NCBI GenBank assembly: GCA_039583875.1
Contig: CM077160.1
Span: 116,393,314-116,457,313, forward strand
Length of the DNA stretch: 64,000 bases
Reading direction: 5' to 3'
Origin: Platanthera guangdongensis
Taxonomy: Eukaryota > Streptophyta > Magnoliopsida > Asparagales > Orchidaceae
Shown one piece after another: positions 1 through 64,000 of this stretch (its first letter is position 1; each line of letters opens with the position of its first letter). The translations under genes were made by a program, and so were the position numbers. Below the pieces are notes generated by a model. That model searched no databases. It was given only the letters and a program-made list of their open reading frames with translations, and was not told where the DNA came from.

Positions 1-1363
1 TCACCACAACATGCATGTTATGACATTCTGCCAAAACCATTCAGAGGTACTAACCCCATAGCAAAATTGAGCATTTAGATCGACCCACCACTGTGGTGTA
101 GCAAGCCGGGTATGACCACAGCCCCCATTAGCATTGCCACCCATCGATCTCCCAAAATAACCAGGTAGAGGTCAGCCTTTTCCCGTGCTCAAATCGCCAA
201 TACCGCAGCTTGATGCCGATCGGCCTTCCCTCATGATCAGCCACAGCTTTTGACCGCTCTCGCAGATCAAATAGCACCCGCAACTCTCATACCACAAGGA
301 GCTTAACCAAAGCCTCCATTCATCCAGAAGCAACATCACATATCATTCATTCATCCAATACACAAAGCACATATCTCATATCGTCAAATGCACAGAGTCT
401 TCTCCGTTTTACCCATAATCATCACCAATCCAGACTATCCGTCCAGATGGTCTTCACACAGCATGCCTATACCGCACTGCACACTTCCGGCTCTAGATGC
501 AAACTTAACCAAGGAATCACTTATGAGATCCACCTCTTGGTGGAGGATTCCACGCACATGCATAAAGAAAGTACTTCGATGTCCAAGAAGGAGATTGTTA
601 CCCTTGAAGATCGCTTCGACACCATGAAGTAACCGAATGGAAGTCACCGCCTCGGCTTTGCCTTCACGAATCTGCTCTTAGATCTTCAGTCCGCACTCCA
701 CAGCTCCTCCAGCAGCTGCTTTTCCTTCCCTTGGCCTCTCGCTTTCTCTTTCTCTCTTGGAATGACAAGAAGAAGAAGGAGATGAGAATGAAGAGCTTTT
801 ATCCCATTTCCCGGCCTTATAATAGCAAGGAGAAAGCTAAGCCATCAGAACCCATAGGAAGAAATGAATAGCCACAAAATTTCCCTGAAAACAGCTCTTT
901 CGGGTATGACATGCCCTGTGACACGACCGCGCCACAAGCCGTGTACTTTAAGCGGTGCACAAACCGAATTATCCCGAAACAGGTCACGACCAAGGTACAC
1001 GCTCGTGACATGGGGCGTGTACTTGCACTCGACGATCGTCGAGCACATTTCGTTGACCAGATGGGGACACGCTGCCCAGACACGCCCGTGTCTGAGGGTA
1101 CACGCCCATGACATGGGGCGTGTTCCCTCTGTCGACCACTTTCGTCGACCAAAATATTCAAGTGTCGACAGGGGAGGACACGCCCTAGGTCACGCCCCAG
1201 ACACGCCCGTGACACAGGGCGTGTTCCTCCCGAACACTTCATCAAACTCATTTTCGTCGAACTCGCGATGGCTACGCACCAGAGCAGGACATGCCCTGGG
1301 ACACGCCCGTGTCCCAGGCTGTGTCACCCAAAAATTTCTCATTCTGAAAATTGGGCTGTTACA
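1..1363 (-). mobile_element. Chromovirus-like LTR, 5' part, window-truncated
   Basis: Read on the minus strand, the segment ending at 1363 begins TGTAACAGCCCAATTTTC, the usual start of Tekay/Del-type Ty3/gypsy LTRs; the next bases on the plus strand (GGAGA, 1364-1368) would be one target-site copy. The other LTR end lies outside the window. It contains a GGGCGTGT/ACACGCCC repeat block (about 900-1330). No long ORF in it resembles a known protein. The family call rests on the terminus only; orientation is inferred from that terminus. Confidence 0.55.
900..1330. repeat. ACACGCCC / GGGCGTGT inverted-repeat cluster
   Basis: Short blocks such as GACACGCCCGTGTC and GACATGGGGCGTGT recur about every 40-100 bp in both orientations, so neighbouring copies can pair. 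They lie in the U3 side of the minus-strand LTR. A related GGGCGTGAC cluster occurs in insertion X at 34510-34970. Confidence 0.7.
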
Positions 1364-2889
1364 GGAGATCTTAAAAGTCTGAGTGAGATCTTCGAGTCAT
1401 AAAGAAGATCTTCGAGTCCGAAATGAGTTTTTAGAGAAAATCTTTGAGCACCAGAGGAGAACTCTGAAGGATCTTTGAAGGAGTTGTTTCTCACGCGAAA
1501 GACAATCTGTCCTCAAATGAGGGCTCTTGTCTCCTTTTATAGCTTTTGACATGTGTGGTTTAGTAATTACGTCATCATAATGGGCGAATCACGTTCTTCG
1601 CTATGGGCCATAGTACTGATCGCCTTTTTTGCGAAATTGAGTCTTTTTTCCCCACGCAGTTTGGGCTGTTCGAACAGGACTGAAAATGATGGCGGCGGTG
1701 AACGCGAACAGTCCTGCAATCTTTATGGACACTGGAAGCAAATAAGGTAAATTGTCTTGCACGCCCAGAAGGAATGACGCATGCCCTCACACACAACATT
1801 GATATGAGTGTGTCGTGAGTACAGAGAAGTTAAGAGCATGTCATGAGTGCGTAGGCGTGGTGATCACGTAGGCGTTGTGAGCGCGCGGTGAGCGCGAAGA
1901 TGTCATGAGCTTGGACGCGTCTTGACCGTGTCGTGAGCACGGAGGCATCGCCAGCACGCCGTGAGTGAGGGAGGGTGACAGTCAAGGTGATGACGAGGTG
2001 GTGAGCTTCACATCGGCAATGGAGATGTTTGGCACCAACAATGGCGCTGAAGAAGGAAGGAGGAACGCTCGTAAATTAAATATCGTACTACCCCCGCGGT
2101 ATTCATCGCGCAAATTCCCATTGGGGAGTGCGCGACAATCCCCAGTTGGGGGAGTGCGTGATAGTTTGTTGTGCAACTCCCAAGTTTGGGAGTGCACACC
2201 ACTCCCTAATAGGGGAGCGCCGCCCCGGGGCGATGACCATGCTAGCGTCCTAATGGTGGGTTGACTTTGTCAGTGCCCCAGCACCCAATGAGGGCTGGTT
2301 TTGGGTGTCCTGTGCTTCAGTAGCCGCACAGGAGAATTTCCATGCGACATCTGCCGCTTGGGAGGATTCTCGCATGGCAGATGCTGCGCGATAATATTTT
2401 TGCATGACCATTACTACGCAGAAATAGCACGCGCAACCATTGTCATGCAGAAATGTCACAAATGGCATGTGCCGCGCAAAAAATCACGCGCAATAGTTCC
2501 GCACGGAAGTGTTCTATGTGGTCGCACCATGCGTTAATGCTCCGAGCGATAATATGCCGCGCGGAAATGCTTCTCGAAGCAATGTGCCATACGACGGCAT
2601 GCCTTGCCCACAAAACTTGCATAGTCCAGTGTCGGGTGCGGTGTCGGGGACAGTGCTTGCACGTATGGAGGGGGTCAGTTTGCTTATATATAGGCATTCT
2701 GATCGACATCCGTTTGGGAGACCAAACAGACTCGGAATCACGCGAGACCGGGCCTACCGAAATTGTACCGGCAAGTTGGGTGGTGGCGTAGTGAGAAGTC
2801 CATGGTTTGACTATTTTATTGATGAGACCAATTTTTATAATGTTTTCTGGACTCATCTGGGCTCATTTTCATCCTCAAACACTTAACTT
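1364..2889. other. Unassigned non-coding DNA with several short repeat blocks
   Basis: No gene seen. 1370-1470 repeats GATCTTCGAGTC; 1800-1960 repeats GTGAGCGCG/GTCATGAG-type words; 2100-2230 has GGGAGTGC words in loose inverted copies; 2380-2600 has GCGCGCAA-type words; a TATA-like TATATATAGG lies near 2685. This resembles the U3 of another old LTR, but I could not find both ends. Confidence 0.4.
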
Positions 2890-4525
2890 TTTATGAAAAT
2901 TCATTCCTTTTTCTGTCGAGCACGATTGACGTACAAAATGTATTTACTAACATGTTTTTGTGTGCGATTGCGAACTCTGTTTTTTGGGAGGTAAGCATTT
3001 GGTGCTCCTTGCCTCCTCACCCATCTTTTCCTTTTTATTTGCTATTGCATGTGCTTGTCAGTGGCTGGCATTGGACCCCTAGTAGTGGTTTTGGAGACTC
3101 AAGGGCAGAGCTCAATATGTTTACAAATTCTGCGCAATTTGCAAGCTCGTGCATTTTTCCTTTGCGCACGTATGTTTTTCCTTCACGTATGGTTTCTCCA
3201 ACCGTGCGCGGTCATTATGCTAAAATGAGCGGCCTGTCACTGCATATGTGTTTTGTTCACGCACGATTGTTTTCAACCATGCAAGAACAAAACACACGAG
3301 TTGCCTGTTTTGTATAAAAAATTACCATTTATATTAGTCGTGCTTTTCCTTCATGCACGGTTGATTTTAACTGTGCAAGAAGAAAATCGCACGAGCTGCT
3401 CTTTCACCGAAAAATGTGAGTTCTGACCTGGCCAGTGCATTTTTGTTCGCCCACGTTTGTTGCAACCATGCGTGTGGAAAAATAGCAAGGGCAGTCCCTT
3501 GACATGTGTGGAAATTTTACGTTAAATATCGCACGGTTTTGACCGCACAGTCGTGCGTTCAACTCTGTGAGTTCATTTTTTTTACAGATCGTTGTATTTA
3601 AACGCAGGAATTGCAGTAAATCTGGATCTTCAACCTATTTCGCGTTGTTCCACCCCTTTTTCTCCATGCATCGCCGCCCACCTTAGGGAGGAGCTTCGAA
3701 CTTCCTTCCTCCATCTCCAATCTGTTAGGGTTTCACCCTAGACCGCCTCCATCATCTCTAGCCTCCAAGGAGCGATTTGGTGCATTTCTTGTCGTATCTA
3801 GTGGAGCTTTTGCAAGAGACGTGGCCAAGGAGTGATTACCGGAGAAGATGGCTAAAGTAAGTGGAGGTGACAACCATATTGTAACCCAGACGTCAGTTGC
3901 AGAACGAGCAAGTATGTGGAGTGACGACCCATCGATTCTTTCCGTGAATCCTTGACGAGTTTTCGGCATTGGTTGTATTTTGCGCACTTATCTTCCTTGT
4001 AGTGATTCTCACTTTATTTTCTTTTGTTTTGGATGATGTACTCATGAACCCTTTTATTGTTAATGCTAAATTCTTGTCTTTAAATATCTTCATGGTTTAT
4101 TTATGTAGAGGTTGTGCCACCATTTCCATCCGCCATCCCATCTCATTGCGTGTTGTTTGGGTTGTCGCACGAGAAATTGCTAGTTGCATGCGTTGCGACG
4201 AGGTGGTTGCGACCATCAATTCAGTCGGTGATTTCATCCCATCTACGTCCCTACTCGTCCATCCGCCTAACGAAGCAGTGCATAGCGGCATGCATAGTTT
4301 CCATCCACCTTGCAATGCGGTGCCTGCGACCCTCAATAATTTAATTTTAGTTTTTGTTAAATGCACATCACCAAAACCAATTCAAAGCTATGTCTTCAAT
4401 CTTTATAATTAATTTTCTAAAAAATAGAATTACGCTCCCCAACCTGCATTCTTTTGAGATCGATACTCAAGGATCACTCCACATATCATATTACTTGTAT
4501 GACCGGTACACTTGCCATAATCACA
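2890..4525 (+). mobile_element. Athila/Tat-type gypsy LTR (left copy; 5' end uncertain)
   Basis: The 3' end is placed at 4525 because it is followed by TTAAG and a TTTTTGACGTCGTTGTCGGG primer-binding region, the arrangement known for Athila/Tat elements. The segment 3620-4525 is recognisably the same family as 59540-60423: both share a CCCAGACGT...TTG block, a CCGTGAATCCT block and a GCATAGCGGC block, in the same order. A TATTTAAA box is at 3595-3602. The left boundary is a guess. Confidence 0.6.
3185..3560. repeat. Imperfect hairpin repeats GCACGRTTG...CAACCRTGC
   Basis: At least four imperfect inverted repeats, about 22-28 nt each, occur near 3188, 3261, 3345 and 3448; the best is GCACGATTG, a 4-nt loop, then CAACCATGC. 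A looser GCACG-type copy is near 3533. They lie immediately upstream of the TATTTAAA box of this LTR. Confidence 0.65.
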
Positions 4526-4530
4526 TTAAG

Positions 4531-4552
4531 TTTTTGACGTCGTTGTCGGGGA
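4531..4552 (+). promoter_or_regulatory. Athila/Tat primer-binding region
   Basis: TTTTTGACGTCGTTGTCGGG follows the LTR end. The consensus in this lineage is TTTTTGGCGCCGTTGCCGGGGA; the changes here are mostly C-to-T or G-to-A, as expected for a methylated, decayed copy. Confidence 0.75.
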
Positions 4553-4629
4553 ATGCAAGCAACATGTTTTTCTTTGGGCAAGAAAATAGTTATAAGAATT
4601 TTTGTGTATTTGATTTCATTTTTGTTCTG

Positions 4630-5430
4630 TGAGTTTGTATGCAGGGGCATGTCCCTTGTGATATCGTTGATTTTGATCCTGATATAGAGCGAACGTTGCA
4701 CACGTGCCACCATCTCACTACTGAAATGGAAGGGAACCGAGTACATGTGAATGATCATAGGGGATAGGTTGAGCCTTAGGGTGGACATGCTTCCAATGAG
4801 CAGGATGTGATTCGTTTGAGGCCAAAGACGATGAGAAACTACACCACTCGCACTGTTGGGAGTGTGTACCAAGGATATGGCACGACGGTCAGCAATAACT
4901 AATTCCAGATCATGCCAGCCATCCTTTATATTATCCACAACAATGGCCAATTCCCTGATGTGCCAAGTGAAGTCCCCCATCTTCATTTGGCCGAGTTTCA
5001 AAATTTTGTGGTACCTTCCGTTATGTTGGGAGTTCTGAGGGCACCGTGAAGCTCAGGCTCTTTCCATTCTCTCTTTGCTATAAATTTAAAGCCTGGCTAC
5101 AGACCATTCCTCTTGATGCTGCAACAACATGGGTTGCCCTCTCTTCAAAGTCTTTATCAAAGTTTCACACGGTGGACAAGATCATGGGCATGTGCCACGA
5201 GATTCTATTTTTCGCCAAGCTGATCAGGAGAATCTATTTGATGTGTGGGAGAGATTCACAAATCTCTTGAGAAAATTCCCCCAGCATAAGTATCAACTGT
5301 AGAACCACATCGAAATCTTCTACATTGTGATCAAGCCTAATTACCGTGCAATGATCGATGCTGCAGCCAGAGGAACACTAACGGATCACAACCCTGAAGA
5401 TTCTTTTAGATTCAGTTAAATTTCACATAT
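4630..5430 (+). pseudogene. gag: Athila/Tat-type gag, N-terminal and central part, broken
   Basis: Conceptual reading in shifting frames gives motifs of the Athila/Tat capsid protein: a PHLHLAEFQNF segment (about 4970-5000), an LRLFPFSL segment (5046 onward), a TTWVAL block and, further on, a MIDAAARGTL block (about 5350). Several stops (for example the TAG in 4740-4790) and frameshifts break it, so no product is expected. It follows its PBS by about 80 bp. Reading continues at 7294-7521 after an inserted LTR. The family call is by motif recognition and is fairly secure; exact ends are not. Confidence 0.75.
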
Positions 5431-6142
5431 ACCAAGAGGACACCACTGATACCGTGTTAAAATTTGATATAGCGGAAGTCGGGAAACCAGGCGGAGGAAC
5501 ACTCAACTTATCCGAGCCCAAATAAAATAGATGCAAAATAGAAGAAAAAGAATCTTGTACTATAATAAACTTCTTTACAGCATGAAACATACATGGCGAG
5601 ACATGATTCGCCGATGTATCCAAAGGAAGTAGAACTAATACAAGGTAAAACTCAAACCGCGCGCACTCAAGTGTAACCGCCGGAACTACTGCTGTACTAC
5701 GGAGTACGCTCAACCCGCCTATTCGCCAGACCGCAACCAAGCCGAGCGGACTTCCTGTTATTCCAATGCAAGATCTACTTGTTGATCAGCATGCCGCCTA
5801 ATAGCAAGGTTGTCTAGCTGCCTGACCTCACAATCTGCTACGGCCGAACTAAACAGGCCGCCAGAAACGGACAGCTTATTGAACCGGGAAACTAGTTGCA
5901 GAAGAGAGACCGCCTAGCCGCAACCTGTGACCTGTTGTTAACCACTGGTTGCTATCTGTAGAGTCTGCACCGTCCTTAACTGCAGTCAGAACCAAGTCCC
6001 TGGCTTCCAATGCTATCCACACAACCTGCACAACACAACTGGTCAACCTCCTCAAACTGCGCGGATACAAAATCCAGTCCGCAGGAACTATTCGCGAGTT
6101 CACTTACTGTTCAATTGGATTATGATTGATGTGATAGATGGT

Positions 6143-6152
6143 CCTATTTATA
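6143..6152 (-). promoter_or_regulatory. TATA box of LTR F
   Basis: TATAAATAGG on the minus strand. It sets the orientation of the LTR and separates the repeat-rich U3 (right) from R-U5 (left). Confidence 0.6.
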
Positions 6153-6399
6153 GGAATGATGAGGAGTGTGGTCACCGCCCTAGCCAATAGGATAATCTCT
6201 ATCTCACAGCTAGCACCAAGTATATCCGCAAGCTGCAGATACACAACCACTCCGCCGCGACCTGCGTGATAGCCAGCTCCCTAAGTAGCATCACCAAGGA
6301 TGGATAGCCATCCAACTGCCTTGTTGCCAATGGCCAAGCCAGAACCAAGATAGCAACCCGCAGACACTGCAGAAACAACCTGTCTGCATATCAGCAAAC

Positions 6400-7090
6400 A
6401 CAGCCCCAGTCCGCATGAACTGCAGACATAATTCCAGTCCGCACACTCCGAGCCCGCAGCCATGGCACCAAGCTGACAACTGTCGGACTCAGCGGACACA
6501 TAATACATTCTTATTTCCCATGAGGACACCCCTCCAGTCTGCACGGCTTGCGGACACAGCTCCAGTCTGCATTCAACAAGATCACAAGTAATCATAAGAC
6601 AACTGTTGCCGAGCTTAGTAGACTGAGAAGCAATCTGTCCTTAACCGCATGATCTCCCCGAACTGAGCCAACATAAACTTGGTTCAGAACCAACCAAGTC
6701 CACACCACCAACCACAAGTGTCAGTCGCACTTACTGGCGGACACAGGCACCAGTCTGCCAATCCCGGCGAACTCCATCACCTGTCTGCTCTAACCGGCGA
6801 ACCGCTCGGCTACCACCTGTCGCTCCACCAGAGCTAGACCAAGGCACCTACCATGCCGATCTCCTAAGCTCCATTCCAATCAGCATCTTGCCGGACTCCG
6901 CGAATATAGAAGATATCCGCCCGGTTACCTTCTGGGGACAAACTTCCTGCTGAGCATAAGCCGGCCTGGCTGGCCACCACCTCTGTCTGCACAGACCGCA
7001 CGAACAGACCACCCATGCTGCCAAGAAACAAGCCGACTGCAAAAACTCTATCGACTTGGCTAACTGCAGTCCTGTCCGCATAGACCGCGC
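6400..7090. repeat. Dispersed CAGTCYGCA repeats in the U3 of LTR F
   Basis: Copies of AGTCCGCA or AGTCTGCA occur near 6409, 6440, 6535, 6563 and 6752, with CTGCAGAC/GTCTGC words near them that are partial reverse complements. Confidence 0.55.
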
Positions 7091-7293
7091 GGATAGGTGG
7101 CGGGAGTCGCCCAATCACCCACTTTGACTTCACCATTTTCAACATATTCTTGTAAGATACTGCCTTTCATAGCTCGTATTGGACTGCGGTAAGGAACACC
7201 ACAAGAGGAGCAAGGGGGCACTTTGAAGTCAACTCTAAGCCGCCATCTGCGCACTAAGAGGGAGTTGTATTTTTGAAGTGCCCCGCTCCTACG

Positions 7294-7521
7294 TCAGCAC
7301 CATTCATGACAATATCATGTCAAGGTAGCGGAAATCTCGGGCGTCACTCTCAGGAATTCTGTGCAGGTGAGCTTTTAATCAATTTCTCTAATATGAACTT
7401 TGATGAGTCTGTGAATTATACTAACAATCAGAATAGATCTGTTCCATTTTCAAATACTTACAATACAAGTGTGAGAAATCACCCCAACTTCTCTTGGAAC
7501 AAAAACACTATTGGGCAATGA
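7294..7521 (+). pseudogene. gag: Athila/Tat-type gag, C-terminal part
   Basis: An open reading stretch ends with FSNTYNTSVRNHPNFSW, matching the SNTYNPGWRNHPNFSW motif at the C-terminus of Athila/Tat gag. A GRHSQEFC stretch upstream resembles the decayed knuckle region. It continues the gag interrupted at about 5430 and is cut 3 bp later by the start of element C. Not functional. Confidence 0.75.
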
Positions 7522-7524
7522 TGG

Positions 7525-8395
7525 TGTTGGGTATTGTATCCACAATAATATAAATTTGTCTGAAGTCACCCTTGAACTAAGATGAATTAAGTTTGTATTT
7601 GATGTCATCTTTTAGTTGAGTTCTTGCAGGTTATTATTGTTAAGTGTAGACCAATGCCAGTTTACAATGAGTCACTAAACACAGAACCATGCAATGTAAT
7701 CCATCATTGTGTGATCCATGGTTTTGACTCATGTGTAACCTCTCTATTGTGATGCACTTCATTTTTAAGTACTAAAGAAATGGAAGAAATGAAGGGCAGT
7801 TGGATTCAACATAAAATAAAAGAAATTTTTCTTTAAAAAATTTCCCAAGTCTTTTTCTCGACAAATTGAAGACTGTTTCTCGATAAGTCTACTTCTATTT
7901 CTCGAGAAATAATTGATGTTCTCGAGAAACCACAAGACTTCTTGGAAAATTGTCAGAATATATACTAAGTGCTTTTCCCGAAAAATGCCCTTAAGAATTC
8001 TCTAGAAGCCAAGTTAGTTCTGGAGAAATGCAGAGCAGTTCTCGCGAAGTCGAAATATTTTCTCGAGAAGCTAAGTTTATTTCTAGAGAAATGAATTCCT
8101 TCTCGAGAAATCGGCATTCTACTTTACAGAATTTGAGTTAAGTTAATTTCTCGAGAAGTCATATTATTTCTCGAGAAAGAAATTCTTTTCTCGAGAAATC
8201 ATGTTTTTCTATAGAAATAAATTCTTCACTTCACGAATTTTGCGCTAAGTAAATTTTTCGAGAAGTCGTATTGTTTCACGAGAAATCAAATCGTTTCTCG
8301 AGAAATATTATCATTCTCGAAAAATCTGATACTTTACTTCAAAGAAATTTTCACCAAGTCTTCTCAAGAAGTCATGTCCTTTTCTCAAGAAAAAT
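7525..8395 (+). mobile_element. Sirevirus-like family C 5' LTR, left half
   Basis: Starts TGTTGGGTATTGTATCC, sharing its first 20 or so bases with family B but then diverging. It is interrupted at 8396 by element B and resumes at 14147; rejoined, the LTR would be about 1.8 kb. The 5 bp before it (GATGG, 7520-7524) would be one target-site copy; the other is not in the window. Confidence 0.8.
7855..8395. repeat. TTCTCGAGAA palindrome array (family C U3)
   Basis: The palindrome ATTTCTCGAGAAAT and one-base variants recur more than a dozen times, often 20-40 bp apart, and continue after element B at 14160-14190. The core CTCGAG has a central CpG. Variants with TCAAGA or TCTAGA look like CpG or point decay. 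Confidence 0.85.
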
Positions 8396-8653
8396 TGTTG
8401 GGTATTGTATCCACAATGTACCTGATTTGAAGAAGCCCCTGGACAAGCTAAGGTCAATAGACTATGTATTTGATAAAATCTTTCTAGTTGTGCTTGCAGT
8501 TTTTCCACGCTAAGTGCACACCAATGTCAGGGTGCAGTAGGTCAATATACACGGGTCTGCACGACGTAATCCCTCGTTGAGCAGATCAGTGTGTTGGCCA
8601 ACGTGTACTCTCTCTATTGGAGTGCACTTATTTTCAAGCACAGGGCTGTAAAC
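8396..8653 (+). mobile_element. Element B 5' LTR, first 258 bp
   Basis: Nearly identical to 12518-12775 of the 3' LTR up to GCTGTAAAC, where identity stops abruptly and minus-strand gag begins. This is the left inversion breakpoint. Confidence 0.85.
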
Positions 8654-10830
8654 AACCAACAATCCACGGCAAAGTGACCGACTTTGCCACAGCACCAACA
8701 GTCGAACCTGTTGTATCTCTTCCTAGGCTCCTGCCTTACCCTGGGAACGATGGGTACAGCTGGGGCCTTGGATCTGGAGGTGGAGGCCTCATGATGACGG
8801 AAGTCACATGACTTCGTCACCTTCTGTATAACCGGCTTGACTTTTGGTGCCTGCTTTCCATTATGGCCGCTAGAGAATGGACCATAATTTCCTATGTGGA
8901 TTTCCTCATAAGGTGCCTTGAAGGCACTCTCACCGAAGTTCCGGGGAAAGTTCCAACCGTCATACCGGCTCTTTGGCTTTGCAACCGAGGGCCAGAAATG
9001 ATGCCCAAATATTGACTCAAAGTCATGTTGGTTGCAAGGAAAGCCAGGCTTTCTGAACGCAACAGGACTAAGAGGAGCCTTACCCTTTTCATCAGCAGAG
9101 GCCTTCTTGGCGGCCTTATTCTTCCTCTAGTTCTTGTTTCTCCTAGATGAAGAACCAGATACCCCTTTATGCCCCAAGCCAGCTCCTTTGGCCTGAGCAG
9201 AGAAGGTATCAACGACTGGAAGAACTGTTTTTGGCATGGAGAAGCTCTTGACGATCTTCCTTTCTGCTGCAAGTAGTTCTTCCAACTTGTCGACTTCCTC
9301 CTGCTTAAGATCAAGGAGCTTAAGAGACTCTGAGTGCTTTGAAGTCAGGTCGAGGTGTTCCTGTCGGAGAGAGATCAAGCTGGTGACCTCTTCCCTTAGG
9401 GAAACACACTCGCCCTTAAGGAATTTTACTTCCTTTTTCTCAGCCTTCAATCTCTTTCGGCACTCCTCGAAGGTGTTGAGCAGAAGCTCATACTTCTCGA
9501 GGAGCTCAGCTTCGCGGGCCGAAGGGCTATCCTCAGGTTCATCATCCTGAGACTCAGGATCAGAGTCAGAGTCGGAAAGAGGTGTGTGAGCTTTTACCTT
9601 CCCAGTAAATGGGGGACATTCTCCTTCTGAGTCGGAGCGACCTACCAGCCCGAAGTAGGCTTCCTCATCATCACTGGAGTCTGAGGAATCAGACTCACTT
9701 AGTGTCTTTGGCCTTCTGGCGATGTAGCTCCGCTCCTTCTTCTTATCTCTGGAGGATTTGAGCTCCTCTCCTTTCCCTTTTTCTCTTTTGCTTTGATGGT
9801 AGTCGGCCACGACGTGTCCTGGCTTGTTGCATCCAAAGCAAATAATATCAGAAGAACGATGTTTGTTAGGTTTAGATGCATACCTGTCAGAAGAATAATT
9901 TTTCTTCTGATGCCTGGAGGAGGAGCTGTCTTTCTTTCTTTGATTCCTCATCTTGAGGAACTTCTTGAACTCTCGGGTGATGAGGGAGAAATCCTCCTCC
10001 GACAGCTCTGAGCCGGAGGAGCATGGTTCAGAGTCCTCCTCCGCTTCCTTATTCCTCGCGCGGTATGACATCGCACCCTTGCCCTTTCTGGAGTAACTGG
10101 CTTTTAGGGCCACAGTCTTTTCTTTTGCAGCAGCCTTCTCTGCTTCTTCCTCAGCTTTCCTGGTGTTCAGCTGAAGCTCATAGGACATCAGCTTCCCAAA
10201 CAGGATTTGTGGATCAGTTTCTGCTAGTCTGCCAAATTCTCTGATGGCGCAGATCTTTGTGTCCCATTCCTTAGTAAGGGACCTAAGGAATTTGTCATTG
10301 AGTTCACCATTGGTGAACACTCTTCCGTAGCCCTTGAGGGCGTTGACAATCTTTAGGAAGTTCTCGTATGTGACGCCGATCTCTTCCTTAGGCCCTTGCC
10401 TGAAGGCCTCATACTTCTGGTTCAGGAGGGATCTCCGATCATCCCTCACTTCATCTGTGCCCTCCATTAGGATGATCAGGCACTACCAGATATCCTGTGC
10501 TGTCCTGCAGTTGCTGAAGTTTTGCATCATAGAGTCATCAACTGCGCTGACCAGGATGTTTCTTGCCTTCATGTCAAGGCCCACTAGCACCATTTCGTCC
10601 TTGTCCATTTCAGAAAGTGTCTTCGGCACTTTCTTGGTAGGATCAATGGTGGAGACCTTAGTGGGGACATAAGGTCCCTCCAGCACGATCATGAACAGTC
10701 GAGGATCCACTGCTTCCATGTAGAACCGGATCCTTTCCTTCCAGATAGGAAAGTTGAGCCTGTTGCACACTGGAATCTTGCCGGAGTACTTGAGCCCGTC
10801 CATGGTAGATGTATGCCTCCTTGTTGACAC
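8654..10830 (-). pseudogene. gag: Sirevirus gag of element B
   Basis: One minus-strand reading frame of about 725 codons from ATG at 10828-10830, interrupted only by TAG at 10483-10485 and TAG at 9127-9129 and truncated at 8654. It starts with a UBN2-type gag domain (a LNFPIWKERIRFYMEA stretch), followed by an acidic/basic low-complexity region, a first CCHC knuckle with its last Cys changed (CFGCNKPGHVVADY), a long coiled-coil-like Glu/Lys/Leu region, and a second knuckle CWCCGKVGHFAVDC near 8665-8710. Gag forms the virus-like particle and the knuckles bind RNA. Two stops and the lost C-terminus make it non-functional as it stands. Confidence 0.85.
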
Positions 10831-10879
10831 TAGTGGCAGGATTCAACTCAAGGTATTAACCTTTTTGATGAGTAACCTG

Positions 10880-10891
10880 CCTCTGATACCA
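10880..10891 (-). promoter_or_regulatory. Element B primer-binding site
   Basis: TGGTATCAGAGG on the minus strand, two bases past the inverted LTR end. It is complementary to the 3' end of initiator tRNA-Met, as in most plant copia elements. Confidence 0.85.
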
Positions 10892-10893
10892 CT

Positions 10894-12233
10894 TGAAAGT
10901 CCACCTAGTGTCAGCTATGTGCACCTATGGGGGGGGGGGAATAGGTGACGAGTAGCGCTTTTGCGGAATTTACGAATGTACCTGCACAATAAAAATAAAA
11001 AGCACAGCACACAGAATACACAGGCAATTTATAGTGGTTCCCCGACTTGGGTACATCCACTTTCCCCCTTCGACCTATCTCCCCAACAAGGGACGACTCG
11101 GTCACTTCTCCAACGGGATTGAAATCCAATCCCTGCACTACCGGAAGGAACCCTTCCACACGTGAGAGTCAACACTCCCACAAAACGGGTTGCACCCAAC
11201 CCATACAACACGGAACAAAAGTTCCTTTACAACAAAAGTAAATATAGAATGTATACGAGATACAAACTTCTTTCGGAGACTACGGTGTTCCTCTTCGTTC
11301 GACGACGTGTTCGTGAAGTCAACGGAGAGTCTACAACCTTGGTCTCTCTTGGAGAGGATCTCCCTGGAACCGGCGGCGGCAACACGAGCGGCGGCTAGCT
11401 TCGGGATCGGCGGCTATGATGATGAGCGGCTGCTGAACTTGGAGATCCAAACTTCGTTGCGAAGCAAGCTAGGTCTACCAACGGTCACTCTAGGATCAGT
11501 CGTCTCGATCGATTCGGACGGGGGAGTTTTTCCCGGTCAACAATTCGAGAGACAAGAGATCTCCGGATAGACACGTGAGACTCAGAGCTTTGCTAAGCTT
11601 CTGTCGCCGGAGATCATGAAGGATTCTCGATTGTTGACGACGACCAACGTTCCCGAGCGCGACGGCGGCGGCGGAGAGGAATCGCGGTTTTAGGGTTACG
11701 TCGCGGCTCGGTTTCTTTCTGTGTAGGTATTCCGTTCAAAATACCCGTATATAAATATTGTAGTTAACTCCAATATGACCGTTTGTGGGACCCACAATAG
11801 AAATCCCCAAATCCCGGTCCAGAAATTTAACAGCGGCAGAATCCGGTTTAGGAAGTTCCAGAAAAACGCCAAGTCAAAATCGGTGAGAATCGAAAGTGAT
11901 TCTCGCCGAGTCGCCGAGAATCAAAGGTGATTCTCGACGATTCGGTGAGAATCAAAGATGATTCTCGTCGAATTTGCCTTGGTTGCACGCACTGCTTTAG
12001 GCCAGGTCGAGACGGCGAGAATCAACCAGTGATTCTCGTCGATTCGACGAGAATCACTAGTGATTCTCGCCGAATCGGCGAGAATCACTAAGTGATTCTC
12101 GTCGATTCTTACTTAGAAGCAGATGTGCTTGCTTAGAAGTTGCTGGATCGAGTTCGGCGAGAATCAACTTCTGATTCTCGACGAATCGGCGAGAATCCCA
12201 AGTGATTCTTGCCGAATCGGCGAGAATCACTGT
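10894..12233 (-). mobile_element. Element B 5' LTR remainder, inverted
   Basis: Reverse complement of the body of the 3' LTR at 12518-14146, from the GATTCTCG palindrome array to the LTR terminus. A short piece of LTR just after position 258 is missing. The right edge meets a 20-bp sequence at 12234-12253 that is repeated from 11758-11777. Confidence 0.85.
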
Positions 12234-12253
12234 AGTTAACTCCAATATGAGGG

Positions 12254-12517
12254 GGAGCAAGGAACTCCAGCGTGAGTACAGATGCAAGAACTGAGGGGGA
12301 GCAAAGGGCCAAACGCTACAGACCCCGATTTGCCGAAGCCGAAAAGGGGGAGATTACCCTCTCGGCTAAGGCTAAGGTGGCTCCAAGCTTGCTCCCAAGA
12401 AAATGGTATTGGTAAGGGATAACTCTCTCAACTCAATTTTACATTTATGGTTTTCATTCCCATTTGCTCTATTCACCTTAGCTTGTAGGGTTTAGGCTTC
12501 TTCAAATAGGGGGAGAT
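12254..12517 (+). other. Element B 3' untranslated region with repeated polypurine tracts
   Basis: Contains GAGGGGGAGCAA (twice, near 12248 and 12291), AAAAGGGGGAGATT (near 12342) and the terminal AAATAGGGGGAGAT (12504-12517) directly before the 3' LTR. Several polypurine-tract copies ahead of the 3' LTR are a described hallmark of Sireviruses. No ORF. Confidence 0.8.
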
Positions 12518-14146
12518 TGTTGGGTATTGTATCCACAATGTACCTGATTTGAAGAAGCCCCTGGACAAGCTAAGGTCAATAGACTATGTATTTGATAAAA
12601 TCTTTCTAGTTGTGATTGCAGTTTTTCCACGCTAAGTGCACACCAATGTCAGGGTGCAGTAGGTCAATATACACGGGTCTGCACGACGTAATCCCTCGTT
12701 GAGCAGATCAGTGTGTTGGCCTACGTGTACTCTCTCTATTGGAGTGCACTTATTTTCAAGCACAGGGCTGTAAACGTGCAGGAGCAGACAAGGAGCAAGG
12801 ATGGGTCAAGGAGCATCTCATAGGTGGAAAGACGAAAATTCGTCTAAGTTAGAATCGACGAGAATCACCAAGTGATTCTCGCCGATTCGGCGAGAATCAC
12901 TTGGGATTCTCGCCGATTCGTCGAGAATCAGAAGTTGATTCTCGCCGAACTCGATCCAGCAACTTCTAAGCAAGCACCTCTGCTTCTAAGTAAGAATCGA
13001 CGAGAATCACTGGTTGATTCTCGCCGTCTCGACCTGGCCTAAAGCAGTGCGTGCAACCAAGGCAAATTCGACGAGAATCATCTTTGATTCTCGCCGAATC
13101 GTCGAGAATCACCTTTGATTCTCGGCGACTCGGCGAGAATCACATTCGATTCTCACCGATTTTGACTTGGCGTTTTTCTGGAACTTGCTGAACCGGATTC
13201 TGCCGCTGTTAAATTTCTGGACCGGGATTTGGGGATTTCTATTGTGGGTCCCACAAACGGTCATATTGGAGTTAACTACAGTATTTATATACGGGTATTT
13301 TGAACGGAATACCTACACAGAAAGAAACCGAGCCGCGACGTAACCCTAAAACCGCGATTCCTCTCCGCCGCCGCCGTCACGCTCGGGAACGTTGGTCGCC
13401 GTCAACAATCGAGAATCCTTCGTGATCTCCGGCGACAGAAGCTTAGCAAAGCTCTGAGTCTCACGTGTCTATCCGGAGATCTCTTGTCTCTCGATTTGTT
13501 GACCGGGAAAAACTCCCCCGTCCGAATCGATCGAGACGACTGATCCTAGAGTGACCATTGGTAGACCTAGCTTGCTTCGCAACGAAGTTTGGATCTCCAA
13601 GTTCAGCAGTCGCTCATCATCATAGCCGCCGATCCCGAAGCTAGCCGCCGCTCGTGTTGCCGCCGCCGGTTCCGGGGAGATCCTCTCCAAGAGAGACCAA
13701 GGTTGTAGACTCTCCGTTGACTTCACGAACACGTCGTCGAACGAAGAGGAACACCGTAGTCTCCGAAAGAAGTTTGTATCTCGTATACATTCTATATTTA
13801 CTTTTGTTGTAAAGGAACTTTTGTTCCGTGTTGTAAGGGTTGGGTGCAACCCGTTTTGTGGGAGTGTTGACTCTCATGTGTGGAAGGGTTCCTTCCGGTA
13901 GTGCAGGGATTGGATTTCAATCCCGTTGGAGAAGTGACCGAGTCGTCCCTTGTTGGGGAGATAGGTCGAAGGGGGAAAGTGGACGTACCCAAGTCGGGGA
14001 ACCACTATAAATTGCCTGTGTATTCTGTGTGCTGTGCTTTTTATTTTTATTGTGCAGGTACATTCGTAAATTCCGCAAAAGCGCTACTCGTCACCTATTC
14101 CCCCCCCCCCCATAGGTGCACATAGCTGACACTAGGTGGACTTTCA
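12518..14146 (+). mobile_element. Element B 3' LTR
   Basis: 1629 bp, TGTTGGG...CTTTCA, right after the polypurine tract. Palindrome array at 12850-13165, TATA-like TATATA at 13286-13291, C-tract hairpin at 14092-14118 near the 3' end. ORFs inside it are LTR shadows. Confidence 0.9.
12850..13165. repeat. GATTCTCGNCGA palindrome array (family B U3)
   Basis: Arms GATTCTCGCCGA and TCGGCGAGAATC, joined by one A or T, form 25-nt odd palindromes; perfect or one-off copies recur here and, inverted, at 11890-12232, and in B' at 44765-45085. Each has several CpG sites. Confidence 0.9.
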
Positions 14147-15069
14147 AAGATAATGATTTATCAAGAAATATTATTCTTCTCGAGAAATGGACTTATAGAA
14201 TTTTCTTTCTATATTTTCTGACGGGATTTCAAATTAACCAAAGTTAATGACGTTTGATCTTTCCTTAATCGCGTGGATCTTTCCTAAATCACTCATGACT
14301 GTTAGACGTGATCTATAAATAGTCTTTTCAGACAAATTGCTACAAAATAACAAGAATAATCACAAGAAGAATCATTATAGAAAATGCAATTCGCACTTTT
14401 CATTTTCGGGAGAAGCCGCACATCTTCATCGCCATTCTTCTCTGCCGCTAATATCCAGATCCAGCGATAAAATCGAAGAAAGGATTCGACATATCCAAGA
14501 TCAACAGATTCTTCAACATCAATTTGATCCTGTTAGATCCAAGGTTTTCAGATCCAGTTTTATCGGTTTTCTTTCTCAACATATTCACCAAGATTTTCAT
14601 ATTTCAAGAAGGAAGATCCTTGGAAATTTCAGATCTGAAAGAGTAAAATTTTATTGTTGATTGTAAATTATATTTTAACTCTTGTAGGGGCTTTGAATCC
14701 GAGATTGTTGGAAGTTTGTTCTTCTGAGTTTGTAGATTCGTTGGTGGATCGAGTTTGTAGATCTGTTGGTGGATCGAGTTAGTAGATCCGGGTTGTGGAT
14801 CGAGCTTGTAGATACGTTGTGGATTGAGGTGTAGGAGCATTGCTCTGAGGTGTAAGATTGTGATAATCTGAGAAAGGTGAAGTAGCTGAATCATACCTTT
14901 TGTGGTAGATAGGCGAGGGGGGACAGTGGACGTACCCAATACGATGAACCATTATAAAAATCTTTGTGGTTGTGTGCTTGTCTTTTAGATAATTTTTATT
15001 CCGCAAAAAAACGCAAACATCACCTATCCACCCCCTCTAGGTGATTTAGGTAGACTCTAGATACTTTCA
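14147..15069 (+). mobile_element. Family C 5' LTR, right half
   Basis: Resumes with more CTCGAG palindromes, then TATAAATAG at 14314-14322, R-U5, a CACCT...AGGTG C-tract hairpin (15021-15043) and the terminus ...TACTTTCA at 15069. The PBS follows at once. Confidence 0.8.
14314..14322 (+). promoter_or_regulatory. Family C TATA box
   Basis: TATAAATAG about 130 bp downstream of the last CTCGAG palindromes. Confidence 0.65.
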
Positions 15070-15071
15070 AT

Positions 15072-15083
15072 TGGTATCAAAGA
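15072..15083 (+). promoter_or_regulatory. Family C primer-binding site
   Basis: TGGTATCAAAGA, initiator tRNA-Met type, two bases past the LTR end. About 85 bp of leader follow before the chromovirus insertion; the rest of element C is not seen in the window. Confidence 0.8.
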
Positions 15084-15344
15084 GAGGTTGGTACATGAGG
15101 TTAACACCTTGATCAAGATCCCTAATCTAGAATTCAGAGATTCCACACATTCACTATGGAAAGATGTGTAACATCCCATTTCGGGCTAGGCCCCTTGAAC
15201 ACATTCTTGAGCCAATAAAATTGACTCGAGTTCGGGAAAAGTCGAGTAGGCCGAGGGAACACGACGCCACTCGACGAATTTAACTTAGAAAATACTCGGG
15301 AAATTTTAGGCGTCGAGTTATCTCGACGCCTTTTTACTTAACGC

Positions 15345-15770
15345 TGCAGGATGTGGTTAGCGTTCAGTGGTCTCAATGCCACTCAACGCGGCATTGAGTG
15401 GTGTTGACACCACTCAAAGCCTTGACTTAAGATTGCTGGCAGCATTGAGTGGTGTGAACACCACTCAACACCTTAATTTTTCTGGCAGCGTTGAGTGGTG
15501 TCAACTCCACTCAACGCGGTGTTGAGTGGTGTCGACACCACTCAACACCCTGATTTTACTGGAAGCATTGAGTCGCGTCGTTGAGTGGTGTCGACACCAC
15601 TCAACGCCTTGCCTTAACTTTACTGGCAGCGTTGAGTGGTGTCAACACCACTCAACGCGACATTGAGTTGTGTCGATACCACTCAATGCCTTGACTTAAG
15701 GTTGTTGGTGGCATTGAGTGGTGTCAAAACCACTCAACGCGGCGTTGAGTGGTGTCAATACTCTCAATGC
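15345..15770. repeat. CACTCAACGC / GTTGAGTGGTGTC palindrome array
   Basis: About ten inverted units with arms GTTGAGTGGTGTC and GACACCACTCAAC. Two copies, 15521-15546 and 15580-15605, are perfect 26-bp palindromes; others differ by CpG-type changes (TCAACAC, TCGATAC). The centre of the perfect copies is GTGTCGACAC, the family A decamer. Confidence 0.9.
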
Positions 15771-17104
15771 TTTTGTACTTAGAATTTTTCAACCTAAAAA
15801 TTATGTTGCCCGGTTCACTTGTATATGGACTAAACCGAGTCCAGGATAAAACGGTGATGGGAAATTTATCTCTACAACAACTATATAATCTATTCACCAT
15901 TTCAAGGAAACTTATTTATGGCGATGATTGACGGTCCAATACATGGCTGACACGTGGCGGCTGGGGGGGGGGGGAAGAATCATGCTCAATGACGGCCGAC
16001 CATGCTTCCCCCCATGCTCTGCCACTCCACTTAAGTCAAAGACATTAAACCATCCAGCCTCACCTCCATTACACCCCCTCATCACGTTCAGTGAACCTTA
16101 AGGAGCAGAGGATTAGTCAGAGGAATCAGCAAATGAGCTAACTCGCCGGAGCAAGGGTCGGCCATGGCGCATCACCACCAAACCCGTCGTCAAGCTCATC
16201 AAAGGGTGTGTTTCTCCTCCCCTCCTTCTGTGCTAGATGTCTAGCTCTTTTAGGAGAGATATTGGGCTCAAATGAGCCTGATGACATGCGAGTGGGAGCA
16301 TGCCGAGCATTTCTCCTTGCTTGGATTCGCCAGAGGAGCCACCTCTGGCGGCCATGCCGTCGGGAAACACAAGCCACCACCTCAATGGAGGTGGTGGTGA
16401 CAATCGATGGTGGTGGTGGTGGCCAGAAGGCCGAAAAATGCATGACCTAGGTGGTCCAGGTTGGGGCAATCTGGACTGTAGGCTCATTAGAGAAGATGAA
16501 CTGATGCTCTTAAATTTTTATGGAATAATAAAAAGCCAATTTTCTGTCCAGTTTATACAGTCACCTTGTATAAATTGTTTAGTCCTCTTAGAGGCATTTT
16601 CAGAAATGATGCCCAACATGAAAAAGTTATATACAAGTCTTACCTTTAATTTGACACCTTAAAGTAGAAATGTAGAGCAATATTGCTCCCTATAGGGCCA
16701 TTATACTAAGACTGGTCCTAGGTTAGGGCAGATGTTCAAATGAGTGCCCAAGCCAAATCATAAGTCCACTTGTCATGAAATTTTGGACATGCATATGTTT
16801 ATTCCAAACTTAGGTCTAGTCCAAAAATCAAAATTTTTGGGATGTATTTTTCTATAGTTTTAATTGAAATATCATTTATTAAATAAATGGAATATAGTTA
16901 GATTCTCTCTTCCAAATGCCTCCAAATTTGAGTGGCATGGCCATGGGGTCATGATATAAATATGGTAAAAGTTTCAGGCCATTTGAACCTCTATATGTTG
17001 GGGAAATCCAACATATATTGTGGAGGTAGATTTGTAAATATATGGTGCCAAAATGTAAAAATGGGAAGTTAGCCCATTTAGCCCAATGTGTACCCATGGG
17101 ATTT

Positions 17105-17113
17105 TATAAATAG
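17105..17113 (+). promoter_or_regulatory. Candidate TATA box of the chromovirus LTR
   Basis: TATAAATAG in an otherwise AT-rich LTR; other TATA-like words exist nearby, so this is only a candidate. Confidence 0.4.
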
Positions 17114-18424
17114 GCTTATAGGGATGAATTACACCTCCTATGGAAGGAATGAGATTTTTGGGAACAAAAATCCCATTATTTTGATTTAATGGGAAATAAG
17201 ATCTTTTAAAAAATAAAAATGAGATATAGGTCTACTGACCTTGTAAAATTCTAAAATTTTGATACATGCCCTAATAGGACATTTTACATCTCTGGAAAAC
17301 GTTATAAGCATATTTGATGATTACATCTTGTGTATATAGTAAATTTACAATTTTACCCTTTGGGAAATTAATTTTAAAAGTAAGGAAAATACTGTTGAAA
17401 ATTATGGAAAAAATTTATAGCATCCTATTTCTGTGATTAAAGCCCAATATAATTATATGAGAATTTTTTGATGACTGTATATGCTGAAAGCCTTAGTAGT
17501 GGCAATTTGTTAATAATGTCCATATGGAATTATGATAGGCCAAATCACTGTCTAAGATTATGAATTACTGTTCTGAGTATTATTATATCAATTTTGATCA
17601 ACAGTAATTTTCTAGGAATTTTTGGTTGTATATTTTAAGTACTTCATTTGGAAAATGGATTATTTATGGATTTAATTATAAATAGAAATATATGAAAATT
17701 CAAATTGGAAAATCATGATTTTTGATGAACAAAAATTTTTAACCTAGATGAACCTCAAATAATTTATTTAGACATAATGGACCACGGATTAGAGTTGTTC
17801 ATGTTCAAAGTGACCTAGGTCACTTAATTAATCTATTTAAATTATGGTCCAAAATAATTAGAAAGATGATGAAATTCTGAACGATCAATATTAAATATAT
17901 GACAAACACATGATAAATAATTAGGGGTATTTGGCCCAAGGAAATGGAAGACATTTCGTTTGGGCTAGAATTAGGTCATGGGTTGTGCTTAGATAAAGTA
18001 ACACATAACCCTAGGACCCACAGGGGATATGATAGGAGGTTAGATTGAGAAGCGTATTGGGATGTCGGAACCCTGTTTGATGTCAAGTTGTAACGAGTGT
18101 TAGAATGCAAGCCTAAGGAAAGTAATTAGAACGGAGACCGATGGAAGACCATCGTTCTCCCAATAGTACCTTAAGTCATGAGATTCATTCATGAGCAACA
18201 TTAAAAGTTGGGTATTAATAATGGGTAAACACTAATAAAAGTAAGTGTCCTTGAGAAAGGGAGCTTTGGGCTTAAGCCCATCATAGTTCCTAGTGCTCTG
18301 AGAGCCCTTCACCAGGTATGCCCTGGGCAGTCCAAGTACTAACCATAAGTTACTATGCTTAATAAGCATTAGACAAGACTAGTCTAATAGGTTCAGGGAA
18401 CGATGTGACAAACTCACCAGTAAC

Positions 18425-18570
18425 GGGTTCGAGGTTACATGATGGGTTTTGTCCTGCGAGCTGGAGGCTCGGATGGTTGGAGGTTACATGACGGGTTTTG
18501 TCCTGCGAGCAGGAGGCTCAGATGGTTGGATACAAGATGGGTTTTGTCCTGTAAGATAGAGGCTCAGGTT
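18425..18570 (+). repeat. Short tandem repeat, about 45 bp x 3
   Basis: Three consecutive diverged copies of a unit containing GGGTTTTGTCCTG...GAGGCTC. They lie within the LTR and are non-coding. Confidence 0.75.
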
Positions 18571-19890
18571 GGAAACAAATTATATGTGCACAAAACATAT
18601 TAGTGGCGGGTCATGCGGCACTGGGCCAATCATCACAGCGATGGCAGTACGGTGACTGAGGTCGGAGTGATGGTTTGAGGGGCCAGTAGGTTGCTTATAC
18701 TGTGGTCTGAAGGACAATCCTCGAAAAACGCACACCCGACCTAAAAGTATGGTGGACTAGCCAGCGGTTTACTACGTGGTGACTCTGGTGTGTTCTTCAG
18801 AGGCGTACGTAAGGTCTAGGCCTGGTAGTGTGTATACCCGCCTAGGAGTGGAGAAACCCGCTCCACTGCTGCCATAAAAACAACCGTAGTACCTGAGAGT
18901 TAACTAACTCCAAAAAGTGGGAACGAAAAGTCTGTGCGCATAGAGTCGTGTGGGTGAGTTGCACTTGTATGAATCATAACCCGCATACCATATCATACAT
19001 ACATACCTAGGGCATACGCACCATAGATCCTAATCATATAAATTAGTATGGGCACTTTTATATGATAAGTTAAATTCGTGAAACCTTAACTTATAAGTTT
19101 GTATGGGAATTCATATAAGTTAAGGTACTCCCGTGATAATAGATTAGTGGTAGATAGTTTATTTCCTGCTCCGTTCTTTACTTTGCATACAATATTTCCT
19201 TTTCAGTACAGTTCTTTCTTACTTTACTTGTACTTTATATAACTATTAGAGTAGAGATATACTTGTTATTGCATAATCTTGATAGATTAGATTCACTGTT
19301 ATCTGCTTCCCTTTTATACCCCTTGTTGTTCTCTGCTTCGTCCTCTCGCTCGGTACCTAGAAGTCGCGGGGGTGAGGCGAGGACAAAATGGCTTAGTCTT
19401 TATGACTAACGGTCGGTTGTGACCGTATCATTTTAGGAGCTCGAGGAGTTGGAGCACCGGCAGGACGAGGTGGCAGGACATGAGGAGTTGACACCACCTA
19501 CTACTACTTCTATTGCAACCCAGCATCAGGTAATGATGCGTGTACTGATGAGAGATTAGCTTCCACTTGGTTAGATTGTGTGAGAAAGAGATTGAATACT
19601 ATGTACTGGTCATAAGCCCTTTTCTATTTCATTATGTACTTGTTTTGGACTATTGGATCTATCATTTTACTTATATGATGATGCTGCTGTTATGTAGACT
19701 TGATATATAAATTGCTTATAATGCTTCTCTTCTCGATTGGTCGATAGGTTCAATGTTCGTACTAGCCGGCAGGATTGGCATCTTGCGGTGTAGACAAGCC
19801 CATGTTCGCTATGTGTCATCATAAGACGGCGGTTCTGGGCATAAGACCGGGTCCCCTCCTTGGTAGGGGGGGGGGGGCGGTCTTACATAC

Positions 19891-19902
19891 TGGTATCGCT
19901 CA
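19891..19902 (+). promoter_or_regulatory. Chromovirus primer-binding site
   Basis: TGGTATCGCTCA three bases after the LTR end; a decayed form of the tRNA-Met site TGGTATCAGAGC. Confidence 0.65.
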
Positions 19903-20075
19903 ATGAACGATCATTGAGAGAGTAGTCCACAACACTGGAATACCCCGCTCGAGCATTAGTTTGCAGACAAACTCTACAGCGTAAGTGATGGTGTGCACAT
20001 GTGTAAAAGTCACAGAAAATAGTCAAGTTCAGCATCAGGTTAGGCTAATTCTAATATAATCCTTACATTTATGCA

Positions 20076-21190
20076 GCCTCCACAGGTCGTTGTACCGCAG
20101 GATGTTATCCCTCCCCCTCCGGCTGCCACACCTTTCCAGCAGACAGAGATGGGGTAGACTCTGACAGCCATCCTCGATGCCTTCAGGGATCAGTAGGCCC
20201 CGACCCAGCAGCCAAACACGAGATCAAATTGGCTGAGTGCCTTCAAGAAACTGTCCCTGCCGATGTACCATGGGACAGAGAATGCAGTAAAGATTGAGGA
20301 GTGGCTCAAGGCCATTCAAGAGATGCTTGCAGGCATCAGTTGCCCTGTCAGGCAGGCAGTTCCATTGGTGACTTCTGCATGGGATGATCACGCGAAGAGA
20401 TGGTAGAAGTCCATGCGGGACTCCATATATGTAGATAGAGAGTTGTCAGATATCTCTTGGGATGAGTTCAGCGAGGCGTTCTTGGATCACTTCCTGTCTA
20501 TTACAGATAAAGATGAGTTAGAGGAGAGGTTTTTGAACCTTAAGCTGGGGACCAGATCAATGATAGAGTACTAGAGGGAATTTTCCAATCTGGTAAGGTT
20601 CTCGGGGATACACGATCAAGATGATAGGAGGTATGCAAAGAGGTTCTACCAAGGGCTTAAGGACTTTACCAGGCATGCTATATTGTTTATTTCCCATGGC
20701 ACTTCGACCCAGATCATAGAGATGGCTAAAAAGTTGGAGGCAGACCAGCTGATGGTACAGAACAAGGAAAAGAGAACATTGGATGGGTCATCCCACGGGG
20801 AGAGTAGTAGGGGCTCCCATAGTGGCAGAGTTGTGAACTACAAGAGGGGTCGGTGATGTTATCATCCTAACTACAGGCGGGAGTAGGGGCCTCCTGCAGT
20901 ACTAGCTCCACAGCCACTACAGGTACATGACCCGAGGAGACAGGATGACCGTGGCCACCGACCAATGATTTGCTTTAGATGCCAACAGCCGGGCCACATG
21001 AGAGCTAATTGCCCTCAGCAGTTCCATCCACCACCACCTCCTCCTCCACCTCTGGTAGCCCCTCCGGTACAGCAGGGCCGAGGCCGTGGCCGAGGTCGAG
21101 GCCGAGGTCAAGGCTGAGGTCAAGGCCATATGGTAGAGGACGTGGACAAGAGCAGATGTATGCTTTGGACCTCACCGAGCCAAGGAACCC
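20076..21190 (+). pseudogene. gag: Ty3/gypsy chromovirus gag
   Basis: Reads as a retrotransposon gag with several in-frame stops (for example TAG at about 20155, 20195, 20404 and 20571). Recognisable blocks are LPMYHGTENAVKIEEWL, WDEFSEAFLDHF, the YAKRFYQGL region and a CCHC knuckle CFRCQQPGHMRANC (20971-21012), followed by a proline-rich and then a GRGRGRG-type tail. Tryptophan codons turned to TAG/TGA suggest methylation-driven decay. It lies about 190 bp after the PBS and leads into the protease. Dead. Confidence 0.8.
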
Positions 21191-21286
21191 CGAGGAGGTT
21201 ATTACATGTACTTAAAATTAATTGCATTCTAACTTTTATTTTATAGTACTTTGCCAACCTTAGTAGAACAACAAACATGTTATAAT

Positions 21287-22507
21287 TCAAACAAAACCCC
21301 CAGGCATCGTCTTTATCAGTGGCAAGCCCGCTCATACATTGTTCGATACGGGTGCTTCACACTCGTTTGTATCAGAATCCTTCCTTAAGGGACTTGCGGG
21401 CATAGACCGATTCACAGGCATAACCAGGAGGTTGCGTCTGCCACATGGATCAGAGCTATTATCATCTGCCAAGTGTAACATGGAGGCAAAAATTGGAGGA
21501 AAGTCCTTCGAAGTGTCGGCGATGATTTTGAGAATACCAGACTTCGATATGATCTTGAGCATGACTTGGTTGCACTGGAACTACGCCCGAATCGATTGCC
21601 CGTCAAGGAGGATCACCTTACGACATGGGGACACCGACATCTTCATTGAAGGTACTAGACCAAACTCCCATCTTGTATTATGATCTATACATGTCGTCAA
21701 GGCCGAGCAAGGGGAGGAGGTATAAATTATCTGCTTCGAGATGGCAGGAGCAGAAGCTTCTATTATTGATATCCGGGTGGTTAGGGATTTCTCCTATGTA
21801 TTCCTAGAGAAATTCCCTGGATTGCCACCAACTAGGGATATGGACTTCCGGATTCAGTTGGTGCCGGGAGTGAAGCCCGTATCTTGGACACCGTATAGAA
21901 TGGGCCCTAAGGAACTAGCGGAGTTCAGAAACTAGTTATAGGAGCTAGTGGGTTCAGGATTTATCAGATCTATCTCATCACTGTGGGGAGCACCAGTGTT
22001 ATTCGTTAAGAAGAAGGATGGATCATTGCTGCTCTGCATCGACTACCGGGAGCTGAGCCGGTTGACAGTCTGGAACACATATCTGTTGCCCCGGATCGAC
22101 GAGATTTTTGATCAGCTACAAGGAGCCTTTTGGTCCTCCATGTTGGATTTGAGGTCTGAGTACTATCAGTTGTGCATTCAGGAGGAGGATATCCCGAAGA
22201 TAGCTTTTAGTTCTCGGTATGGCCTATACGAGTTCCTAGTGATGCCCTTCGGAATCAAAAATGCACCTTCCGCATTTATGAGTCTGATGAACTATGTCAT
22301 CGAGCCCTTCCTGGATAGATTTATTATAGTCTTCATTGACGACATTCTGATCTACTCCCGGAAAAAGGAGGAGCATACCCAACATTTGGCACTGGTGTTG
22401 GGCAAGCTAAGGGAGCATCAGATGTACGCAAAATTCTCCAAGTGCCAGTTCTGGCTGTAGGAGGTGGCATTTTTGGGGCATACCATCAGTGGAGCTGGGT
22501 TAGCTGT
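21287..22507 (+). pseudogene. pol: Ty3/gypsy pol, protease and reverse transcriptase part
   Basis: Protease motif FDTGASHSF (about 21339-21365) precedes a reverse transcriptase with [17 protein letters not shown], the catalytic FIDD (22332-22343) and a LGHTISG block. Scattered stops (for example near 21935 and 22458) and frameshifts break it. At 22507 the RT-RNase H junction is split by element A; the same reading resumes at 38240 once one copy of the GCTGT duplication is discounted, so the interruption is a clean insertion. Confidence 0.85.
22503..22507 (+). repeat. Target-site duplication of element A, left copy
   Basis: GCTGT, repeated exactly at 38235-38239. Confidence 0.9.
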
Positions 22508-22653
22508 TGTTGGGTACATTGGTTCTAAAGTACCTGATTTGAAGAAGCCTCACCCAACTCAATGATATACATCAAAATGTATTTGATGTATTTTGAGTTA
22601 CTTGTGCAGGTTAAGTATTTGCAGGAATGAAGAAGAAAAGTTTCTAAGTCCAT

Positions 22654-23513
22654 GTGTCGACACCCAGAGGGAAAGTGTCGACACTTAATAAGACATGTGT
22701 CGACACCCAGGCAAGCAGTGTCGACACTTGGAGTCATTGTGTCGACACCAGGGATGCTGAGTCGACACCAGACAGAAAGTGTCGACACAAGGAGCTGTGT
22801 CGACACTCAATGAAGAAAAGACAGTGAAGCAGTGTCGACACTTAACAGTTGTGTCGACACCCAGTGAAGCTGTGTCTACATCAGAAAGTGTCGACACTTG
22901 GAGCTGTGTCGACACTCAGCAAAAGTCAGCAGAAACTAAGGCCAAGTGTCGACACCCAGAACAATGTGTCAACACTCAGCAGAAGAGTCAACACTGGAAG
23001 TAAGTGTCGACATCCAAAACAATGTGTCGACACTTAGCTGAAGACTCAACACTTGAAGAAAGTGTCGACACAAGGAGATGTGTCGACACTTAGCAAAGAA
23101 CATCAAAGTTCAACAAAATATTCTAAGTACAAGTGTCGACACGATGAAGATGTGTAGACACTCAGCCAGAGACTTGACAGAAGAAGAATGTGTCGACACA
23201 AGGAGCTGTGTTGACACTTAACAAGTATCAACACTGAAGACATGTGTCGACACCAAGAAGATGTGTCGACACTTAACAGATTCAACTCATGAAGATGTGT
23301 CGACATAAAGTAGATGTGTTGACATTTAGAAGAATTCAGCAAAATACTGAAGTACAAGTACTTGTGTTGACACTCAATTTCAGTGTCGACACATGAAGAA
23401 GAAGTAGTGTCGAGATATAAAATCTACAACACAAGGAGTTGTGTCGACACCTTGTAGACTAGTGTCGACACTTAGACAACTTGTGTCGACACTTGGTCTA
23501 TAAGTGTCGACAC
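22654..23513. repeat. GTGTCGACAC palindrome array, 5' LTR
   Basis: I count about 24 exact copies of the 10-bp palindrome GTGTCGACAC, plus single-change variants (GTGTTGACAC, GTGTCAACAC, GTGTCGACAT), spaced mostly 15-45 bp. Spacers often read CACTTGGAGC, CACCCAG or CACAAGGAGCT. Confidence 0.95.
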
Positions 23514-23670
23514 TTAAAGACAGATAGTCTCGACACTTCTAGACAGTTACAGAATTTTCAAGAACTGACTGGATGACTTGACAGCTGCCATTCCAGTCGG
23601 TCTACTGCACCTGTCAAAGTTGTCAGAATTCAGTTATGGACCGGACCAGCCGATTACCATGAAGAAGGCC

Positions 23671-23680
23671 TATAAATAGG
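23671..23680 (+). promoter_or_regulatory. Family A LTR TATA box
   Basis: TATAAATAGG, about 160 bp after the last decamer. Conserved in the 3' LTR (37352-37360) and in the right-end LTR (63508-63517). Confidence 0.85.
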
Positions 23681-24123
23681 CTTACACTGTCTACAGAAAT
23701 TGAAGATTGATGAAGTGGTTCAAGTGATCATTCACAAGAGAAACACACAAGAAGATCTAGCTTTCAAGTGAAGATCTAAGAAGTTGGAGAGAGAGAGCTC
23801 CATCCAAGAAATCAGTTGTTGGAACCAGACTGAGAAGAAGGGTTCAGATTTATTCTGAATCTTAAGTAGCAGAGATCAAGGATCAACTGCAGAAGGAGTC
23901 AATCTTATTGAGTTCTACTTTCAAGAAGCTTTGAAGAAAGCTAAGTCAGATTGATTTCAGCTGAGTTCTTCCAAGAACTCATCAAGAAACTCACATCTCA
24001 TCTCTCAATTCTCTGAGTTGTTGAGTTAACATTATTGTATTCATTTTTATCTTGTAGGATCCTTTGGATCTGAGTCTTGTAAGCCTGTAATTATAAAGGT
24101 TGAGGGTAGGAGAGTTAATTCTC

Positions 24124-24220
24124 TGAGTGTAGGCCTTGGTGGCTGAGTGTAGGCCTTGGTGGCTGAGTGTAGGCCTTGGTGGCTGAGTGTAGGCCTTTGT
24201 GGCTGAGTGTAGGCTTTGTG
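24124..24220 (+). repeat. 20-bp tandem repeats in R-U5
   Basis: Between four and five copies of GAGTGTAGGCCTTGGTGGCT, the last degenerate; also present at 37801-37896 and beginning at 63927 in the partial LTR. Confidence 0.9.
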
Positions 24221-24498
24221 AAAAGCTGAGTTGTAGGGCCTTGGGCCTGAGGTGTAGGAGCCTGTTTTGGGTTCTGAGATAGTGCTGAAGTTTGGCCGAA
24301 TCTAGTACACTGCTAGATAGGCGAAGGGGGAAAGTGGATGTACCCAAAGCTTGGGGAACCACTATAAATCTCTGTGTCTACTGTGTGATGTGGTTTGCTG
24401 TGATTGCTGTGTGATTGCTATGTGATTGCTGTGCAATAGTAGCTTAAATTCTGTAATTATAAGTTGCATTCTGCCTTAAAAGTTAAAAAGATTCAAGT

Positions 24499-24523
24499 CA
24501 CCTATTCACCCCCCCTCTAGGTG
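24499..24523 (+). other. U5 C-tract hairpin
   Basis: CACCT and AGGTG arms around a C-rich loop, 20 bp before the LTR end. The same arrangement occurs in families B (14092-14118), C (15021-15043) and, with a mutated arm, B' (43808-43834). Confidence 0.7.
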
Positions 24524-24545
24524 TTTAGGTACTATATCTTTCAAG

Positions 24546-24557
24546 TGGTATCAGAGC
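24546..24557 (+). promoter_or_regulatory. Family A primer-binding site
   Basis: TGGTATCAGAGC two bases after the LTR end, an exact complement of the initiator tRNA-Met 3' end. Confidence 0.95.
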
Positions 24558-24646
24558 CAGGTTACTCAAAAAGGACTAACAGTCTGAGTAGATCCTGTTG
24601 GCAGATTCAGTCTAAGTGAATTACAGATTCAAGAAAATCAAGAACC

Positions 24647-26686
24647 ATGGGTTCCACTGAAAATCACAAGGAATTGGGATCCATGAAGCTACCCATATGT
24701 AAGAAGGAAATCTTTGGCATATGGAAGGAAAGGGTGAGGCTGTTTATGGAAGCCTCAGACCCTAGGATTTACATCACAGTAAAAGTAGGGCCATATATGC
24801 CCATGAAGGTTTCAGTCTTGGATGCCAATCAGAGAACACCTAAGGATTTCTCTGAGATGACAAAGGATGAAATTGTTCTAGCCACTATGGATAAGAAAGC
24901 TCATAACATCATAGTGAGTGCCATAGATGATGCAACTTTTCAGAATCTGATACACTGTAAGACAGCCAAAGAGATGTGGGAAACTTTTATTGTGTACATG
25001 GAGGGTTCTGAAGAAGTAAGGCAAGACAGAAAATCCTTGCTAAATCAAGAGTATGAAAGTTTTAGACAAGGAAAATCTGATAGCATAACTGAGTGCTATA
25101 AAAAGTTCTACAGGATAGTGAATGAGCTCATTTCCTATGACAGAGAGTTCAGTAATTATGAACTCAATGATAAGTTTCTAAGGTCCCTAACTAAAGATTG
25201 GGACACCAAGATCTGTGCCATTAGAGAAATGGCTAAGTTGGCAGAAATTCCTCCACCTACACTGTTTGGTAAACTGCTGTCTTATGAAATGCAGTTGACA
25301 GTGAGGAAAGAAGAGGAGATATTCACAAGAAGTGAACATAAAGAAAGGACAGTAGCCTTCAAGACAGAAGCCCCCAGAAAGTACATATGTAAGTCACCTT
25401 CTCCACCTCCAAAAGCAGCTGATTCTGAGTCAGATGAGTCAGTCAGCACAAAATCTGAAAGCAGTGAAAGTGATGAGGACTTTGCTGCCTTGACAAGACA
25501 TTTTCAGAAATTCTTAAAGAAGAAACAGTGGAGGACAAGGCCTTCTACATCACAGGGAAAGGAAGACTCTTATCAGAAAAAGAAGTCTTCAAAGAAAGAC
25601 AGGAAAAAGTCCAAGTCTAGCAAAGCTACACTATCAAAAATTGTGTGCTATTGCTGTAATAGACAAGGTCATGTGATAGCAGATTGTCCTGAGAAGAGAA
25701 AGGAGTCTAGTGACAAGAAAAGGACTCAATACAAGGGCAAGAAGGAGAAGTCTTTTGTTGCCAAAAAGGACAAGGGCCTGTCAGATATCTCTTCTTCAGA
25801 AACTGAGTCAGATGCTAAGGCATATATAGGGCTATTTGATGAAGAAGAAGAAGAAGAAGAGTTCATGCAAATTTTGAATTCTATATATGAACAAGAAGAC
25901 AGTCAGTGCCAAGGGCAAATGGCATTGACTGAAAGTGACAAAATCCTGGAACAGCCAGGACCTAGTAAGGTACAACATTGTTCTTCCAGTTCAGTTTCTT
26001 GTGCCAGTACAGAATCAGATTCATCTTCATCAAGTGATGAGAGTGTATCTGAGTCTGAAGAAGATATTCATCAGCTGATAGATGAATATAAAGTTCTGTT
26101 GCAAGCTTATAAGAAGAGCAAGTCCCTAGCCAAAAGTCAGGCAAAGGAAATTGCTAATCTCAAAGCTATGGCAACTGATTCTGAGAAATTGTTTGATCAA
26201 AAGCTAAATGAGATAGCCAGACTGAAGCACATAACTGTGATTCAGATGGGGACTATCACATATAAGAATGATCAAATCAAGAGTCTGGAGATTAATCTTT
26301 AGAAGGAGAGAGATCTAGTTACTAGATTTTCTAAACCTAAGTCAGTTCTACCTTTAATTGATGAATTTGTTCATCACAAAGGCAAGGCTGGACTGGGTTT
26401 TATTAAACCTGCAAGGACTGTCCAGTCCAAGTCCAAGGGCAAAGCCCCAACACTCAACAAGCCAGCTGTGGATAAAACAGCTAAGACTGTACCTAAGCAA
26501 AGGTACAATAAGTTTGAGTGTTGGTGTTGTGGCAAGATAGGCCACTTTGCAATGGACTGTTGGCACAATGCTAGTGCCAAAGTGAATAGCAAACTGCCTA
26601 TTGGAAAACCAGTAGGTAGCTTTGTCAAGATGCAAACTAACAAGTACCAAGGACCCAAAAATTCTTTGGGTTCTAAGGTTCATTAA
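24647..26686 (+). pseudogene. gag: Sirevirus gag of element A
   Basis: About 680 codons in one frame from ATG 24647, interrupted by TAG at 26300-26302 and ending at TAA 26684-26686. The N-terminal half is a UBN2-type capsid domain (FGIWKERVRLFMEA). It continues with a Ser/Glu/Lys-rich linker, knuckle 1 CYCCNRQGHVIADC (25646-25687), an acidic stretch, a coiled-coil-like Lys/Glu/Leu region, then knuckle 2 CWCCGKIGHFAMDC (26519-26560), which lies after the TAG. The ATG is chosen because it is the first in frame, about 90 bp after the PBS. Whether the TAG is decay or a readthrough point is open; the sequence both sides remains fully open. The partner pol is in the same frame. Confidence 0.88.
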
Positions 26687-29600
26687 TCTGTTTTGCAGGT
26701 GAGTCCAAGTTGCCATGCCCCAATATGGTACTTGGACAGTGGATGTTCCAGACATATGACTGGAACTAGGGGACTACTAAGGGACTACATTCCAATCAAA
26801 GATGGTCCAAAAGTCACCTTTGGTGGTTCTGAAAAAGGAATCATCAAAGGGTTTGGTAACATTTCTAGTAACTTAGTTACCATTACTCAAGTGGCTTATG
26901 TTAAAGGGTTGAAACACAACCTAATAAGTATAAGTCAATTAAGTGATGTAGGGTATGACATCTCATTTGTTAAGAAAGGTTGTCATATCAAGAGGTCAAC
27001 TGATCAAGAGATCATTTTGACAGGTTATAGAAAGAGGAATATCTACTGCCTAGACATTATGTGTGAGACCAATGGTTCTCAAGTGTGTCTTGTAGCAGAT
27101 GAGAAAGTCTCTCATTGTGTCAAATGGCACAAGAGGCTAGCTCATCTAAACTACAAGATAATTGGTAAACTCGTTAGCAAAGAGTTAGTGAGGAATGGTC
27201 CTCAAGTTAAGTGTGTTAAAGATGGTATTTGCTCAGCTTGTCAAAAGGGTAAGCAGACTAGATCCACCTTTAGAAGCATAGAAAACAAAGATGTTGTGAG
27301 GTGTTTATACCTCTTGCATATGGATCTCTTTGGTCCAATGCCAGTTCACAGCCTAGGTAGGAAGGTCTATACCTTTATAGTTGTAGATGACTACTCAAGG
27401 TTTTCCTGGGTGTTCTTCTTAAGACAGAAATCTGAAACACCTAGTGTCTTCTATAGCTTTGTCAAGCAAATTCAGAATGAACTAAATAGTACAGTGGTCA
27501 AAATAAGAAGTGACCATGGTACTGAATTTCAGTCTGATAGTATGACAAGACTATGTAAAGACTTTGGGATATTTCAAGAGTTTTCTTCACCAAGAACACC
27601 TCAGCAAAATGGCATTGCTGAGAGGAAGAATAGAACCTTGATTGAGGCTGGTAGGACCCTATTAAGTGATACATCACTACCAGAATATTTCTGGGCTGAA
27701 GTAGTTAATACTGCATGCCATGTTATTAATAGGGCTACCATTACTAAAGGCCTCAACAAGACCCCCTATGAGGTTATGAAAGGCAGGAAACCAAACCTAT
27801 CCTACTTCAGGATCTTTGGTTGTAAGTACTTCATACTTAACAATGGTAAGTCTTACTTGACCAAGTTTGCTGCCAAGTCGCAAGAGGGAATTTTTGTTGG
27901 GTACAGCAACAACAGTAAGGCTTATAGAGTCTACAACATGTCTACACAAGTTGTAGAAGAATCTGTACATGTAGTATTTGATGAGACTAAACTTATTAAC
28001 AATGAGTTGTCTAGTATTGTATGCAGCTCCACAGGTATAACAAAGAAGTTGGACAAGCTTACTATAGAAGAAGAACCTACTACAAGACAACAAGTAGAAG
28101 ATAGTGGCTGCTGTCTAGGGGGAGTACTACATGTACCTAGTGCAGAAGAAGTACAAGGAGTGCAGTAAGATGAAGGAACTGAAGAGGTTCAACCAGAAGT
28201 CAGGATGCCTCCAGCCAATAGGCATCTTAGAGATCATCCAGTAGAGCAGATTATTGGAGATCCAAGACAAGGGGTACAAACAAGGAGTAAAAATCTGAAT
28301 GCATCAATCTACTCCAGTTTTCTATCTCAAGTTGAACCAAAGAAGTTTGAAGAACCCATTCTAGATCCACAATGGACTGAAGTAATGCAAGAAGAGCTGA
28401 ATCAGTTCAAGAGGTGCAAGGTCTGGGAACTTGTTCCTAAACCTAAAGACCACAATATAATAGGAACCAAGTGGATCTACAGGAATAAGATGGATGAACA
28501 GGGAGTCATCATTAAGAATAAAGCAAGATTGGTTGCTAAAGGATATAGGCAAGAAGAAGGTATTGACTTTGATCAAACCTTTGCTCCAGTAGCCAGACTG
28601 GAAGCCATAAGGATGTTCCTGGCCTATGCAACCTTTCAAGGATTCAAAGTTTACCAAATGGATGTCAAGTCAGCATTTCTGAATGGTAATCTTAAAGAGG
28701 AAGTGTATGTGGAACATCCATCAGGTTTTGTTGATTCAACTTTACCTAATCATGTCTATAGACTTAGGAAAGCTTTATATGGGTTAAAGCAAGCCCCTAG
28801 GGCTTGGTATGAAACCCTATCTAGTTTCCTCATTGAGAACAAGTTCTCAAGGGGGAAAATAGATAAGACTCTATTCCTTAGGGAATCTAGAGGCAAAGTT
28901 ATACTAGTCCAAATATATGTAGATGACATTATATTTGGGTCTACTGAAAGTAGCCCTTGCAAAAAGTTTGCAAAACTAATGCAAAGTCAATTTGAGATGA
29001 GTAGTATGGGAGAGCTAAAGTCCTTCTTGGGTCTCCAAGTAAGACAGACTGAGAATGGATTATCCATATGCCAGTCCAAGTTCACCCTAGAACTCATAAG
29101 GAAGTATGGTATGGATTCATCCAGCACCATGAAGACTCCTATGGGGTCAAGTATGTCTCTTAGCAAGGATGATGCAGGGAAACCTGTGGATGAAACCTTG
29201 TATAGAGGGATAGTTGGCTCCCTATTATACTTGACTGCAAGTAGACCAGATATCATGTATGCTACATGTGTCTGTGCAAGGTATCAAGCCTGCCCTAAAG
29301 AGTCTTATTTGACAGTAGTCAAAAGAATATTAAGATATCTAAAGGGCACTCCTTATCTAGGCCTCTGGTACCCTAGGAATGGGGATTTTGATCTAACAAG
29401 TTATTCAGATGCAGACTTTACAGGATGCAAAGAAGATAGAAAAAGCACTACTGGAACCTGTCAATTCCTAGGTGGGAGACTAATTTCATGGAGTAGCAAA
29501 AAGCAAACAACTGTGGCTATCTCCACTGCAGAGTCAGAATATGTGGCTGCAGGAAGTTGCTGTGCTCAACTTCTATGGATACAACATCAGCTTGAGGACT

Positions 29601-29860
29601 ATGGAATTCAGGTAAGTAGAACTCCACTCTTTTGTGATTCTACTAGTGCTATTTCAATAGCCAATAATCCTGTATCCCATAGTAGAACAAAACATATTGA
29701 AATTAAATATCATTTTCTTAGGGAGCATGTAGAAAGAGAAGATATTTTACTTGAATATGTTAGAGCAGATAATCAACTAGCTGATATGTATACTAAGCCC
29801 CTAGAAGAGGCTAAGTTCAATAGATTTAAAATTGAACTAGGAATGATAAACTTAGAGTAA
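26687..29860 (+). pseudogene. pol: Sirevirus pol of element A (PR-IN-RT-RNase H)
   Basis: In the same frame as gag, open except for one TAA at 28166-28168 in the IN-RT linker. Protease motif DSGCSRHMTG (26735-26764); integrase with an HKRLAH...CSAC zinc finger, LHMDLFGP, IRSDHGTEF and the QQNGIAERKNR glutamate; RT with [11 protein letters not shown] and YVDD (28916-28927); RNase H with [17 protein letters not shown] and the terminal [13 protein letters not shown]. Order PR-IN-RT-RH defines Ty1/copia. There is no obvious start codon near 26687, so expression would need readthrough of the gag stop. Apart from the stop it looks full length. Confidence 0.92.
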
Positions 29861-29914
29861 GTTTACAGAATTGGAAATGGCTAAGTAAAAAGGTGTTGAC
29901 ACATAGAGATTTCT

Positions 29915-30221
29915 GTGTCGACACAGAAAGTAGGTGTCGACACTTCAGGAAAAATTTGTCGACACATCTAGGAAGTTGGTGTCAACACTTTAGAATATTA
30001 GTGTCGACACATGTCAAGTAGGTGTCGACACATCCAAAGTGGTGTCGACACTTAAGTTTTACTAAGAATTCTCTAAGTAAAGTCTCGACTACATGTCGAT
30101 TTGTGTGGTGTCGACACATAAACAAGTGACGACACATATAATCTGTTGACTAAACTTGTGTCGACACATATGTGTCGAGACATTATAAGTCAGTGTCGAC
30201 ACTTAATGCCAGTGTCGACAC
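29915..30221. repeat. Internal GTGTCGACAC array between pol and env-like ORF
   Basis: Nine exact decamers (first 29915-29924, last 30212-30221) plus variants such as GTGTTGACAC and GTGTCAACAC; a tenth exact copy lies in the ORF at 30329-30338. This is the LTR U3 repeat reused inside the element. Confidence 0.93.
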
Positions 30222-30266
30222 AATTTGAGTTAGCTGCCCGCCTTTTCATCTTCAAACCTAGAAAGG

Positions 30267-30275
30267 TATAAATAG
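30267..30275 (+). promoter_or_regulatory. Candidate internal TATA box for the env-like ORF
   Basis: TATAAATAG, 46 bp after the last upstream decamer and 22 bp before ATG 30298. It copies the LTR order (array, then TATAAATAG). Promoter function is inferred. Confidence 0.65.
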
Positions 30276-30297
30276 AATTTTACCTTAGTTTGTCGAC

Positions 30298-32472
30298 ATG
30301 CTTTCAAAGGTTTCGAGACCAAACTTCTGTGTCGACACCTCTCTTCTCTCAAGACAAATTCTTCGAACCCTAATGGAGCTAAAGCTTGAGGAGAATGTCA
30401 ATGAAGGGTATGAGCTGGTGCGCAATGCTTTTGATGATGCCGATCAAGAAATCAATACTGTAGTAACCCTAGTAGCAGACTCGGGGTTGGAATTTCTTGT
30501 TTCTGAGCCAACAAAAATCTGGAAAAAGGAAGTTCTGGAATTCCTCAATGGAGCTAAAGTCGACGAAACTGGATTGAAGATCAAATCCAGGGTTCATGGT
30601 GAGAAGGTGAAGGTATCACCTAAGGGCTTGAGGAAGATTCTACAGCTACCAAGAACTAAGGAAGAGGATGAAGTAACAGCTTCCAGGACCAGAGATGCAT
30701 TGGCATGGTGTGGTCTGGATTCTAAAATGAAAATAGGATCTGTGTTTAACAGAAAGGGCATGAATTGCCAAGGGAAATTTCTGTCTGAGATAGTTGGCAA
30801 AGTAATTCTCAGTAAGCCAGGAGGGCATGATAGGGTATCTGCCTCTATGTTCAGCATTATGACCAGGATTATCTTCACTCTGAACACTGACTGGTCTGTT
30901 ATAGTGTTTGAAAAGATAAAGGAAAGCTTGAAGAAGCCCAATCTGGGCAGGATCATAAGTCTATACCTAGCTGGTACCATACCAGAGGTTATGCAACAAG
31001 CTGCAGGAAGCAAAATCAATCACATGAGAAAAATGTATATGAGAATTTTCTCCAGATGGGACAGGGTGTTGTCTAAAGAGATGCCAACCCCTGAGAAGAT
31101 AATTCCGGAGAAAGTATCACCACCAAAGAAGAAGAGGAAAACTGCTCCAGTGGCTCAAGTGTCCACTAGCAGCTCTAACAGTGAAGAACGAGTTGTCTTC
31201 ACACCAGATAAGAATGAGGAAGGAACTGCTGTCAAGTCTCCTGCTCCTCAAGATGTTGCTGAGATCCAGGGGGAGCTACCTCAAGCTTGCCCTATACACA
31301 AGGATCAAATCCAGAGGGAGCATCTAGTTGTAGAAGAACCAACTACACTAGAGAGTGAGCAAGCTACAAACATCATCCTAGAGGTAATCACTGAACTAAA
31401 TACTTTAGATTTTCCTATAGAGGATACTGATTTGTCTGATGTTCATCAGCAAATTCAGCTGGAGAGCCAAGTCCCAGATGTTGTCATGGAAGACACATCT
31501 GTTGAAGTTGTAGTTACTGATCTAGTGGTTGAAGAGCCAAGACTTTCTCCAGCTCATTCACCCCAAGAGTATACAATGGAAGATTTATTTCTAAATCTGG
31601 ATCAACAAGACTTTGACAAGGACAATTCTACTGCTGAGGGAGAAAATGCTCCAGTTGAGGGGGAGCAAGTTGTAATTCTTGAAGAGCCTGCAAGAAAAGA
31701 AACTGAGAAGGCACCAGATGTGCAGACTGAGAGGCCCCCAAGCCCTAAGGAGAGGGTAGAAATTGCCAGCTCCTCAGCATCTGAAGATGAGGAGGCTGCA
31801 AGGGCAAAGAAACAGAAAATTTATGTATTCAAGAGAAGGAGTCAGAGTTATAAGAATGCCTTACAATCTACTGCACCACAGCCTATATCACTGCCAGCAC
31901 CAACTGTTGACTATAGTGCACTGATGGTTGCTATACAGATTAAACTGGATGAACACAGGAAGGCCATTGAGAAATATGTGGATGAATGGCAGAAATCACT
32001 ACAGTTTGATCTTGCCCAGGACATAAAGTCAATAAGATTTGAGATGAATCTTAACAAGAAGGAGATGACTGAATGTTTCCACAAGGGTGGCAATGCAGTG
32101 GTGTACTTGGCTACACACCAGGAGAAGATAAAAGCACAAGTGGATGACATAGCTGTGAAGCAAGGTTATGTTTTTGAAAATCAGATAAGAATGAATGACA
32201 ACCTTACTGCATCTCACAATGCAATAGTCACAGAACTGAAGAATCTAGCTGCAGGGCAGACTCCAGCTATAGCAAAGGCAGATTTTGACAAAGTATTCCT
32301 AGAAGAAATCACTGCTCTTAAGACTGCTATCCAAGATTCTCAAAAGTTGATAACTGACAAACTCCAAAGGTTAAAACCTTTCTTTAAAGATGGAGTCAAT
32401 TATTTGGATAATCAAGTGAGATTTCAAAAAGATGATGTGAGAGATCTGATGGTTAAAACTCCAAAATTATTT
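30298..32472 (+). pseudogene. Sirevirus env-like (post-pol) ORF of element A, first part
   Basis: About 725 open codons before insertion X cuts the ORF. Sireviruses carry an extra gene here that is called env-like by position; its function is unknown. The N-terminal third is globular (a KVKVSPKGLRKILQL stretch and a GRIISLYLAGTIPEVM stretch); PPKKKRK at 31120-31140 matches the SV40-type nuclear localisation motif; the middle is acidic and Pro-rich; the C-terminal third is Lys/Glu-rich and likely coiled coil. I see no signal peptide or strong membrane segment. If the internal TATA works, transcription would start near 30298, so ATG 30373 may be the real start. The homologous remnant in B' supports it as a real lineage gene. 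Confidence 0.85.
32468..32472 (+). repeat. Target-site duplication of X, left copy
   Basis: TATTT, repeated at 35119-35123. Counting it once keeps the env-like frame open across the insertion. Confidence 0.7.
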
Positions 32473-33760
32473 GCGGTCACGCGGCGACCCGGCGGTTTTA
32501 TTTGAGAAAAAGGCGGAAGTGAATTTATTTAAGAAAACGGGGCGCGCGTATTTATTTTGTTTATTTTGGATATAAAAAAGGTTTAGAAATCGAGTTTTAA
32601 TGAAAGGAGGCAAGTGCACCTATCGTGAGTAGTACAAGATATTCCGGGTGGAATATCGAGGTCGTATTGTTCTCGGGTCCGGTTCGATTATTTCTACTCT
32701 TCCCTGGAGGGGACTATTATTTTACCGATAATCATCTTGTCGGGATATTTTATATAAAAATACAGAAAATGGCGGAAAGAAAATGAAAGCAATAAAAAGA
32801 AAGCTTGAAGGTGGTGCCGATGAAGAGCTTAGCTCGATGGCACCGAAAAAACAATTGAACTAAAATAGACTTTAATAAAAAGAGCTCCTAAATTTCTAAT
32901 TAATTAAGGCGGAGACTTGGCCGTGGAGGTTCCACTAAAATGAGCTCACCTAGCTATAGGGCTATCGCTCACCTGAACGCTAAGACTATTCGACCGGGCT
33001 CTCGTCCGACGAAGGATTCCTCTTAACGCCCGCATTACGCTAAGAACCCCGCTATTGGGTGGGGAACCCAATCCGGTAGAGTTGGCGCGCCTCCTCTCTC
33101 GAGGGTTAGTGCGGAACTCTCTTTGCCAAGGGGTGATCTGTCCATACGCACGGCCTCTCGACGAGCGTATGGAAAACGGAAATAGGGCCCACACATCGAT
33201 ATGTGGTCCTACGCGTCGTTAACCCCGGGCAAACCTTAAGTGCTATTAATTAATTAGAAAAATACGACCTTTAATTATTTTAAGCTATTTTATCTGTCCC
33301 AATGCTCTTCGATACCGAGGGCTAAGAACTGTTAGCCACTCATCGGAATGGGGACGGCTTGCGGGAAAAGCAGAAAAGAAAGCAGAAAAAGAAAGCAGTA
33401 AATGAAAGCAGTAAAATGAAAGCAGTAAAGGAAAGCTGTAAATTGCGAGTCCCGGCGCAAACGCGTGGGCGGGAGAAAGAAAGCGGTAAAACGCACACAC
33501 GCAAATCCTACTCAAATGAGTAGGGGAAAATAAATGTGGGTCCTACTCAACCGAGTAGGACAAAATAAATGCAACGCACGCACACACTCTCTCGACATAA
33601 ATGAAAACACACGCACTCTACTGAAATGAAAACACACGCACACACACGACAGAATTGAAATAAAGCAAAGCGCCATTTAACTCTTAACGAGTAGGCGGAA
33701 ATAAATGCGCACACATAAAAAATTGCAAAAAACTAAGTTACCGAAAAAAATAAAACAACT

Positions 33761-34030
33761 GCATTTCTACCGCTAAAATGCGGTAGAAATGCATAAAAAG
33801 CGAAAATAAAAATTAAATGAGCGAAAAAAGTTTGCAAATAAACGCAAAATGCAAGTGCTCGAAAAATTAAAACGAATACATTTCTACTGCTAAAATGCGG
33901 TAGAAATGCGTAAAAAGAGAACGGAAAAATTAAACGGACAAAAGGTTTGACAATAAAATTGAAAATGCAAGTGTTCGAAAAAGCAAAATAACAACTTATC
34001 CATTCTTATAATTCTATAAAAATGCCTAAA
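33761..34030. repeat. Diverged 125-bp tandem repeats with a 13-bp-arm hairpin
   Basis: Arms GCATTTCTACCGC (33761-33773) and GCGGTAGAAATGC (33780-33792) are exact reverse complements around TAAAAT. A second copy with one arm change is near 33880-33910 and a decayed third near 34000. Confidence 0.75.
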
Positions 34031-34509
34031 AAGTGGAAGAAAAGTTAAAAGCATGAAAAGTTTTACAAAAATAACGAAAAAAACGACTAAGTAAGAAAAA
34101 TCAAAACCACCTTTTAATCATTTTTATATTTTCATAAGGATGAACAAGAACGGAAAAACTAAACTATGAAGATAATGAAAACAATAAAACTAATTTAAAC
34201 TCATACACACACACACACATGTAAAGAAGAACAAAAAAAAACTAAGTTAAAACAAGGAAGAAAGATAAGATTGCATAGGGGAGATTTGCATTAATCCATT
34301 CCAAAGTCATGTTGAGAGAAGAAAATAAAACACATTTTATTAAAAAGAAGTACGACTTACAAAGATACGAAAATAAAACTAAGGAGAGGGGGAGAAATTA
34401 TCCCTTACATAAGCCTTGGAAGCATTTCGGCAGCACAACCCTATACAAAATGGTGCCCAAAAGGGGAACAGGAATTCAGAGCAGAACCTCTGAATTTATA
34501 GAAAAAATT

Positions 34510-34970
34510 TTCATGGGTCACGCCCTTGGTCACGGGCGTGACAGGGGGCGTGACAGTACTATTTGGAAGGCGGCCGGCGATTTGACGGGAAAGTTGACTT
34601 CGGCCTGGACACGTGTCGGTCTCGCAGAGGTCACGCCCTTGGTCACGGGCGTGACAGGGGGCGTGACAGGCAGGTGGATCTGGGCGCGGTGCGCCAAAAA
34701 GTCGCCGCGCGGGTCTTGTCGGGCTAGCTGGAAAGGTCACGCCCCAGGTCACGGGCGTGACTCTGGGCGTGACAGGCGGGTGTCGACACTCGACGAATGT
34801 CGAGATGAAATCGTCGAGTGGAGTGTCACGGGCTTGGGTCACGGGCGTGACTCGGGTGACACGGGCGTGACAGGCTTTGAACTTCAGAAAATTGCTGATT
34901 TCACGGCTTTTGACGTGTCACGCCCTGGTCACGGGCGTGACCCATTTGTCACGGGCGTGACATGTCAAAT
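34510..34970. repeat. GTCACGCCC / GGGCGTGAC inverted repeat cluster in X
   Basis: More than ten copies of GGGCGTGAC and several GTCACGCCC, alternating so neighbours can pair. One exact GTGTCGACAC lies in the cluster at 34780-34789. Confidence 0.85.
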
Positions 34971-35123
34971 TTTGGCAGATTTTTGATTTTTTCTGAAAAA
35001 TAAAATAAACAAAGTTAGTATAATATTTACAAAAATAGGAGCATTTTATTGAATAAAAATAAGTAAAAACGACAAAAATAAATGAAAACAACTAAATAAA
35101 TGTACACAAAAATAGGTATATTT

Positions 35124-35891
35124 ACAATTCATCAAGATCACATAGAAAGAGAAGTCATAAAGGGGGAGAGGGTTTTTATCAAAGCCAGCTCTGATCATGC
35201 CAAGTGGATATAAAATTCTATCAGAGCAACTCTTGGATACCCTCCTCTTTGTGATGATGATAATGTTGCTGAATCTGGAATTCATCTTGCATATCTAGGA
35301 GGGGAGCAACCAGAAGTGGCTCAAGTCATCTACCCTCCTCCAGATTTTGACATGATTCATGCTGACATACAGTCCATGTATAGCCCACCTGGGGGTAAGG
35401 ACAATGTAATTATTGAAAACATTGTTCAGCCAATTTCTGAAGCTATGCAAGAGGCACTGCAAAAAGAAGAAGAGACAAGATTCTCTAAGAAGAGGTTTAG
35501 GGAACAAGTTGAACAAAGACCAGACTTTGAGCAGTGGAGCCCTACCTCAAGAAATATTATTTTGACTACCTGGAAAGCTGCCAAAGATAACATTCAAGAC
35601 AGGAATAAGTGGTTTTCTGAAACTGAATGGAGGAAACATGAGTCAAGGCCGGAGGCCATAGTTCAATATAGAAGGAAGGCCAAGATGGTAAAGCTACCTC
35701 CTACTGCCCAGGAGCCTAGCAAGTACTTTCCAAAGCCATATCATTATTTTGAAAGGCAGAAGATTAAGGCTGAGGAACTTAAGAAGAAAGATCTGAAAGG
35801 CAAGAAGCCTGCTGATGCTGAAGTTCCTAAAGCTCCTGTTCAAGCCAGAGTTCAAGCTGGAAAAGGAATAGTGATCAAGGAGCCTGAATAG
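35124..35891 (+). pseudogene. Sirevirus env-like ORF of element A, last part
   Basis: Continues the frame of 30298-32472 after insertion X: open from 35124 except TAA at 35211-35213, ending at TAG 35889-35891. It is rich in charged residues and Pro; a YPPPDFDMIH stretch opens the clear part and a Lys-rich tail (KAEELKKKDLKGKK) closes it. No membrane segment is seen. Without X and the single stop the whole ORF would be close to 1,000 codons. Confidence 0.8.
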
Positions 35892-36174
35892 AAATAGACT
35901 TAGAATTTTCTTAAAGTTTACTATGTAATCTTTTTGATGTAAAACATTCTGTAAACTTTTGAAAATGAATATGACAAAGTATTGGAACAATGTGTTGTGT
36001 GATAAATTAGCTATGTGTTAAATTTATTTCATAATTGTTCTGAGATGTTATCTGTATTTGCATGTTTGCTTTATACATGTGATGTACTTTCCTGTTTTCA
36101 TAATCCTGTCTTACATCATTTTGTATTTTTATTATAAATGGTGTATATCATTGACTAAGGGTTATGACTTCTCC
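35892..36174 (+). other. Element A 3' untranslated region
   Basis: AT-rich, non-coding, between the env-like stop and the polypurine tract. No repeats stand out. Confidence 0.7.
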
Positions 36175-36188
36175 AAATAGGGGGAGAT
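36175..36188 (+). promoter_or_regulatory. Element A polypurine tract
   Basis: AAATAGGGGGAGAT directly before the 3' LTR, identical in core to element B at 12504-12517; primes plus-strand DNA synthesis. Confidence 0.9.
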
Positions 36189-38234
36189 TGTTGGGTACAT
36201 TGGTTCTAATGTACCTGATTTGAAGAAGCCTCACGCAACTCAATGATATACATCAAAATGTATTTGATGTATTTTGAGCTACTTGTGCAGGTTAAGTATT
36301 TGCAGGAATGAAGAAGAAAAGTTTCTAAGTCCATGTGTCGACACCCAGAGGGAAAGTGTCGACACTTAAGAAGACATGTGTCGACACCCAGGCAAGCAGT
36401 GTCGACACTTGGAGTCATTGTGTCGACACCAGGGATGCTGAGTCGACACCAGACAGAAAGTGTCGACACAAGGAGCTGTGTCGACACTCAATGAAGAAAA
36501 GCCAGTGAAGCAGTATCGATACTTAACAGTTGTGTCGACACCCAGTGAAGCTGTGTCTACATCAGAAAGTGTCGACACTTGGAGCTGTGTCGACACTCAG
36601 CAAAAGTCAGCAGAAACTAAGGCCAAGTGTCGACACCCAGAATAATGTGTCGACACTCAGCAGAAGAGTCAACACTGGAAGTAAGTGTCGACATCCAAAA
36701 CAATGTGTCGACACTTAGCTGAAGACTCAACACTTGAAGAAAGTGTCGACACAAGGAGCTGTGTCGACACTTAGCAAAGAACATCAAAGTTCAACAAAAT
36801 ATTCTAAGTACAAGTGTCGACACGATGAAGATGTGTCGACACTCAGCCAAAGACTTGACAGAAGAAGAATGTGTCGACACAAGGAGCTGTGTCGACACTT
36901 AACAAGTATCATCACTGAAGACATGTGTCGACACCAAGAAGCTGTGTCGACACTTAACAGATTCAGCACATGAAGATGTGTCGACACAAAGGAGATGTGT
37001 CGACATTTAGAAGAATTCAGCAAAATACTAAAGTACAAGTACTTGTGTCGACACTCAATTTCAGTGTCGACACATGAAGAAGAAGTAGTGTCGAGATATA
37101 AAATCTACAACACAAGGAGTTGTGTCGACACCTTGTAGACTAGTGTCGACACTTAGACAACTTGTGTCGACACTTGGTCTATAAGTGTCGACACTTAAAG
37201 ACAGATAGTCTCGACACTTCTAGACAGTTACAGAATTTTCAAGAACTGACTGGATGACTTGACAGCTGCCATTCCAGCCGGTCTACTGCACCTGTCAGAG
37301 TTGTCAGAATTCAGTTATGGACCGAACCAGCCGATTACCATGAAGAAGGCCTATAAATAGGCTTACACTGTCTACAGAAATTGAAGATTGATGAAGTGGT
37401 TCAAGTGATCATTCACAAGAGAAACACACAGAAGATCTAGCTTTCAAGTGAAGATCTAAAAGTTGGAGAGAGAGAGCTCCATCCAAGAAATCAGTTGTTG
37501 GAACCAGACTGAGAAGAAGGTTCAGATTTATTCTGAATCTAAGTAGCAGAGATCAAGGATCAACTGCAGACGGAGTCAATCTTATTGAGTTCTACTTTCA
37601 AGAAGCTTTGAAGAAAGCTAAGTCAGATTGATTTCAGCTGAGTTCTTCCAAGAACTCATCAAGAAACTCACATCTCATCTCTCTATTCTCTAAGTTGTTG
37701 AGTTAACATTATTGTATTCATTTTTATCTTGTAGGATCCTTTGGATCTGAGTCTTGTAAGCCTGTAATTATAAAGGCTGAGGGTACGAGAGTTAATTCTC
37801 TGAGTGTAGGCCTTGGTGGCTGAGTGTAGGCCTTGGTGGCTGAGTGTAGGCCTTGGTGGCTGAGTGTAGGCCTTTGTGGCTGAGTGTAGGCTTTGTGAAA
37901 AGCTGAGTTGTAGGGCCTTGGGCCTGAGGTGTAGGAGCCTATTTTGGGTTCTGAGATAGTGCTGAAGTTTGGCCGAATCTAGTACACTGCTAGATAGGAG
38001 AAGGGGGAAAGTGGATGTACCCAAAGCTTGGGGAACCACTATAAATCTCTGTGTCTACTGTGTGATGTGGTTTGCTGTGATTGTTGTGTGATTACTGTGT
38101 GATTACTGTGTGATTGCTGTGCAATAGTAGCTTAAATTCTGTAATTATAAGTTGCATTCTGCCTTAAAAGTTAAAAAAATTCAAGTCACCTATTCACCCC
38201 CCCCCCTCTAGGTGTTTAGGTACTATATCTTTCA
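36189..38234 (+). mobile_element. Family A 3' LTR
   Basis: 2046 bp, same order of parts as the 5' LTR. I count about 28 exact GTGTCGACAC copies from 36335 to 37194, more than in the 5' LTR. TATA box TATAAATAG at 37352-37360. Confidence 0.95.
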
Positions 38235-38239
38235 GCTGT
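38235..38239 (+). repeat. Target-site duplication of element A, right copy
   Basis: GCTGT, matching 22503-22507. Confidence 0.9.
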
Positions 38240-39581
38240 GGACCGTGCTAAGGTAAATGCAATTCGAGATTGACCGCGACCAAAGTCAGCTTCAGATATA
38301 TGCAGTTTCTTGGGACAGTCTGGATATTATTGCAAGTTCGTGGAGGGGTTCTCAAGGGTAGCACTCCCCCTCACGTCCTTGACGAAGAAGGATGCGGCTT
38401 TTACTTGGCGCGAGAAGTGCGAAGCAGCGTTCCAGGGGTTGAAGGACAAGCTCACCTCTTCACCCATCCTTGCACTTCCATCTGGGAAGGAAGGATTTCA
38501 CATTTATATCGATGCATCATATCAGGGGATTGGTGATGTACTGATGCAGCATGGACATGTCATTGTCTGCGCTTCATGACAGCTGAAGAAGCATGAGTAG
38601 AATTACCCCGTACACGATTTAGAGCTCGTGGCTATGATATTTGCATTAAAGACTTGGAGGCATTACTTGTATGGGATTGTGATATCTTCTCAGATCACAA
38701 GAACCTTAAATATATTGACACACATAAGGATATAAATCTATGCCAGCATAGATGGCTTGAGTTCTTGTTTGACTATGACTATAATATCCATTATCACCCG
38801 GGTAAGGCGAACACTGTGGTGGATGTCTTGATCAGGAGAGCCGACACTACTAGACTGGAGCCCCGGGTAATGGCTATAGAGCTGGTGCGGAAGTTGGAGG
38901 ATATGCACATTACCATGGTTTCCAAAGCTGGGCCAAATGTTTATCAGGAATACTTGAACTCCTTTGTCATCGAGTGTGACATACGGGAGCGCATTAGGAC
39001 ACAACAGAGGCTGGATGCTGATTTGGACTCAGTATTTATAGCCTTAGAAGGGGGTAAGTAAGAGGACTATTCTTTGCATGATGACCTCGTTTATTTCTGT
39101 GGCCGTGTCTATATACCCGTAGAAGGCGGTGTCCGGGAGGATATACTTAGCGAGGCACATTGTTCTCAGTACTCAGTGTACCCCGGTATCACCAAGATGG
39201 TAACGGATCTGCTGAGGAGGATATACTGGCCAGGGATGAAGAGGGAAATCATATATTATGTGACACATTGCGAGACCTGCCAACGGGTAAAAGCAGAGTG
39301 TAAGTGCCCAGGAGGATTACTACAGTCATTGCCGGTTCCAGAGTGGAAGTTTTAGGATATAGCTATGGATTTCATGAATGGATTGCCTCGCTCCCACTCT
39401 GGGCATGACTCGATATGCGTCATTGTTGATAGACTAACAAGGTAGCCCGGTTTATACAAATTAGGAAAACAGCCCAGTTGCTATTTTTGTGTGGTTGTTT
39501 GTGTAACAGTTCGTCAGGTACCATGGCGTCCCCAGGACGATTGTCTTGGATTGTGACGGTCAGTTCACTTCTAGGAGTGGA
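38240..39581 (+). pseudogene. pol: Ty3/gypsy chromovirus pol, RNase H and integrase part
   Basis: Continues the RT of 21287-22507. RT thumb/RNase H: SFLGQSGYYCKFVEGFS, an IYIDAS motif (about 38505), KTWRHYLYG; integrase zinc finger EAHCSQYSVYPG...CETCQRVK (39150-39300), in which the second His of the usual HPG is Tyr; then DIAMDFMNGLPRSHSGHD with the first catalytic Asp. Stops and frameshifts are frequent. The reading runs into the N gap, so the rest of integrase, any chromodomain and the 3' LTR are not visible. Confidence 0.85.
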
Positions 39582-40081
39582 NNNNNNNNNNNNNNNNNNN
39601 NNNNNNNNNNNNNNNNNNNNNNNNNNNNNNNNNNNNNNNNNNNNNNNNNNNNNNNNNNNNNNNNNNNNNNNNNNNNNNNNNNNNNNNNNNNNNNNNNNNN
39701 NNNNNNNNNNNNNNNNNNNNNNNNNNNNNNNNNNNNNNNNNNNNNNNNNNNNNNNNNNNNNNNNNNNNNNNNNNNNNNNNNNNNNNNNNNNNNNNNNNNN
39801 NNNNNNNNNNNNNNNNNNNNNNNNNNNNNNNNNNNNNNNNNNNNNNNNNNNNNNNNNNNNNNNNNNNNNNNNNNNNNNNNNNNNNNNNNNNNNNNNNNNN
39901 NNNNNNNNNNNNNNNNNNNNNNNNNNNNNNNNNNNNNNNNNNNNNNNNNNNNNNNNNNNNNNNNNNNNNNNNNNNNNNNNNNNNNNNNNNNNNNNNNNNN
40001 NNNNNNNNNNNNNNNNNNNNNNNNNNNNNNNNNNNNNNNNNNNNNNNNNNNNNNNNNNNNNNNNNNNNNNNNNNNNNNNNN
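39582..40081. other. Assembly gap, 500 N
   Basis: Exactly 500 undetermined bases, a common placeholder size. Sequences expected to the right (end of chromovirus, its 4.7-kb 3' LTR, the rest of element C and of the Athila/Tat element) do not appear, so the true gap is probably large or the join is wrong. Confidence 0.95.
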
Positions 40082-40915
40082 CAAGCAGTCTCCAGTACAG
40101 TGTCACTTTCTTCTTGAATTTCGGCCACAGCATCCCTGGCCACCTGGGCGATTTCAGATACTACATCCGTATGAGGGGGTAGAGGCTCCCCCTCGATTCC
40201 TGCAGTCAAGGTATCAGGAAATTTCACCGGGGGTGACTGCTGGAGATACTTCCTGTTGCTCTTCCACTGCAGTCTGCCCAATACGCCTCTCCCATCGATC
40301 AAACACACTTGAGTCCTCTTCTTCAGGTAGTGGAGAGGGACACCTTTACTCATGTCGAATTTGTCTCCATTTAGCTGGTTTAGATATAGACTTAAGATGC
40401 GGCCAAAACTTGGAGAGCCAAGGTGTCCTTGATCTTCTCGAACAACAACTCCCCCAGTTAAACCTCTTGCGGCAGACGACAGCTATAGGATCTTGAACAT
40501 ATCCCCTGAGATATGGTCATGAGAGCCCGGCTTGCAGATGAGCACCTTCCATAATATCAGACAGGAGCTTCCCTTCTTCATTCATATCCTTTCTCTTTAT
40601 TGACGAGTTCCTCGTGGGAGACCGCAGAATAAGAGAGTTCTGGTTTTGTCATCGTCCTCCAAATAGTCCTCATGCTCCGAGCAAGAAAGCTGCAGGAAGC
40701 GAGTCAGCTTGCTGGCAGACAGCTTGACCTTTACCCCAGCCACCTTGCTTTTGATTACGGAGTCGCCATTTCGGAGTCTTGCGGTAGCGAAGAACTACAG
40801 ACCTCTTTGTCCAGGATTTTGCAAGGGTGCTCCAGGACGAATGTTAGCCCAGCCTCTTCCAACATCAGAATAATGTTGCGGAATTCATCCGAGGCGTGAG
40901 AGAACCCAGTCCAAA
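40082..40915 (-). pseudogene. Env-like ORF remnant of element B'
   Basis: Minus-strand reading in shifting frames matches the first third of the family A env-like ORF in order: a LTFVLEHPCKILDKEV block (A: LEFLVSEPTKIWKKEV), a KVKLSASKLTRFLQL block (A: KVKVSPKGLRKILQL), a GKLLSDIM and GLS block (A: GKFLSEIVGK) and an FEKIKDTL block (A: FEKIKESL). Many stops and frameshifts. It shows that the post-pol ORF is shared between Sirevirus families. Its far end is in the gap. Confidence 0.7.
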
Positions 40916-42170
40916 CAAGCTTGAACTGTGACCAACCCAGCAGTTGTCCTTGGGGTCATTGCAGATCTAGAGGAGAAACCCTACTCTAAGCGTTAATGAA
41001 CATTCAAAAAGAAAGCGTCACTAGTGAGAGCGTCCAAGTACGGGTGAGGAAGAGGTTACCTAAGGGCTTATACGGAAGTGAGTTGGTGAGCTTCCTGCGA
41101 GAAACTCTTCCTCGAGCGTCTTTGGGAAGACCTTCGGTGGATAGGAGAGTTTCCTGCGGGGTTCGGCCTTGCTAGAACCTTGCGAGAACCTTCTCGATTT
41201 TGACGATGGACCTTGCGAGAACCTTGCGGTCACAGAGACACTTCGCGATTCGACGAGAAACCTTGCGAGAACTTACTGGAAGAAGATGGAGAGCCGGATT
41301 CGTGTAGCGATGAGCTTCCTGCAGGGTTCGGCGGGAATCAACGAGAGTTTGCGAAGGTGGTGCGACGAGCTTCCTGCGGGTCTCTGCGAGTCGGCGGGAG
41401 AGCTCCTGTGGGTTTCGGCAAGTCTGCGGGTTTCGGCGAGTCGGCAGAAGACCTCTTGCGGGATATCTGCTGCGACGTGAGGCGGGATTCGTGAAGAAGG
41501 CGAAGGGTCGGCGTGATTTGTCTAATTCGGCGAGATTTCAAGTATATAATGGGTCGGCGGGATTTGTCTGATTCGAAATTGAGAGGTTTCTTGACTAGGA
41601 ATTTTCACGTTGAGACACATTGCAACATTTTTGAATTCTTCTGATGTCAAGTCAATATAAAAAATGATAGATACATGTATATTTTAAAGTCAATCTATTT
41701 GGATTTGAATGAGGCTTTTCCAAAAACTTTTTGATGTCAATTGTGAGTTGTCGAGATTCACGATGACATATCTTCGTTAACTCTTTATTGATGTATAAAG
41801 GTTTGCATGCATCGAGTTAACCTATCCTTAGAGGTGCCCACATACATGTATAAGCATAAGTATAAATATACACATGGATAGAAATATATATATATATATA
41901 TTTTTTAAATGAGGATGGAATATGACGCAAGTCCTTGAACTGATCAAGATTACCTGGGATTTTGAGAGTCATCGTCTTAGTCCCACAGGTAGAACACATT
42001 AGAGGCTCAATGTGAGTATGCTCAAATAGATATCACATCTGTTATTGCAGACGCTTGTTCCAATGTAGTCTTGAGCCACCTACTGTCTAGGTCCCATTTT
42101 ATTCACGGGAACCTAGACTACCCTGCAAGAAAGAATTACTTTACCTTAGGAACCCAAATCATATTGGGTC
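40916..42170 (-). other. B' region between gag and env-like remnants, no pol
   Basis: No protease, integrase, RT or RNase H motif in any frame. 41090-41580 carries CTTGCGAGAACC, GAACCTTCTCG and TTCGGCGAG words related to the family B LTR palindromes; a TATA-like element (minus ATTATATAC, about 41543-41551) is nearby. A TA run lies at 41885-41900. So the B' env-like part, like that of A, has LTR-type repeats upstream. Confidence 0.55.
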
Positions 42171-43705
42171 CTAGGTTCCTGTTAGCATAAGCACGCAACT
42201 GCCTTCCTTCAGAAGACCTGTCTGGAAGACTACCTCTGTCCCGAGAATGTGGATAAGCCCTTGCCGCGGGCACAGGGGTTGTTGCCAACAGTCGATGGCA
42301 AAGTGCCCCACTTTGCCGCAGCACCAACATGGGTGAATGTTGTATCGCCGATTCCGACCTGATCTAGTGACTGATGTAGTCACGGTTCTAGGTCTAAACG
42401 GGATAGGGCATGATCTTGTCACAAAAATTCCTCTTCCATCGTGACACGTGGAAGGATGGAAAGAATGCATGTTGTGAGCGTTATGAGGCCGGGAAGGTGG
42501 TGCCATTCTTTCAGGCATCTCCCTTACTGAGGCCCCATGGAGCCTGACATCATGACTTCTATCCTCTCTATCCCGTGTCCTCGAGTGGTGAGAAGTCTTC
42601 TGTGAGCTGGGACATGCAGATCCACACTGTGTTGAGGCAGTGGGCAGTGAATACAAAGGGCTCAGAATGAGCCTTAGGTATTCTCTCGTGGGTGGACACG
42701 CCGGCCCTTGCGCTCCGGGTGTCCCACATGTGGACAGATCACCCTTGCAGTGACCACGACTATGCCTGTGGTCATACTGAAGGCATGATGAGTTGCCTTC
42801 CTGCTTGGAGTGGGGGGTCGGAATACCGTTTCCCCATTTCTCCACGAATTGATAATCCGGGAGATCCACCCGTTCTCTTGCTTTCTCTTAATGGCATCAA
42901 CCTTGGAGAAGTTTGATACTATTCTTTTCTCATTCTCTAGACTACTCTCTAGTGCTGAGATCTTAGAGTCCTTGGCCTTGTGGACGCCAATTGGAGAACC
43001 AACAAGATCTTCAGTCGAGCAATTTCTTGAGCTTGCTCCTCAGCAAATAGGTTGCTTGACTGAAGGGCTCTCTTCAGGGAATCAGCATTTTCTGAAGGAG
43101 GGTAGTTCCTGTCTTCAGAAATTTCAAAAGATACGGGGAAGGATGAAGAAGTTACCTGCTCTTCTGTGTTATTGTCATTAGATCCAGTGACTATTGTTTC
43201 ATCCACATCAGAGCTGCTTTCCTCACTGTCCTCTTCAGACTCTGACACGGACACTGGAGCTCTGATGCAGTCCGAGGGATCCTTGCCTTCATCTTCAGAA
43301 GTGAGGACCCCCACATACACTTCATCCTCTGATTGACAGCATATTCCAGCTTTCTCTGACCCCCCCATCAGCTCTGAGATCATCATCCACAGAGATTTAG
43401 CCGTTCTACATTTTTCCAATCTAGAGCGAGAGGCTCCCAGACCAGATATCCATGATAATTTGACGAATCCTCTCGTCCAAGTGAAATAGTGATAGTTCCG
43501 TCTCTGACATCTCAGCAATGCCCATGGGCACTTGGATCCCAGAGTCGGAGGTCTTCATTGGGAATAAATGGACCCTCTTCCAGGATGAAGGATGCTCGAG
43601 ATCGATAGCATCAAGGTGAAATGACACTCTCATTCTCCAGATGGGATAATAATCCTTTGTGCATGCGGGGAGTTTGAGTGGCGGTATCTCATAATCCAGA
43701 TCCAT
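42171..43705 (-). pseudogene. gag: Sirevirus gag of element B'
   Basis: Minus-strand gag in at least two frames: start MDLDYEIPPLKLPACTKDY at 43705, YPIWRMRVSFHLDA block of the UBN2-type domain, then an acidic region and a coiled-coil-like part (42949-43518), then a knuckle CWCCGKVGHFAIDC (about 42290-42335) and the conserved end IWVPKVK near 42140-42170 before TAA. Knuckle 1 is not found, so the middle is deleted. Frameshifts make it inactive. It follows the B' 5' LTR and PBS. Confidence 0.8.
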
Positions 43706-43767
43706 GCTTCTGACACTGGTGGCAGGATCCTACTCAAGGTGTTAACCTTTTTGAAGAGCAACCTCGC

Positions 43768-43779
43768 TTTGATACCACT
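43768..43779 (-). promoter_or_regulatory. Element B' primer-binding site
   Basis: TGGTATCAAAGC on the minus strand (within a few bases) next to the LTR end at 43780; tRNA-Met type. Confidence 0.8.
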
Positions 43780-45414
43780 TGAAAGTCCACCTAGTGTCAA
43801 CTATGTGCACCTATGGGGGGGGGGGGAATATGTGACGAGTAGCGCTTTTGCGGAATTTACGAATGTACCTGCACAATAAAAATAAAAAGCACAGCACACA
43901 GAATCACAGGCAATTTATAGTGGTTCCCCGACTTGGGTACATCCACTTTCCCCCTTCGACCTATCTCCCAACAAGGGACGACTCGGTCTCTTCTCCAACA
44001 GGATTGAAATCCAATCCCTGCACTATCGGAAGGAACCCTTCCACACGTGAGAGTCAACACTCCCACAAAACGGGTTGCACCCAACCCTTACAATACGGAA
44101 CAAAAGTTCCTTTATAAACAAAAGTAAATATAGAATGTACACGAGATACAAACTTCGTTTGGGACTACGGTGTTCCTCTTCGTTCGACGACGTGTTCGTG
44201 AAGTCAACGAAGAGTCTACAACCTTGGTCTCTCTTGGAGAGGATCTCCCCGGAAACGGCGGCGGCAACACGAGCGGCGGCTAGCTTCGGGATCGGCGGCT
44301 ATGATGATGAGCGGTGCTGAACTTGGAGATCCAAACTTCGTAGCGATGCTAGCTAGGTCTCCAACGGTCACTCAAGGATCGGTCGTCTCGATCGATTCGG
44401 ATGGGGAACACTTTCCCGATCTACAAATCGAGAGACAAGAGATCTCTAGATAGACGCGTGAGACTCTAAGCTTGGCTAAGCTTCTGTCGCCGGAGATCGG
44501 GAAGAGACGCGCAATCACGCGGCGACCACTTGACGCGAGCGGCGGCGGCGGAGCGGAGAGGAAGCGGGGATCTAGGGTTTGTCCGTGCTCGCGTATCTCT
44601 GGTTTTCTTCGCCCTCTACTGTTCAAAAATACCCCTGTATTTATACATTGAAGACCCATACAATATGACCGTTGTGGGTCCCACAAGTAGAAACCCGAAA
44701 TCCGGTTCAAACTAGTCCAGCGGCATAATCCGGTCCAGCAGCATCCCGAGAAATCGCTAAGTGAAAATCGACGAGAATCGCAGGTGATTCTCGACGAATC
44801 GGCGAGAATCATCAAGTGATTCTCGACGATTCGTCGAGAATCGCTAGTGATTCTCGCCGAATCACTTATTGATTCTCAGCGATTTTCACATGGTATTCAT
44901 GAGCTGCTTAACCACTGGTTCGGCGAGAATCACTAGTGATTCTCGCCGAATCTTACTTGGCACCGTTTTGAGGTAGCCAGAAGGGGTCGGCGAGAATCAC
45001 TAATGATTCTCGTCGATTCGGCGAGAATCACTAGTGATTCTCGCCGAATCGGCGAGAATCACTTGGTGATTCTCGTCGAATTTTTCTTGGACGAATTTTC
45101 GTCTTCCACCCAGGAGCTGCTCCTTGACCCATCCATGCTACTTGTCTTCTCTTGCATATGAACGGCCCTGTACTTGAAAGTAAGTGCACTCCAATAGAGA
45201 GAGTACACGTAGGCCAACACACTGATCTGCTCAACGAGGGATTACGTCTTGCAGACCCGTGTATATTGACCTACTGCACCCTGACATTGGTGTGCACTTA
45301 GCGTGGAGAAGCTGCAAGTACAACTTAAGATGTTTCATCAAATACATTGTGAATTCATCTTAGCTTGACAGGTGACTTCCTCAAATCCAGGTAATTGTGG
45401 ATACAATACCAACA
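43780..45414 (-). mobile_element. Element B' 5' LTR
   Basis: 1635 bp on the minus strand, TGTTGGTATTGTATCC...CTTTCA, same family as B. Palindromes GATTCTCGNCGA at 44765-45085, minus-strand TATA (TATAAATAC) at 44637-44645, C-tract hairpin 43808-43834. AGTAG (45415-45419) would be one target-site copy. Confidence 0.9.
44765..45085. repeat. GATTCTCGNCGA palindrome array of B'
   Basis: At least nine inverted units with arms GATTCTCGNCGA and TCGNCGAGAATC, like family B. Confidence 0.9.
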
Positions 45415-45825
45415 AGTAGGAATTTCGGGAGAGGGGTGGGACTTTTTTTTCGAGAAATGCACAGTGGATTTCGCGAGAGAGGGAAGTCTTTTTCGAGAAA
45501 ATGAATAGCGGATTTCGCGAGAGAGGAGAGACTTTTCGAGAAATGCAGACCAGAAATTGTAAAACTTCGGAAATTCGTCGAGCCTCCAATAATGCTCGGA
45601 TCGCAACGAAACTTGATGGGCAAGTCAAAAAATAAATTAACTTAAATTTTGTAACGTAAAATTTTCCAATTTCGACAAGAATTCAGAAATTTGGCCGACT
45701 TGACCGAACGGACGCGAAACACAATAACGGCGAGGCGGCGTCAATTCCGCGTTAACGCAATGTCCTTACGTCATTATGACGTCAACAAGAGGATTAAATA
45801 AATATTGAAAATCTGGGGCGTTACA
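45415..45825 (-). mobile_element. Chromovirus-like LTR fragment hosting B'
   Basis: Ends in ...GGGGCGTTACA, that is a minus-strand LTR start TGTAACGCCCC. 45420-45545 repeats TTTCGAGAAATG and TTTCGCGAGAGAG words. It is truncated on the left by B'. Confidence 0.55.
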
Positions 45826-48348
45826 AAAGTGTGGCTAACGACGTTTGCCCACTACGCGTGATGGGATCGCCGCTCGGTGGATCGGCGTGCGCAGGATGGG
45901 GTGCAGAGGATAGGGCGCGGTGATCGCGCGTGCGGTCAACCCCATGATCCCACTACTTTTGAGGTGTAGATCATGAGTGTGTGGCTTTGTGCACAACTAA
46001 TCTTATAAAATGAGCATCATCCCCAACAAAAAGTTTTCATGGTTTTTTCAAAAGCTGGAATCTCCTACTTTTTCAATATTTTTTTTAAAAAAACATACTT
46101 TTCATAAGGGTCAGTTTGTTTTGACGATATTGATATTCAAAAATTGACTTTTAGAATACAAAAACAATAATGATATTTAGATGAACTGTTTTAGGGAGAG
46201 AAATTTGCTTTTGAGTCTAAAGTCATCTATATTAAAATAAACTGACAAAACCTTATGTTTAATGTTTAGGTCCTGTCGTCGTTTTGAGATTAAGCATTCT
46301 GGAACTGCGAACTCACTCTGGCTCGCGTTTTTGCATGAGCCCGCATTTTCGCATCGGCGCGCATTTTTCCCCGGACAAGAATTTTTCAGTCGGGCGCGCA
46401 TTATTCATCACGGCACGTATTTTTCGCTCCAGCGGACATTTTTTTACCGTGCACAAAATTTTTGCCTTTCTTTGCAATACCAATTCCAATATCAATTTTC
46501 TCCCTCTCTCTCTCATGCATGCTTAAAAAAGCCAAAACGCTATTACTAAAAGGTTATTATTGCAAACGAAAAAAATGTAAAATATTGTTTAAATAAGAAC
46601 TTAAAGCAAAGATTTTTCAAACAGTTCGTAACATTATTTTCAAAGCAACTTTTTGACATCATTGATTTTTCATCACTGACACCGTCACCACCGTCTCAAA
46701 GAGAGCCCACGTCAAAAAAACTTTCCATGCATTCATAGAAGCGAGGAGTAAGTGCATGCTGGAACGTACACAATCTTCATGCAGGCAAGCATCAGAATGC
46801 AGGCTTCTCCACCCGACAAAACAAATTAATGTAAACCTCCAAAACCCATTCCATGGGATTTTGGATATCTGGTTCCATAGGGATAGCCCAAATTTTATTT
46901 AAGTCGTACTTGGGGTCAGTGGGGGTTTTAATGTGCAAAGCTCACACATGCACTGTGTTCCATCAGGGTAGTAGCAGTAGTAAAACGAAGCCAGAAATCT
47001 ACAGGTATGTTTCTCCGACATCATATAACATCTTAACATTCCTGAAACTCGTCGGGTACGACAAGAAGTACCAATTCAAGTACCAGTATTTCGGCAAAGC
47101 AATCTGCACGATCTTTACGCTTTACGGCCATCAACTGCAACCAATATCAGCACATTATTAGTTTAGTTATGTGCAAAATTAATTCAAGCTATTAACACAC
47201 TTGTATTCTGATATTAGGACAATTTCTCAACTCCATATAAAGTGAAAGTATATGAATGACCCTCTTTTAATAATCCTTTTCATAATAGTCTCCTTTTGCA
47301 ACTCAGTCAGTCAGGTACAGCGGACAAAATTTCCAAACAGCCTTCACATAAAGTGAAAGTGTAAGAATGAGTGAATGACCCTCTTTTCATAATCCTTCCC
47401 ATAAAAGCCTTCTTTTGCTGGTCAAACAGAATTATAGGAGCACGACAATCTATATATTCCATGTCCTAAATTATAACCTAAATAAAAATTTTAATATCAT
47501 ACAAGTAAATAACTTTTGGATCATACAATTGATTATGCTTGGGAGAAAGGAGGAGAGAGAGAGAGAGAGAGAGAGAAATTAATCGCCTAAGCTTGAAAGA
47601 AGGATTAAGAGAATGTGGGCTACGGGAATTATTTTTCGGGATAACTCCAAAACTATTTCTGATCGAGTTGAGGGATAGAATTATCAGTAACAAAATATAT
47701 TTCCTGCGACAGAGCTTGTTAAAGTTTGATGCAAATAGAGTTTCTTCTTTAAATTACTTAAAATGAGTGTGTGTATGTGTGTGTGTGAGAGAGAGAGAGA
47801 ATAACCTGAAATTTGAAGAATTACGAGTGTTGCCACTAAAATCATTCTTTGATAGAAGAACTTCATGACTGATTATGATTGAGGGATACAATTAAGTTGT
47901 GGTGTGGTTGAGGAAAATACAACTAAGGATGCATGAATCTTATAAACCTAGCATCATTTTATATAGTTGAAACTCTAAGGCATAGCTAGGGGGACTTGTT
48001 CTTTACACACCTCATTTACAGCTGGAATGCGGATATTTTTTCTATAAATTTGTCCATAGCAATACTACTTCTTATAAGTCCCAATTTTAACGCTGTACGT
48101 CATGATTATAAAATACTATTTGCAGAAGATCTATTCTTTGCCGATTTTATTTAAAATATTCATACGCCCTACACACACTTCATTTGGCATCATCTAATTA
48201 ATCTGGTCATATTTAAAATTACTCATCTTGTCCTAATTTTTGTTTTCTTTTTTCCCTTAATCTTATCTCTCTCTCTCTCTCTCTATCCCCCTTCCCTCTT
48301 TCTCTCTCTTTGTCCACATCATTATTTCTTTTTTATTTTCCAACTTAT
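45826..48348. other. AT-rich intergenic DNA, nothing recognised
   Basis: No ORF with known motifs. Small items: CGCGCATTTTTC words at 46320-46440; a diverged direct repeat of about 80 bp at 47234-47311 and 47345-47426; GA microsatellites (47555-47576, 47786-47801) and a CT run (48267-48285). This may be old unique sequence between elements. Confidence 0.5.
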
Positions 48349-48632
48349 TGTTGGAGATGAACCGTAGCTCCTAAACCAGAACAATCAATGAAAATTTATA
48401 TTATGCTAAGTTTTAATTACCTATGTATGTTTCCTAAGAGGTCCTTGACCTTTCATATGATGTCCTCTTAAAAGCTTGTTTTGTTTCCCATGAACTTGTG
48501 GCTTTCCATATTCCTGCACCTATAAAAACATATGTAATGATGTTATCAATTGAATTGCAATGAAAACATTTCCTGCTCTGTTCCTCATTCACGTTGTTCC
48601 TCCACTTCAATATGCATGTCTTATGTCTAACA
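48349..48632 (+). mobile_element. Short copia LTR (element D 5' LTR)
   Basis: 284 bp, TGTTGGAGATGAACC...ATGTCTAACA, followed by G and TGGTATCAAAGC (48634-48645), a tRNA-Met PBS. Short LTRs suit Ale/Retrofit-like copia lineages. Confidence 0.8.
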
Positions 48633-48684
48633 GTGGTATCAAAGCCACAAGGTTCTAGATATCTCTCATCCTCTAACTATCAAA

Positions 48685-49090
48685 ATGAGCTCATCATCTA
48701 CCGCACGACCTACCTCTGCCCCTTGTCTTCATCCCCAATCTTCAATGGCAAATGTATGATCATTGGGTCATTAAGATGGAAATGTTTCTTGAATCTCAGG
48801 AGCTTTGGGACATCGTTAGAGACGGTCCTCAAACAAGAGGGAAATTGAAGAATGGAAGTGAAGCAGAAATACCCAGAGGATAAAGGAAGAACTCACTGAC
48901 ACTGCTCATTATTTACAAATCTGTGAACCCTCATATATTCCAAAGAATAATGGGAGCTCACACAGCCAAAGCCGCATGAGACGTCCTCAAGGGAAGCATT
49001 TCAGGGAGACAAAAATGTAAAATATCCATTAATAGGCAGAACCTGCGTCAAAATTTTGATGCAATCAACATGAGAGAAGATGAGACTATC
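48685..49090 (+). pseudogene. gag: Copia gag fragment of element D
   Basis: After the PBS, ATG 48685 opens a reading that shifts frame at about 48755. It then shows WVIKMEMFLESQELWDIV, typical of the copia UBN2-type gag N-terminus, with a DEFRNI-less but recognisable continuation ending in NMREDETI. It is cut at about 49090 by element E. Frameshift and truncation make it dead. Confidence 0.75.
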
Positions 49091-49097
49091 TTTTTTT

Positions 49098-50216
49098 TGG
49101 ATCTTACGGTGCCCTTAGAGGGGAGTGAATAAGGGTTCTTTAAATTTGTCTTATATTCAGACAAATTTACATGATGAATAAAAATAATATAATTAAAGAA
49201 TGAAAATGTATACTAGCTAAAACAACAATGATATATTTCAAAAGTGATAAATTGAATACAAAGTGTCTATATAGAGCTAGAGACAAAAGCTCATGAAACA
49301 AATAATTTACTTGAGTGTTCGCTGGTTCTTTTACCAAGAACCGGCAAGCTAAAGCGTATCTATTCCTAGATCTTGCTACTAGCCTCCCCTTAGATCTAAT
49401 CACGATCTAGACGCTGCACACAAGATAATGATTTCTCCTTAAGCCGCACAAGGACTTGCACTCCACTCACAAGGCGGCGATTGTACCTAAGCTACACAAG
49501 GACCTAGACGGCTCGCACAAGGCGACGATTCCCCTCTCGATTAAAATGAAAAAATAATAGAAACAAGAACAAAAGAAATTAAACACTTTATGCTAGACAC
49601 TCCCTTCAAACAATGCGCTGAAGATGACGATGAATCCTTGCTAGAGTTGCTTCGAATGTTGCGAATGTGCCTTCAATCTTCCGCGCTTTGGCCTTCTTGA
49701 GAGTATGGAGTATCTCTGAGATGTGGAGCTCTCTGAATCATCTTTGTAGGAAAGTACACTCTAGGTAATCAAAATTCGTGATTTCCACAAGAAATTGAAT
49801 GACTTTTATATTCTGGCGATATCGCCTGGCGATAGTGTGTATCGCCACCTGGCGATATCTGTAACTGCTGCCACGTGTCCCACGAACTCCTCATTTTTGC
49901 ACCGCAGACACGTCGAACGTGCACTATCGCCTGGCGATACTGGATATTTTCGTCTGGCGATAGCGATGTAACAGATGTCACGTCGCCCACGAGCTTCGTC
50001 GAGCGTAGAATGAAAATGAGTCGAGTGGCGCTATCGCCTATCGGCGTTACTCAATATCGCCTGACGATATCTCCCGAGCTCAATTCTGATCCGATTCATC
50101 ACCAAAAAGACATTAGAGATAGACCTGTGATATCTGTACAAAAAAATACCCAAAAATCAAATACAAACAAAATTTGTTATTAGCAAACCGGGAAGCGTGG
50201 AATGCATGCTCCAACA
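49098..50216 (-). mobile_element. Sirevirus-like element E, 3' LTR
   Basis: 1119 bp on the minus strand, TGTTGGAGCATGCATTCC to ...GTAAGATCCA, directly after a polypurine tract. Contains GGCGATATCGCC-type palindromes (49813-50075) and near its end a CCTTA...TAAGG C-rich hairpin comparable to the U5 hairpins of A, B and C. Confidence 0.8.
49813..50075. repeat. TGGCGATATCGCC palindrome cluster (element E)
   Basis: GGCGATATCGCC (49815-49826) is a perfect palindrome; TATCGCCTGGCGATA and variants recur about six times. Confidence 0.85.
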
Positions 50217-50230
50217 ATCTCCCCCTTTTG
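50217..50230 (-). promoter_or_regulatory. Element E polypurine tract
   Basis: Minus-strand CAAAAGGGGGAGAT next to the 3' LTR; further GGGGGA runs at about 50341 and 50359 on the same strand look like the extra tracts of Sireviruses. Confidence 0.8.
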
Positions 50231-51639
50231 ATAATAACAAATCCATTAAGAAAGAAATCATGAATGTTATAAGGTCCACCCAATTTGAGTATCAAGACGA
50301 AGCATGTGTATGTGCACAAATTGCTCTTGGATGAAACACTCCCCCTACATGTGATCTCCCCCTAAATTGAAGCATAGTGAACTTGTCCGTGGTTAATATA
50401 AGGATTAGGAGTGTATATGAAAATTCTTATGAGTGTATATGAATGATTTCCTTTGAATATTCTCCCCATTTGGTATTGTCAAAAGATAGATAAGAGTGGG
50501 GCGGAAGCGAAAGAAGAAAAACACAAAGGAGAAACTCTAGATATGACAGGTGAGCAATGTATAGTAAAGAAAGAAATGAGTAAACACTAACATTGATAAT
50601 GTTCAGCCAACTATATCACAAATACTTACACTAGTGAATAATATTTTGTAAAAAGTTTTCAGACCAATTCTCATAAGAACTTTTAGATAGGATAATATTG
50701 TGTACACGTGATATGGTGTCAGAAACACTTATGCAGTCTCTTACAAATACATGAACACGGGAATGTTAAACTACAACATAACATAGAGTTGGACATGCAG
50801 AGATATACTCGTACCCAAGAGTTCAGAGCACACAATAATGAAATTATCCATTTAAAGATTTGCACGAGACACTTTACAATTCTTTCTAAGGTGCTCAACC
50901 TCGCAATGCTTATTAAGACTTATCAGGAGGGTAAATAGTGCTTGGTGGAGATTGCTTGTCAGCCCTTTATTATTTGTTTTTTGTTGTTTTGTGTGAAACG
51001 GATCACCAAAGGTGTGCACTTTAGGAATCATATAATTATTTTTTATCATATTTTTTGTTTGGCTGGACAAAAGAGTTTGAATTCACTTGTGAGAGCATAC
51101 ATGATAATTAAATATTAGTGGTGCACTGTACAAACTTGGATAAAGAATTAGCAGGAACATGCAACACTAGTGGTTATGGTAGAACATTCACAATTCACAC
51201 ATGTAGTAAGGTGAATGCATATGAAGATTTGCACAGCCGTGAGTGAAAGAACATTACCATAACTAAAAGATTTCTCATACTTAGAGGCATGCGAAAACAA
51301 TTTCACGAGTTTAAGAACACCAGCACTTAAGTATGTAGAACGGATATAAGAATGTTGAACTATGGAACCAAGCTATTGGGAACTCAAAAAAGAACATCAC
51401 ACCATGCCTAAATCTGAGTAACGAAGAAAAAATGGTGAAATAGTGAATTGTCACTTTTGCCGGGCGATACCGGGTATCGCCGATTGTCGATAGCACGAAA
51501 AATATAAAAACGGTGTCATTAAGTCAAAGGCATCAAATCTAGCAGTTTAAGTGTCTTTCTTGTTTAGTTTACTATGGCGATTTATTAGTTTGAAATGTCT
51601 AGGATTCCTAGTTCTAATCATAACAATGAAAATCAGGAA
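50231..51639 (-). other. Element E 3' non-coding region
   Basis: No env-like ORF recognised. Near the pol end it holds the odd palindrome GGCGATACCGGGTATCGCC (51463-51481), of the same type as the E LTR palindromes. Confidence 0.6.
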
Positions 51640-51815
51640 TCTGAAAATGGTTTCGTGAAAATATCCGCAAGCTGTGAATCAGTGCTTATAAAATTGACTT
51701 TGATCGTATTTTGTTTTATGTGGTCCCTTATGAAATGGTGGCGTATGTCAATGTGTTTGGACCTAGAATGATGAACCAGATTATATATTAAGTCAATTGA
51801 ACTTTTATTATCACA
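51640..51815 (-). pseudogene. pol: Copia RNase H C-terminus of element E
   Basis: The minus strand encodes, without a stop, the end of copia RNase [28 protein letters not shown] and [10 protein letters not shown]. Everything upstream (RT, IN, PR, gag, 5' LTR) is absent: at 51816 the sequence switches to the 2.6-kb tandem unit. It is in the right orientation and place for E. Confidence 0.88.
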
Positions 51816-54800
51816 CTCTAATTTTTTTCAGTGACTGTCTCCATTTTTCTTTATTTTTTTACGTGTAAGGTTGCTTCATTTCTTGGTTCCCCATTACTCA
51901 AACTTGCTGGCTACTTAAGATTGCTTAAGATACTTTTCACTGTTTACCAAAAAATTATTGTAGAATATTTTCTTAAGATACTAAAGATTGGTGACTACTA
52001 ATTTTTTTCCCCATTTCTTATGTCGTCTATTGAGGAGGTTGAAGCAGTTCTTGGCTTGTAATTGTTGGAGCTACTGATGTTGTTATCGTTGAACACTCAC
52101 CTATTTGAAAAATTGAATGCATAGTCACATCGTTGGTCGATGTTCTTGTTTGCCCTTCATGACAATGATGATGCACTAGTGTTCTGTCATTTTCTTCAGC
52201 ACGTTGTTGATCAGTCATACAATTCCTTCGTATGCGGGTAGAATCGCGGTGCAGCAAGCGTGTACAGATATCTGGTAGATGTACATATGTTATTAATGTG
52301 TTGCACTCACACTTTTCAATCGTCGTGTAAGGATGTTTATAAAATGAGGCAGGTAGTACCTGGAGTCAGTAGATTTTGAAGTAATTCTTGGCTTCCTGTG
52401 TCCTCCATTGTTGAAATATGCGTTAATGGGTTCTAATTGTTGAAGAGTAGTGTTTGAGGGTTCATTCACTGGACTCTATATAAAAACTCATTTATTGTTT
52501 CGACACAACAGTGAAAACACCCATTCAAGCAGGCTGCGTCTAGTAAAAGGAATCATCTAATAATATGTATATATGTACACACGATAAAATGAAACAATCA
52601 GGTTGCACTTTCAGGGGTTATTTATCCATTTGGAAGTCATGACCTGAACGAAATCATGGACACACGCATTTTAGCACGTGCGTGAGTACTATCACCAAAT
52701 ATAGCCGAGGATTGGAAATGTCATCACAGTCATCGCAGTGGTAGCCCGACCAGCGTGAGTACTATCGCCCACAACCAAGCGGGCTTCGCCCGCCCCCGCC
52801 TCAGGGTTTTTTTAAAATTTTAAATTTAAAAGTATTTAAAATTGTATTTATTAAATTTTTTAATAATTTAATTAATTATTCAAAGAACAAACGTAATTCC
52901 GTGAAAACCATTAATTATTCATTTGTCTTATAGTATAAAATGCATGAGTGAGATGTACATTTTAAATTTTAAATGTTGCATGCAGGAGCAAATCTATGTG
53001 CGCAACCATAGAATTAATTTATCAAATGAGAGAAGAGGCACAACGAAGTTAGCTTCATAGGTTTTCATGTTTGAAGTTAGCAATACTAAATTGCTTCATA
53101 GGTTTTCATGTTAGAACACTAGTGCTTGAAAAAATATTGAGATTTGGGTGTAAAGAACATTAATATGAAATGAGCAAATTTATTTCAGTATTTTCAAGTG
53201 TGAGGTTTTCAATGTTACCTTCATTCAGTTTGGAGATGGAAAACCTAGTAAGAGATTCATATTTTTCATGTGAAATAATATTTTCATGTTAGCTTCAGGT
53301 TTTCATGTTTGAAAATACTGAATGAAGTTACCTTCATTCTCCCACAATTCCACACATTAATATTTTCATGTTTGAAGTTAGCTTCATAGGTTTTCATGAT
53401 TAAATTTACGCAGGTCTTTCATAGGTTTTCATGTTTGAAGTTAGCAATACTTAAAACATGACAGCAAATGCATGTGTGTGTCATAGTGTGTGTGTGTGTG
53501 TGTGTCATAATCAGCAAATCTATGTTCCACCCATATATTGCTTCATAGGTTTTCATGTAAGGATTAATTTATCAAATGAGCAAATATATAGGTTTTCATG
53601 TTTGAAGTTAGCTTCATGTGATTCATTCAATTTTACCCAATTCATATTTACACCCGAAACTTGTATCATGACATGCGTTTTTAAAAATTGACCTCCAAAA
53701 AGGTGTCAATTTTTCCCAAATTTCAGATTTCAGATTGTAAACATCAAATACAATCTTAAAGATTTAAGTTCACACTTCAATCTTGAAGTTCAGACCTCAG
53801 ATTGTAAACATCAAATACCCATCCACATTTATCATCCTTCCAGTTTTCCTGAGTTTGGATTTATTTGCTTGCAGATAAAATTTTTCAACCTCCTCTAAGT
53901 GGTTGTTTGTCAATTCAACCTCAAAATGGAGGAACATTTTCAAGCCAACCTCAAAATGAAACCAAATTTGTTATTGAAATGAGAAGTTCGTGACAGGAAC
54001 AACATGCTGCAAATATTTCTTTATGCTTCAATTCCATATTTTGATTATTGATTTTGTTCCCCATTACTTCAGTTCTCTTTAGATTCTTTTTGCTTTTAGG
54101 AGGTTCCAAAAAATATTTTGTAGGTTCCAAATTTTTTTTGTTACAAAAAACAGTTCGAAATTAAAAAAATGTATATATTTTTAAGTAGTAATATAGTTTT
54201 TGTCGATTTACTTCAGTTTTTAAGTTTTTCTGGTTCCGGATAATTCAAGTCTTTGTTAACATACTAAATTTGAACCTGCCTCATAGCAAGTGCTTTTGTT
54301 TCACATTTAAATTTGAAAAATATGTTATTTACTCAATAATGCATATGGGAAGAGGAGAGGTTCTCCCTTTATGCTATGTGCTCAATGACTGCCTCTGTTT
54401 TGGTATATTTTTTATTGTCTCTAATTTTTTTCAGTGACTGTCTCCATTTTCTTTATTTTTTTACGTGTAAGGTTGCTTCATTTCTTGGTTCCCCATTACT
54501 CAAACTTGCTGGCTACTTAAGATTGCTTAAGATACTTTTCACTGTTTACCAAAAAATTATTGTAGAATATTTTCTTAAGATACTAAAGATTGGTGACTAC
54601 TAATTTTTTTCCCCATTTCTTTTGTCGTCTATTGAGGAGGTTGAAGCAGTTCTTGGCTTGTAATTGTTGGAGCTACTGATGTTGTTATCGTTGAACACTC
54701 ACCTATTTGAAAAATTGAATGCATAGTCACATCGTTGGTCGATGTTCTTGTTTGCCCTTCATGACAATGACGATGCGCTAGTCTTCTGTCATTTTCTTCA

Positions 54801-57251
54801 GCACGTTGTTGATCAGTCATACAATTCCTTCATATGCGGGTAGAATCGCGGTGCACCAAGCGTGTACGGCTATCTGGTAGATGTACATATGTTATTAATG
54901 TGTTGCACTCATACTTTTCAATCGTAGTGTAAGGATGTTTATAAAATGAGGCAGGTAGTACCTGGAGTCAGTAGATTTTGAAGTAATTCTTGGCTTCCTG
55001 TGTCCTCCATTGTTGAAATATGCGTTAATGGGTTCGAATTGTTGAAGAGTAGTGTTTGAGGGTTCATTCACTGGACTCTATATAAAAACTCATTTATTGT
55101 TTCAACACAACAGTGAAAACACCCATTCAAGCAGGCTGCGTCTAGTAAAAGGAATCATCTAACAATATGTATATATGTACACACGATTAAATGAAACAAT
55201 CAGGTTGCACTTTCAGGGGTTATTTATCCATTTGGAAGTCATGACCTGAACGAAATCATGGACACACGCATTTTAGCACGTGCGTGAGTACTACCACCAA
55301 ATATTGCCGGGGATTGGAAATGTCATCACAGTCATCGTAGTGGTAGCCCGACCAGCGTGAGTACTATCGCCCGCAACCAAGCGGGCTTCGCCCGCCCCCG
55401 CCTCAGGGTTTTTTTAAAATTTTAAATTTAAAAGTATTTAAAATTGTATTTATTAAATTTTTTAATAATTTAATTAATTATTCAAAGAACAAACGTAATT
55501 CCGTGAAAACCATTAATTATTCATTTGTCTTATAGTATAAAATGCATGAGTGAGATGTACATTTTAAATTTTAAATGTTGCATGCAGGAGCAAATCTATG
55601 TGCGCAACCATAGAATTAATTTATCAAATGAGAGAAGAGGCACAACGAAGTTAGCTTCATAGGTTTTCATGTTTGAAGTTAGCAATAATAAATTGCTTCA
55701 TAGGTTTTCATGTTAGAACACCAGTGCTTGAAAAAATATTGAGATTTGGGTGTAAAGAACATTAATATGAAATGAGCAAATTTATTTCAGTATTTTCAAG
55801 TGTGAGGTTTTCAATGTTACCTTCATTCAGTTTGGAGATGGAAAACCTAGTAAGAGATTCATATTTTTCATGTGAAATAATATTTTCATGTTAGCTTCAG
55901 GTTTTCATGTTTGAAAAATACTGAATGAAGTTACCTTCATTCTCCCACAATTCCACACATTAATATTTTCATGTTTGAAGTTAGCTTCATTGGTTTTCAT
56001 GATTAAATTTACGCAGGTCTTTCATAGGTTTTCATGTTTGAAGTTAGCAATACTTAAAACATGACAGCAAATGCATGTGTGTGTCATAGTGTTTGTGTGT
56101 GTGTGTGTGTCATAATCAGCAAATCTATGTTCCACCCATATATTGCTTCATAGGTTTTCATGTTAGGATTAATTTATCAAATGAGCAAATCTATAGGTTT
56201 TCATGTTTGAAGTTAGCTTCATGTGATTCATTAAATTTTTCCCAATTCATATTTACACCCGAAACTTGTATCATGACATGCGTTTTTAAAAATTAATCTC
56301 CAAAAAGGTGTCAATTTTTCCCAAATTTCAGATTTCAGATTGTAAACATCAAATACAATCTTAAAGATTTAAGTTCACACTTCAATCTTGAAGTTCAGAC
56401 CTCAGATTGTAAACATCAAATACCCATCCACATTTATCATCCTTCCAGTTTTCCTGAGTTTGGATTTATTTGCTTACAGATAAAATTTTTCAACCTCCTC
56501 TAAGTGGTTGTTTGTCAATTCAACCACAAAATGGAGGAACATTTTCAAGCCAACCTCAAAATGAAACCAAATTTGTTATTGAAATGAGAAGGTCGTGACA
56601 GGAACAACATGCTGCAAATATTTCTTTATGCTGCAATTCCACATTTTGATTATTGATTTTGTTCCCCATTACTTCAGTTCTCTTTAGATTCTTTTTGCTT
56701 TTCGGAGGTTCCAAAAAATATTTTGTAGGTTCCAAATTTTTTTTGTTACAATAAACAGTTCGAAATTAAAAAAAAATGTATATATTTTTAAGTAGTAATA
56801 TAGTTTTTGTCGATTTACTTCAGTTTTTAAGTTTTTCTGGTTCCGGATAATTCAAGTCTTTGTTAACATACTAAATTTGAACCTGCCTCATAGCAAGTGC
56901 TTTTGTTTCACATTAAAATTTGAAAAATATGTTATTTACTCAATTATGCATATGGGAAGAGGAGAGGTTCTCCCTTTATGCTATGTGCTCAATGACTGCC
57001 TCTGTTTTGGTATATTTTTTATTGTCTCTAATTTTTTTCAGTGGCTGTCTCCATTTTCTTTATTTTTTTACGTGTAAGGTTGCTTCATTTCTTGGTTCCC
57101 CATTACTCAAACTTGCTGGCTACTTAAGATTGCTTAAGATACTTTTCACTGTTTACCAAAAAATTATTGTAGAATATTTTCTTAAGATACTAAAGATTGG
57201 TGACTACTAATTTTTTTCCCCATTTCTTATGTCGTCTATTGAGGAGGTTGA
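51816..57251. repeat. 2.6-kb unit in tandem, about 2.1 copies
   Basis: Copy 1 starts at 51816, copy 2 at 54419, copy 3 at 57026 and stops at 57251 (periods 2603 and 2607 bp). Copies are highly similar with scattered differences. Each full unit has a GCGGGC-TTC-GCCCGC hairpin (52779-52793 and 55381-55395), an AT-rich tract, repeated TTCATAGGTTTTCATGTTTG words, and a GT microsatellite (about 53477-53506). No convincing protein; the short ORFs conserved between copies are only as conserved as the unit. Could be a Helitron or other non-autonomous DNA element in tandem; neither end is proven. Confidence 0.9.
53060..53625 (+). repeat. Dispersed TTCATAGGTTTTCATGTTTG repeats
   Basis: About eight full or partial copies of GCTTCATAGGTTTTCATG(TTTGAAGTTAGC) within 600 bp; the same set is in copy 2 at 55655-56225. 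Confidence 0.8.
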
Positions 57252-58384
57252 GGTAAATCTTAATATAGCAGGGGAGGCTTTCACCTATATAACAGCTAAA
57301 TATATCAACGCATAAATAGTAGCTAAAACAGGGGATCTTGCTGGCTAACATATACAAAACTTTCTGGAAACATGAATATATCAACATGAATGCATATATC
57401 AACATGAATGCTTACCATTTCTGGAAACATATACAAAACTTTCTGGATAAGAGATCAAAGAAGCTAAAACAGGGAATCATAAACAGGAATGCAAGTAAAA
57501 TTAAGAAGCTAAAATAGGAATGTAAACAATTTAACTGTACATTCTGGGTAAGAGATCAAAGTATAAAACTGAAGATAAAGGAGATATCCAGAGAAAAACA
57601 AATAGAAAGCAAGGGAAAAACAAATAGAAAGCAGGGGATGAATTTAGCACCAAGACGGAGGAGAAAAAAACCCATAGAAAACTGAAGACTCACCGTGAAG
57701 GCGGAGAAATATCTCCAGCACCGCCGTCCGACGGTGTGAGGTTCAACAACGGTTATGCCCTAGGAGTCTGTGGGAGGAGGTCTGAAGCAGCAGGGGGGAA
57801 GATTCAGAAAATGGCCCATACGAAACTGAAGCGTAGTTGAGAAGACTTATTGTCGAGGAGGAGAAAGATCTCCGGCACCACCATCTGACGGAGTAAGTTT
57901 CAGGTGCGGTTATGCCCTAGGCTTCTGAAGCGACAGCGTGTGTATTATGCCCTAGGCTTCTGAAACGACAGCGTGTCGAGGAGGAGAAAGATCTCCGGCA
58001 CCACCGAAGACTTACACTCAAAACTGAAGACTTCCAAAGCGGGAGGGGGGAAAGAGTTCTGAAGTAACATGAGGAAGACTTCTGAAGCGGCAGGGTGTTG
58101 AGGAGTTAAAGGCGTCGCTGCTTTCGACGGACACGATGCTGGCGTGCTGCTTTTGGCGGACACGACGGGAGAGAAGACTTTCCTGGCGGGGGAGGGGGAA
58201 CGTGCCGGACGGAAGTCGTGGGATGGGATTTGAACAGCCGGATTTGCGGGATTTAAGGGACCAACGAAGCACTCAAAATGATTTCCCAATCCAACGGTGG
58301 CGGGCTTTGAAGGATATCGAATCCAACGGCTGAAATCAAAATCTTGGTGTGCTTTTCAAATAGGTATATCGCTTTATATAATAA

Positions 58385-58386
<2 letters not shown>
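57252..58386. other. Unassigned DNA with short duplicated blocks
   Basis: AGATCTCCGGCACCACC-type 25-mers occur near 57870 and 57990 and, diverged, near 57710; TATGCCCTAGGCTTCTGAA occurs near 57911 and 57947. No protein recognised. Confidence 0.5.

Positions 58387-58456
<70 letters not shown>
58387..58456. repeat. TA microsatellite
   Basis: About 35 uninterrupted TA dinucleotides; the length is unreliable in assemblies. Confidence 0.95.
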
Positions 58457-58459
<3 letters not shown>

Positions 58460-58499
58460 ACATTGTGCTCTCATGCACAAACAATCCATCATAATCGTA

Positions 58500-58960
58500 T
58501 ATCATGCGGCCCGACGATCCGCGCACTCAGGGCACATCCTTGGTGCACCGGCGAACCTGGGTCCCACCACCGTTCCGGGGCCGAAACCAAATGGTAAAAT
58601 TGAGCATTTTACTCCATGGCGTTAAGACGGAGACTTTAGTCTTAGTGGTGCGCAGGCCTAAGACTCTCGCTATGGGTTCTGCCGAATGCCAATAGCCCAG
58701 GCACTCATGGCAGACAGTCATAATGCGGATACATGTAGTTCAGCCTTTGCCCGTTGCTCAAATCATTAGTTCAATGTAAATACTAACACGGGTCAGTATC
58801 CCCTTGTCTGTTCGGCACGAGGCCTTTTCAAGAGCTCATCAAGCTCACAATGGCCACAATGTCCTCCAAGGACTGGCTTAACATTTATCAAGGGGAGTTC
58901 ATGTTAGCGTCCTTCACGATCGATTAGCGGGTTTAGCAGAACTCACTTTCTGCACCAAAC
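58500..58960 (-). mobile_element. Possible chromovirus LTR fragment
   Basis: Shares AAAATTGAGCATTT and the CAGCCTTTGCCCGTTGCTCAAATC-like block with 1-220, in the same order and strand. Decayed; no end found. Confidence 0.4.
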
Positions 58961-59134
58961 TCCGCCCAAACCCTGCAGTATCCTGCAGTTCCAGAAACAC
59001 TGGTCATACCTGCTACTTTTATTGTTTGTACTCCTTTTTGTGATTGCCTGAAATGTCTGCACAGATTAGTGATTTGTTTTTCCTATCGGTACAAGGGTCG
59101 TATGCATGTTCCGGGATGGTTGTGAAACAGGAAT

Positions 59135-59470
59135 ACTGTGCACGATCATGGGATCTAATGCGCACGACCACTGGTCGTGTGCCCCTGATCGTGCTCACTA
59201 CTCTTCATTTTCCAGAATCAGCCTGGGGTAGTCGCACGACCACTGGACACAGTGCGCACGACCACTGATCGTGTGTATTGATTCCTCTTTTTCTAGATTT
59301 CTGTCTGGGGTAATCGCACGACCATTGGACTTAGTGCGCACGACCACTAGTCGTGCGCCACTGCTCGTGCACAGTTTCCCTGTTCTTATTCCTAATCTAC
59401 CATGCCAGTGCACACGATCACTAGACATAGTGCGCACGACCACTGGTCGTGCGCCCGTGATCGTGCGCAT
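59135..59470. repeat. GCGCACGACCA / TGGTCGTGCGC palindrome cluster
   Basis: The copy at 59432-59454 is a perfect 23-nt odd palindrome with 11-bp arms; at least four more GCGCACGACCACT(G/A)(G/A)TCGTG copies occur. It sits directly upstream of the TATA box. Confidence 0.88.
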
Positions 59471-59487
59471 TGTTCATTTCTGCTTTG

Positions 59488-59495
59488 TATAAATA
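59488..59495 (+). promoter_or_regulatory. TATA box of the right Athila/Tat LTR
   Basis: TATAAATA 18-25 bp after the last TGATCGTGCGCA repeat. Confidence 0.65.
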
Positions 59496-60428
59496 TCGCA
59501 GGTCTCCCCCTAATTCAGGATTGCTGGGATCGCTCGACATTTCTCTTCCATTTTCTGCCTTTTCCGTCGTTCCCCTTCATCTTCCATCATAGGGAGGTGC
59601 TCTGGGCAAGCTTTCACCGCCAAATCCAAGCCGGAGCTTCCTCTCGGCCTCCTCCTTCATCATTGAGCTTCAAGAAGAGCTTGACCTAGCTTTCTCCATC
59701 AAGCTAGGAGAAGTTGTGCCATCCTCCACCGGATCGTGACACGAAGAATACGGGCCATTGGAAGGTGGTGACAGCCCTTCTCTACCCCAGACGTAGTTGA
59801 GGACCGAGCTTGGACGTGGATTGACAACCCGACGACTCCAACCGTGAATCCTCAGCAAGACTTCAGATTCGGTCGATTTTGCACACTCTTTTCTTGTTTG
59901 ATTGTTGAATGTGTGGTTGAACTCTTGTATATGATGAAGTATGCTTAGTTTGTAAAACATTTTTATTCAATCATGTCTATGTGATTTTGTATTTTCGTTA
60001 TTTGCTTGAGGTGCGCATATTTGTCCATTCACCATCCATCCGCCCTTGCCGCACTAGCAATTGCTAGTGGCGTGCGTAGCGAAGAGGTGCTTACGACCCT
60101 CATTCCTCCATTCTTATCACCTTATCCGCAAGCCTACTCGCCCATCCGCCTAGTGATTCGGTGCATAGCGGCCCAACTAGTCTTCCATCCGGCCTAGCGA
60201 AGCATCGCATAGCGGCATTGCATAGGAGTAGTTGTTAGATTTTTATTTTATTTTTATCACAACAATCAAAACCCCCATCGTTAGCGCCGACCTAAGGACT
60301 TCAATATCAAGTCCTCCTCGAAATTAACTCCACCTTTCTGTGTTCCTTGAGAGATCGATACTTGGAAAAACTCGCCCATTTTATAATACTTGTGCGACTG
60401 GTTCACTGCCGTGATCTTTAGCATCAAG

Positions 60429-60450
60429 TTTTTGGCGTCGTTGCTGGGGA
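60429..60450 (+). promoter_or_regulatory. Athila/Tat primer-binding region, right copy
   Basis: TTTTTGGCGTCGTTGCTGGG, two changes from the lineage consensus. Confidence 0.8.
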
Positions 60451-62343
60451 AACTAGCCCAGATGAGTCCGAAAACCCTATATAAATCGGACTCATCACAC
60501 CACCAGACTTAACTGTTTGTGCGTCCCGAGCAAACAAAATCTAAGCAGATAGGGAAAATTACTAGCTAACAAAGAAATTGAAGAACAAAGTACCATGAGA
60601 AGTCGCATGCTCGCGTGCGTAAAAATACAATAGAAGAAATTTCTAAGTATACAAAATAATTTATACTTTTCACAATGCGTATCAACATTTTATTATTACT
60701 CAAAAATGGAATCACGATGAATCATCCGATCACGCATAGGGAGAATGTAGACTAATCGCTAGGCGAGCATTGCCAAAGATCGGGGCTCGGGATAACCTCC
60801 AAAGGAATCCACCAATGTCGGTGACCATATGCTTGCCCTTTCGCATTCTCTCCACGGCACCAGTTTGGTTCACACACGAATCAGTAGGACTTTAGGTGAA
60901 GAGATGGGGCTTGGGTTTCGGTGAGGTAAACAATGATAAATAAGAATGGCTATGCACCAAACCCAAATGAGCTAGTATAAAATGAATTCGTCAGCTAACC
61001 AAAATACATGCGGGTACACCACACCCCCAGACTTAACTTTTAACATATGGGTGTGTGCACCGCCTACTCCAAAAACAATCACAACTCAAATAGAATTTTC
61101 AATTATACTTTTTCATTTCACTCTTACTGTTCTTTTTTTTATTCAAATCATTTTTTTATTTTTGCAATTTCAACAAATATAACATTGGAGCACATCCACA
61201 TAATCACAAGTAAAATCACCACATCACATCCCAACATTTAAAATGTAAACACTAAAGCTCGACTTGGGTGTGCAACTAGGATCGGCTATGAGGCTTTGGT
61301 GAAATCATGGAGGAGCTGAATCATAAGGAGGGGTTGGCACAACGAGGCTAGTGAGGACAAGACGTTAAGAATGGTACAAAGATCAATCGGGCCAAAATGA
61401 TGGCCTACATCACGCTCATGCAAGTGAACTAACCTATACCCATGCTTCAAGAATAGCTTGGGGAAAGTTCTTAGCCAACGAGAAAGACTATCCATCCTCC
61501 CGACTCGAGCAATACGAACCTAACGGTCGTCTACACACATCCCTAAGCTACCGTCGGATTCACACCGGATTCACCAATATTTGAGTAGAATAAAAAGTAT
61601 TTACGCAATTAGAAAAATATAAAACTAAAAGCATATAGAAAAATTAAATCTACTCTAATTTCTACATGAGACGAGAGCACTTGACTAGGAACACAGCAAG
61701 GTCAACATTTTACTTCGTCTCACAATCCTATGTCAGCACCATAATTTTCCCAAATCATACAAAAGAAATGACTTTAACTCACAGCAAGCAAAAAGCTAAA
61801 CATGCGCTCATGTGGGTGTAGTGGTGTGTGATGCAATGAACTAATCAAAATATAACAATAAAAGCTTCTAGTATGCACAAGAAATGTGTGCGTGCAAAAG
61901 GTAACAAATACTGGCTCTCCCCCAGACTTAAACTAAGCAACACAGTATATAATAGAGAAATTAAAATCATAAAGAGATAAGGGAAGAGGTTACCCAATGC
62001 TCAGCTAGTGAGCATACCAGAAGACATGTGGAAACCTGAAGCAGGCCCGCCATATGAAGAATCACAACCCCTCCAATGCAATTTGCCATGAATACCTGCA
62101 GGGGTGAGCTCCGCAAAAAAAAAAGAAAATATACAAAAAGAAATGCTAAAACTAAAATATACATGAAAAATAAAAATGCAGGAAATAAAAGATAAGTACT
62201 GGGGTTATTATCATCCCAGCACGACTTATTCAATTCTATACAGTTCTAGCTAATGGGTCTATGAAAAGAAAAATGCACAGGTAACTATCCCAATATCCGT
62301 TTCGGTAATGGGTACCGATATGCCGATAGAACAGTTACCCCTC
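60451..62343 (-). mobile_element. Athila/Tat-like 3' non-coding region
   Basis: Minus-strand GTTTAAGTCTGGGGG-type motifs occur near 60505, 61025 and 61923; such a motif marks the region before the 3' LTR in Athila/Tat elements. No gag or pol. Opposite orientation to the LTR on its left, so at least one junction or inversion lies near 60455. Confidence 0.45.
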
Positions 62344-64000
62344 TGTTGGGTACATTGGTTTAAATGTACCTGATTTGAAGAAGCCTCACCCAACTCAATG
62401 ATATACATCAAAATGTATTTGATGTATTTTTGAGTTACCTTGTGCAGGTTAAGTATTTGCAGGAAAGATGAAAAAGTTTCTAAGTCCATGTGTCGACACC
62501 CAGGAGGAAAGTGTCGACACTTAAGAAGACTTGTGTCGACACCCAGACAAGCAGTGTCGACACTTGGAGTCATTGTGTCGACACCTGGGATGCAGAGTCG
62601 ACACCAGACACAAAGTGTCGACACTTGGAGCTGTGTCGACACTCAGTGAAGAAAGTGCAGTAAAACAGTGTCGACACTTAGCAGTTGTGTCGACACCCAG
62701 TGAAGCTGTGTCTACATCAGAAAGTGTCGACACTTGGAAGCTGTGTCGACACTCATCAAAAGTCAGCAGAGACCAAGTATAAGTATTGACACCCAGAACA
62801 ATGTGTCGACACACAACAGAAGAGTCAACACTTGAAGAAAGTGTCGACACAAGAAAGAATGTGTCGACACTCAGCTGAAGACTCAACACTTGAAGAAAGT
62901 GTCGACACAAGGAGCTGTGTCGACACTTAGCAAAGATCAGCAAGGATCAACAAAATATTCTAAGTACAAGTGTCGACACTAAGGAGATGTGTCGACACTC
63001 AGCTGAAGTCTCAACAGAAGAAAGATGTGTCGACACAAGGAGATGTGTCGACACTCAACAAGTATCAACACTGAAGGCAATTGTCGACACCAAGAAGATG
63101 TGTCGACACTAATACAAGTTCAACACATGAAGATGTCTCGACACAAGGAGATGTGTCGACACTTACAAGAAGTTAACAATATACTGAAGTACAAGTGCTT
63201 GTGTCGATACTCAATATCAGTGTCGACACATGAAGAAGAAGCAGTGTCGAGATATAAAATCTACAACACAAGGAGTTGTGTCGACACCTTGTAGGCTAGT
63301 GTCGACACTTAGACAACTTGTGTCGACACTTGGTCTATAAGTGTCGACACTTAAAGACAGAAAGTCTCGACACTTTTATACAGTTACAGAATTTTCAAGA
63401 ACTGACTGGATGACTTGACAGCTGCCATTCCAGCCGGTCTACAGCACCTGTTAGAGTTGTCAGAAATCAGTTATGAACCGGACCAGCCGGTTACCATGAA
63501 GAAGGCCTATAAATAGGCTTATACTGTCTACAGAAAATGTGGTTCAAGAGTTAAAAGTTCATTAACAAGAAGAAGATCTAGCTATTACTTGAAGAATCTA
63601 GTGAAGATCTAAGAAGTTGGAGAAAGAGAGCTCCATCCAAGAAGTCAGCCTCTGGAACCAGCTGAGAAGAAGGGTTCAGATTTATTCTGAATCTTAAGTA
63701 ACAGAGATCAAGGATCAACTGCAGAGGAATCAGTCTTATTGTGTTCTACTTTCAAGAAGCTTTGAAGAAAGCCAAGTCAGATTGATTTCAGCTGAGTTCT
63801 TCCAAGAACTCATCAAGAAACTCACAACTTATCTCTCTTTCATCTGAGTTGTTGAGTATATATTTTTGTATTCATTATAACTTGTAGGATCCTTAGGGAT
63901 CTGAGATTGTAAGCCTGTAATTATAAAGGCTGAGTGTAGGGCCTGTGTGCCTGAGTGTAGGAGAGTTGAATCTCTGAGTGTAGGCCTTGGTTGCTGAGTG
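62344..64000 (+). mobile_element. Family A LTR, cut by the window end
   Basis: Starts TGTTGGGTACATTGG like the LTRs of element A and follows them through the GTGTCGACAC array (62490-63350), the TATA box (63508-63517) and into the 20-bp repeats. Whether it is a 5' LTR, 3' LTR or solo LTR cannot be told. It is somewhat more diverged from the two A LTRs than they are from each other. Confidence 0.92.

Follow-up and report, generated by a model that had tools for sequence, protein, structure and literature searches.

A conserved box array and TATA box between pol and the post-pol reading frame of a Platanthera Sirevirus form a probable internal promoter

How Sireviruses express a separate, env-like gene placed behind pol was unsettled in 2010 (PMC2829016), and the same question is raised by a locus of the orchid Platanthera guangdongensis. 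Within the window (the whole 64-kb stretch of DNA that was analysed, 64,000 nucleotides) a Sirevirus carries a row of palindromic boxes and a TATA box between pol and its post-pol open reading frame (ORF). The original prediction for this segment was that a promoter module of the LTR type is reused inside the element and gives the post-pol ORF a transcript of its own. In 13 Sireviruses Bousios et al. 2010 described palindromic boxes, which nine of the elements (Osr9, Osr10, HOPIE, Barbara, Inga, Usier, Vitis, Citrus and Sorghum) carry additionally upstream of ENV. CpG islands were reported for the LTRs and for the region round the ENV 5' end, and a TATA box for the LTRs; an internal promoter was suggested there and not conclusively identified (PMC2829016; what is taken here and below from this paper and from PMC3414828, PMC5311732 and PMC10760457 refers to the available portions of each).

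The class of the element was read from its termini and its domains. The LTR/PBS junction at 24539-24557 reads TTTCA/AGTGG/TATCAGAGC, in agreement with the Sirevirus form CA/A(T or G)TGG/TATCAGAGC, and positions 36179-36190 at the 3' LTR read AGGGGGAG AT TG, in agreement with the PPT rule of AGGGGGAG followed by AT/TG (both rules from PMC2829016). Extra PPT-like copies, AGGGGGA(G/A), were found at 31268, 31658 and 35161 in ORF sequence and at 34387 in a nested insertion; for Sireviruses, additional PPT copies are described in the linker, mostly past ENV (PMC2829016). The polyC-rich integrase signal of Sireviruses is present near the 3' end of the LTR (CACCCCCCCTCTAGGTG), and profile searches identified Ty1/copia domains (Retrotran_gag_2, E = 3.7e-19; RVT_2, 1.2e-76; rve, 9.8e-16), with a zinc knuckle match (zf-CCHC) of only 0.015, under its cut-off. 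The 5' and 3' LTRs are 97.4% identical. A third LTR of the family, 89% identical and truncated by the window end, occupies 62344-64000 and has an array and TATA box of its own. The window copy is damaged, its post-pol ORF being broken by the nested insertion, and we count this against a promoter reading. The stretch 32506-36187, which holds most of that insertion, contains 143 CpG, and a lone box at 34780 that sits in the insertion was left out of the counts. Two scans of viral contigs found no relatives.

Direct reading bore out the predicted layout: nine exact copies of GTGTCGACAC (starting at 29915, 29934, 30001, 30022, 30042, 30108, 30158, 30193 and 30212) are followed by TATAAATAG and then by the ORF, with a tenth exact box downstream of the TATA box at 30329. 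The window holds 92 exact GTGTCGACAC boxes vs 0.06 expected (100 dinucleotide shuffles) and eight copies of TATAAATAG vs 0.51 expected; TATAAATA arose by chance in 164 of 20,000 mononucleotide shuffles of the 151 bp past the last box (30222-30372). Genome-wide (4.25 Gb), the spaced pair box-N12-box occurred 114,390 times and the reversed pair not once. Spacings between boxes cluster at 18-23 bp, but the phase vector was modest (R 0.39-0.58 over the periods tried) and helical phasing is not claimed. The box shares GTCGAC with the Vitis box and lacks the CGG-CCG core signature of the Sirevirus RM box, to which the Tnd-1 box is another exception (PMC2829016). Among the literature matches listed for the letters of GTGTCGACAC, no title indicated a plant-retroelement context. 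The window also contains tandem palindromes of a related but distinct box, GAGTGGTGTC(G/A)ACACCACTC, in other DNA at 15359-15770, and arrays of another palindrome (CGAGAATCAC..GTGATTCTCG type) flank the element on both sides (11868-13159 and 44766-45081).

The order of array and then TATA box is the same in the LTRs, again as predicted (TATA at 23671, 37352 and 63508), with a gap from the last exact box to the TATA box of 157 bp in the 5' LTR (box ending at 23513) vs 45 bp internally. That the module is a copied LTR promoter was rejected: the box-masked linker scored 23 against the 5' LTR where shuffled spacers scored 21.9 ± 2.4, and 34 of 100 shuffled spacers matched the LTR as well as the linker did. 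Since the masked linker is no closer to the LTR than shuffled spacers are, only box and TATA are common to both. On our best reading, the internal promoter shares the boxes of the LTR and is not a copied LTR piece.

The frame of the post-pol ORF is open from 30289 to 32505 and has in-frame ATGs at 30298 and 30373. A protein search identified seven ORF homologues, all from Platanthera, among the 7,990 scored candidates sharing most words, and the Platanthera homologues P0004, P0005, P0008 and P0009 begin at ATG 30373; together with the conservation of this codon in other copies (Table 1), this supports its proposed role as the working start. Plant core promoters initiate about 25-35 bp from the first T of the TATA box, and ATG 30298 sits where transcription would be expected to begin. 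This upstream ATG falls in a degenerate box that reads CAT in the window and CAC in most of 29 copies. Between TATA+28 and the ORF start, 60 of the 66 other copies having TATAAATA contain no other ATG. The pyrimidine run and AG in the predicted leader are also 3' splice site-like, a point to which we return below.

Whether the encoded protein is an 'envelope' is doubtful because a simple hydropathy scan found no transmembrane segment: the best 19-residue Kyte-Doolittle mean, by this crude test, was 1.21 in the ORF part read, 1.27 in P0004 and 1.28 in P0005 (first 700 residues of each homologue). PF20167 (putative plant transposon protein), which is annotated in the database for P0004 and P0005, matched the ORF at E 0.0041 and 17.5 bits against a cut-off of 45. 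Another env-like stretch, a distant one with 27% identity to P0004, lies at 40318-40794 (minus strand) and 41180-41600, and the CpG-rich region upstream of it is without the box of the window element.

Table 1. Coordinates, within the window, of the Sirevirus and of the features bearing on its predicted internal promoter.
Feature	Position	Strand	Remarks
Sirevirus (Ty1/copia) element	22508..38234	+	target duplication GCTGT, 5 bp; ends, PBS and PPT read directly
5' LTR	22508..24543	+	exact boxes 22654-23513; TATA 23671-23679
pol stop codon TAA	29858..29860	+	TAA in 68/69 other copies
CpG-retaining region (about -500 to +200 of ORF ATG)	29870..30573	+	in boxes throughout; outside boxes mainly -300 to -100 and 0 to +200
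Internal array, 14 GTGTCGACAC-type boxes (at most 1 mismatch; nine exact)	29893..30221	+	first box at 29893; array in 69/69 other copies
Internal TATA box TATAAATAG	30267..30275	+	exact in 64/69 other copies; 98% identity in 7 divergent copies
Predicted transcription start zone	30292..30302	+	25-35 bp from first T of TATA; expected from plant core-promoter spacing
Predicted 5' leader	30303..30372	+	exact box 30329; pyrimidine run 30339-30350; AG 30352-30353
Post-pol (env-like) ORF, first part up to nested insertion	30373..32446	+	ATG in 69/69 other copies; Platanthera homologues begin here
Nested insertion	32447..35134	+	TG..CA ends, AGATC either side; splits post-pol ORF of window copy
Remainder of post-pol protein, matching stretch	35133..35882	+	tblastn of P0004, 62% identity
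3' LTR	36189..38234	+	exact boxes 36335-37194; TATA 37352-37360

Conservation was assessed in a family that is large: two overlapping whole-genome searches, one with 213 residues of the ORF start and one with the Platanthera zijinensis protein P0008, returned 99,609 and 109,651 first-look candidates; 150 of the former and 101 of the latter were scored. From the first search we studied 69 of the 149 scored non-window copies (29 from the top of the ranking, the 20 after them and the 20 at its bottom), which were anchored on ORF similarity and not on the linker; they are related copies rather than 69 independent tests, and the depth reached in all is about three sublineages of one genome. Copies without the array or the TATA box, which would have told against the prediction, were looked for among them, and the outcome did not refute it. 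The array was present in 69/69, with 5-15 exact boxes per copy (median 12), and the TATA box read TATAAATAG in 64, TATAAATAA in two, TATAAAAAG in two and CATAAATAG in one. Spacing was nearly fixed in the 66 copies having TATAAATA (44-46 bp from the last box to the TATA box; 105-108 bp from the TATA box to the ATG). Diversity across the 69 copies was 0.032 in boxes vs 0.104 in spacers, and 0.016 in the TATA box vs 0.086 before it and 0.080 after it; the leader (0.051), the first 88 bp of the ORF (0.112) and the pol end (0.063) give the surrounding scale. Counting against a promoter reading, several 9-mers vary less than the TATA box (30245-30256, around 30074, around 30300 and the pyrimidine run at 30339).

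The same layout was seen directly in other sublineages. Twenty loci of one contig (C1) were drawn from the box-pair list, and thus chosen by boxes and not by TATA. In 11 of these pol adjoins the array, and TATAAATAG was found in 10 of the 11, with a box-to-TATA gap of 45-47 bp and a TATA-to-ATG distance of 104-110 bp; in the remaining nine, the stretch read showed no adjoining pol, and these were left out of the counts. The one pol-adjacent array without it (L078) has other DNA behind the array, with TATA box and ORF absent, which we count against a promoter reading. One divergent copy, L085, has the same layout at only 43% identity in the ORF and 80% in pol. Two loci, L082 and L093, carry GTGTCGACAC in dense arrays built of roughly 35-bp units, have no neighbouring pol and seemingly belong to another family.

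A second sublineage was sampled at fifteen of the places listed with P0008 as query (55-75% identical to P0008, which is itself 55% identical to the window protein). Although its linkers are only 57-63% identical to that of the window, arrays were present in 15/15 (6-16 boxes per copy, at most one mismatch), and the TATA box read TATAAATA in 14 and TATAAATT in one. The box-to-TATA gap was 47 bp in 13 of 14 scored copies and 66 bp in the other (L102), and the TATA box lay 100-112 bp before the ATG. When seven divergent copies were compared with the window, the TATA box was 98% identical vs 57% for the 44 bp before it and 32% for the 14 bp after it, and boxes were 79% vs spacers 44% identical. 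The P. zijinensis gene model P0007 has GINR at the aligned place, which fits GGTATAAATAGA, although a protein cannot prove the DNA letters.

The segment is also set apart by its CpG content. Across 29 copies, CpG observed/expected, taken in 100-bp bins, was 0.00-0.04 throughout -1400 to -500 relative to the ORF ATG (pol and its end), 0.89-1.34 from -500 to +100, and 0.49 to +200. Over ORF positions +200 to +2000 it was again 0.00-0.04 per bin, with 0.11 in the bin after that. With boxes masked, the values were 0.00 and 0.03 at -500 to -300, 1.37 and 0.63 at -300 to -100, 0.02 at -100 to 0, 0.99 at 0 to +100 and 0.49 at +100 to +200. Much of the array, the core promoter and the leader therefore hold CpG in boxes only, and the first 200 bp of the ORF retain CpG without boxes; retention is patchy, because it is near 0 in core promoter and leader outside the boxes, and this counts against a promoter reading. 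A synonymous transition could remove 195 of the 222 CpGs found in the first 201 bp of the ORF; in the 201 bp that follow, there are 0.10 CpG per copy. Among eight C1 copies, TpG+CpA reached 0.96 of expectation at 0 to +200 vs 1.05-1.48 in most other bins (one pol bin was lower still, 0.88 at -1600), and 0.7-3.5 CpG per 200 bp were found deeper in the ORF.

L084 displays the same retention pattern, and the second sublineage has no CpG in 110 bp of pol (15/15) and 2-7 CpG in the first 70 bp of the ORF. Retention is weak inside the ORF of L085 (two CpGs in the first 200 bp), a further count against the promoter. The LTR CpGs of the window are located in boxes and directly before the TATA box. CpG loss in gag and pol of the window copy (24544-29860) is almost complete, with only two CpG in 5.3 kb. 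We infer that the overall pattern reflects selection on the boxes together with a region partly shielded from methylation-driven decay, as would be expected round a promoter.

The main rival to an internal promoter is splicing. A transcript begun in the LTR would be spliced at a 3' site in the leader to express the post-pol ORF, a route predicted for BAGY-2 and Athila, and array and TATA box would have some other role; a mixture of both routes is also conceivable. A pyrimidine run and then AG precede the ATG in 84 of 86 copies (68/69, 15/15 of the second sublineage, and L084), a pattern broken by L085, which has no AG between run and ATG; such a run is also usual in plant 5' leaders, and this tells against splicing. 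A second candidate acceptor adjoins the TATA box, with AAAG at 30262-30265 in 69/69 copies and AG within the last 5 bp in 14 of 17 others. A strong donor, CAG/GTAAGT (29609-29617, a perfect 5' splice-site consensus), lies in the RNase H region, and gene model P0007 joins the equivalent of this site to the TATA site, but the pol fusion frame there is open in only 2 of 69 copies. The leader of the LTR transcript (23700-24660 of the window copy) offers no 5' splice site scoring at least 8 of 9. Splicing, moreover, leaves the conserved TATA box and the fixed box-TATA spacing unexplained, and we judge it an unlikely route.

We also considered that the array might be an RNA or chromatin feature, forming hairpins in the genomic RNA or serving as a target of small RNAs or silencing, rather than a promoter. 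The 488-nt array stretch folds far better than its shuffles (z -9.9), which counts against a promoter reading, though any row of palindromes would do so, and small-RNA hotspots coincide with palindrome clusters in maize Sirevirus LTRs (PMC5311732, PMC10760457). Such a role leaves unexplained both a conserved TATA box at fixed spacing and the retention of CpG past the boxes, in the initial 200 bp of the ORF, since a silenced target should lose CpG; with the same boxes preceding the TATA box in the LTR, we give this alternative very little weight. Less credible again is a functionless segment, acquired so recently that array and TATA box merely seem conserved and the CpGs have not yet decayed: retention limited to one segment would suit a young insert, but the layout persists where identity has fallen to 44% in spacers and to 43% in the ORF (L085), and boxes and TATA box vary far less than spacers within the segment. 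Stop-codon readthrough or recoding of pol, as reported for SIRE1 (PMC2829016, PMC3414828), was rejected as practically excluded, because the two genes of the window copy are 512 bp apart and the linkers of 69/69 other copies have stops in every frame, with minima of 4, 5 and 2.

We therefore favour, at a probability of roughly three in four, the reading that 29893-30372 is an internal RNA polymerase II promoter of the Sirevirus that uses ATG 30373 and gives a separate post-pol mRNA, an estimate drawn from sequence: the conserved array, TATA box and ATG, the second sublineage, the divergent copy and the retained CpGs. A putative host protein would bind the palindromic GTGTCGACAC and be recruited to the LTR array and the internal array alike. 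The internal TATA box (30267) would then direct a separate mRNA starting at about 30292-30302, with 30373 as its first useful ATG, so that neither readthrough nor splicing would be needed to make the post-pol ORF. On this reading the region would also carry little CG methylation in the transposing lineage.

The general notion that ENV is preceded by RM boxes and possibly by an internal promoter dates from 2010 (PMC2829016), and the present element is a variant of the arrangement described there, to which we add a TATA box at fixed spacing, a start codon and a CpG pattern. As in those Sireviruses, one type of palindromic box stands before the LTR TATA box and again, CpG-rich, between pol and ENV. 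Unlike the RM boxes of that account, GTGTCGACAC is without the CGG-CCG signature; a TATA box at fixed distance before the ORF is identified in the window family, and CpG is almost absent elsewhere in the element (comparison with the available part of PMC2829016). SIRE1 of soybean is likewise a Sirevirus with a post-pol ORF, but has one stop codon between pol and ORF and uses stop suppression (PMC2829016), whereas the window element has a 512-bp linker with stops in all frames. In a 2012 paper that shares authors with the 2010 study, an internal promoter is named as one of the mechanisms resolved by that time; the three papers cited deal, by their titles, with stop suppression in SIRE1, with envelope-class elements that are transcribed and spliced, and with Athila4/Calypso (PMC3414828); given this listing, the question of post-pol expression may be less open than it is put here. 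By titles and the beginnings of abstracts, in literature made up mostly of papers free of subscription, we found no report of such an internal promoter. Foamy viruses (Spumaretrovirinae), which are unrelated elements, also have a second transcription start inside a retroelement with an LTR promoter, the start in the window being a predicted one. The foamy virus internal promoter lies within env and drives accessory genes.

In the window family, the fixed spacing of the TATA box, the matching array, the scarcity of other ATGs in the leader and the CpG retention all indicate a single site and a single start codon for post-pol expression. More tentatively, and at well below even odds, the family may represent a two-promoter retrotransposon in which the internal promoter escapes most CG methylation in the transposing lineage, CpG having been purged from all other parts of the element. 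The host factor that acts on the LTR could then also switch on the post-pol gene, without dependence on the LTR itself and even where the LTR of a copy is silenced.
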